Of a stretch of 39,848 nucleotides of DNA, positions 1-39,848 are shown piece by piece. Positions within the stretch are counted from its first letter, which is position 1; every line of letters starts with the position of its first letter. The notes beneath the pieces were generated by a model. That model saw only the letters and a list, made by a program, of their open reading frames with translations. It did no database searches and was not told the origin of the DNA. This DNA is from Syntrophorhabdaceae bacterium (GTDB lineage: Bacteria; Desulfobacterota; Syntrophorhabdia; Syntrophorhabdales; Syntrophorhabdaceae), in NCBI GenBank assembly GCA_028713955.1, contig JAQTNJ010000007.1:1-39848 (forward strand), written 5' to 3'. The position numbers and the translations under genes were made by a program.

Positions 1-27
1 CCTCGCTCCTTTAGTTTCTCCGGTTCT

Positions 28-92
28 AACTTTGAACCTTGAACCCTCCGCCACTGCACCGGAGGACAGGCATAGAACATTGAACAGTTGTT
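28..92. repeat. Reiterated TTGAAC-type words in intergenic DNA
   Basis: The first 92 bases hold no supportable gene. They contain spaced copies of the words TTGAAC and GAAC (28-48 and 76-92). The same vocabulary recurs at 774-797 and 1249-1276, always just outside a gene of the restriction island. The copies are separated by roughly 7 bases and are imperfect. Function unknown; they may be decayed spacer repeats. Confidence 0.5.
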
Positions 93-119
93 GCTTCCGC
101 CGTTAGCTGAAAAAATTAT

Positions 120-148
120 TTGTATTTTTCATTTCATAGGGATAGAAT
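120..148 (+). promoter_or_regulatory. Promoter P1 before the ORF6N gene
   Basis: TTGTAT (120-125) and TAGAAT (143-148) are separated by exactly 17 bases, a sigma70-type arrangement. The same boxes, spacing and flanking bases recur at 1031-1059 and 1838-1866, which strongly supports a real promoter. It lies about 100 bases before the ORF6N start, with a palindrome (203-229) between promoter and gene. Confidence 0.65.
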
Positions 149-202
149 GGTTTCATCCAAGAACGGGGGATGCGTAATTGGGGAGAAAAGCAGTCTATAT
201 AA

Positions 203-229
203 TTTGAGATCACGTTTTGTGATATCAAA
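203..229. promoter_or_regulatory. Palindromic candidate operator upstream of the ORF6N gene
   Basis: Arms TTTGAGATCACG (203-214) and TGTGATATCAAA (218-229) flank TTT; 10 of 12 arm positions pair. The geometry (12 + 3 + 12) and core (GATCAC / GTGAT) match the palindromes at 439-465 and 1755-1781. Its place between promoter P1 and the start codon suits repression, plausibly autoregulation by the ORF6N protein (inference). Confidence 0.55.
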
Positions 230-244
230 ATGGGGGGGGACAAC

Positions 245-763
245 ATGGAAGCGCTTATTCCTGTCGAAGTGATCGAAAGAAAGATCTATTTCATTCGCGG
301 TCACAAGGTCATGCTGGATGAGGATCTGGCAGAGCTTTACGAAGTGCCTACCAAAAGACTGAATGAACAGGTCCGAAGAAACGAAAAAAGGTTTCCTCAG
401 GATTTCATGTTTCAACTATCCGGCGAAGAAGCTGAATCTTTAAGGTCGCAAAATGCGACCTTAAAAAAAGGACGGGGCCGGCATCGTAAGTACCTGCCTT
501 ATGTTTTTACGGAACAGGGTGTTGCTATGCTCTCTACCGTATTAAACAGCGACAGGGCCATTGAAGTAAACATTCAGATCATGAGGACATTCGTAAAGCT
601 AAGAAAGATGATAGCCTCACACAAAGATCTTGCCAGGCGGCTTGATGAACTTGAAAAGAAGTATGATACCCAATTCAGAGTTGTTTTTGAAGCAATACGA
701 CAATTGATGATCCCACCGGAACCGAAGAAAAAAAGGCGTATCGGATTTCTGAGGGACGAATAG
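245..763 (+). CDS. ORF6N-domain DNA-binding protein
   Basis: The 172-residue product has the ORF6N domain known from phage and mobile-element proteins: [19 protein letters not shown] at the N-terminus, then [12 protein letters not shown], then [20 protein letters not shown], followed by a helical tail ending in a basic patch ([10 protein letters not shown]). The family is thought to bind DNA, often beside KilA-N-type proteins. I prefer ATG 245 over the longer start at 230 because the G-run at 231-239 is then a ribosome-binding site at normal spacing. The codons for residues LRSQNATLK form a perfect 27-bp inverted repeat (439-465) that resembles palindromes upstream of this gene and upstream of hsdM. 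It is transcribed toward the restriction operon and is probably its local regulator; that role is inferred. Confidence 0.85.
439..465. promoter_or_regulatory. Perfect palindrome inside the ORF6N coding sequence
   Basis: Arms TTTAAGGTCGCA (439-450) and TGCGACCTTAAA (454-465) are perfect inverse complements around AAA. The geometry equals that of the sites at 203-229 and 1755-1781. It lies within codons for a well-conserved part of the domain, so it could be an intragenic operator or a coincidence of codon constraint. The perfection over 24 bases argues for function. Confidence 0.5.
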
Positions 764-940
764 TTCCTTTAGTCTAAACCTTGAACGTTGAACAGATTTC
801 GTTCCTCGCTATGAACTTCAGCAAAGACAGAAGAGAGCAGAGACTATGCAGTATGCAGTAAAAGATTTCCGTGCTTACTCCATACTGCCTACTATAATTT
901 TACTTATTTCGCCCTCAGCTCTCCGCTCTCAGCTATGCCT

Positions 941-974
941 CTGACACCCTGTTGTCAGTCCTGCCTGGTATAAT
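941..974 (+). promoter_or_regulatory. WYL-type dyad plus -10 box, site 1
   Basis: CTGACA (941-946) and TGTCAG (953-958) flank six bases; TATAAT follows at 969-974, preceded by TGG (extended -10). Read as TTGTCAGTC-N8-TATAAT it matches all but one defined position of the mycobacterial RecA-NDp consensus. It is the first of five such sites in the window. No gene starts directly after it; the next is at 1387. Confidence 0.6.
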
Positions 975-1030
975 AGCTTGTGATCATTGCTGATCGCTGA
1001 CGGCTGATAGCTATAAGCTGAAAAAATAAT

Positions 1031-1059
1031 TTGTATTTTTGATTTCATAGGGATAGAAT
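1031..1059 (+). promoter_or_regulatory. Promoter P2 before the small conserved gene
   Basis: TTGTAT (1031-1036), 17 bases, TAGAAT (1054-1059). About 45 bases around it are nearly identical to P1 at 113-157, including the flanking words, pointing to duplication of a promoter segment. Confidence 0.6.
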
Positions 1060-1285
1060 GGTTTTAAAGGGTTCAGCGTAAGCAACGGGCAGGCTGAGGT
1101 TAAGACTGGGGCCAAGCAGTTCTTCCTATGCCTTATGCTCTTGCAGCAGTTATCAGCCATGAACTATGAGCCATGAGCTGGTTTATGTGGTGGGGTTTCC
1201 AGTAATACAGTTTCTTGTGTTTATTGAGTTCCTTATGTTTTTTGCGTTTGAACGTAGAACATTGAACGTTGAACGGTAGTTATAA

Positions 1286-1340
1286 ATATGGGGGACAATT
1301 CTTGCAGCAGAAAATAACTGAAAAAATGATGATAAAATAC
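1286..1340 (+). repeat. Leader repeat, copy A
   Basis: This segment (core ATGGGGGA, then AGCAGAAAATAA, then GATAAAA) recurs imperfectly at 1896-1952 before hsdM. Copy A lies 47 bases before the 1387 start codon. With P2 and P3 it shows that the 5' regions of the two transcription units share an origin. Confidence 0.5.
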
Positions 1341-1386
1341 ATGAACCACAAATTCCGTTAATCTATCTTAAAATGGGGAGGATGTT

Positions 1387-1668
1387 ATGTCCAATAAACC
1401 ACCTATTAAGCAATTTGCCTTTGGTACCTGTGCTTTTGCCAGTACCAGTCCGGAACGTGGCAGAGGGCTAACCAGCGATACCAAAATTCTTAACGTACAG
1501 GTAACTTTTGAGGAAGCTCTCAAGCTTAACCTCGCGATAGATGAGTGTATACGTAAACTCAACTCATATAAACGAAGTACGCGCGCAGGTAAAAGTATGG
1601 GACTTAATCTCGCAATTCATCTTGAAAAGGGCCGTATTACTATCAACGAGGAAAAGGTAGAAGCTTAA
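1387..1668 (+). CDS. Small conserved protein of unknown function in a restriction locus
   Basis: The 93-residue product has a Thr/Ser/Gly-rich N-terminal half (GTCAFASTSPERGRGLTSDT) followed by a helical segment (FEEALKLNLAIDECIRKLN) and a basic C-terminal part. I do not recognise a named family. A strong ribosome-binding site, GGGGAGG at 1375-1381, stands five bases before ATG 1387. It has its own promoter (P2) and lies between the ORF6N gene and hsdM, so a regulatory or accessory role in the restriction island is plausible, but nothing in the sequence shows it. No membrane segment, signal peptide or Cys cluster is visible. Confidence 0.7.
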   Translation: MSNKPPIKQFAFGTCAFASTSPERGRGLTSDTKILNVQVTFEEALKLNLAIDECIRKLNSYKRSTRAGKSMGLNLAIHLEKGRITINEEKVEA

Positions 1669-1754
1669 GGGGTAGTGAAGCCCTATTTGAAACGTCCAAT
1701 GAATAGTCTTGCATTTCTTGCTTCTTAAGAGCATCTCTCCAAAAGTGTTTTTTT

Positions 1755-1781
1755 ATTGAGGTCACAATTTGTGATCTCAAG
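1755..1781. promoter_or_regulatory. Palindromic candidate operator upstream of hsdM
   Basis: Arms ATTGAGGTCACA (1755-1766) and TGTGATCTCAAG (1770-1781) flank ATT; 10 of 12 positions pair. It shares geometry and core with 203-229 and 439-465. It lies 57 bases before the -35 box of P3, so it could control the restriction operon from upstream. Confidence 0.55.
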
Positions 1782-1837
1782 ATTGTAGATAGCAAGAAGT
1801 ATTGCATGTTAAGCAATGACCGATAGTTTTAAAAGAT

Positions 1838-1866
1838 TTGTATTTTTCCTATCAGTTGGGTAGAAT
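1838..1866 (+). promoter_or_regulatory. Promoter P3 of the hsd operon
   Basis: TTGTAT (1838-1843), 17 bases, TAGAAT (1861-1866). Boxes and spacing are identical to P1 and P2 although the spacer has diverged. It is followed by leader repeat copy B and the TTG start of hsdM about 100 bases downstream. Confidence 0.65.
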
Positions 1867-1895
1867 GGCAGTATACAGCATTGGGGTTATTAGGG

Positions 1896-1952
1896 GATGG
1901 GGGAAAGCTTCCTTGAAGCAGAAAATAATTCCAAAACTGACGATAAAAGGCT
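1896..1952 (+). repeat. Leader repeat, copy B
   Basis: Imperfect copy of 1286-1340 (shared GATGGGGGA-like start, AGCAGAAAATAA, TGA-GATAAAA), here directly before the hsdM ribosome-binding region. Confidence 0.5.
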
Positions 1953-1968
1953 TGACAGGGAATAGATA

Positions 1969-4680
1969 TTGACCACTGAAAAAATTACTCTCGCACAGCT
2001 TGAATCTTTTCTGTTCAAGGCTGCCGATATTCTGCGCGGCAAGATGGATGCCTCGGAGTTCAAAGAATTCATCTTTGGTATGCTTTTCCTCAAGCGCCTC
2101 TCAGATGAGTTCGACCGCAAGCGTGAGCAGTTGCGCAAGAAAGATTTTGCCCATTTGAGGGATCAGCCTGATCTCATCAAGGAATTGCTGGAAGACAAAA
2201 CCTCCTACGGCGAAACCTTTTTCGTCCCGGTACGCGCCCGCTGGCATGAGGCATGGACCGACGAGAACGGTGACCTGGTCCCGGCGTTAAAGGACCTCAA
2301 GTACGACATCGGCAACATGCTCAACAAGGCCATTGCCGCAGTCGAAGAGGAAAACGACGCCCTTGCCGGGGTGCTGAAAAACAACATCGACTTCAATGCC
2401 GTCAAAGGCAAGACCAAAATCCCCGACCAGAAGTGGAAAGACCTGCTGGACCATTTCAACCAGCCTCAGTTTGTTTTGGTTAATGACAATTTCGAATTCC
2501 CGGACCTGCTGGGTGCGGCTTACGAGTATCTGATCAAGTTTTTTGCCGACAGCGCGGGCAAGAAAGGCGGCGAGTTCTACACGCCTGCTGAAGTTGTGCG
2601 TCTCCTGGTGCAATTGACCAAACCGGAGGCGGGCAACGAGATTTATGACCCCACCGTCGGTTCGGGCGGTTTCCTTATCCAGTCCCACCAGTATGTGGAG
2701 GAACAGGGTCAGGACCCGAACGACCTCGCTCTCTACGGCCAGGACTCCAACGGCACCGTCTGGTCTATCTGCAACATGAACATGATCCTCCACAATATCA
2801 CCCGCTTCACCATTGAAAACGGCGACACCCTGGAAGACCCGCTGATTCTGGAAAACGGCCAGGTGCGCAGGTTTGACCGCGTGCTGGCAAATCCTCCTTT
2901 CTCCCAAAACTACAGTCGGGCTAATATGAAATTCACCAGCCGTTTTCGCGAATGGTGCCCCGAGACCGGTAAGAAGGCTGACCTTATGTTTGTTCAGCAC
3001 ATGCTGGCCAGTCTCAAGCCACGGGGGCACATGGCTACCATCATGCCCCACGGCGTGCTGTTTCGCGGCGGCAAGGAAAAGCTGGTTCGCGAGATATTTA
3101 TCAACGATGACGTGATTGAGGCCATCATCAGCCTGCCGCCGGGCCTGTTTTACGGCACCGGCATCCCCGCCTGCGTGATTGTGGCCAACAAGAACAAGCC
3201 CGAAGCCCTCAAGGACAAGGTGCTTTTTATCAATGCCGACCGCGAATACGCCGAAGGCAAGGCCCAGAACAAGCTTCGCCCTGAGGACATAGAAAAGATC
3301 GATTTCGTCTTTACCCACAAGCTTGAGATTCCAAAATACAGCAGACTGGTAGACAAAACCGAAATCGTAGAGAACCACGACTATAACCTCAATATCCGCC
3401 GCTATGTGGATAACACGCCCGAGCCCGAACCGGAAGATGTTCAGGCGCACCTGATCGGCGGTATCCCCGATGCTGAGGTCACTGCCCGTGCTGCCCATTT
3501 CGCCCGCTTTGGGCTACAAGCCGATACCTTATTCGAGCGGGAACGTCCGGGCTACCTTCTTTTCCGTAAGCCGATCGAGGCAAAGCAAACTATTAAGATC
3601 ACACTCGAAGCCGACCCCGCACTCCGGCAAACACTCGCAGTACACCACGATACTCTGGAAGCCTGGTGGGCTGTGGCCCGCGATGACTTTGCCGGCCTAT
3701 GCGATGGAAAGAAGATGCCGGAGGTGCGCCACGAACTGCTGACCACGCTGAAAGACAAACTCATCCCCTTGAGTGTACTCGATGAGTTCAAGAGCGCCGG
3801 GGTATTTGTGAACTGGTGGCAGCAAATACGATATGACCTGAAGACCATTATCTCTACAGGTTGGCACCATGCGCTGATTCCTGACGAATACCTCATTGCC
3901 AAATACTTTCAGACCGAGGCCGACGAGATTGAAATGCTGGAAACGCAGATCAGCGAGTACATAAGTGAGTTGACCGAGGCTGTAGAAACGGCGCAGGAAG
4001 TAGCTGCCTATGAACCGGAAGAAGATGAAACCGTCACGGCAGTCGTAATAAAAAAGATCCTCAAGGATTTAATAGACGACCTCAAGGGCAGTACGGGCGA
4101 CTCCGCCATGAAAGAACTTGCAACGTTACAGGCACAGGAAAAGATAATCGCAGGCATTGAAAAGCGCATTAAAGAAAGCAAGGTGGCACTGAAGACCAAG
4201 ACCGATGAACTGGAACTCAAGCTCCAGCTTAAACGCTTGGGAGGCGACGAGTTCAAGGCTGAAAGCCAGGATCTGATCCGTCAGGTGGATGCCCAACTGG
4301 CGAACATTGATAATGAGCACGATGACCATAATGATCATGATGAGAATAAAAACAACAAGAACAATAAAAGGAGAGCCGCTGCCCTTAACAAGGACAAAGT
4401 CGCCCTCGAAGTGCGACTCACCAAGACCGACGCTATCCTCATTGCCATCGGCGGCCAACTGACCGAGGAAGAGGCTCGTCGACTTATCCTGAAAAAGCTT
4501 TACGACCTCGCGAGCAGTGAACTGAACCGCTATCTGAATACCGAAAAGCGTGGGCTCATTGCCGTGGTGGAGAATCTCTGGGACAAGTACGCGGTGTCGA
4601 GTCGGGAACTGGAATCAGAACGAAGTGAGACCCTGAAGACGCTGGATGGATTTTTGAGAGGGTTGGGGTATTTGAAATGA
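1969..4680 (+). CDS. hsdM: Type I restriction-modification methyltransferase subunit HsdM
   Basis: HsdM transfers a methyl group from S-adenosylmethionine to adenine N6 in the sequence chosen by HsdS, and is also part of the restriction complex. The 903-residue product has the helical HsdM N-terminal domain (about 1-150), the SAM-binding motif DPTVGSGG near residue 227 and the catalytic motif ANPPF near residue 307. The region after about 480 is an unusually long extension rich in predicted coiled coil, with a low-complexity Asp/His/Asn/Lys stretch near residue 783. Typical HsdM proteins are about 500-600 residues. The start is TTG 1969, with an ACAGGG element eight bases upstream; no in-frame ATG lies near the domain start. 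The stop overlaps the hsdS start (ATGA). Confidence 0.95.
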
Positions 4681-5966
4681 GCGTGACGATACACGAGGTT
4701 CAGAAACTTCGGGACGTTGTTACCCTTGAAAAAGGTAAACCTCCTGCCCAACAGCCTTATTTTGGGTCCGATGCGGAACTGTATCTCACGCCAGAATATC
4801 TTAGGGGGAGGGCACCAGCACAGCCCGTTAAACCAAGCGCAAACGCCGTTCGGGTCTCTGACGATGACACAATTCTTCTATGGGATGGTTCAAATGCAGG
4901 AGAGTTCTTCAGAGCGCGAAAAGGTATTCTTGCCTCTACAATGAGTCGGATTAGCCATGATGATGCTTTCGACAAGGAATACTTTTTTTACGCGGTTAAG
5001 AACTGGGAATTATATCTCAAGGGGCAGACTTCGGGCTCGGGCATTCCCCATGTAGATAAAGAAGTTTTAGGTAAGCTTGAAATTTATCAATTTGAAAAGT
5101 CTGAGCAGGCGAAAATTGCCGAAATTCTATCGACTGTGGACCGGGCGATTGAGCAGACCGAGGCGTTGATTGCCAAGCAACAGCGTATTAAAACCGGTTT
5201 GTTGCAGGATCTCCTCACTCGTGGTATTGATGAACACGGCAACCTCCGCTCCGAAAAAACCCACAAATTCAAAAACTCCCCCTTGGGCAGGATTCCGGTA
5301 GAGTGGGGGGTGGATGAGTTTGGGCGTACCCTCGAGTCCGCTGTGGATGGCCCATTCGGTTCTAATCTGAAATCCGACCACTACGTAGCTGAGCCCGGAG
5401 TGAGAGTCATTCGGTTGGGAAATATCGGCAATGGGAAGTTCTTGGACCAAGACAAAGCGTGGGTATCCAGTGAACATGGGAGGTATTTATCCAGACACTC
5501 CGTTCAACCCAAGGATCTACTTATTGCATCACTTGGTGACGAAAGGCACCCTTTTGGAAGAGCATGCATCTACACCGACTATGTCCACGAAGCTATAGTC
5601 AAGGCTGATGTTTTCAGAATCCGCTGCAACCGGGAAAGGTACATTCACCCGTTTGCAGTTCACCTATTTAACTTTCCGCGTTGGCGGCAGGGGTTGTTTG
5701 CACTTGCTCAGGGAATGACACGCGATCGAGTGAACCTCACAAACCTGATGTCATTACAGCTACCAATCCCACCTATTGCAGAGCAGGAGGCAATTGCATG
5801 CACCATAAGTTCGCTATATACGTTCTTGGATGAATTGGAGCAGCAGCTAGCTAAACTTCTTTCCCTCAAAACCGGCCTAATGCAAGATTTGCTCAGGGGC
5901 AAGAAACGCGTCACAGCTTTGCTGAGTTCGGTTGATGTGAACGACAAAAAGAAAGGTGTTAGCTAA
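4677..5966 (+). CDS. hsdS: Type I restriction-modification specificity subunit HsdS
   Basis: HsdS recognises the two half-sites of a bipartite DNA target and bridges the HsdM and HsdR subunits. The 429-residue protein has two target-recognition domains, each followed by the conserved helical spacer: [20 protein letters not shown] with [10 protein letters not shown] near residues 140-185, and [20 protein letters not shown] with LMQDLLRGK near residues 365-410. The duplicated architecture appears complete, so target specificity is probably bipartite, but the recognised sequence cannot be read from this. The start overlaps the hsdM stop by 4 bases, and the stop shares a base with the next start (TAATG), indicating translational coupling. 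Confidence 0.95.
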
Positions 5967-7726
5967 TGGAAATCAAGCCGGTAGCTGATATCCTATTTGA
6001 AAATAGCCTCGGGGCGCCGACATTAAATGCATTGATCCCGAACGCGGACAATTACACTGTGTTTGCACTACAACCGAAGGGTGATATTGAGGCGAGCGCT
6101 GAAGGTGTTCGAAGTCGAGACCAAGCTCTTGCAGCCCGGCAGTTTGATGTCTTCCTAACATATGCAAAAGAAACACAAGCCGATGTTGTAATAACACCTG
6201 AATATTCGATGCCATGGGAAGTTCTTAAACAGGTGTTATCGGACTGCAGAGGGCCTGTTCAAGGGAAATTATGGGCATTAGGTTGTGAAAGCATAAAAAT
6301 TAACGAACTCGAATCACTCAAGGCTATTCTTGCGCCATTCGCTAAGGTAATCTATGAACCTCTTGATGCGACTTCAACAAGATTTCTCAGCCCTCTTGCC
6401 TACGTTTTCGTTACGCCGCCAGCCACGGGCGATGGCGAAGCAAAGACTGTATTGCTAATTCAATTCAAGACGCATGCAATGGGCGATCAGGACCATTTCG
6501 AAATTAATGGGATGTTGTCCGGCACTCGCATTTACCAATTTGGAGGCCATGGGCAACATCTGAAGCTTGTATCTCTAATCTGTGCCGATGCCTTTGCATT
6601 AACAGACGACGTAGCTGAAGCCATTCACGATCGCGCCCTAATACTGCACATACAATTGAACCAAAATCCGCGCAATGAATGGTTTCTCGGGTGCAGAGAG
6701 CGACTCTTACACTATGATGGTGATGCGACCGAAGTGCTATGTTTGAATTGGTCAGAAGATGTGAGGATGTATATTGACGGTCATGAGAGATGTTGGAAGA
6801 ATATCGCAGGATCAGCATGGTATTTGAAAGCACGAGAGTTTGACAACAGAGATACCACGATTTGCAACAACCACAAGAAGGGTTTTTATTATACGTGGCT
6901 TCAGCCGTACCGATCTCACACGCTATTCTTTAACTATAAACCTGCTGCCTTCTTATTTGTCGCGACAAAGGTAGCACATATCGCAGTTGCGGGGCCTGTT
7001 TCAAGAAGACGTGGTCCACTGCTAACTAAAATATGCAACTGGGACGATGAGACCGGTAGTTGGGTCGAGAAAACCACTGCTGATGACGGTTTTTCTGGTG
7101 TGGTTACAGAAAGCGGTAACGCGCAGGGAGAGATTAAACGAATAGCAGATGTAAATCCGCTGGAAGCGGAACGTATCCTTGCATTATGCGCTGGTGAAAT
7201 CAAAGATAACGAGGACTGGAATGAGGACTGGCATAAAGTTCATCTTTTGGACTCTTGCGTGATTGAGTCATCAGAAATCATTCGAAGAGTCACCTTTGCT
7301 CAGGATACACACGAACAAGCTAGAAGATTTAGAATAGCGAGGCTGAAGCGTTGTTCCCATTTATGGGAGATAATTAAAAACGAGGAATTGCCACCAGCGC
7401 TTTCAGATCTTAAGTCTGGTTTTAGATTTAAGTGGTCACCTAATTTTCCTCAACAGAATATAGAATCTACTAGCGGAAAACGTGCAACTGTAATCTACAT
7501 GGGTGAGGAATGTAGTCTCACACATGTAGAGGCCACAGAAAAGCATATGGCGGATTATCTGCATAAGTCATCATCGGATGCAGATCAAAGTTTGGCTGCG
7601 CAGCAGCGGCTCCATGTTTGGTATCGTGATCAAACGGGTACCATTGTTCCATATAAACATCATCGATACGTCAAGATAGATCAAACCCGTGACAGATCCC
7701 CCTTTGATATAGGGAGGGAAGAATGA
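5966..7726 (+). CDS. Nitrilase-fold (carbon-nitrogen hydrolase-like) protein embedded in the hsd operon
   Basis: Residues of about 30-300 resemble the nitrilase superfamily, whose members cleave or make C-N bonds with a Glu-Lys-Cys triad. Candidates in the right order are E79 in VVITPEYSMP, K168 in LLIQFKTH and C206 in LVSLICADAF. The C-terminal half (about 340-586) is unrecognised, with a charged region and a basic end. It is coupled to hsdS by TAATG and to the following SMC-like ATPase by ATGA, so the two products probably act together. Nitrilase domains are known in anti-phage proteins (some class 1 DRT reverse transcriptases carry one), which makes an immune effector role plausible. The substrate is unknown and the fold assignment rests on motif reading alone. 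Confidence 0.7.
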   Translation: MEIKPVADILFENSLGAPTLNALIPNADNYTVFALQPKGDIEASAEGVRSRDQALAARQFDVFLTYAKETQADVVITPEYSMPWEVLKQVLSDCRGPVQGKLWALGCESIKINELESLKAILAPFAKVIYEPLDATSTRFLSPLAYVFVTPPATGDGEAKTVLLIQFKTHAMGDQDHFEINGMLSGTRIYQFGGHGQHLKLVSLICADAFALTDDVAEAIHDRALILHIQLNQNPRNEWFLGCRERLLHYDGDATEVLCLNWSEDVRMYIDGHERCWKNIAGSAWYLKAREFDNRDTTICNNHKKGFYYTWLQPYRSHTLFFNYKPAAFLFVATKVAHIAVAGPVSRRRGPLLTKICNWDDETGSWVEKTTADDGFSGVVTESGNAQGEIKRIADVNPLEAERILALCAGEIKDNEDWNEDWHKVHLLDSCVIESSEIIRRVTFAQDTHEQARRFRIARLKRCSHLWEIIKNEELPPALSDLKSGFRFKWSPNFPQQNIESTSGKRATVIYMGEECSLTHVEATEKHMADYLHKSSSDADQSLAAQQRLHVWYRDQTGTIVPYKHHRYVKIDQTRDRSPFDIGREE

Positions 7727-10700
7727 GCTTAAATTTTATTGAGATGAAAGAGCGCTTTGCAGCTCAGTACCCCGATATGCAGCAAGTGGAAGATTCGATC
7801 ATCCGATTCACGAAAAGGGCGCATCAAAAACCTTATGCTGTCTATTACCTCGACTTCACAAAGGACTTACCTGGAACAGAAGAGAAATTGAGCAAGTATC
7901 AGGATCGTATTATCGGACGATATTATTTTGAAGGTCGGCCGAGTCTTCAATGGAGTAACTACCTTTATTTTATTACTAACCAAGAATTGCTAACAAAAAA
8001 CGAAGTGCGGCAAGCCAAAGAATTGATTGAGCGTGATCGAAGCTATGCTCGTAAATTTGTAATTACGGAAGAGGAAGTTGACTCAATACTTTCACCGTTG
8101 GCGGTAGTAGCTCCTGATACAGCACCACACACCAGTATTTATTCAATTTGGGTTGACCGTCTTGTCAATGCGGGTATTGATAGGGCGATTTTAAGTGATG
8201 ATAATATGCCCGCTCGAATAAAGTTGATCGAATCATCTATATCTGAGACAAAGAAGAGATTGCAACCAATATCGCAGAAACTCAAAATCAAAACGACACC
8301 ATTTATCAAATCATTAGAATTGATAAATTATCTCGATTTTCCACAGCAAAGAAGGTTTGATTTTGGCACAGTAAATCTTATTTTTGGTCCTAATGGATCA
8401 GGGAAAACATCTCTTTTGGAAGCAATAGAGTTGTTTTATTGCGGTCGAAACAAAAGGAATGCGAATTCCCCCATCCCTTATAAGCTGAGTGTAGAGCTAG
8501 TAGATGGCCAGATTGAGCAAGCCACTGATAATCGAATTGCATCGAAATTCCGTAACTTTAATTTACTCTGGTATGGCCAAACTGAAATTAAGACAAACAA
8601 TCTTTATCAAAGTTTTGCACGGTTCAACTTCCTCGATACTGACGCAACTGTGAGCCTTACAGAGTTAACCTCTTGTTTAGAAGATGATCTCTCTAAACTA
8701 TTGGTGGGTTCTGACGCTGCTAAAACATGGGACAATATAAAACGAGTGAGTGATGCTCTTTTTATAGAGCTGCGGGGCCTTAAGCAACAAAAACAGTCAA
8801 TTGAAGGAGAAATTACTACTTTAGAAAAACAGATCGAATTCAACGGCAAAATTAAGCACGAATCCGATTCATTCCGCATTCGTTTAGATGACATTATGCG
8901 TAGAATTGGCTGGCCTGTTATTAAAAGCGATAAAACGACATTTTCTAGCACTCTTGCTGAGCCGCTCGCTGAAATGGTGACAGTGGCACAGCAAGCAATC
9001 GCGCTCAAGTGGCTGGAGTCACCAGTGACGCTTAATGGACTGGCTAAATACTGTCATGATGCGAAGTCCATTATCAAAATAGTTGAGCCTGACATTTCTC
9101 ATTTAGAAGAATTGAGAAGAAATCAAAAGCATTTAAATGAATTGATAAAGCGAGACCGAGAAACCTTGGCGATGCTGCAGCAGGCAGATAGACTGATAGA
9201 GACCGGCGTCGCCAGCCTTGTAGAGGAGCAAAGCAAGCTACAGAAAATAATTTCAAGCCATACCGGATGGCTAACTGGATTAGATGATATTAACATTGAT
9301 CTGATTGCAGTTGAAGATCGCGACAATTCGTTAGCCAAATATCATCGGGCAATTTTACAAACGCGGTCTGAAGCAGAAAATCTTTTAATTAAGCAAAAGA
9401 GTGGCTATAAGAAGTTTAGCGAAGCACAGGATCGTCATCTTGGTCTTGCTCAGGAACTTCGACAGATTGCGGACAAACTATTAAAGATCAGTCCGAAGGC
9501 TGATGAATGCCCACTTTGTCATACTCAATTTAAGGTTGGCGAACTTTCAAAACATATGACGGTTGGTGTTGACCAGCATCTCGAAACACTTGGACAGTCA
9601 TTTCTTTCACAGATGAAAGAGCAAGAGGAGGCAGTACGCAAGGCAGTTGCTGTCGAGTCAGTTATAACTTGGCTGATGAATTATTGTGAAAATACAGGGC
9701 TAGCGCAAAATATTACGGTTCGTGAGGTGCTATTTGCAGTAGAAAAAGCTAAACAAACTCTTGCAACGTCCAACTCGCAGCTTAAAAAACTTTCTCGTGA
9801 TCTCGAATCTCTTGCATCACAAGGGGTATCGGTTGAGATTATGGAGGAAGTTTCCATGCGTTTACGAGATATTGGTTATCCTCTTGCGGAATTCACACGT
9901 GAAGCGTCAAGTCAATTACAATCCGTGATAAAGCAGAACATGGCAACGCTGTTGCAAACCCTTGAGGATGATAATTGTAATATTCATACGTTGCAGGAAA
10001 AGGTTATCTTGACGCTAAGCTCAATCGCAACCACTACAGATGCGTTTGAAGAATTATCGCAACTAAAAGAAAGATTAGCCTCTACAGAGCCTCTCAAAAA
10101 AAGTCTTTCTATGTTTGCGTCTACATTTCCGTGGTCCGATAAAAAGCCACTTGCAGAGTTACTCGTAGAGGTGGAGGTGATCCGTCAGCTTGCCGCAAAA
10201 TTACAAACGGCTCTTGACAGAGAAAAACAGGCGGATGTCAATCTTGCTGATAGCGAAAAAAGGAAAAAACAACTTGAGCAGAAGTTGTTTAAGTTAGACG
10301 AACGACAAAAGAAATTGAACGATTCTTTTGTCGTTCTCAACAATATGATAAAGAACGATTCTTTAGAATCTGCAATGAAGTCGGCACTCCAGGAAAATCG
10401 TGCGGGTATAGAGACAGTCTTCTCTCGAATTCATTCACCAGCGGAATTCAAGGGGATTGGCTCGGATTGGACATCGCTGATCCGTAAAGATGGCAAGGAG
10501 TCAAGCCTTAGTCAAATCAGTACGGGACAAAGAACTGCATTTGCACTGTCAATCTTTCTCTCGCAGAATGCTCAACTCGGGAAACAAGCGCCGCCAGTGA
10601 TTTTAATCGACGATCCGATTGCTCATATAGATGATTTGAACTGTTTGTCCTTTCTTGACTACTTGCGCGATCTGGTGTTAACGAACCAGAGGCAGATTTA

Positions 10701-10803
10701 TTTCGCTACTGCAAATGATAAGCTTGCCACGCTGTTTGAGCGGAAATTTGATTTTTTAGGCGAGAAAGATTTTCGAAGGTATAATCTTGGGCGAGAAAAA
10801 TAA
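7723..10803 (+). CDS. SMC/Rad50-like ATPase with zinc hook
   Basis: The 1026-residue protein has the split layout of Rad50/SbcC/RecF-type ATPases. Walker A FGPNGSGKTS lies near 221-230. Two long coiled-coil arms flank a CPLC zinc-hook motif near 596. An ABC-like signature (SQISTGQR) lies near 925, followed by Walker B VILIDDPIAHIDD near 957-969. An N-terminal segment of about 190 residues precedes the ATPase and is unrecognised. Such proteins sense or tether DNA ends; RloC and related immune ATPases share the hook, but no nuclease domain is evident here. The start overlaps the upstream nitrilase-like gene (ATGA), so the pair probably forms one complex. The gene is richer in AT than hsdM and hsdR, suggesting a separate origin. 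Confidence 0.85.
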   Translation: MSLNFIEMKERFAAQYPDMQQVEDSIIRFTKRAHQKPYAVYYLDFTKDLPGTEEKLSKYQDRIIGRYYFEGRPSLQWSNYLYFITNQELLTKNEVRQAKELIERDRSYARKFVITEEEVDSILSPLAVVAPDTAPHTSIYSIWVDRLVNAGIDRAILSDDNMPARIKLIESSISETKKRLQPISQKLKIKTTPFIKSLELINYLDFPQQRRFDFGTVNLIFGPNGSGKTSLLEAIELFYCGRNKRNANSPIPYKLSVELVDGQIEQATDNRIASKFRNFNLLWYGQTEIKTNNLYQSFARFNFLDTDATVSLTELTSCLEDDLSKLLVGSDAAKTWDNIKRVSDALFIELRGLKQQKQSIEGEITTLEKQIEFNGKIKHESDSFRIRLDDIMRRIGWPVIKSDKTTFSSTLAEPLAEMVTVAQQAIALKWLESPVTLNGLAKYCHDAKSIIKIVEPDISHLEELRRNQKHLNELIKRDRETLAMLQQADRLIETGVASLVEEQSKLQKIISSHTGWLTGLDDINIDLIAVEDRDNSLAKYHRAILQTRSEAENLLIKQKSGYKKFSEAQDRHLGLAQELRQIADKLLKISPKADECPLCHTQFKVGELSKHMTVGVDQHLETLGQSFLSQMKEQEEAVRKAVAVESVITWLMNYCENTGLAQNITVREVLFAVEKAKQTLATSNSQLKKLSRDLESLASQGVSVEIMEEVSMRLRDIGYPLAEFTREASSQLQSVIKQNMATLLQTLEDDNCNIHTLQEKVILTLSSIATTTDAFEELSQLKERLASTEPLKKSLSMFASTFPWSDKKPLAELLVEVEVIRQLAAKLQTALDREKQADVNLADSEKRKKQLEQKLFKLDERQKKLNDSFVVLNNMIKNDSLESAMKSALQENRAGIETVFSRIHSPAEFKGIGSDWTSLIRKDGKESSLSQISTGQRTAFALSIFLSQNAQLGKQAPPVILIDDPIAHIDDLNCLSFLDYLRDLVLTNQRQIYFATANDKLATLFERKFDFLGEKDFRRYNLGREK

Positions 10804-10808
10804 ATAAC

Positions 10809-10925
10809 ATGAGTCTCGACAAAACACCACAGCATATCAAACTTGACGAACGTAACCCCGTCGATATACTTCTTTCTCATCCCTGGTTGGCTAACAACCA
10901 TGCGGAATTGGAGGCATGTGCATGA
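10809..10925 (+). pseudogene. 38-codon ORF that duplicates the start of hsdR
   Basis: The frame begins MSLDKTPQHIKLDERN, close to the hsdR start MTQDKTPPHIKLDERN, and the DNA is likewise similar over about 45 bases. After that it diverges into unrelated sequence and ends in a stop overlapping the rhuM start (ATGA). The simplest reading is a scar: rhuM (or the cassette carrying it) entered at the beginning of hsdR and left a duplicated 5' fragment. The short ORF may now serve only to carry ribosomes into rhuM. Confidence 0.6.
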
Positions 10926-11938
10926 ATACAAACCTTCCCACAGCACCCGAATCTGCCGAGATCATTTTCTACCAGACCGAGGACGGACAGACCCGGCTGG
11001 AAGTGCGCTTGCACGACGAAACCGTCTGGTTGACGCAGAAGGCATTGTCCGAGCTTTTTGGCGTGCAGGTCCCGGCTATCAACAAACATTTGAAAAACAT
11101 CTTCGAATCCGGGGAGTTGCTTGAAGATTCAGTTATTTCCATTTTGGAAACAACTGCCGCCGACGGCAAAAGCTACAGCACCAGATACTACAATCTTGAT
11201 GCCATCATAGCGGTGGGCTATCGTATAAACAGTTTTCAGGCAACACAGTTCCGTATCTGGGCAACCCGGACGTTGAAGGAATTCATCATCAAGGGTTTTG
11301 TTCTGGATGACGAAAGACTCAAACAGGGCAATAGAGTTTTCGGCAAAGATTATTTTGACGAATTGCTGGAGCGCATACGGGAAATCCGGGCGAGCGAGCG
11401 GCGGTTCTACCAGAAAATAACCGACATCTATGCGCTGTCGGCGGATTACAACAAAGATGCCCCCCTGACAAAGGAGTTTTTTGCCACAGTGCAGAACAAG
11501 CTCCACTGGGCGATTACCGGGAAAACTGCCGCTGAAATCATTTACAGTTCCGCAGACGCGACTAAGATTTATATGGGGCTTACGAACTGGAGATATGCGC
11601 CGGGGGGAAAGATATTGAAATCTGATGTGACCACCGCGAAGAACTATCTGAGCGAGCACCATATCAAAGAATTGAACCGTATTGTATCTGCCTATCTGGA
11701 TCTGGCCGAGAACCGTGCTGAGAGGCAGATTCTCATGAAAATGGAGGACTGGATCGAATTCCTCAACAGCTTTCTGGAGCTGTCCAATTACCCTATCCTC
11801 GAAGATAGCGGTAAGGTTAGCGCATTGGAGGCCAGGCTTAAAGCCGAACAACAATACGATGTCTATCGGAAGCGACAGGACGCCGAATATATATCTGATT
11901 TTGACCGAGATATAAAGAGGATTGAGGGAAAGAAATGA
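10922..11938 (+). CDS. rhuM: RhuM family protein
   Basis: The 338-residue product matches the RhuM family, first named from a Salmonella pathogenicity island and commonly found inside type I restriction operons. Diagnostic segments are VWLTQKALSELFGV near the N-terminus (a DNA-binding-like region), YYNLDAIIAVGYRINS, FRIWATRTLKEFIIKGF and DDERLKQ. Its molecular role is not established; a modulator of restriction or a DNA-binding partner is often assumed. I chose ATG 10922 because GGAGG at 10910-10914 is then seven bases upstream; the alternative at 10916 is too close. The stop overlaps the hsdR start (ATGA). Confidence 0.9.
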   Translation: MNTNLPTAPESAEIIFYQTEDGQTRLEVRLHDETVWLTQKALSELFGVQVPAINKHLKNIFESGELLEDSVISILETTAADGKSYSTRYYNLDAIIAVGYRINSFQATQFRIWATRTLKEFIIKGFVLDDERLKQGNRVFGKDYFDELLERIREIRASERRFYQKITDIYALSADYNKDAPLTKEFFATVQNKLHWAITGKTAAEIIYSSADATKIYMGLTNWRYAPGGKILKSDVTTAKNYLSEHHIKELNRIVSAYLDLAENRAERQILMKMEDWIEFLNSFLELSNYPILEDSGKVSALEARLKAEQQYDVYRKRQDAEYISDFDRDIKRIEGKK

Positions 11939-14900
11939 CCCAGGACAAAACACCCCCGCACATCAAACTCGATGAACGGAACCACGTGGAGAAACCCCTC
12001 CTCGATCAACTTGATGGGCTGGGTTGGCAGATCATCGACCTCGACGGCAAGCAACACCCCGGAGACACCTACCGCCAGAGCTTTACGGAAGTGGTGATGC
12101 TCCCGGTGCTTCGGGAGCAGCTCAAAGTCATCAACGACTGGCTTGAAGACGATCAGGTAGAAGAGGTAGTCAAGCAACTCACCGCGAGTTTTCCCGGTAC
12201 GGGATTGATTCAAAATAACCGCCATGTTTTCACTCTGCTTCTGGAAAACACCAGCGTGAGCGAAAACCGCAAAACCGGCGAGAAAAGCCCGACTGTTCGT
12301 TTTGTTGATTTTACGCACCGGGAGAACAACCGCTTTATCGCAGTGTGTCAACTCAAAGTGCGCGTACTGGGTACCGAGTACCACATCGTACCGGACATTG
12401 TGCTGTTTCTCAACGGCCTGCCGGTGGTGGTGATCGAGTGCAAATCACCAAAGGTCAAAGACGCCATCCCTGAAGCTATTGACCAGTTGCTCCGTTACAG
12501 CGAACAGCGCGGAGTCAGGGGCGAAGGCAGTGCACCGCTTTTCTATTACAACCAGATTGTGATTGCCACCTGCCGCCAGGAGGCCAAGTTTGGCACCATC
12601 ACCACTCACAGCGAGAAGTACTTCTACCGATGGGCCGATCCTTATCCCCGCACGGTGGATGATCTGGACCATGGCGAAAGCAGCCCCAATGACCAGCAGC
12701 GCCTGGTTGCAGGGATGCTCGACCGCGACAATCTATTGGATCTTGTTCGTATCTTCACCTTGTTTTCAACCAATGACAAAGGCGAGACCATCAAGATCGT
12801 GGGGCGCTACCAGCAGTTCCGCGCTGTAAAGCTGGCGGTCAAGCGCCTTCAGACAGGCAGGAATCCTCGCGAACGCAGCGGCATCATCTGGCACACCCAG
12901 GGTTCAGGCAAATCGCTGACCATGATGTTCATGGTGCGCGAGATGTACCGACATGCCCAACTCTCGAACTGGAAGGTGGTTTTTGTGACTGACCGTACCC
13001 AACTGGAAGGGCAACTCACAGAGACCAGTCAGAGCATCGGCTTTACCGTGAAGGTGGCCGACAGCATCAAGATGCTCAAGAAACTCCTGCGCTCCGATTC
13101 CTCGGATCTGGTGATGGCCATGATTCACAAGTTCCGCGAAGCCGATCTTACCGAAACCTTCCCGGAATTGAACCCAAGTCCTCATATATTGGTGATGACC
13201 GACGAGGCACATCGTTCCCAATACGCCATGCTCGGGGCTAACCTTGACAAAGGTATCCCCAATGCCGCCCGTATCGGCTACACCGGTACGCCCATCGACA
13301 AGACAGAACGTGTTTTCGGCGACTACATCGATAAATACACCATGCGCCAGTCCATCGATGACGGTGTGACCCTGGAGATTGTCTATGAAGGCCGTACTCA
13401 CAATGCCGAAGTGACCGATCAGGCAGGCATGGATACTGCCTTTGAGGATGTTTTCAGTGATTACAACCTTCAGCAGCGTATGGATATTCTCGGTTACGGT
13501 TCCCGCGAAGCCTACCTGGAATCTGAACCCACTATCAAGGCCAAGGCCAAAGATATGGTAACCCACTACCTGACGCATGTCTTTCCCAATGGCTATAAAG
13601 CGCAGGTGGTAGCCACGTCCCGCGAAGCAGCGGTGCGCTATAAAAAGCACATCGACGCTGCCATGGCGGCTGCAATTGCCGGCCTGGAACAGACCAACCC
13701 GAAGAGGCTCGACCTCGACCAACTGGGAAGGTTGAAGACTGACGTCATTATCTCCGGCGATCACAACGATCTGCCCCACCTCAAGGCATACTCTGATAAG
13801 TCCAGGCATGAGACCAGCATAAAGAGCTTTAAGATGGCCTTTGGCAGTGAAGAGGAAGGTGTCACCGGCGACATGGGTATTCTGATTGTCAATAACATGC
13901 TGCTTACCGGCTTCGACGCACCAGTGGAGCAAGTGATGTATCTTGATAAGGTAATCATTGCCCACAATCTCCTCCAGGCCATTGCCCGTGTGAATCGCGT
14001 GGGTGGCGAGTCTAAGGATAAAGGATTCGTCGTTGATTATGTGGGGGTTGGCCACCATCTGAAAAGGGCCATCGACAACTATGATGAGCGTGAACAAAAG
14101 GAAGTACTTGATACCCTGAGTTTCCCCGAGGAAGAATTGCAGGAGCTGAAAACGAGCCACGCGGCCATCATGGCCCTGCTCAAAAAGCATGGTTTGACTG
14201 ACCTCTCCGATCACGACGCATTCTTCGATCTGTTTTATGATGAAGACCTCCGATTCGATTACATGCTGGCGTTCAAGAAGGTGACCAAGTGTCTGAACGT
14301 GGTCTTCCCGGCCCGGCAGGCCCTCGACTATATGGATGATTACAAGGCCCTTACCGAGATTAATGTGCTGGCAGGGAAACATTTCCGAGATGAAAGTTTG
14401 AGCATGAAAGGTATCCCGAGCAAGTTGCGCAGCATCACCGACACCTATCTTGAGTCAAAAGGGATTGATGTGAAGATCGAGCCGATCTCCATCCTTGATG
14501 CTGACTTTCAGAAACAGGTCGATAAACGAAGCCGTACAAAGACCAAGGCGGCAGAGGTGGAACATGCCATCCGCCATCACCTCGATGTTGAGCTGGACGA
14601 TGACCCTGACCTGCAAGCCTCTTTTGCTGAAGCATTGGCGATGATCTTTAAAGAGTTTCGCGACAATTGGAACAAAATCTACGAAGAACTGGAAAAGCTA
14701 CGGGTGCGCATCATTAACGCCGGTAAGGAGCCTACCTATGGTCTGCATCGTAAAAAACAGATGCCCTTATTCCGAATGTTCAAGAGGGAAATCTTTGGGG
14801 AAGATGATGTTGAATTTCCCCCAGAACTATCTTTAGCCGCAGAGCCCCGGAGCGTATATAGCATAAACGAGGAAGATAGGGTCAGTTGCTTGGTTGACCT

Positions 14901-15120
14901 GACGCAGAAGGTCTTTCTGGTTGTAGAACGGGAATTGAAGCTTACCGGTTTTTGGGAAAGCATACCGGCCAGGAACAAATTAAAAGCGGAGCTTCAAAAT
15001 ATACTGCTTGCACCTGAATTCTCCAAACTTCCTGGAGTTGTAAAAAATCGCGCCCACATCATCTCCCGGATAATGGAAATTGCCTATAAGAAAAATGACA
15101 TCATTCTCTACGCGGAGTGA
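11935..15120 (+). CDS. hsdR: Type I restriction endonuclease subunit HsdR
   Basis: HsdR translocates unmodified DNA with its helicase motor and cuts it at distant points. The 1061-residue protein has the N-terminal nuclease core PDIVLFLNGLPVVVIECKSP (D154, E168, K170), Walker A HTQGSGKS near 320-327, the DEAH box (TDEAHRSQ) near 423, motif III GYTGTPI, and later helicase motifs including LLTGFDAPV and ARVNRVGG. The C-terminal part is helical, as expected for docking to HsdM-HsdS. No interrupting stop or frameshift is seen, so the restriction system appears intact. The start overlaps the rhuM stop, and the next gene begins within a few bases of its end. Confidence 0.95.
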   Translation: MTQDKTPPHIKLDERNHVEKPLLDQLDGLGWQIIDLDGKQHPGDTYRQSFTEVVMLPVLREQLKVINDWLEDDQVEEVVKQLTASFPGTGLIQNNRHVFTLLLENTSVSENRKTGEKSPTVRFVDFTHRENNRFIAVCQLKVRVLGTEYHIVPDIVLFLNGLPVVVIECKSPKVKDAIPEAIDQLLRYSEQRGVRGEGSAPLFYYNQIVIATCRQEAKFGTITTHSEKYFYRWADPYPRTVDDLDHGESSPNDQQRLVAGMLDRDNLLDLVRIFTLFSTNDKGETIKIVGRYQQFRAVKLAVKRLQTGRNPRERSGIIWHTQGSGKSLTMMFMVREMYRHAQLSNWKVVFVTDRTQLEGQLTETSQSIGFTVKVADSIKMLKKLLRSDSSDLVMAMIHKFREADLTETFPELNPSPHILVMTDEAHRSQYAMLGANLDKGIPNAARIGYTGTPIDKTERVFGDYIDKYTMRQSIDDGVTLEIVYEGRTHNAEVTDQAGMDTAFEDVFSDYNLQQRMDILGYGSREAYLESEPTIKAKAKDMVTHYLTHVFPNGYKAQVVATSREAAVRYKKHIDAAMAAAIAGLEQTNPKRLDLDQLGRLKTDVIISGDHNDLPHLKAYSDKSRHETSIKSFKMAFGSEEEGVTGDMGILIVNNMLLTGFDAPVEQVMYLDKVIIAHNLLQAIARVNRVGGESKDKGFVVDYVGVGHHLKRAIDNYDEREQKEVLDTLSFPEEELQELKTSHAAIMALLKKHGLTDLSDHDAFFDLFYDEDLRFDYMLAFKKVTKCLNVVFPARQALDYMDDYKALTEINVLAGKHFRDESLSMKGIPSKLRSITDTYLESKGIDVKIEPISILDADFQKQVDKRSRTKTKAAEVEHAIRHHLDVELDDDPDLQASFAEALAMIFKEFRDNWNKIYEELEKLRVRIINAGKEPTYGLHRKKQMPLFRMFKREIFGEDDVEFPPELSLAAEPRSVYSINEEDRVSCLVDLTQKVFLVVERELKLTGFWESIPARNKLKAELQNILLAPEFSKLPGVVKNRAHIISRIMEIAYKKNDIILYAE

Positions 15121-15125
15121 TTGGG

Positions 15126-15809
15126 ATGGACTTGGGATACACCATTCAAAGATCGGCCAAGCGGCGTAAACTGACCATCACGGTGGAACGAGATCGCAGT
15201 GTCGTGGTGCATGCGCCGGAGAAAATGTCCGACGAAAAGATTCGGCAGGTAATCGAGTCAAAGCGTCAATGGATTTATAAAAAGATCGGCCATCCCCAGA
15301 AATACAGGGATTTGCCCCACGCACCGGGGAAGGAACTGGTCAGCGGTGAATCGGCGTTTTATCTGGGCCGGCAGTATCGCATCGAGATAGTCAAAAAGGG
15401 TTTAACAGAGATACAGTTTACGCAACGATTCCTTGTTCCGGGAACACAAGGGATGAAACGAGAGGAGGCTTTGCGGGAATGGTATTTCGGCAAGGCCAAA
15501 GAAAAGATTATTCCTCGAGTGAAGGTTCACTCCCGTGGCCTCGGTGTCGATGTTGGCCGGGTCAAGATCGTTGACAACCGCTACCGCTGGGGTTCCTGCA
15601 CTCTGCACAACAATGTCAATTTCAACTGGCGGCTGATTAAAGCCCCGATGTTTGTCATCGACTACGTTATCGTCCATGAACTTGCTCACCTTATCGAAGC
15701 CAACCATACACCCAGATTCTGGAATATCGTGCGAGTACAAACTCCTACCATGGAGAAGGCAAAGAACTGGTTAAAGGAGCACGGACAATTGTTGGAACAA
15801 ACAATATGA
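15126..15809 (+). CDS. YgjP-like (M48/DUF45) zinc metallopeptidase
   Basis: The 227-residue protein carries the YgjP/DUF45 signature: RWGSCT, then a NFNWRL strand, then VIVHELAHLIEANHTPRFW, giving HExxH with a third likely zinc ligand, the His of NHTPRF. The N-terminal RSAKRRKLTITVERD matches the family's early beta strands. This family often ends type I restriction operons; its cleavage target there is unknown. ATG 15126 is preferred because GGAG at 15114-15117 is eight bases upstream. A GTG at 15117, overlapping the hsdR stop, would add three residues. It is the last gene of the operon. Confidence 0.85.
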   Translation: MDLGYTIQRSAKRRKLTITVERDRSVVVHAPEKMSDEKIRQVIESKRQWIYKKIGHPQKYRDLPHAPGKELVSGESAFYLGRQYRIEIVKKGLTEIQFTQRFLVPGTQGMKREEALREWYFGKAKEKIIPRVKVHSRGLGVDVGRVKIVDNRYRWGSCTLHNNVNFNWRLIKAPMFVIDYVIVHELAHLIEANHTPRFWNIVRVQTPTMEKAKNWLKEHGQLLEQTI

Positions 15810-15820
15810 GTAAACACATC

Positions 15821-15985
15821 TGGGGGGTAAAAGGGACGCTCTTGATATGTTGCCAGGTGAATTCCACTTCAAAGTGCACCACGAAGGGCCTGACGGTACA
15901 CCTCATAGGGTGTCTGGTAGTTGAGGGACTGCCGCCGGCGATCTTACATCAGAAGGTCTGCACCTGGGTTATGTTTTCTCGGCTT
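15821..15985 (-). mobile_element. Remnant of an IS3-type insertion sequence end
   Basis: On the minus strand, 15869-15943 encodes RRRQSLNYQTPYEVYRQAL followed by a stop, matching the C-terminus of IS3-family OrfB transposases (pattern HQSLGYKTPAEVY). An in-frame stop lies just upstream, and the rest of the transposase is missing. The end of the element is likely TGGGGGGTAAAAGGGACG at 15821. The remaining gap to the next gene (15986-16079) holds nothing else I can support. Confidence 0.55.
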
Positions 15986-16079
15986 TAGTGTTTGCCGCTT
16001 AAATAGGGACAATAGCTGTCGGTTTTTATATTTTCAAACTTTATGCATCCTGTCGTTCTGGATAACACAAGTAAACCAA

Positions 16080-17028
16080 TGGGGTCAGGTCTTTTATTAT
16101 AAGTTTGTCTTGCTTTCCCACATCTTTCTTGGTATCCTACCCCTATGGCACGCCCCCTCCGTATCGAATACCCCGGCGCCCTTTACCATGTTACCTCCCG
16201 CGGGAATGCCAAGCGGAAGATATTCAGGAACGATATAGACAGGATGTATTTTCTTGATCTCCTGGGGAAAACCGTCACACGGTATCACTGGATATGCCAT
16301 GGCTACTGTCTGATGGACAACCATTACCACCTGGTGATCGAGACCCCAGAAGGGAACCTTTCCCGCGGCATGAAGCATCTCAACGGCGTCTATACCCAGA
16401 AATACAACTGGCGGTACAAGAAAACGGGGCATATTCTCCAGGGCAGATTCAATGCGATCATCGTCGATAAGGACAGCTATCTTCTTCAACTCTGCAGGTA
16501 TGTGCTCCTTAATCCCGTACGGGCAAAAATAGTTGAAACCCCTGATCTCTGGAGATGGAGCAGCTATAACGCAATGACAGGAAAGGAAAAGCAGCCAGAG
16601 TATCTCACAACCGACTGGGTGCTCGGACAGTTCAGTGATCAGAAAAGGCGTGCCCACAGGTTATTCAAAGATTTTGTGATGAAGGGTATCCATGATACTA
16701 CGCTCTGGAAGAATGTAAAAGGACAAATTTTTCTCGGGGAGAAGGAGTTTATTGAACGATGCAAAAGGATCCTTGGAAAGTATGATGCGTTACACGAAAT
16801 CCCTCGGTCGCAGCGGTTTGCAGACAGACCTTCTTTAGAACACCTCTTTACAGACAACATACAACAACAGAAGCAGGAACGAAACAACGTTATCCATGAT
16901 GCCTGCATCCAATACGGATATACCCTGAAGGAGGTTGCCGACTTTCTTGGTATCCATTATACAACAGTGAGTAATGTCATCCGGAATCATGAAAACGATA
17001 AAAACTGATAATAAAAGACCTGACCCCA
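16080..17028 (+). mobile_element. REP-associated transposase element with 21-bp inverted ends
   Basis: The ends at 16080-16100 and 17008-17028 are perfect inverse complements over 21 bases, beginning TGGGGTCAGG. They bracket one transposase gene whose stop codon shares its last base with the right repeat. The right end abuts a heptamer tandem repeat and the 3' stump of a WYL gene, so the element or an associated rearrangement probably removed the rest of that gene. Confidence 0.7.
16145..17008 (+). CDS. REP-associated tyrosine transposase (RAYT, Y1 transposase family)
   Basis: RAYT proteins are HUH-type single-strand transposases linked to palindromic repeats. The 287-residue product begins MARPLRIEYPGALYHVTSRG, the standard N-terminus, and has the metal-binding HxH in MDNHYHLVIETP. 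A candidate nucleophile tyrosine lies in NGVYTQKYNWRYKKTGHILQ. The C-terminal extension ends in a helix-turn-helix (EVADFLGIHYTTVSNVIRN), as in long RAYTs. The gene appears intact. Closely similar C-terminal fragments occur as debris at 18641-18807 and 19742-19868, so this lineage has moved repeatedly within the island. Confidence 0.9.
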   Translation: MARPLRIEYPGALYHVTSRGNAKRKIFRNDIDRMYFLDLLGKTVTRYHWICHGYCLMDNHYHLVIETPEGNLSRGMKHLNGVYTQKYNWRYKKTGHILQGRFNAIIVDKDSYLLQLCRYVLLNPVRAKIVETPDLWRWSSYNAMTGKEKQPEYLTTDWVLGQFSDQKRRAHRLFKDFVMKGIHDTTLWKNVKGQIFLGEKEFIERCKRILGKYDALHEIPRSQRFADRPSLEHLFTDNIQQQKQERNNVIHDACIQYGYTLKEVADFLGIHYTTVSNVIRNHENDKN

Positions 17029-17056
17029 AGGCTCAAGGCTCCAAGGCTCAAGGCTC
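17028..17056. repeat. AAGGCTC heptamer, four copies
   Basis: Four AAGGCTC units (two, one extra C, two) lie directly at the right end of the RAYT element, which overlaps the first base. This could be slippage at the insertion junction. Confidence 0.7.
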
Positions 17057-17059
17057 TGT

Positions 17060-17164
17060 GGTTTTCTGCCCCATGTCGAGATCATTGCTCCTCTGGAACT
17101 GCGGGAAGATCTTCTCACCGATCTCAATAGGGTGATCCGTAAACATACATCGAAAAACAAATGA
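17060..17164 (+). pseudogene. 3' stump of a WYL-domain regulator gene
   Basis: An open frame reads LPHVEIIAPLELREDL and ends RKHTSKNK before a stop at 17162. This matches the end of WYL proteins, for example LPYVEIVAPRELRTAL in the intact regulator ending at 26037. Only the last 34 codons remain; the RAYT element and a tandem repeat lie where the rest should be. The stop overlaps the helicase start (ATGA), so a WYL-helicase operon probably existed before the loss. Confidence 0.7.
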
Positions 17165-18486
17165 ATGAGCAGCGGTCCCATAGCATCCATGTCCCCGATA
17201 ACCTCGATGTCAATGAGGATTTTCAGCGTGCCCTTAACATCATGAACAGCAATGCCCGGTGTATCTTTATCACCGGCAGGGCAGGGACGGGTAAATCGAC
17301 TCTCCTCACCTATTTTATACAAAAGACCTTAAAGAAGGTGGTTGTCCTGGCGTCAACCGGTGTTGCCGCCTTACGGGTACGGGGGCAGACTATCCATTCC
17401 TTCTTTGGCTTCCCACCCCGGATCATTACCGGTGAAGATATCAAGGCGATGAGAAATCGTGAGTTGTATGAAACCCTTGACACTGTGATCATCGATGAAG
17501 TTTCCATGGTGAGAGCGGATCTGATGGACGGCATAGATCAATTCCTCCGCATAAACCGCAACGAGAGACGCAGTCCCTTCGGCGGCGTGCAGATGATATT
17601 TTTTGGAGATCTTTTCCAGTTGCCGCCGGTAATATCCGGTGACAGTGAAGGACAGTATCTCAGTTTTCGCTATGCGAGTCCTTACTTCTTTGATGCCCAT
17701 GTGTTTTCTCAGGTTAATATGGATGTCGTTGAGCTCAGGAAGGTATACCGTCAGAAAAACCGCCGGTTCATCACTATGCTCAATACGATCCGTGAAGGTC
17801 GCGCAGACAGTGCTCTGATCGCAAAGATCAACGAGCGGCACGGTCCTCCACCTCCTCCTGCATCCGATCTTGTCACCTTAACAACTACCAATGACAGAGC
17901 ATTAACGATAAATAATGCAAAGCTGGCAGAACTTCCCCACAACGAATTTAATTTTTACGGTGTTCCGGAAGGGGAATATTTCCAGGGGCAGAAAGAATTT
18001 CCTGCTGACCTTGTCCTGAGATTGAAGAAAGATGCGCAGGTGCTTTTCGTAAAGAACGATATGAAGAAACGGTGGGTCAACGGAGATATCGGCACTGTTG
18101 TCACGGTCGATTACAACATGATCGAGGTCGGAATTAACCGCAATAATCGTGTCACGGTTTACCCCGTGGAGAAGGAGACGTGGGAGGTGATCCGTTACCG
18201 GTTCGACCATGAGACCGGCAACATCGTCGCGGACGTTGTGGGAAAATTTACCCAGTACCCGTTGAAATTGGCCTGGGCGATAACCATCCACAAGAGCCAG
18301 GGAGCGACATTTGACAGGGTCCATATAGACTTCGGCAGGGGTACCTTCGCCCACGGTCAGGCATACGTGGCGCTAAGCCGCTGCCGGTCTTTTAAAGGTA
18401 TGACCCTGGAGAGGCCGTTTAGGTTATCGGATATACGGGTGGATGGGAGGATAGTGCATTTTTTTAATAATGCGTTAAATCGTTAG
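17161..18486 (+). CDS. PIF1-like DNA helicase, copy 1
   Basis: The 441-residue protein is a superfamily 1 helicase of the PIF1/RecD-like group, which unwinds DNA 5' to 3' with ATP. Walker A is GRAGTGKS at residues 39-46, Walker B is TVIIDEVSM near 118, motif III is FGDLFQLPPV, and the late motifs are AITIHKSQGATFD and AYVALSRCRS. It is compact, with no extra nuclease domain. A paralogue of the same length at 30434-31759 is roughly 90% identical. No good ribosome-binding site precedes ATG 17161; translation was probably coupled to the now-truncated WYL gene whose stop overlaps the start, so this copy may be poorly expressed. Confidence 0.85.
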   Translation: MNEQRSHSIHVPDNLDVNEDFQRALNIMNSNARCIFITGRAGTGKSTLLTYFIQKTLKKVVVLASTGVAALRVRGQTIHSFFGFPPRIITGEDIKAMRNRELYETLDTVIIDEVSMVRADLMDGIDQFLRINRNERRSPFGGVQMIFFGDLFQLPPVISGDSEGQYLSFRYASPYFFDAHVFSQVNMDVVELRKVYRQKNRRFITMLNTIREGRADSALIAKINERHGPPPPPASDLVTLTTTNDRALTINNAKLAELPHNEFNFYGVPEGEYFQGQKEFPADLVLRLKKDAQVLFVKNDMKKRWVNGDIGTVVTVDYNMIEVGINRNNRVTVYPVEKETWEVIRYRFDHETGNIVADVVGKFTQYPLKLAWAITIHKSQGATFDRVHIDFGRGTFAHGQAYVALSRCRSFKGMTLERPFRLSDIRVDGRIVHFFNNALNR

Positions 18487-18544
18487 CGTCACCGGTATTA
18501 GACAATGTCAGGGAACGGGGGACGACCGTAAATAAGTAAATAAC

Positions 18545-18640
18545 TCATAACATATAGCCTTTCTCACTGACAATTCTCTCACCTCGTTCCACAGCATAGC
18601 CTACAGCAGGCGGCGTCATGTTGAGAAACTGAGCTACCCG
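18545..18640 (-). pseudogene. RAYT C-terminal fragment, minus strand
   Basis: The minus strand encodes VAQFLNMTPPAVGYAVERGE and ends at a stop at 18545-18547. This is the helix-turn-helix tail of another RAYT type. The upstream transposase domain is absent; the fragment is cut where the direct repeat 18641-18767 begins. A shorter related trace lies on the minus strand at about 19680-19741. Confidence 0.55.
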
Positions 18641-18807
18641 GGAACCCCTCTGGGGTCCTGCAATCCAGCAAATCACACGAAATGAATGAGAAAGCATTCG
18701 AAGGCAGGCCGGCAAAGGAGATAGCAGGTTATTTTGGTGTTCATTATACAACGGTGTGCAGGGCGGTGAAGAGGGCAGAGGACACAATGCATGATTGCAA
18801 GACCTGA
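18641..18807 (+). pseudogene. RAYT C-terminal fragment and direct repeat copy A
   Basis: The plus strand encodes GRPAKEIAGYFGVHYTTVCR and ends in a stop just before GACCTGACC, resembling the end of the RAYT element at 17008-17028. Bases 18641-18767 recur at 19742-19868 with 13 mismatches in 127 by my count. Only the tail of the transposase is left. Confidence 0.6.
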
Positions 18808-18955
18808 CCGCAGATGCATGACCCCAGATGCACCAGATGCACTGACGCGCAATGTCGGCAACTGTCATGCATATCTCCGATGGCAGCACGTTCGTCGCGA
18901 AAGCTGCCGACGTCCCTGAACGCCCTTCGCCTGCCTATTCGATAAAGGGAACAGG

Positions 18956-18983
18956 TTGACATATTTCCAATATATGGTATAAT
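18956..18983 (+). promoter_or_regulatory. Consensus promoter of tumE-tumA
   Basis: TTGACA (18956-18961), 16 bases, TATAAT (18978-18983): both boxes are perfect sigma70 consensus. The -10 lies in the near-palindrome TGGTATAATACCA, a likely operator. The start codon at 18993 is ten bases after the -10 box, so the transcript would have almost no leader. Confidence 0.75.
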
Positions 18984-18992
18984 ACCACCAAT

Positions 18993-19280
18993 ATGGCGGC
19001 GCGCCTTATATACCACGTAAAGCAATATAGGGCGGACGGTTCTGTGGAAGAGATCAAGATATGGCAGGTACCCAAAACAAAGGATAAACCTTACGGGTTG
19101 AAATACTCTTTTGCATATATAGCGGGCGGTGAACGTGTTGTTGGATATGATAATTATGAGGGAAAAGGCGACCATAGACATTATAAGGGAAAGGAATATC
19201 CATACAGATTCAAAAGTCTAAAGGAGCTATGGAGAGATTTTAAAAAGGATATACAACGATCCAGGGAAGGTGGGAGATGA
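18993..19280 (+). CDS. tumE: TumE-family toxin (DUF6516)
   Basis: The 95-residue product matches the TumE/DUF6516 toxin family: RADGSVEEIKIWQVP near the start, then YSFAYIAGGERVVGYDN, the conserved GKGDHRHYKGKEYPY, and a helical C-terminus. The toxic activity is not evident from sequence. It is followed with a 4-base overlap by its probable antitoxin, the usual toxin-first order for this pair. No ribosome-binding site is visible, and the consensus promoter places transcription start within a few bases of ATG 18993, so translation is likely leaderless. The pair sits between direct repeats made of RAYT debris. Confidence 0.8.
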   Translation: MAARLIYHVKQYRADGSVEEIKIWQVPKTKDKPYGLKYSFAYIAGGERVVGYDNYEGKGDHRHYKGKEYPYRFKSLKELWRDFKKDIQRSREGGR

Positions 19281-19654
19281 AGATTAAGAATATCAAGATT
19301 GCAATAAAATCAGATGAAGAGCTATTCAGTGAGGCCAATGCTGTATGGGAAAGAGCCGGACGCGGAGGTAAGGTAAAAAGACATGAAGGTCTGTACTTTG
19401 AAAACCTTGAGGCTATGAGAAGGGTACTCACGGAGAACCGTCTCAGGATTCTTAAGGTTATCAAGAAAGAACACCCTTCATCGGTGTATGAACTGGCAAA
19501 AATCCTCAAGAGAGACTTCAAGAACACCTATAATGACGTCCAGATTCTCGCAGAGCTTGGCCTCGTTGATCTGAAAAAAACAAAAGAAGGCAGAGAGCGC
19601 AGTACCCCTATTGTGCATTACGAAAAGATCCTCTTGGAGATACAGGTTGTCTGA
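19277..19654 (+). CDS. tumA: TumA-type helix-turn-helix antitoxin (HVO_A0114 family)
   Basis: The 125-residue product has a winged helix-turn-helix: LRILKVIKKEHPSSVYELAK, then LKRDFKNTYNDVQILAELGLVDL, with a basic wing. This matches the HVO_A0114-type DNA-binding proteins paired with TumE. It should neutralise the toxin and repress the shared promoter at 18956-18983 (family-based inference). The start overlaps the toxin stop (ATGA), with GGTGGGAG just upstream as ribosome-binding site. Confidence 0.8.
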   Translation: MKIKNIKIAIKSDEELFSEANAVWERAGRGGKVKRHEGLYFENLEAMRRVLTENRLRILKVIKKEHPSSVYELAKILKRDFKNTYNDVQILAELGLVDLKKTKEGRERSTPIVHYEKILLEIQVV

Positions 19655-19741
19655 AACCATTGCTTTTTGTGAAACAGACCGGTGATGCCAGCCCTGCTCC
19701 TTTTTGTTGACAATCGCTCGTCTTCGTTTTACCATCGAAAA

Positions 19742-19868
19742 GGAACCCCTCTGGGGTCTTGCAATCCAGCAAATCACACGGAATGAATGAGAAGGTATTT
19801 GAAGGCAGGCCGGCAAAGGAGATAGCCGATCATCCTGGTGTTCATTATACAACGGTGAGAAGGGTGGT
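19742..19868 (+). repeat. Direct repeat copy B (RAYT tail remnant)
   Basis: Copy of 18641-18767 in the same orientation, encoding GRPAKEIADHPGVHYTTVRR with no upstream domain. The two copies flank tumE-tumA at a distance of 1,101 bases. The stretch 19655-19945 holds only this repeat and a minus-strand trace of a RAYT tail. Confidence 0.75.
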
Positions 19869-19945
19869 CCATCTGACCCACGAACTGCCATGTCCTCCAT
19901 AAGGAACCGTGGGTAAAGGGCCGTGGGGACAGTCAGTATAGCTTG

Positions 19946-21919
19946 CTAAGTTTTGCTATTCTTGACTCTGAGCAACCGAAGTATTTCTGCCTTCTGTGCT
20001 TCTTTTTTTACGAGGTCCGGTGGGCCGGCTTTCTCAGGTTCGATGGCATTGGGAGGCAATTTGTTTTCTTCTTTATATTTCCTTATAACCTCCAGGAACT
20101 GCTGTCCGTAGGCTTCGAGCTTTTTCTGCCCCACGCCGGTTATATTTGCCATTTCTTTAAGGGAATCAGGAAGCACGTCGGTCAATTCTCTTAGCGTACG
20201 GTCATGAAAGATTACATACGCAGGGAGGGAAAGCTTGTGTGCCAGTTCTGATCGCAAGGAACGAAGGCGCTCCCAAAGATCAGGGTGATATTGTTTGCGG
20301 GCAGTTCCATCTTCTTTCTGAATGGAATCCGGCGCCGATGCTGTACGCCGCTGCTTCGCTTTTTTTCTGACGGGAACAGGATCTTTCCTCAATTCGAAGA
20401 CTTGCTCGCCTCTGAGGACAGGCCTGCACCGTGAAGACAGTTTGAACCCGCCCTTGCTTTCCATGTTGACTTGGAGCAATCCGGCTGCTGCCAGTTGCCT
20501 GAACACAGACTTCCACTCCATCGCAGAGAGCTCTTTTCCGATGCCAAATGTCGAAACCTTGTCGTGTCTGAAAGAACGGATCCTTTCGGTCTCTTTCCCT
20601 GCAAGGACATCAATCAGGTAGTTGGCCCCGAACATCTGCCCCGTTCTATATACACAGGACAGTGCCTTTTGGGCCAGAAGCGTACCGTCGAAAGTCTCAA
20701 CCTTTCCCTGGCACGTATCGCATGTTCCGCATGGCCCGACAAAATCTTCATCGAAATAGTTAAGCAAGACCTGCCTGCGGCACTTCGCGGTCTCGCAATA
20801 ACCCAGCATCGCTTCCATCTTGCGATGCTGAATATTTTTGAACTGTTCGTCTCCCTGGGATGATTCGATCATCTGTCGGAGAATTATTACGTCTGCCAGG
20901 CTATAGATCATCCAGGCATCTGCGCTTTCACCGTCGCGCCCGGCACGCCCGGTCTCCTGGTAATACCCTTCAAGCGTTTTGGGCAGATTAAGATGCGCGA
21001 CAAAGCGAATGTCCGGCTTGTTGATGCCCATGCCGAACGCTATCGTTGCAACCATAATAGTGCCGTCGCTTTCAAGAAACTGTTTTTGGTTTTTCGTCCT
21101 TGTTCCATTGTCAAGGCCGGCATGATATGGAAGGGCTTTCAAGTTCATTTCAGCTAAGAAGCTCGCTATCTCTTCTGTTTTTTTCCTTGTCATGCAATAG
21201 ATGATGCCGGATTCGCCCGGGTGTTCCGATCGGAGGAATTCCAGCAACTGAGTTTTTTCATTATGCTTTACTTCTACCCTGTAATTGATGTTCGGACGGT
21301 CAAAGCTTGAAATAAAATGTTTGGCATTGCCAAGCTTTAGCTTATCGATGATATCTCTTCTCGTGATCGCGTCAGCCGTTGCTGTAAGGGCAATGCGCGG
21401 TACCTTGGGAAACATGTCGGCAAGGATATCAAGCTGAAGATACTCCGGCCTGAAATCATGCCCCCATTGGGATACGCAGTGAGCTTCGTCAATTGCGAAG
21501 AGGCATATTTTTGCCGAGTTCAGCAAGCGCAGAAAGCCTTCAGTGACAAGCCGTTCAGGAGCAACATAGAGCAAATCCAGTTCGCCGTTGATCACCATCT
21601 TTTCAACAGCGTAGGCTGCCCTGCCGTCAAGGGTGGAATTGAGAAAGCCGGCCTTGATACCAAGTTGGCGCACGGCGTCTACCTGGTCCTGCATAAGGGC
21701 AATGAGAGGCGATATCACTATACATATGCCGTCCCTGATAATAGAGGGGATTTGATAGCAGATCGATTTTCCGCTGCCCGTCGGCATAAGCACGAAAGCA
21801 TCGCCTCCTGAGAGCAAATGGTTTATGATCTCCTCCTGACGAAGACGAAAACTATTGTAGCCGAAGTAGGTTTTCAGAACCTGATACGGGGATCGAACAT
21901 TGATTGGCTCTTGCATCAA
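19946..21919 (-). CDS. recQ: ATP-dependent DNA helicase RecQ
   Basis: RecQ unwinds DNA 3' to 5' in recombination and repair. The 657-residue protein is complete: Walker A MPTGSGKSICYQ near residue 45, DEAH box (AIDEAHCVSQWGHDFRPEY) near 140, ALTATAD, the conserved GRAGRDG, the zinc-binding cluster (CETAKCRRQ with CGTCDTC), the winged-helix RQC domain, and an HRDC domain near 535-610 (AHKLSLPAYVIFHDRTL, ITGVGQKKLE). It is the only large gene on the minus strand and is transcribed divergently from the ERCC4 remnant. A second Met directly follows the first. Confidence 0.95.
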   Translation of the reverse strand: MMQEPINVRSPYQVLKTYFGYNSFRLRQEEIINHLLSGGDAFVLMPTGSGKSICYQIPSIIRDGICIVISPLIALMQDQVDAVRQLGIKAGFLNSTLDGRAAYAVEKMVINGELDLLYVAPERLVTEGFLRLLNSAKICLFAIDEAHCVSQWGHDFRPEYLQLDILADMFPKVPRIALTATADAITRRDIIDKLKLGNAKHFISSFDRPNINYRVEVKHNEKTQLLEFLRSEHPGESGIIYCMTRKKTEEIASFLAEMNLKALPYHAGLDNGTRTKNQKQFLESDGTIMVATIAFGMGINKPDIRFVAHLNLPKTLEGYYQETGRAGRDGESADAWMIYSLADVIILRQMIESSQGDEQFKNIQHRKMEAMLGYCETAKCRRQVLLNYFDEDFVGPCGTCDTCQGKVETFDGTLLAQKALSCVYRTGQMFGANYLIDVLAGKETERIRSFRHDKVSTFGIGKELSAMEWKSVFRQLAAAGLLQVNMESKGGFKLSSRCRPVLRGEQVFELRKDPVPVRKKAKQRRTASAPDSIQKEDGTARKQYHPDLWERLRSLRSELAHKLSLPAYVIFHDRTLRELTDVLPDSLKEMANITGVGQKKLEAYGQQFLEVIRKYKEENKLPPNAIEPEKAGPPDLVKKEAQKAEILRLLRVKNSKT

Positions 21920-21969
21920 AGACCTCGCTTGAAAGAACTATAATGCTGAAATTGTAAGCCGCGAGAAAT

Positions 21970-21997
21970 AGTATCAGGTCGCATCCTCAAATGTCAA
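21970..21997 (-). promoter_or_regulatory. recQ: Probable recQ promoter
   Basis: On the minus strand, TTGACA (21992-21997) is followed after 16 bases by GATACT (21970-21975). It lies about 50 bases before ATG 21919. Confidence 0.45.
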
Positions 21998-22071
21998 TCG
22001 TCATAGCATAAGTAGTAAAACACGATTATTTAAAGTCCCTGAACACGCGAAATAGATCAATCATGTTTTCC

Positions 22072-22105
22072 CTGACACCCTGCTGTCAGCGGCCTATACT
22101 ATAAT
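22072..22105 (+). promoter_or_regulatory. WYL-type dyad plus -10 box, site 2 (ERCC4 gene)
   Basis: CTGACA (22072-22077), six bases, TGTCAG (22084-22089), then TATAAT at 22100-22105. The distance from the first half-site to the -10 is 22 bases, the same as at sites 1, 3 and 5. It is the only promoter-like signal before ATG 22142. Confidence 0.65.
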
Positions 22106-22141
22106 AATTACATGAAAAACAAATAATTACGGGGGTATGAG

Positions 22142-22679
22142 ATGGGAAAGAAGGATGAGTTTAAGACAGATAACGATATTATTGATGATGATACAAGGAA
22201 CCGGGTTCCTGAATTCAAACCGGTCCCTCCGCCTTCGAGGCGCTTGATCGTGAAGAGGGGCGGCCGCAGCATCACGCGGCAGATCCCCAAGCCGATAGTC
22301 CTTGTGGACACGCGAGAGAGGGATCCCCTCAGCTTCAGCGATTTCCCGAACTGGATCGCGGGAGAAAGAAGACAAAAGCTCGAAGCCGGTGATTACAGCG
22401 TGGAGGGCATGGAGGATCTCCTTGCGCTGGAAAGGAAAACGCTCTCAGACCTTATAACGACCGTCATACTGTATCGGCCACGATTCTTCAGGATGTGAGA
22501 GACATTAACCCGGCCCGCCCGATGCGTGGAAGCCCGATACGATATACCGGTTATCTATACCTTCTGCTACCAGCCGTTGGCAGAAGAGAAGGCCGCGAGC
22601 TGGCTGTCAAAGCACTTCACCTACTAGTACCTCGAGGAGAACGGATTCGGTAGGGTACTGCAGGAGGGGGACCTGTGAT
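22142..22679 (+). pseudogene. Broken ERCC4-type nuclease gene
   Basis: ERCC4 nucleases (the XPF/Mus81 catalytic fold) cut branched DNA. The open part (119 codons) carries the active-site pattern IVLVDTRERDPLSF, EAGDYSVEGMEDLLALERK, i.e. the D-TRER, GDY and ERK elements. It stops at TGA 22496. The same frame resumes downstream as VEARYDIPVIYTF, LAEEKAASWLSKHFTY, then an amber stop where a Trp would fit, then YLEENGFGRVLQEGDL and a final stop at 22677. About 40 residues between the halves seem deleted. A good ribosome-binding site (GGGGG at 22131) and WYL site 2 precede it, so the promoter outlived the gene. A truncated functional product cannot be excluded. Confidence 0.7.
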
Positions 22680-22763
22680 GATTCTTTATAAAGAAGATAG
22701 TTAATCGTCAATTTTCTCTGTAACGCTTGTCTGCACCATACCTTCCAATAAATATTTTCATGA

Positions 22764-22798
22764 CTGACCAAATGCTGTCAGGGTAGGTGGTGTATGCT
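22764..22798 (+). promoter_or_regulatory. WYL-type dyad plus -10 box, site 4 (AAA ATPase)
   Basis: CTGACC (22764-22769), six bases, TGTCAG (22776-22781), then TATGCT at 22793-22798, one base further than in the other sites. The -10 covers an ATG at 22794, which therefore cannot be the start of the following gene if this promoter is right. Confidence 0.5.
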
Positions 22799-22835
22799 CA
22801 ACTATTATGACAAAAACCTTTTGACGGAGGTGCAT

Positions 22836-25040
22836 ATGGCCAGAAGGACATCGAGGAGAAGATCGGCATCCGGGTTTTGCTCGGAGTACATATTCAACTC
22901 GCACTTTGAGGAAAAGAAGATATGCAAGTACCTTATAAATCTTATCAGGTCCAAATTCTACTCTTTTAAACCACAGAAGCTCTTTGCGATGGTATGCACA
23001 TTTATTGGCACATCAGCCCTCACCGTCCTGCACGAGAAACATCCTGACCTTATCACCCAGGATGTCCTCAACGATCTCGCCGGTTGGGAAAGCCAGGAAT
23101 ACGAGAGATTGTCCCAAAAATTGCTGCCGGTTAACGTCCAGCAGCTGTTCCTGAAAGAGGACGCACTGCCTATTCTGTCGGAAAGGTTTGAACAGCTCTC
23201 AAAGCAAAAACCATCAGAAATGGATAAGCGCTTCGATATACTCCAGGAAACCTTCAGGCTTTCTTCCGCGGAGATGGCTGTCATCAGCTTACGTTATCTC
23301 ATAAACGCCTGCCAGTTCCTTTGTGACGGGCTATCGAACAATAACAGGCTCATTGACTTTACTGACAGTTCGGTTTTCAAGAGCCATGGTGATGCGATTT
23401 TAGGGATCAGCAAGGCCTCAATCTCTGAGGTTTTTGGAAATTACCGCCTTTTTGATATGAATGTGTTGAAGTTCTGGTCCAACCGCACCTTTGATCTTGA
23501 GGATTGGTGTGTAAACTATCTGTCCGGTTTAGGTGATAGGGACCTGGCGTTCGATTTTTTCACGAAAGAAAATAGAACGATCCTGAGCCCGGCCGATTTC
23601 GACCTGCCGGCAGACGAACTCCTCATCGTCGAGAAGCTGATCCAGACCGAAAAGCCCCACAATATCCTCCTCTATGGTCCGCCCGGCACAGGGAAGACCT
23701 CATTTGCGCAAAGCCTCGCGAAGCATTACGGCAAGGAGCTGCTGACAGTTAAAACCCCCAAAGATGATAATCATAAGGACAGGATCCAGGCTATCTACGC
23801 TACGATTAATTTTACCGGCAGCGATAAACCGCTGGTCCTTGTTGACGAGGCCGACAATCTTCTGAATACCTATAATTCTTTCTTCTTCAAGAGTCAGACC
23901 AATAAAAGCTGGATCAATAATTTTCTTGAGACCCATGACCAGAAGATCATCTGGATCACTAACCGCCTGAGTGAGATCGACCCGTCTACTATGAGGCGCT
24001 TCTCCTTTGCCCTGGAATTCAAGACCCTTAATAAAAACAGCCGCCTGAGAGTGCTCAGGTCCGAGTTAACGAGACACGGCTTTGCGGAATATTTTACCGA
24101 GGATGATCTCCGCAACCTCTGCGACAGCTATTCAGTGAACGCCGACGGCATCGTGAAGGCGATCGATATGCTCCAAGCCTGCAGCGCGACTCAAAAGGAC
24201 AGATTGATCCCGGAGCTCAAGACGATCCTGTCCAATCATGAGAAGGTCATGACGATGAAAAGACAACCTCACGGCAAGAAAAGAGATCTCGCGTCATATT
24301 CCCTGGAAGGGCTTAACACCTCGCACGACCTTGAAGGTATCATCGCGGTGGCAAAGAGGTACGTAAGCGGAAAGAACGGCACGGGAGGGAATGTGGCGCG
24401 GTCTCTCACACTCCTCCTCCACGGACTGCCGGGTACGGGCAAAACGGAGTTTGTATACTACCTGGGGGAGGCGCTCGGCAAAGAGGTGGTCATAAGGCGG
24501 TGCAGCGAGATCGAGTCGATGTGGGTGGGGCAAACGGAGAAGAACATTGCCGAGGCATTCCATGAGGCCCAAGGCAGCGGTGATATACTATTTTTCGACG
24601 AGGCGGACAGCTTCCTTTTCCCGCGGAGGGACGCGCGCAATTCATGGGAGAAGACCTTCACGAATGAGATGCTCGCGCAGCTTGATAACTATACGGGCAT
24701 CGCGGTCTTCGCGACGAACGAGATCGAAGGGCTTGACAACGCGGCGATCAGGCGGTTCAAGTTCAAGATCGAGTTCCGCCCTCTTACCCCGGAGGGCAAC
24801 CTGCACTTCTATAACGCGATATTGAGCCCCCTTGCGAGAACGAACGGTGGTCCCGACAGAAAGGAGATGCTCGCGATAGCGGAGATACCCAACCTCACGC
24901 CCGGCGATTTTGCCGTTGTCAGAGACCAGTTTTCACTTGAAGAGCCAGCCAATATCACCCATAAGAGGTTGATCCTGTCATTGACGGTTGAAGCGAGCCA
25001 TAAGGCAGCAACAAAGAAAATAGGTTTTTTAGCACACTGA
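22836..25040 (+). CDS. Tandem AAA+ ATPase
   Basis: The 734-residue protein has two AAA+ modules after an unrecognised helical N-terminal region (about 1-250). Module 1: Walker A GPPGTGKTS near 281 and Walker B LVDEADNLL near 336, followed by TMRRFSFALEF. Module 2: Walker A GLPGTGKTE near 530, the pore-like SMWVGQTEKN, Walker B ILFFDEADSF near 585, and AIRRFKFKIEF. The layout resembles classical Cdc48-like unfoldases, so a protein- or complex-remodelling role is likely; the target is unknown. ATG 22836 is chosen because GGAGG (22826-22830) sits properly upstream and the ATG at 22794 lies in the promoter. The WYL gene follows within 60 bases. Confidence 0.85.
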   Translation: MARRTSRRRSASGFCSEYIFNSHFEEKKICKYLINLIRSKFYSFKPQKLFAMVCTFIGTSALTVLHEKHPDLITQDVLNDLAGWESQEYERLSQKLLPVNVQQLFLKEDALPILSERFEQLSKQKPSEMDKRFDILQETFRLSSAEMAVISLRYLINACQFLCDGLSNNNRLIDFTDSSVFKSHGDAILGISKASISEVFGNYRLFDMNVLKFWSNRTFDLEDWCVNYLSGLGDRDLAFDFFTKENRTILSPADFDLPADELLIVEKLIQTEKPHNILLYGPPGTGKTSFAQSLAKHYGKELLTVKTPKDDNHKDRIQAIYATINFTGSDKPLVLVDEADNLLNTYNSFFFKSQTNKSWINNFLETHDQKIIWITNRLSEIDPSTMRRFSFALEFKTLNKNSRLRVLRSELTRHGFAEYFTEDDLRNLCDSYSVNADGIVKAIDMLQACSATQKDRLIPELKTILSNHEKVMTMKRQPHGKKRDLASYSLEGLNTSHDLEGIIAVAKRYVSGKNGTGGNVARSLTLLLHGLPGTGKTEFVYYLGEALGKEVVIRRCSEIESMWVGQTEKNIAEAFHEAQGSGDILFFDEADSFLFPRRDARNSWEKTFTNEMLAQLDNYTGIAVFATNEIEGLDNAAIRRFKFKIEFRPLTPEGNLHFYNAILSPLARTNGGPDRKEMLAIAEIPNLTPGDFAVVRDQFSLEEPANITHKRLILSLTVEASHKAATKKIGFLAH

Positions 25041-25070
25041 CATAGTGTTGTCAGTCGCGTGTGATAATAT
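25037..25070 (+). promoter_or_regulatory. WYL-type dyad plus -10 box, site 3 (WYL regulator gene)
   Basis: CTGACA (25037-25042), six bases, TGTCAG (25049-25054), then TAATAT at 25065-25070 with the usual 22-base distance. It begins inside the stop codon of the AAA gene. Read as TTGTCAGTC-N8-TAnnnT it matches RecA-NDp as closely as site 1. It suggests that the WYL gene controls itself. Confidence 0.65.
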
Positions 25071-25098
25071 GAAGAAGATAACAAAAGGGGGGTCTGTA

Positions 25099-26037
25099 AT
25101 GTCCTACAAGTTTGATTCTTTGACCATCATTCTCAATAAGATCGACAGCGGGGAAAAGGTGACCGTCCAGTCCCTCATGGAGGCCCTTGAGGTGACCGAA
25201 AGGACCATACACCGCTATATGAGCACATTGCTCGTGGCGGGGTTCCCGGTCGAGTACGACAGGAAGATCGGAAGCTACGTCTTTAGCGAAGGGTATGCAC
25301 TCAAAAAGCCCGCCCTTTCCATCGAAGAGACCCTTGCCTTTGCCCTCGCAAAGAAGCTGTTTGTCGGGTTTGGTCCCGGTATGGAGAAAAACCTTGCTGA
25401 CATCGAGGACAAGCTCTCGATCAAAAAGGCGAATGCCCTGAAGCATATTGTCCTCACAGCAGAACCCCTGCCTGCCGGGTTAGAACAACATCTTACCGCA
25501 ATACATCAGGCAATTATCAATTACCAGAGAGTGATACTCGTCTATAAGGCGGTGTATGCCGATCAACCGACAGAGAGCAAGGTAGACCCTTATTACCTCT
25601 TTTTCCGTGACGGCTTCTGGTATCTCAGGGGATTTTACCAACTGGAAGAGGGCATGAGAACCTTTGCCCTCGACAGAATCGCTTCCCTGAGTCTCCTCGA
25701 TGAACATTTTGTGCCCGAATCGATCTCGCCCGAGGATGAGCTGGCAGGGGCATTCGGGGCGTTCGTGGATGGGGAACCGGTTGAAGTCGTCCTGAAGTTT
25801 GACGAAGATGCCAGGCCCTTCATCAGGAGGAAGAAATGGCACAAAAGCCAGAAGGAAAAGGAACTGGCAGACGGAAGGCTTGAGGTGAGGTTTATGGTCA
25901 ACGGCATTGCAGGTATCAGACCATGGATCTACCGTTGGCTGCCGTATGTGGAGATTGTTGCGCCCAGGGAACTGCGAACTGCCCTGAAGGCAGACCTTAT
26001 CGAGGCGATGAAAAAGCACGGGATAAAAGGCCGTTGA
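25099..26037 (+). CDS. WYL-domain transcriptional regulator 1
   Basis: The 312-residue protein has an N-terminal winged helix-turn-helix (VTVQSLMEALEVTERTIHRY, residues about 20-40), a WYL ligand-binding domain (VILVYKAVY ... DGFWYLRGFYQ ... RTFALDRI) and a C-terminal WCX domain ending in LPYVEIVAPRELRTAL. WYL proteins sense nucleotides or nucleic acids and control defence and DNA-damage genes (BrxR, CapW, PafBC). I choose ATG 25099, preceded by the G-run 25087-25092, because a longer frame from 25045 would run through the promoter at 25037-25070. The TPR gene follows seven bases after the stop. It is the best candidate for binding the five CTGACA-N6-TGTCAG sites (inference). Confidence 0.85.
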   Translation: MSYKFDSLTIILNKIDSGEKVTVQSLMEALEVTERTIHRYMSTLLVAGFPVEYDRKIGSYVFSEGYALKKPALSIEETLAFALAKKLFVGFGPGMEKNLADIEDKLSIKKANALKHIVLTAEPLPAGLEQHLTAIHQAIINYQRVILVYKAVYADQPTESKVDPYYLFFRDGFWYLRGFYQLEEGMRTFALDRIASLSLLDEHFVPESISPEDELAGAFGAFVDGEPVEVVLKFDEDARPFIRRKKWHKSQKEKELADGRLEVRFMVNGIAGIRPWIYRWLPYVEIVAPRELRTALKADLIEAMKKHGIKGR

Positions 26038-26044
26038 GGACTCT

Positions 26045-26947
26045 ATGAAAAATAATCAAAAAGAGGCTGCTAGGAAAGAAGACGTAAAACCGATCGAAAT
26101 AGAGATCATCAATTACATACACCAACATCACCCGGAATGCTCTGCCACAGGGTTTACGATGAATGCGGATTTTATCATGCTGGTCCTTGATACAGCGAAC
26201 AAAATAATAATCGATAGAGAGCCTGGGCTGGAGCCCGGTGACCTCGATGATGAGCTAACCGACGAAGAGGCCGAAGAGATCTTGCGGAACATGCCGCAAG
26301 CTGCCATCACGCAGCCGTTAGCCCACGAGTCTGTCCGCTTGATACATGAAGAATACGTCGCTTTGTCATACAGAAAGTTCCTTGCTGAAAGCGCGGATGA
26401 TGACTGTGCGATGGCATGGGAGTTCAACAACCGTGCGAATGCGAGGGCAGGGTTAGGGCGGTACCTTGAGGCACAGATGGATTATAACAGGGCATGCGAC
26501 ATAGACCCGGGCGATCCCACGCATTTCCTCAACAGGGCAGGGTTCTTTGTGTCGCTCGGACTGATTGATGATGCGTTAAGAGACTGCCTGCACGTGAGCA
26601 AACTGCTTAGAGAAGATGACATAGCATGTTATGGGGACCTGTTTATGCTTGCAAATATATTCCGGCAATGCGGGGAATATCTCTTGGCCGCCCAGTCATT
26701 ATTGAGGTTCCTCAAGCTGGTAAAGTCCCTTATACCGTATACGAGGAGAGAGGATGATAGCTACATCATTCAGAAAGACGGTCATACTATTCATACTACC
26801 AGCCTTGTCGATCTTGAAGAAATATCCTCGTTTATTAAAAACATAGAGGATGGCGGCACATGCGGGGAGAACAAAAAGTTTGGATCCCTGGTTGAAACAA
26901 TCAAAGAAGAGTTTTCTGCCTTGAAAGTTCTTGTCGGTATTATATAA
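26045..26947 (+). CDS. TPR-repeat protein of unknown function
   Basis: The 300-residue protein has an acidic N-terminal region (about residues 60-85 rich in Asp/Glu) and at least two tetratricopeptide-like repeats (AWEFNNRANARAGLGRYLEA with DIDPGDPTHFLNRAGFFVSL) near residues 122-170. No signal peptide or membrane helix is seen, so it is probably cytoplasmic. It begins seven bases after the WYL stop and overlaps the next small gene (TAATG), so it belongs to the WYL operon. Protein-protein interaction is the only role the sequence supports. Confidence 0.75.
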   Translation: MKNNQKEAARKEDVKPIEIEIINYIHQHHPECSATGFTMNADFIMLVLDTANKIIIDREPGLEPGDLDDELTDEEAEEILRNMPQAAITQPLAHESVRLIHEEYVALSYRKFLAESADDDCAMAWEFNNRANARAGLGRYLEAQMDYNRACDIDPGDPTHFLNRAGFFVSLGLIDDALRDCLHVSKLLREDDIACYGDLFMLANIFRQCGEYLLAAQSLLRFLKLVKSLIPYTRREDDSYIIQKDGHTIHTTSLVDLEEISSFIKNIEDGGTCGENKKFGSLVETIKEEFSALKVLVGII

Positions 26948-27222
26948 TGAAGCAAGGGGTACATATACCAAACGGCGGGCATATCTGTTTTGCGTATTGC
27001 ACGTACAACCGACTGACACTAGGAACGTGCGATATCTTCGGGATTGAGATAAGCCCTTTTATCCTATGCAGAGCCTTCAGGTTCCCAGAGCAGTCCCATA
27101 CGGAAGCACGAAAAAAGTGGCCCTTGCTCAATGATCTGAAACCGGGGGTTGTGTATGGGATTGATAATTCTGCTGTTTTGGCAGGAAATCCAGAACCAAT
27201 ATATGAAATAATTAAACGATGA
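26947..27222 (+). CDS. Small protein of unknown function
   Basis: A 91-residue frame whose ATG shares a base with the TPR stop (TAATG). It has three Cys in the first third (ICFAYCTYNRLTLGTC) and no recognisable family. Operon position and uninterrupted codons support it; there is no separate ribosome-binding site, which fits translational coupling. Confidence 0.55.
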   Translation: MKQGVHIPNGGHICFAYCTYNRLTLGTCDIFGIEISPFILCRAFRFPEQSHTEARKKWPLLNDLKPGVVYGIDNSAVLAGNPEPIYEIIKR

Positions 27223-27226
27223 AATG

Positions 27227-27251
27227 TTATTAATAGTACAAATTATTAATA
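27227..27251. promoter_or_regulatory. AT-rich direct repeats before the AT-rich cassette
   Basis: TTATTAATA occurs at 27227-27235 and again at 27243-27251, a 16-base period. Each unit contains the palindrome TATTAATA. They lie just before the AGGGAGGG ribosome-binding site of the gene at 27265, so they may be an operator or part of its promoter. Confidence 0.35.
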
Positions 27252-27264
27252 AAAGGGAGGGTAA

Positions 27265-28230
27265 ATGAGTATATACGATAAAACAAAAGAAGTTTGGGAA
27301 AATAATGAGAGGAAGTTTGAAAATGATATGGAGAGGTGGTTATCGCAAATTTATAAGAGTAAACAATTGGTAAGATCAAAAAGGGCAAAATTCCATGAAT
27401 GGAACCCTCTTAGGGTTTATATTTCGGTGTCAAAAACAAAACCGATAGAATTTTCGATTAGGTTTTGTGGACAAGAGGTTGCTGTATTAAGAGTAAAAAG
27501 GGATGAAGCATCCTTAAAAATTAATCAAAATAAGGAAAAAACAAACAAGAGAGATTTTAAGTGCCTAACAAAAGCCGGCGAGTATCCCTGGGTTGGCAAT
27601 GATGCAAAGGAATTTAGAGAACACTTTAAGAAACTATCTTCCGATGAGTGCAAACCAAGAGTCCCGGAACACCGAGTTGAGTCCAGCATAATAAAAGAAA
27701 TGTCAAAAAAATCATCAAAAAAGTTTTCTGGCAAGCTTTCAAAAATTCAACCTGTTTTATTAGAAAAGATGCCATTTCAGTTTCCGCTGCCAATTTCTGC
27801 AAGTAGTGGCGACCCAACAGCAACAAGGGGTAATATTGATATTCTTGCAAGACGAATAGGGGAGGATAACAGATTACGCATTTCTGTATGGGAACTTAAA
27901 AAACCTCATGTATTAGCGCATGTTGTCGAGCAGGTATACATATATGCAGTTGTGCTGGATTTTATGTTACGTTCTAAACTTGGCCCTGAATGGTTCAAAC
28001 TAATTTTTTCTGAGACGAGAGAAATCCCTACTAACTTAGAGTTCGAAGCGGTTGTTGTTGTCTCTATAGCAGAAAATCAAAAACAAAAGTTTGAAGATAA
28101 GATTAGAAACTTTATTAAATCTGAACCAATCAAAATAGGCAAAGATTCAATAAAATATTTTGTCGCTTATTATGATGATAAAACCTTTCAGATAAATCAA
28201 TTTAAAGCAATATCAAGAAATGAAACTTAA
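27265..28230 (+). CDS. Probable PD-(D/E)XK nuclease-fold protein
   Basis: The 321-residue protein is unlike any family I can name. The segment GNIDILARR ... RISVWELKKP (D192, E210, K212) fits the PD-(D/E)XK active site with a beta-hairpin between the acidic residues, followed by a helix as expected (VLAHVVEQVYIYAVVLDF). The first half is basic and may bind nucleic acid. The gene is markedly richer in AT than its neighbours, a sign of transfer. It overlaps the downstream MBL-fold gene by 11 bases, so the two are probably translated together. A new defence nuclease is a reasonable guess but untested. Confidence 0.65.
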   Translation: MSIYDKTKEVWENNERKFENDMERWLSQIYKSKQLVRSKRAKFHEWNPLRVYISVSKTKPIEFSIRFCGQEVAVLRVKRDEASLKINQNKEKTNKRDFKCLTKAGEYPWVGNDAKEFREHFKKLSSDECKPRVPEHRVESSIIKEMSKKSSKKFSGKLSKIQPVLLEKMPFQFPLPISASSGDPTATRGNIDILARRIGEDNRLRISVWELKKPHVLAHVVEQVYIYAVVLDFMLRSKLGPEWFKLIFSETREIPTNLEFEAVVVVSIAENQKQKFEDKIRNFIKSEPIKIGKDSIKYFVAYYDDKTFQINQFKAISRNET

Positions 28231-29536
28231 GATCCACCGTGGCACACACGAAATAGGTGGTTCCTGCGTTGAGATAAAAGATTCCGGCACGCGGATTGTC
28301 ATCGATATCGGAATGCCCCTTGTTACACGAGAAAAAGAGAAGTTTGAGATGAAGGCATTCAGGGATTTATCAGGTCCTGAACTTGTTGAGAGGAAGGTCC
28401 TTCCTGACATCAAGGGTTTGTACGAATGGGATACCGTCAGCAGACCTATCGATGGACTTCTCATTTCCCACGCACATGCAGACCATTACGGCTTTATGGA
28501 TTACATGCGGGATGATATACGATGCTTCCTCAGCGAAGGGACACACCAAATAATTGAGTTAAACAAGAGCTTCTTTGGAAGGGGCAAGCCGATAAAGAAT
28601 CCTATCATTCTTGAGAGTGGAAAACCTGCACGCATCAAAACCTTCATGGTTATACCTTACCTGATGGATCATTCTGCCTTTGACGCCCTAGCATTTCTTA
28701 TCGAAAGCAAAGACCGCAGGATTATCTATTCGGGTGATTTCAGGGAGCATGGGAGAAAAGGAAAAGCATTCAAATGGTTTTTGGAAAATGCTCCAAGGGA
28801 GGTTGACGCCCTTTTACTGGAAGGAACCATGGTGGGGCAGGTTGACCGGAACATGAAAACGGAACCTGAACTCGAAGAAGAGCTGATCGAACATATCGTG
28901 GAAAACAATGCAATGACCCTCGTATTCCAGTCATCACAGAACATCGACAGGATCGTGACATGTTTCAAGGCAGCACGTAGAACAGGACACCTGTTTGTTG
29001 TTGACCTCTATACTGCACATGTCCTTCGTACCCTCAAGAACACCTCGAGATCCCCCAGAATCCCTTATCCATCTCACAATTTCCCCGAGTTAAAAGTCTT
29101 TTTTCCAAAGCGACTGTGTGATCTTCTCGCACGCACGGGTAAGAAAGAATTGATGTACGTATTTAAGGACTACAAGATAGAACGAAGCGAGATCGCCGAG
29201 AATCCGCAAAAGGTTGTCATGCTGGTAAGGCCTTCTATGCTCGGAGACTTGAAACGACTGCAAGGGATCCAGGGTGCGACAGTAATATACTCCCAGTGGC
29301 AGGGCTATTTTGATGAAACACCCATGAAAAAGATGATGGATTTTCTCAAAAGCCAGGACGTGAACATCATCCAGCTCCACACAAGTGGCCACGCAGGCAT
29401 GATGACGCTCAAGAAAGTTGTTGATACCATTAGACCGGAGACGATCATTCCCATTCACACATTTTTCCCTGAACATTACAAGAAATTTGCTGCCAATGTG
29501 CTCAATGTCGAAGACGGACAGGAGATCTCCATATAG
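28220..29536 (+). CDS. MBL-fold/beta-CASP-type metallohydrolase (RNase J/CPSF-like)
   Basis: The 438-residue protein has the metallo-beta-lactamase metal motif SHAHADHYG (H84, H86, D88, H89), an early GGSCVEI strand, SGDFREHG, a middle insertion suggestive of the beta-CASP cap, and late elements TSGHAG and IPIHTFFPEH. Beta-CASP enzymes cut RNA or DNA. It is somewhat shorter than typical RNase J and lacks an obvious C-terminal domain, so it is more likely a specialised nuclease than the housekeeping enzyme. The start lies inside the preceding gene, and composition returns to the GC-richer background. Confidence 0.8.
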   Translation: MKLKIHRGTHEIGGSCVEIKDSGTRIVIDIGMPLVTREKEKFEMKAFRDLSGPELVERKVLPDIKGLYEWDTVSRPIDGLLISHAHADHYGFMDYMRDDIRCFLSEGTHQIIELNKSFFGRGKPIKNPIILESGKPARIKTFMVIPYLMDHSAFDALAFLIESKDRRIIYSGDFREHGRKGKAFKWFLENAPREVDALLLEGTMVGQVDRNMKTEPELEEELIEHIVENNAMTLVFQSSQNIDRIVTCFKAARRTGHLFVVDLYTAHVLRTLKNTSRSPRIPYPSHNFPELKVFFPKRLCDLLARTGKKELMYVFKDYKIERSEIAENPQKVVMLVRPSMLGDLKRLQGIQGATVIYSQWQGYFDETPMKKMMDFLKSQDVNIIQLHTSGHAGMMTLKKVVDTIRPETIIPIHTFFPEHYKKFAANVLNVEDGQEISI

Positions 29537-29576
29537 GTTCGCATGGAATAGTTTTGAATGGCATTGAGGAGGTGCT

Positions 29577-30290
29577 ATGAATATCACCGAAGTCGGGGAA
29601 AGGTTATTTCAAACCCTGAAATCAAACAACTGGAACACAAACATATACGATGAGGATTATCCGGCACATGACGAAATATATGCATATAAAAAGAATGATG
29701 GTCCACTCGGTATCTTTAACCATCTTGAGATATTTCTGTTCGAGCTTGATAACAACCCCAGCAATGTAGAGATCAGGCTCATGTTTTTTGCAGATCCACG
29801 ACTGGTAGATAAGACAAAAAGGGTCCTCGGGAAAAAGGTAAAGGAGAATGATTTTTTCGCATTCAAAGACTTTTGTACGAGGTTTTTTGCATGTGCAGGC
29901 GTCAGGGCATCGCAACAGGAGATGGAGAGTTCCCCACGTTACCACCGTTCTGTTCGTTTCGAAGATGAGGATCTAATCCCTGCCTATGTCGTAGAGACAG
30001 TATACTGGAAAGAGCCTGAGATCTCTGCACGGGAAGTCAGAGAAAACTACGGATTGCCGGGAAACGCCAATTGTGCCAATTGTGCTCACTACAAGCATAC
30101 ATGGGATTGTCTTGTGCTGGGAGGGGTTGGTTGCGAACCGTGGATGCATGATAATCTGAATAATGCCGAATGGCTTGATGACATTGTATGTGTGCATTGG
30201 GCTCTGCGGCCCCCTTTGGATGGATCTGTATACGAGATCGAGGATGGAAAGGTTGTAACGTATACAGGGGCAAGTGTCGAACGAGAATAG
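29577..30290 (+). CDS. Cys-rich protein of unknown function
   Basis: The 237-residue product is not recognised. The first 120 residues look like a compact alpha/beta domain. The last third holds a possible zinc site: NCANCAHYKHTWDCLVLGGV with further Cys in GCEPW and DIVCVHW. GAGGAGG directly upstream is a strong ribosome-binding site. It lies 40 bases after the MBL gene and before the second helicase, so it may belong with either. Confidence 0.65.
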   Translation: MNITEVGERLFQTLKSNNWNTNIYDEDYPAHDEIYAYKKNDGPLGIFNHLEIFLFELDNNPSNVEIRLMFFADPRLVDKTKRVLGKKVKENDFFAFKDFCTRFFACAGVRASQQEMESSPRYHRSVRFEDEDLIPAYVVETVYWKEPEISAREVRENYGLPGNANCANCAHYKHTWDCLVLGGVGCEPWMHDNLNNAEWLDDIVCVHWALRPPLDGSVYEIEDGKVVTYTGASVERE

Positions 30291-30433
30291 CACATCGAAT
30301 CACAAATTTCATGGGAGAAGCTACGACATCAGATAATAATACAGTAACATGTTGGACATTTTTCACCAGAACAATACCAATGTTGTTCCGATCCCAATGA
30401 TACAGAGATAATGGAAAGAAACGAAGGAACAAT

Positions 30434-31759
30434 ATGACGGTGTCACAGCGATCCCATACCATCCATGTCCCTTACGATCTCGATCTCAATGAGGATTTTC
30501 AGCGCGCCCTCACCGTCATGAACGGCAACGCCCGGTGCGTTTTTATCACCGGCAGGGCAGGGACGGGTAAATCGACGCTCCTTACTTATTTTGTGCAAAA
30601 TATCTTGAAGAAGGTCGTTGTCCTTGCGTCGACCGGTATTGCCGCCTTACGGGTACGGGGGCAGACAATCCATTCCTTCTTCGGCTTCCCGCCCCGGATC
30701 GTTACCGGCGACGATATCAGAGCAATGAGGAATCGAGAGCTATACGAAGCCCTCGACACCGTGATCATCGACGAAGTTTCCATGGTGAGAGCGGACCTGA
30801 TGGACGGCATAGATCAATTCCTCCGCATAAACCGCAACGAGAGACGCAGTCCCTTCGGCGGCGTGCAGGTGATATTCTTTGGAGATCTTTTCCAATTGCC
30901 GCCGGTAATATCCGGTGACGACGAAGGACAGTATCTCAGTTTTCGCTATGCGAGCCCTTATTTTTTTGATGCCCATGTGTTTTCCCAGGTTAAGATGGAG
31001 GTCATCGAACTCGGTAAGGTATACCGTCAGAAAAACCGCCGGTTCATCACCATGCTCAACACGATCCGCGAAGGTCGTGCAGACAATGCCCTGATCGCAA
31101 AGATCAACGAACGGCACGGTCTACCATCTCAGTCGGAGCCAAACCTGGTCACTCTGACGACCACCAATGACAGGGCATTAACGATAAATAATGCAAAACT
31201 AGCAGAACTTCCCCATAACGAATTCAATTTTTACGGAGTTCCGGAAGGGAAATATCTCCAGGGACAGAAAGAATTTCCTGCCGACCTTGTCCTGAGATTA
31301 AAGAAAGATGCACAGGTGCTTTTCGTGAAGAACGACATGAAGAAAAGATGGGTCAACGGAGATATCGGCACTGTTGTCACGGTCGATTACAACATGATCG
31401 AGGTCGGAATTAACCGCAATAATCGTGTCACGGTTTACCCCGTGGAGAAGGAGACGTGGGAGGTGATCCGTTACCGATTCGACTATGAGACCGGCAACAT
31501 CATCGCAGATGTGGTGGGCACTTTTACGCAGTACCCCTTGAAACTGGCTTGGGCCATAACAATTCATAAGAGCCAGGGAGCAACATTTGACAGGGTCCAT
31601 ATTGACCTTGGGAGAGGCGCCTTCGCTCACGGTCAGGCATACGTGGCCCTAAGCCGCTGCAGGTCTTTGAAAGGCATCACACTGGAGAGGCTGTTGAGAC
31701 TGTCGGACATACGGGTGGACGGGAGGATTGTCCATTTTTTCAAAAAAACATTGCTATAA
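30434..31759 (+). CDS. PIF1-like DNA helicase, copy 2
   Basis: Same architecture and length (441 residues) as copy 1: Walker A GRAGTGKS, Walker B TVIIDEVSM, FGDLFQLPPV, AITIHKSQGATFD and AYVALSRCRS, all intact. Differences cluster at the N-terminus, around residues 230-240 and at the C-terminus. Bases 31349-31476 are identical to 18073-18200 (128 bases), while flanking codons carry silent changes, suggesting gene conversion. Unlike copy 1, it has its own 5' region with a GAAGGA element 6 bases before ATG 30434, so it is the likelier expressed copy. An AT-rich nuclease gene follows 39 bases downstream. Confidence 0.85.
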   Translation: MTVSQRSHTIHVPYDLDLNEDFQRALTVMNGNARCVFITGRAGTGKSTLLTYFVQNILKKVVVLASTGIAALRVRGQTIHSFFGFPPRIVTGDDIRAMRNRELYEALDTVIIDEVSMVRADLMDGIDQFLRINRNERRSPFGGVQVIFFGDLFQLPPVISGDDEGQYLSFRYASPYFFDAHVFSQVKMEVIELGKVYRQKNRRFITMLNTIREGRADNALIAKINERHGLPSQSEPNLVTLTTTNDRALTINNAKLAELPHNEFNFYGVPEGKYLQGQKEFPADLVLRLKKDAQVLFVKNDMKKRWVNGDIGTVVTVDYNMIEVGINRNNRVTVYPVEKETWEVIRYRFDYETGNIIADVVGTFTQYPLKLAWAITIHKSQGATFDRVHIDLGRGAFAHGQAYVALSRCRSLKGITLERLLRLSDIRVDGRIVHFFKKTLL

Positions 31760-31798
31760 AATAAGAAGACTAATAAGATTTATTATAAAACTTGTCAT

Positions 31799-33214
31799 AT
31801 GAACAAGGTATTAACCAGAATGGAACAGATAGCTTATAAAGAAGTAGCCGAAACTTTGCTGGCCGAAATTTATCATAAATATTCGATAAAAAATAATTCT
31901 TATCAAGAGTCAGTAAAATATTTATTTGAAGCATTGAAGCCAAAAATAAAGGAATATGAAAAGAATAGAGAAGAAAAAAGATTGAGATTGTCTTGCGATT
32001 TTAATGTATTTGAATTTTTGAAGTATAATGAAAATGATTTTTCTAATATTATCGCCGATATGCTCAGTCCCACAGGGACACACGGTCAAAAAGAAGTTTT
32101 TTTAGATAAATTTTTACAGCTTATTGAGGAAAAAACAGGTAAGTGCATAAAAAATAATTTCAGTTTCTTAAGAAAGATTCAGAGAGAAGAAAGCACTGAA
32201 GAATATAGACGAATAGATATTTATATTGAATTTTTAGACGGATTTATATTGGCAATTGAAAATAAGATTGGAACAGCAGTAGATCAGCCTAATCAAGTAG
32301 CAGACTATATAAATGAGATTGAGAATCGAAGTTGTCCAGATTATTTGTTCATATATTTAACTCCTGATGGAAATAATCCAGATAAAAATTCAATCTGTGA
32401 GAAATGTAGAGAAGAATTGAGAAAACAAGGACATTTTATAACCATGTCCTACAGAGAGGATATTAGAGAATGGCTTGACAGTTGCATAGATTGCTGTAAG
32501 TCGGAGAAATATAAATATTTCTTAAGAGATATGAAAAGCTTAAATTGTTTCATAGGAGGGGGCATGGATACAGAAAAGACCGATATACTGAAAAGCGTGA
32601 TTAAAAAGCCAGAAAGATATAAAATCGCAATTGACATTTATGAAAACTATGACAATATCATGCAGCCACTAAGAGATACATTTTTTAACACAATCAAGCA
32701 AAGAATATATGAAAGATTCATGCTTGATGAAAAGAATTGGATTTTTGTTTATAACCATAGGAATGACAAAAATTGTTTTCTATTTAAAGATTTTTGGAGG
32801 CCTCATAAATCCGGGATTGGGCTCTACTCTTTTTGCCTGTGGGACAATGATGGTTCAGGGCTGGTTAGAGATAATTATGACCCCCAACAATTGGTCAATG
32901 AAGAACAACCGATAATAAGTATAATCAAGGATTTGAAGGGGATGCATAAATACCCAAGAGATGACTATTGGTGGCTGCTTCTAAAGCAACCCAATCCTTT
33001 TCATTGGATTCCAGAAAATTATAGAAAAATACTCCACACGGAATCAGAATATTTCACGGAATCAGAATATTTCAAAACACTTGTTGATGATTGTGTAATT
33101 CGGTTGGAGGATTTATTATCTCTTATGAAAAAAACGAATCTTGAAGAAGCAATTGATGAAGCGGCTAAACTTAGAAAAGATAATGACAAAATAGGACAAT
33201 TGAACTCACCGTAA
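31799..33214 (+). CDS. PD-(D/E)XK nuclease superfamily protein (PDDEXK_4-like)
   Basis: The 471-residue product resembles PD-(D/E)XK_4 proteins: NVFEFLKYNENDFSNIIADM and LSPTGTHGQ near the N-terminus (residues about 65-100), then RRIDIYIEFLDGFILAIENK carrying the catalytic D and E-x-K around 140-156, then a Q-rich helix (DQPNQVADYI). The C-terminal half, about 260-471, is unrecognised and may be a sensor or target domain. Codon use is strongly AT-biased compared with the helicase before it, marking a recent acquisition. ATG 31799 has a weak upstream site; ATG 31820 is an alternative. A restriction-like or anti-phage role is likely but not shown. Confidence 0.75.
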   Translation: MNKVLTRMEQIAYKEVAETLLAEIYHKYSIKNNSYQESVKYLFEALKPKIKEYEKNREEKRLRLSCDFNVFEFLKYNENDFSNIIADMLSPTGTHGQKEVFLDKFLQLIEEKTGKCIKNNFSFLRKIQREESTEEYRRIDIYIEFLDGFILAIENKIGTAVDQPNQVADYINEIENRSCPDYLFIYLTPDGNNPDKNSICEKCREELRKQGHFITMSYREDIREWLDSCIDCCKSEKYKYFLRDMKSLNCFIGGGMDTEKTDILKSVIKKPERYKIAIDIYENYDNIMQPLRDTFFNTIKQRIYERFMLDEKNWIFVYNHRNDKNCFLFKDFWRPHKSGIGLYSFCLWDNDGSGLVRDNYDPQQLVNEEQPIISIIKDLKGMHKYPRDDYWWLLLKQPNPFHWIPENYRKILHTESEYFTESEYFKTLVDDCVIRLEDLLSLMKKTNLEEAIDEAAKLRKDNDKIGQLNSP

Positions 33215-33373
33215 TAAATATCGCAATTGAACTTGTTGAGACTTAACAGTGACGAAGGCAACCTAGATTCAGTGGAGAACAGGAAGTCGCCGCCAATTCG
33301 CACTTCAAGGATAAAGCCTTAAATTGGTCTGTATTTAAATTAGTACAATATTAAATCTTCCAAGTGTCACAAA
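33215..33373. other. Short noncoding stretch left of the insertion sequence
   Basis: I see no gene or clear terminator. The target duplication GTCACAAA of the insertion sequence lies at 33366-33373. Confidence 0.4.
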
Positions 33374-34734
33374 GATAACGTAAAATATTTTTCGCACAAT
33401 TGAGCCATGGCGACCTCGAATCTGGTAATGTAAAGCATCACCATCACAAAAGCCAGAAGGAAGTACACCATGACCCAAAAACAGTGTAGCACAAAAGGAA
33501 GCAAAATAATCCAGATCAATGAGGAGCAGGTAAAGGAGCATCTGGGAGAGATCGTCAGGGGAACGGTACAGGAGACATTGAACGCGCTCCTGGATGAAGA
33601 AGCGGCACGTCTGTGCAGTGCACGCAGGTATGAGCGGACAGAAGGACGGAAAGACAGGAGGGCGGGACACTACACCCGCACACTTCAGACCAAGGCAGGG
33701 GAAGTGGACATCAGGATGCCGAAGCTAAGAACATTGCCCTTTGAGACAGCGATCATTGAGCGGTACCGAAGGAGAGAGTCCTCCGTGGAAGAGGCACTCG
33801 TTGAGATGTACCTGGCAGGGGTATCGGTCCGAAGGGTGGAGGACATCACCGAGGCCCTTTGGGGCAGCAAGGTGAGTCCCGGCACCATCTCCCATCTCAA
33901 CGCCAGGATATACACCACCATTGAGGACTGGAGAAAAAGACCGATCGGGGGCAGCCACCCCTATGTCTACCTCGACGGGATCTTGCTGAAGAGGAGTTGG
34001 GGAGGAGAGGTAAAGAACGTATCGGTATTAGTGGCGATCGGGGTCAGTAAGGAAGGCTACCGGGAGATCCTGGGAGTAGCCGAGGGAGCAAAGGAAGACA
34101 AGGAGAGCTGGACCTCCTTTTTACGGTATCTGAAGGCAAGAGGGCTCAAAGGAGTGGAGCTTGTCATCTCCGATAAATGTCTCGGTCTTGTCGAGAGCTT
34201 GGGGGAGTGCTATCCTGACGCCTCATGGCAGCGATGCATCGTCCACTTCTACCGGAACGTATTCACCATGGTCCCCAGAGGGAAGGTACGGGAAGTGGCC
34301 GTCATGCTGAAGGCGATCCACGCCCAGGAGGATGCAAAGGAGGCACAGGAAAAAGCGGCGGCAGTGGTGAAGAAGCTTCAGGGCATGAAGCTTGGCAGGG
34401 CGGCGGATATGGTAAATGAAGGGATCAAAGAGACACTCTCCTACTATGGGTTCCCCCGGGAGCACTGGAGGAAGATCAGGACGAACAATCCCCTTGAGCG
34501 GATCATGAAGGAGATCAGGCGGCGCACACGGGTCGTCGGATCCTTCCCTGACGGCAACTCGGCGCTCATGCTTGTGGCGGCCCGCTTACGTCATATCGCA
34601 GGGACGAAATGGGGGATGAACCAATACCTGAAGATGGACCAGCTTGAGGAGGAGGCAGCAGAGGCAACACGATAAAGCGTAACCACCATGAGATGAGGTT
34701 GCTATGAAAAGTGCGAAAGATTCTTGACACTATC
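33374..34734 (+). mobile_element. IS256-family insertion sequence, complete
   Basis: The element spans 1,361 bases. Ends beginning GATA-- and sharing TTTCGCAC match at 18 of 24 positions between the left end (33374-33397) and the inverse complement of the right end (34711-34734). The direct repeat GTCACAAA borders both sides (33366-33373 and 34735-34742), the expected 8-base target duplication of this family. Intact ends and duplication indicate a fairly recent insertion that did not rearrange afterwards. Confidence 0.85.
33470..34675 (+). CDS. IS256-family (Mutator-type) transposase
   Basis: The 401-residue DDE transposase moves the surrounding element by cut or copy mechanisms. Family marks include the N-terminal LDEEAARLCSARRYER, the RMPKLR segment, the first Asp in YVYLDGIL, the second in VISDKCLG, CIVHFYRN, and the terminal NNPLERIMKEIRRRTRVVGSFP with its Glu. 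No stop or shift interrupts it, so it is probably active. It lies inside ends at 33374 and 34734. Confidence 0.95.
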   Translation: MTQKQCSTKGSKIIQINEEQVKEHLGEIVRGTVQETLNALLDEEAARLCSARRYERTEGRKDRRAGHYTRTLQTKAGEVDIRMPKLRTLPFETAIIERYRRRESSVEEALVEMYLAGVSVRRVEDITEALWGSKVSPGTISHLNARIYTTIEDWRKRPIGGSHPYVYLDGILLKRSWGGEVKNVSVLVAIGVSKEGYREILGVAEGAKEDKESWTSFLRYLKARGLKGVELVISDKCLGLVESLGECYPDASWQRCIVHFYRNVFTMVPRGKVREVAVMLKAIHAQEDAKEAQEKAAAVVKKLQGMKLGRAADMVNEGIKETLSYYGFPREHWRKIRTNNPLERIMKEIRRRTRVVGSFPDGNSALMLVAARLRHIAGTKWGMNQYLKMDQLEEEAAEATR

Positions 34735-34882
34735 GTCACAAAAGTGTCATAGAAAATATCCAAATGGACCATAACGGGTAGAAAATAACGTAACGGATAG
34801 AATAGTGTAAACCCTTGGTAATAAAAGGTTTATGTAAAAAACATAGGCAGGAGGCCCATCTGTTAAAAAGTGCCCTTTTTTA
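34735..34882. other. Island edge between the insertion sequence and the tRNA scar
   Basis: Noncoding. It holds two AACGG(G/A)TAGAA direct repeats (about 34774-34806) and small dyads (about 34811-34833 and 34830-34845). Such repeats close to a tRNA-type attachment core could be recombinase arm sites; this is only a suggestion, since no integrase gene is in the window. Confidence 0.35.
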
Positions 34883-34928
34883 GCTCATAACCCGAAGGTC
34901 ACTGGTTCAAATCCGGTCCCCGCAACCA
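34883..34928 (+). tRNA. 3' 46 nt of an initiator tRNA-Met (CAT), attachment-site scar
   Basis: The sequence from GCTCATAACCCGAAGG through the T-arm (ACTGG TTCAAAT CCGGT) to CCCCGCAACCA matches the 3' part of bacterial tRNA-fMet, with the CAT anticodon and encoded CCA. The 5' half and the 5' strand of the anticodon stem are missing; T-rich unrelated DNA takes their place. Tyrosine integrases commonly recombine at the anticodon loop and leave such a fragment at the distal end of an island. The tRNA terminator directly downstream (34938) suggests that the original chromosome lies to the right and the island to the left. Confidence 0.75.
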
Positions 34929-34937
34929 ACAACGACG

Positions 34938-34969
34938 CGGGTTTTGGGGTTTCCTCAAAACCCGTTTTT
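34938..34969 (+). terminator. Rho-independent terminator behind the tRNA fragment
   Basis: CGGGTTTTG (34938-34946) and CAAAACCCG (34956-34964) form a perfect 9-bp stem with a 9-base loop, followed by TTTTTA. It sits ten bases after the tRNA CCA end, as a tRNA terminator would. Confidence 0.85.
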
Positions 34970-35097
34970 ATGCCCGGTGTCACTGGCACCCCTCCCTCCT
35001 TTCCTTCCATAACCGGATCAAGGAAACCATTGGGGTCACCTATGAAAAAGAACGTCAAGCACAAAGACGTGCACAATGCCTAAAATCCATTAGTTCG

Positions 35098-35106
35098 TGC
35101 TATACT
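35098..35106 (+). promoter_or_regulatory. Extended -10 element before the DUF3303-like gene
   Basis: TG at 35098-35099, one base, then TATACT at 35101-35106, an extended -10 box; a convincing -35 is not visible. It lies about 40 bases before the start at 35145. The stretch 34970-35097 holds nothing else I can support. Confidence 0.35.
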
Positions 35107-35144
35107 TATAATAGAAGACATAAATTCATCGAAAGGAGGCCGCT

Positions 35145-35405
35145 ATGTTCTTTATGAATATCTGTACGTGGGCGCCGGAAGACGAAAGGGAAGTTGAGAA
35201 GAGAAGGGCAAAATGGAAATGGCCGAAAGGCGTCAAAGTGATTTGTGAGTTTTTTGATCTCCAGGGGTGCAGGGTAATCAATGTCGTGGATACCGACGAG
35301 AAAGGGCTTATTCAGAGCAGGGCTGCATGGGTAGATATCATGATATTTGAGACATTTCCCGTGTACCCCTTTGGTGAAAGCAAGGCTCTCTCGAAGAAGA
35401 AGTAG
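35145..35405 (+). CDS. DUF3303-like small protein
   Basis: The 86-residue product fits the small DUF3303 group (ferredoxin-like fold, function unknown): an initial MFFMNICTWAPEDEREVEKR strand-helix, WKWPKGVKVICEFFDL, and the closing AWVDIMIFETFPVYPF. AAAGGAGG lies at 35132-35139, an excellent ribosome-binding site. It is the first gene to the right of the tRNA scar and probably part of the older chromosome. Confidence 0.6.
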   Translation: MFFMNICTWAPEDEREVEKRRAKWKWPKGVKVICEFFDLQGCRVINVVDTDEKGLIQSRAAWVDIMIFETFPVYPFGESKALSKKK

Positions 35406-35463
35406 TGGGATACGGGAGGGACGCTTATTAACTTGTCGGGCTTCACGGCAGTCCCTGGGAAGA

Positions 35464-36159
35464 ATGTCTAAATCATTCGAGATAATAGAACAGCGGGGGA
35501 CAACCGGATTGTATATACTGGTTCTCGTCCTGTTGATTGGCCCGTTTTACCTGAACGATTTTGCGAATATCTTTATTAAAGACTGGCGTTTGTGGCTGTT
35601 TGCAGACTATGTGTGCGTGAAACTTGCTCCTGTCGTGATCACGCTGTCGTTGATCCGCAGCAGGAAAATGCTGCCGGCAGAGTTTGGGCTCACGACCCAG
35701 AGTTTGCCGTCATTTCTCCTTGTCTTTCTGATTGCGGCACTTGTTGGCACGGTTATAGATCAAAATGGGTATCAGTTGATGACAACACTTCCGGGCTACT
35801 CGTCTCTTGGCGGCATGCCGGTCATCAGGAGCAATGCCTGGAATTGGATTGACCTGACGTTGGGGCTGCTTCTGGTAGGGATAGTTGAGGAACTCGTTTT
35901 TCGCGGTTACATGTATACATTTCTCAGCAGGTTCACGGAGAGTTCGTCTGCAATCGTGGCAATTTCCTCTGTCGCTTTTGGTCTCGCCCACTGGAGCCTG
36001 GGTCTGCACGCCGTCCTGATCACTTCGATTATCGGTGCCGTGTTTATGATTGTGTACCTGAAAACACGTGCGCTGCCCCCTATCATGTTAGCGCATTTTG
36101 TGATCAACTTCATCGATTTCTCCGGAGTTGTGACAAAATCAATATTCAAATTTGTTTAA
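35464..36159 (+). CDS. CPBP-family intramembrane metalloprotease
   Basis: The 231-residue protein has about six to seven hydrophobic segments and the CPBP (Abi/Rce1-type) motifs: EELVFRGYMYTF (motif 1, EExxxR), FGLAHWSLG (motif 2) and MLAHFVINF (motif 3). These proteases cut within the membrane; bacterial members serve in peptide maturation or self-immunity, but the substrate here is unknown. ATG 35464 is preferred over the longer frame from 35347, which overlaps the previous gene and adds a non-membrane, unrelated stretch. GGGA lies close upstream. Confidence 0.8.
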   Translation: MSKSFEIIEQRGTTGLYILVLVLLIGPFYLNDFANIFIKDWRLWLFADYVCVKLAPVVITLSLIRSRKMLPAEFGLTTQSLPSFLLVFLIAALVGTVIDQNGYQLMTTLPGYSSLGGMPVIRSNAWNWIDLTLGLLLVGIVEELVFRGYMYTFLSRFTESSSAIVAISSVAFGLAHWSLGLHAVLITSIIGAVFMIVYLKTRALPPIMLAHFVINFIDFSGVVTKSIFKFV

Positions 36160-36203
36160 GAGGGACACGAAAAAGCGCCGGTTCGTTGTGTATAGAGTCC
36201 TAT

Positions 36204-36217
36204 CAATAAATTTATTG
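36204..36217. promoter_or_regulatory. AT-rich perfect palindrome before WYL regulator 2
   Basis: CAATAAATTTATTG is its own inverse complement, 43 bases before the start at 36261. It could be an operator; the five-site WYL dyad is absent here. Confidence 0.35.
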
Positions 36218-36260
36218 AAAAAAATGCCTTATTACAGGAGAATGTACATGGGAAGGGGGA

Positions 36261-37244
36261 ATGATTCAGAAGAGAGTAAAATCAACCGGTATCTCAGAGA
36301 AAGTAGTCAGGCTCCTTGAGATCTACTCGATCATAGCACAAAAGAAATTTCCGTCAGTAGGGTACCTCGCGGAACGCTACCGCGTATCCGAGAGGAGCAT
36401 CTATCGTTACCTCTCCATGATAGGCAGCATTGATCTCATAGGGTATGACAGGGATAGGGAAGGCTACACGTTCATAAACGGCGACCGCCTCAAAAAGCTT
36501 ATCCTGTCCGATGAAGAACTTATTACGCTCCTGACAGCAGGCGAGGCCGTGTCACATCTCGGGACTACCTTCCAGGAAAGCTTCAAAAGGCTTATCGAAC
36601 GAATGTTCCTGGTCACGGAGAAAACAGCCAGAAAAGGCAAACTACCCATTATCGTCAAGGTTCCCGATATGGTGCAGGGTGATAAGATCGGTGATTCACT
36701 CAAGATCATCTCAAGCTGTATCAGCGAAAGACACCCTGTCCAGATCACGTACAGGGCACACCGTTCAAAGGATATTACCGACAGGAGAGTAGACCCTTAC
36801 GGTATGGTTTTTTACGAGGGGGTATGGCTCCTTATAGGCTACTGCCACCTGCGGAAAGAGATCAGGAGCTTTGCCCTCGACAGGATCATAAAATGCAGCG
36901 AGCAGGATTACTGCTTTATCCCCCGCGTGGATTTTGACCTTGAGGAATATCTTTCCCATAGCTGGGGTGTTATTGACGGCGAAGAGGTGACAGTCGTCGT
37001 CAGGTTCAAACAGGATGTCACTGATTATATTGTCAGGAAAGAGAAGTGGCACCCTTCAGAGAAGCGGAAGATACTTCCTGATGGCGGTGTCGAGCTCACA
37101 TTCACCGTTGCAGGTATCTATGAGATAAAGAAATGGATCTATTCCTGGCTCCCGAATATTGAAGTCATAAAGCCCAAATGGTTCAGGAAAGAGATCCATA
37201 AGGAACTCACGCAGGCAACCAAGGACCACAACCAAAACCCGTAA
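36261..37244 (+). CDS. WYL-domain transcriptional regulator 2
   Basis: The 327-residue protein has a winged helix-turn-helix (PSVGYLAERYRVSERSIYRY near 32-51), a WYL domain (VQITYRAHR ... EGVWLLIGYC ... RSFALDRI) and a WCX-like C-terminus (WIYSWLPNIEVIKPK). The canonical W-Y-L triplet is W-L-L here, as in some relatives. It is distantly related to regulator 1 and ends about 40 bases before WYL-type site 5, which precedes the ARPP-1 operon, so it is a candidate activator or repressor of that operon. GGAAGGGGGA lies immediately upstream of ATG 36261. Confidence 0.85.
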   Translation: MIQKRVKSTGISEKVVRLLEIYSIIAQKKFPSVGYLAERYRVSERSIYRYLSMIGSIDLIGYDRDREGYTFINGDRLKKLILSDEELITLLTAGEAVSHLGTTFQESFKRLIERMFLVTEKTARKGKLPIIVKVPDMVQGDKIGDSLKIISSCISERHPVQITYRAHRSKDITDRRVDPYGMVFYEGVWLLIGYCHLRKEIRSFALDRIIKCSEQDYCFIPRVDFDLEEYLSHSWGVIDGEEVTVVVRFKQDVTDYIVRKEKWHPSEKRKILPDGGVELTFTVAGIYEIKKWIYSWLPNIEVIKPKWFRKEIHKELTQATKDHNQNP

Positions 37245-37284
37245 CTCCTAATCCGCAACGATTTATTTTAGTCCCTTTTCCCCA

Positions 37285-37318
37285 CTGACATACTGCTGTC
37301 ATTGACGAGTCCTATACT
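37285..37318 (+). promoter_or_regulatory. WYL-type dyad plus -10 box, site 5 (ARPP-1 operon)
   Basis: CTGACA (37285-37290), six bases, TGTCAT (37297-37302), then TATACT at 37313-37318 with the same 22-base distance. It lies downstream of WYL regulator 2 and 169 bases before the ARPP-1 start. Confidence 0.6.
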
Positions 37319-37338
37319 GTTTCCGAAAGGGGGAACAC

Positions 37339-37413
37339 ATGGTGGAAAATGATGAAACTGACCATGGGGAGAAGGTTTTGTGTGACATGAGCTTCATCAT
37401 CGACGCAGGGTAG
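37339..37413 (+). CDS. 24-residue leader ORF before the ARPP-1 gene
   Basis: ATG 37339 follows AAAGGGGGA, a strong ribosome-binding site, and lies about 20 bases after the site-5 -10 box. The frame (24 codons, starting MVENDETDHGEK) ends at TAG 37411. It could be a leader peptide controlling the operon or a decayed gene start. The rest of the 242-base gap contains the promoter and a GC-rich dyad near 37450-37465. Confidence 0.35.
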   Translation: MVENDETDHGEKVLCDMSFIIDAG

Positions 37414-37486
37414 CACTCTTCAAGCCTTTCCAACAACTGTAAGACGTAAAAGCCCGGGAGGGGCGAGTAAAAAAGGAGGGTATCAT

Positions 37487-38479
37487 ATGGAAACAACCGT
37501 AACAAACTACCTGGCAAACCTGGAGCTGCAGGGGATTCAGCAGTTTAAAAATATGGCGGTCTTCCCGGTCTCTATTCCGATGGACGGAAGTCCGCAGTAT
37601 TTAACACTTAAAGAAGCGCTTGAGAGGAGGCTCCTTGTTATTACCGAAATAAGCCACGGCGGCACGGTGCCTGAACTGATGGCAGCGAACAACGCGGATA
37701 TCCCCGTCCTTCTCCTCGACGGCGAGGAACTCTCGGGGGCAAAGCAGAACAGGGTCCTCAATACGACGATCCTTCTCAAGGAACATTCGGAAACAATCAT
37801 CCCTGTGAGCTGTACCGAGCAGGGGAGGTGGTCCTACACATCCCATGAATTCGCGGACTCGGGGATCATAATGGCACAGAAGATCAGGAGAGAGAAGGCG
37901 AGAACGGTTACAGATAATCTTAAGTCCGCTCCCCGCGCCTACCGGGCAAATCAGGGACAGGTCTGGGATGATATCGCGAGGATGGAGGTAGATGCCGGTG
38001 TCCGTTCGTCTACCGGCGCAATGAAGGATGTCTTCCAGGAAAAAGAAGATGATATGGGCGAATATATGAAGGCATTTCCGCATGTACCCGGCCAAAGAGG
38101 GCTGATCGTGTTTGTCAACGGAAGGGTTGCCGGATTCGATATGGTATCCCTCGAATCGGCATATGCCGTACTGCATACGAAACTCATCAAGAGCTATGCC
38201 ATGGATGCCTACCTGGAGCGGAGGAAGGCTGAAGGAAATTACAAGCCATCCGTAGGAGACGCAAAGGCCTTTCTCGGTGCTGTCCAGGCCTGTAAGGAGG
38301 AGCGCTACGAATCCCTGGGGCATGGTTGGGATTACCGCTATGAAGGGCAGTCAATAGTCGGTTCAGCGTTGGTATTCAGCGAGAAGGTTATTCACATGGC
38401 GTTCTTCAGTATTGTCGATAGTGAGAGGATAGGCAACATGTCAGGGTTCAGGAGACGGAGAGGATACCGGACGCATTAA
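37487..38479 (+). CDS. ARPP-1 family protein
   Basis: The 330-residue protein matches the ARPP-1 domain (ADP-ribosylglycohydrolase and rhodanese-phosphatase associated protein 1): AVFPVSIP, LLLDGEELSGAKQNRVLNTT, the SETIIPVSCTEQGRW core, then YTSHEFADSG and a C-terminal half with QRGLIVFVNGRVAGFD. The family was defined by comparative genomics of conflict systems; its activity is not known. Here an ADP-ribosylglycohydrolase gene indeed follows in the same operon, supporting the assignment. AAAGGAGGG lies at the expected spacing before ATG 37487. Confidence 0.8.
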   Translation: METTVTNYLANLELQGIQQFKNMAVFPVSIPMDGSPQYLTLKEALERRLLVITEISHGGTVPELMAANNADIPVLLLDGEELSGAKQNRVLNTTILLKEHSETIIPVSCTEQGRWSYTSHEFADSGIIMAQKIRREKARTVTDNLKSAPRAYRANQGQVWDDIARMEVDAGVRSSTGAMKDVFQEKEDDMGEYMKAFPHVPGQRGLIVFVNGRVAGFDMVSLESAYAVLHTKLIKSYAMDAYLERRKAEGNYKPSVGDAKAFLGAVQACKEERYESLGHGWDYRYEGQSIVGSALVFSEKVIHMAFFSIVDSERIGNMSGFRRRRGYRTH

Positions 38480-38491
38480 AGGGGTGATACC

Positions 38492-38749
38492 ATGAAAAGA
38501 AGTATGTTTTTAATCTTATGTGTTTTGTTCTTTGGGGTCGTTGTCTGTGAATTACAAGCCCCGGAGATCACCGAAGCAGATATGAATGGGTACCATTACC
38601 ATGTCAGGCAGGATGGCAGTATCTGTGACAGCAACGGGGTGATCAGGGGTTGGGTGCTTGGCAACAGGATCTACGATAACCAGTGGGGCCTGATGTACGA
38701 GATGAAAGATGGCAAGGTAAAGAAAGTAACGGATGACATGGCGGGATGA
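38492..38749 (+). CDS. Small secreted protein, possibly 4-fold beta-flower type
   Basis: The 85-residue product begins with a signal peptide-like segment (KRSMFLILCVLFFGVVVC), and that Cys could be a lipidation site. The mature part, YHYHVRQDGSICDSNGVIRG with WVLGNRIYDNQWGLMYEM, has short Gly-centred repeats resembling the 4-fold beta-flower domain; this match is tentative. It lies 12 bases after ARPP-1 with GGGGTG upstream and is probably co-transcribed. Confidence 0.65.
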   Translation: MKRSMFLILCVLFFGVVVCELQAPEITEADMNGYHYHVRQDGSICDSNGVIRGWVLGNRIYDNQWGLMYEMKDGKVKKVTDDMAG

Positions 38750-38758
38750 GGGAAGGCA

Positions 38759-39016
38759 ATGCGGAACGGATACATATTATTTGGCTACCTCGCAGCGCTC
38801 CTGACGACCTTCTCGGGTATTCCCCAGATCATCCGTGTCGTGAAGCTAAAGGAGTCCAGGGACATATCCCTGTGGACCGCGTCCTTGCTGTCCGCAGGGG
38901 TCCTCTTCTGGCTCATCCACGGTCTCATAATACGGGATGTGCCGCTGACCATATCGAGCGGGCTATCGCTCCTCTTCTCAACGATAACGATTTGTGTCAT
39001 ACTGAAATACAGGTGA
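38759..39016 (+). CDS. SemiSWEET-like (PQ-loop) membrane protein
   Basis: The 85-residue protein has three hydrophobic helices and the PQ-loop signature in FSGIPQIIRVVKLKESRDIS, as in bacterial SemiSWEET sugar transporters, which work as dimers of three-helix subunits. Its length is typical. GAGGGAAGG lies before ATG 38759. Its link to the ARPP-1 module is only by position; the transported compound is unknown. Confidence 0.8.
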   Translation: MRNGYILFGYLAALLTTFSGIPQIIRVVKLKESRDISLWTASLLSAGVLFWLIHGLIIRDVPLTISSGLSLLFSTITICVILKYR

Positions 39017-39055
39017 TGGAGGCAGGGATTGCAAAAGACCATCGATGAAGAGGGC

Positions 39056-39229
39056 ATGACGATCGAGCCCCGGGCTATTGTTGCCAATGACGATATCTTT
39101 GCATTAATGAAGCCTGATCGGGGAATAACAATATATGGTTGCAAGAAGGAGCGCCAATGTTTGATAAAAATAAAGTATCAGGTGGTTTGTGGGGTGCGAT
39201 TGCGGGGGACGCTCTCGGTGTACCCGTAG
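39056..39229 (+). CDS. Doubtful small ORF overlapping the next gene
   Basis: A frame from ATG 39056 (or TTG 39029) reads MTIEPRAIVANDDIFALMKP and runs about 70 bases into the ADP-ribosylglycohydrolase gene. The upstream half looks protein-like; the overlap half does not. It may be a decayed small gene in the 140-base gap. Confidence 0.2.
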   Translation: MTIEPRAIVANDDIFALMKPDRGITIYGCKKERQCLIKIKYQVVCGVRLRGTLSVYP

Positions 39230-39848
39230 AATTCCATGGAAGGGAGGAGCGGAAGAAGGACCCTGTGATGGATATGCGGGGATTCGGGACCTTCGATCAG
39301 CCGCCCGGTACCTGGTCGGATGACAGCTCCCTTATTCTCTGCACAGTAGAAAGCCTTCTTGATGGATTTAACGCAGCCCGCATGGGAGAGTTCTTTATCC
39401 GCTGGCTGAAAGATGGATACTGGACGCCTAACGGTATTGCCTTCGATATAGGAAATTCAACGTTGAGCTCGATCCAGCGGATGATCAATGGCACAGCCCC
39501 TGAGGTGGCAGGCGGTGACAGCGAGCACGACAATGGGAACGGATCCCTGATGCGTATCCTGCCAATCGCCATCTATTTCGCGAGATCCACTCCTCCCAGG
39601 ATCATCGATCAAGCACACAAGGCATCGGCCCTCACCCATCGTCATTACATCGCCCAGGCAGCATGTGCCTTCTACTGCATCATGGTCAAGGCATTACTGC
39701 AAGGAGCAACTCTTCGCGGGGCATATGAATTAACGGCATACGTAGTGCAAAGCTATTACGAAAGGCTGCCGTTCCGCGGCCAGTTGTCTTCTCATTTCTC
39801 CCGGCTCTTCTCCGGCAATATAGACAATCTTCCGGAAGACGAGATAGA
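39157..39848 (+). CDS. ADP-ribosylglycohydrolase, N-terminal part (cut by window end)
   Basis: The frame from ATG 39157 stays open for 230 codons to the window edge. It has the DraG/ARH signatures GGLWGAIAGDALGVPVEF at the start and PPGTWSDDSSL near residue 50, whose Ser-Asp-Asp binds a metal ion, then NGNGSLMRILPIAIY and SALTHRHYIA. These enzymes remove ADP-ribose from proteins or nucleic acids. AGAAGGAG at 39144-39151 is the ribosome-binding site. Co-occurrence with ARPP-1 in one operon fits the naming of that family and suggests ADP-ribose turnover in a conflict or stress response. The C-terminal metal site lies beyond the window. Confidence 0.85.
   Translation, partial: MFDKNKVSGGLWGAIAGDALGVPVEFHGREERKKDPVMDMRGFGTFDQPPGTWSDDSSLILCTVESLLDGFNAARMGEFFIRWLKDGYWTPNGIAFDIGNSTLSSIQRMINGTAPEVAGGDSEHDNGNGSLMRILPIAIYFARSTPPRIIDQAHKASALTHRHYIAQAACAFYCIMVKALLQGATLRGAYELTAYVVQSYYERLPFRGQLSSHFSRLFSGNIDNLPEDEI

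Follow-up and report, generated by a model that had tools for sequence, protein, structure and literature searches.

A beta-CASP protein coupled to exchangeable PD-(D/E)XK partners in a mobile two-gene module that may act against foreign nucleic acid

Restriction endonucleases are fast-diverging PD-(D/E)XK proteins, and in type I restriction systems the specificity part is exchanged beside a constant part. The gene pair described here is similar in that a fast-diverging PD-(D/E)XK protein is swapped beside a constant part, but the exchanged part is the predicted nuclease itself and the constant part is a predicted beta-CASP nuclease. In the metallo-beta-lactamase (MBL) nuclease-protease pairs of Hachiman, AVAST, Lamassu and Canu, DNases of the DNA-uptake (ComEC) type are activated by a protease (PMC12799240). 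Our pair has in common with these an MBL-fold nuclease in a mobile gene pair, the link to defence being a feature of those systems. In contrast to the HamM and Canu pairs, its MBL protein is RNase J-like and not ComEC-like, and the partner is a PD-(D/E)XK nuclease instead of a protease. Cas14 of type VII CRISPR is a beta-CASP enzyme that serves as RNA effector in defence (PMC10910872); our locus shares the beta-CASP nuclease but has no Cas partner. We found no beta-CASP and PD-(D/E)XK pair described in the open-access literature, outside of which most subscription papers lie, and PADLOC-DB 2023 has no entry for it. The pair is therefore provisionally regarded as undescribed, no known kind of system having a beta-CASP nuclease as its constant part and a PD-(D/E)XK nuclease as its exchangeable one. 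What is new is the gene system; the biochemistry of the pair may prove to be restriction-like.

The window, i.e., the whole stretch of 39,848 nucleotides that was analysed, carries the pair in a head-to-tail cluster on the forward strand, and all open reading frames, overlaps and gaps listed in an earlier note on this DNA were reproduced. A gene for a tandem AAA+ ATPase with an IetA-like C-terminal AAA region (22794-25040; domain and PADLOC model matches) is followed by genes for a WYL/WCX transcription regulator (25045-26037; domain match), which is probably a local regulator, for a TPR protein (26045-26947; TPR match) and for a small protein of 91 aa with 4 Cys (26947-27222) that overlaps the TPR gene by 1 base. 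After a gap of 42 bases comes the variable partner, a predicted PD-(D/E)XK nuclease of 321 aa (27265-28230). The last 11 bases of its reading frame (28220-28230) overlap the gene for the constant partner, an RNase J-like MBL/beta-CASP protein of 438 aa assigned by motif and profile matches (28220-29536), the ATG of which lies inside the upstream gene. A gap of 40 bases separates the latter from a gene for a Cys-containing protein (237 aa, 7 Cys; 29577-30290) that matches neither Pfam nor PADLOC models. Promoter and terminator scans gave no excess over shuffled sequences.

The MBL protein matches Lactamase_B_2, RMMBL and TIGR00649, the RNase J subfamily model, as well as PDB 2az4 (EF2904) and RNase J structures. 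Its motifs comprise HxHxDH at 84-89 (H84, H86, D88, H89), H151, D173, SGH at 389-391 and H413. The active site (HxHxDH and the further metal ligands) is invariant in all 104 proteins aligned, and so are E201, H391 and H413, which we take, from knowledge of RNase J, to be the beta-CASP motifs A (D/E), B (H) and C (H). Beta-CASP enzymes of the RNA type have a His at motif C, so RNA or RNA-containing targets are possible for this protein. It shares MBL and beta-CASP motifs, the RMMBL match and metal-site residues with RNase J and other beta-CASP ribonucleases including EF2904 (2AZ4). Unlike RNase J, the MBL proteins of the module have about 435 aa, are accessory and are coupled to a PD-(D/E)XK gene, and they stay far below the cut-off of the RNase J models: the window protein scores 72 bits against TIGR00649, for which the curated cut-off is 400, and is thus not scored as a housekeeping RNase J. 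Against the Cas14 equivalog model it reaches 14.9 bits of the 800 required, a trace match only, and none of the PADLOC models matches it.

For the PD-(D/E)XK protein of the window no significant match was obtained in Pfam, PADLOC, NCBIfam, PHROG or PDB sequences. Nevertheless, E135, D192, E210 and K212 are near-invariant across 79 partner proteins and correspond to D...(D/E)xK catalytic residues. Profiles of the nuclease core related the cluster of the window partner to two other partner clusters (E values 2.7e-5 and 6.3e-6), this pairwise comparison of clusters being stronger than a comparison of profiles of 4 versus 20 sequences, which was weak. Both lines of evidence support the PD-(D/E)XK-like assignment that the earlier note had made for 27265-28230. 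Modelling of the window protein from 4 sequences gave a poor structure (pLDDT 58.6), and its Foldseek matches were set aside. A better model (pLDDT 82.8) was obtained for the partner protein of a viral contig, L016, which in comparison to the PDB gave Can2, Cdn1, R2, Mus81, MunI and others with modest scores (probability 0.80 but E > 0.001); PD-(D/E)XK enzymes are among the best matches, Can2 being the nearest structure. Some partners weakly match HSDR_N_2, NucS_C, YhcG_C and SduA_C as well as the NucS structure, which is consistent with membership in the PD-(D/E)XK superfamily, and the PADLOC candidate model PDC-S11 weakly matches 8 of the 79. Likeness to the PDC-S11, Shedu, NucS and HSDR_N families is therefore limited to some partners, and the window protein matches none of them. 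The N-terminal half of the partner varies from family to family.

These features leave room for an RNA-targeting abortive or regulatory system, in which the beta-CASP protein would be the effector RNase and the PD-(D/E)XK protein an exchangeable sensor and trigger and not the first cutter. The RNase J-type relatives and the invariant His of motif C fit such a system, and Cas14 sets a precedent for a beta-CASP RNA effector in defence (PMC10910872). Can2, the nearest structure to the L016 partner, points in the same direction, as it is described as a dual-specificity nuclease (PMC7969007). However, the PD-(D/E)XK catalytic residues are kept across the partner families, which would be needless for a pure sensor, and we consider an RNA-targeting system of this kind rather unlikely.

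Relatives of the MBL protein were not found when collections were queried with single proteins; queries with alignments were required. When genomes were scanned with eight aligned MBL proteins, at least 565 relatives were returned among species-level genomes, and 80 loci were kept. The module spans more than 20 phyla and occurs on phage contigs and plasmids as well. The kept loci stem from Bacteroidota, Omnitrophota, Patescibacteria, Chloroflexota, Spirochaetota, Planctomycetota, Fibrobacterota, Bacillota, Cloacimonadota, Thermodesulfobacteriota, Lokiarchaeota and others. A co-directional gene abuts the MBL start in 76 of the 87 loci with room upstream, at distances from -61 to +36 and most commonly -4. 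The D...ExK motif was present in 60 of 75 suitably sized adjacent genes versus 29 of 384 size-matched background genes (Fisher P=1.5e-38), and ExK is visible by eye in several of the remaining adjacent genes. This demonstrates a linkage of the pair above chance. About 10% of the MBL loci have no PD-(D/E)XK neighbour; a distant MBL copy (L009, 24% identity) belongs to a transporter cluster and has no partner of this kind.

Within the window's phylum the MBL gene is present in 14 of 395 genomes, and in none of six congeners. In the nearest relative, genome G020 from another genus of the same family, the WYL, PD-(D/E)XK, MBL and Cys genes stand in identical order, and the 11-base overlap is kept. 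Partners of the window type were found in G000 and G020 only (297 genomes searched), beside the MBL gene both times. The largest partner family, searched for in 395 genomes, was matched seven times: three matches adjoin an MBL gene and one a truncated MBL gene, one is a remnant, and two are orphans. G020 also carries a second, decayed copy (L169, 3922-5451), in which a truncated MBL gene is followed by an intact partner of this largest family.

Four MBL sequences of the window's phylum lie in longer reading frames. Three of these, from three genomes (L139, L141, L145), are MBL-PD-(D/E)XK fusions of 755-764 aa, and their C-terminal halves share 38-42% identity with the partner that stands alone in L058; the fourth (L140) has a truncated C-terminus. 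Natural fusions argue for a physical association of both proteins. Considering the conserved adjacency across phyla, the fusions and the motif counts, the linkage of two nuclease folds suggested in the earlier note is well founded, and the homologues of the two genes are not scattered independently. As judged from sequence, the beta-CASP MBL protein and a predicted PD-(D/E)XK nuclease are coupled in an operon and in some cases form a single polypeptide.

Plasmid copies and viral contigs mostly have a partner reading frame touching or near the MBL gene, on either side. On the viral contigs L016-L019, the sequences of which were read by eye, the copies lie near terminase- or recombinase-like genes. 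Together with the plasmid copies this would suit a housekeeping function for mobile elements, with the pair processing nucleic-acid ends when phages and plasmids replicate, recombine or counteract defence. The majority of copies, however, lie on contigs of cellular genomes, where their neighbours do not recur, and the exchange of partners described below would be hard to account for by such a function, so that we regard it as unlikely.

Single-linkage clustering of the partners gave 16 clusters. In 107 locus pairs the MBL proteins are 70% or more identical, and of these pairs 71% lack BLAST-detectable similarity between the partners and 29% show it; some of the missing similarity may reflect rapid divergence and not replacement, because many clusters have nuclease cores that profiles can relate to each other. 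MBL proteins that are 79-88% identical can have partners without detectable similarity, examples with 83-88% MBL identity being L021/L023 (88%), L024/L025 and L016/L085. Between the window and its nearest relative, MBL identity is 81-82% and partner identity 31%. For locus pairs with MBL proteins at least 72% identical and partners unrelated or below 35% identity, nucleotide similarity starts between -16 and +12 from the MBL start codon in 73 pairs, which are formed by 30 loci and are mutually non-independent. Where the partners are related, similarity runs 800-1490 bases further upstream in 9 of 10 pairs. Likewise, DNA similarity of the window to relatives with other partners starts at the junction 28220-28230. 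For window/L010 and L057/L062, homologous DNA is present on both sides of the exchanged gene, showing that the partner alone was replaced or diverged much faster. Mapped on the MBL tree, a quick tree with some weak branches, partner type changes at least 40 times, which is close to the mean of 46.9 obtained by shuffling. On average, the GC content of the partner is 4 points below that of its own MBL gene; it is the lower of the two in 69 of 73 loci (P=2.6e-12), with 34.5% versus 46.0% in the window. These comparisons of sequences indicate that the predicted PD-(D/E)XK gene has been swapped again and again as an entire cassette, and that the MBL gene is constant.

A short overlapping operon, mobility, a fast-changing partner and decayed copies are also what one would expect of a toxin-antitoxin-like pair, in which one nuclease is toxic and the other protein keeps it inactive. 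In that case the complete active sites of both partners and the natural fusions would be surprising, and the combination of one MBL type with many unrelated partners is unlike the usual specificity of antitoxins. We therefore consider a toxin-antitoxin-like pair improbable.

The earlier note had combined the AAA, WYL, TPR, small protein and Cys protein genes with the pair into a single system. This was not borne out: only the pair recurs, and most pairs lack all of these genes. A search of seven other genomes (six congeners and G020) did not recover the TPR gene, which stands outside the conserved module. The small protein gene shows 80% nucleotide identity to DNA just upstream of the PD-(D/E)XK gene in L010, the locus of G020, and is frameshifted there. 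Homologues of the Cys protein occur only in G020 (76% over 149 aa, with a broken frame) and in L020 (33%). Since G020 is a draft assembly, the frameshifts of both genes in L010, where the pair is intact, are possibly assembly errors. The AAA protein has homologues with 44-47% amino acid identity beside the pair in L010, L020 and L098; its family is mostly found away from the pair. It matches IetA models mainly across the C-terminal AAA region, and no IetS-like protease was found among the adjacent gene products scanned. WYL-type proteins lie near the pair in nine loci, the one upstream of the pair in L010 being 69% identical to the WYL protein of the window (25045-26037).

That the full module forms one sensor-motor-nuclease system is very doubtful on these data. 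The compact co-directional cluster would agree with it, as would the homologues that lie next to the pair in L010 and L020 (AAA and Cys) and in L098 (AAA), but L010 lacks the TPR gene and its small and Cys genes are broken, and most pairs do without any of these genes. The AAA and Cys genes are best regarded as optional associates, and the small, TPR and WYL genes as optional too.

A conserved third gene was likewise sought among metallophosphoesterase, "GIFW" protein, serine recombinase and TPR genes, and was rejected because none of them recurs broadly. A protein of about 130 aa starting around GIFW is encoded beside the MBL gene on the alphaproteobacterial plasmids L004, L005, L006 and L011 and near it in L059, and in L008 and L013 the MBL gene shares its last bases with a metallophosphoesterase gene (7455-8024 and 7215-7859, respectively). 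In a Spirochaetaceae genome (L088, 4656-7649) the MBL/beta-CASP protein is fused to a C-terminal AAA ATPase region, and a WYL gene follows.

A scan of 134 flanking genes gave scattered defence-type matches (WYL 3, PsyrT 2, PDC-S01 2, AbiEi 1) among many ordinary genes; strong enrichment as in a defence island was not found in it. The window carries further defence-type genes, namely those for type I restriction-modification (RM), a PDC-S26 nuclease, a second WYL protein and ARPP-1. The type I RM locus (1969-15120) has additional genes between HsdS and HsdR, which encode an unassigned protein of 586 aa, an SMC/LmuB-like ATPase of 1026 aa and PDC-S05. The PDDEXK_4/PADLOC candidate PDC-S26 nuclease gene (31799-33214) has a GC content of 31.8% and is adjoined by a Mutator-family transposase gene (33470-34675). 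The ARPP-1 domain protein (37487-38479) has a homologue with 36% identity in L145 (7082-8116), directly upstream of the MBL-PD-(D/E)XK fusion. Two PIF1-like helicase genes (17161-18486 and 30434-31759) are near-duplicates with 89.7% protein identity that flank the region, and a homologue (47%) is the next gene after the MBL gene in L086. The congeners have recQ in common with the window and share nothing beyond recQ on the module side, which places the module in a variable region; a clean empty site was not identified in them.

Taken together, we tend to favour, with modest confidence, a mobile pair of nuclease genes: a constant beta-CASP protein would work with an exchangeable, target-recognising PD-(D/E)XK nuclease, most likely against foreign nucleic acid. 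The mobile and accessory occurrence of the pair, together with the way in which partners are exchanged, leads us to infer the defence role, the choice of target by the PD-(D/E)XK protein and the processing of its products by the MBL protein. The earlier note had proposed an uncharacterised defence system, which is plausible for the pair; defence-type matches were only scattered among the 134 flanking genes scanned. According to this model both proteins would form a complex, the PD-(D/E)XK subunit would recognise the foreign nucleic acid and make the first cut, and the beta-CASP subunit would then trim or degrade the cut molecule, probably from the 5' end, with RNA or RNA-containing targets possible for the latter. 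Under the pressure of phages and plasmids, swapping of the PD-(D/E)XK gene would shift the range of targets. The copy in the window lies in a WYL-headed cluster with the AAA ATPase and accessory Cys proteins, among other defence-type genes. A more far-reaching version, which we put forward only tentatively, is a so far unrecognised, pan-prokaryotic restriction-like system without methyltransferase, in which many unrelated PD-(D/E)XK nucleases can join the constant beta-CASP protein to provide specificity, their genes being swapped intact at a fixed junction. No cognate methyltransferase recurs among the neighbours of the pair, and the type I RM genes of the window lie 12 kb away.

If the pair acts in defence, it would be among the broadest uncharacterised systems, with at least 565 MBL matches in more than 20 phyla. 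It would also diversify by gene-by-gene replacement of the specificity nuclease on a constant beta-CASP core, and the abundant natural exchanges would provide ready material for finding the determinants of the target.
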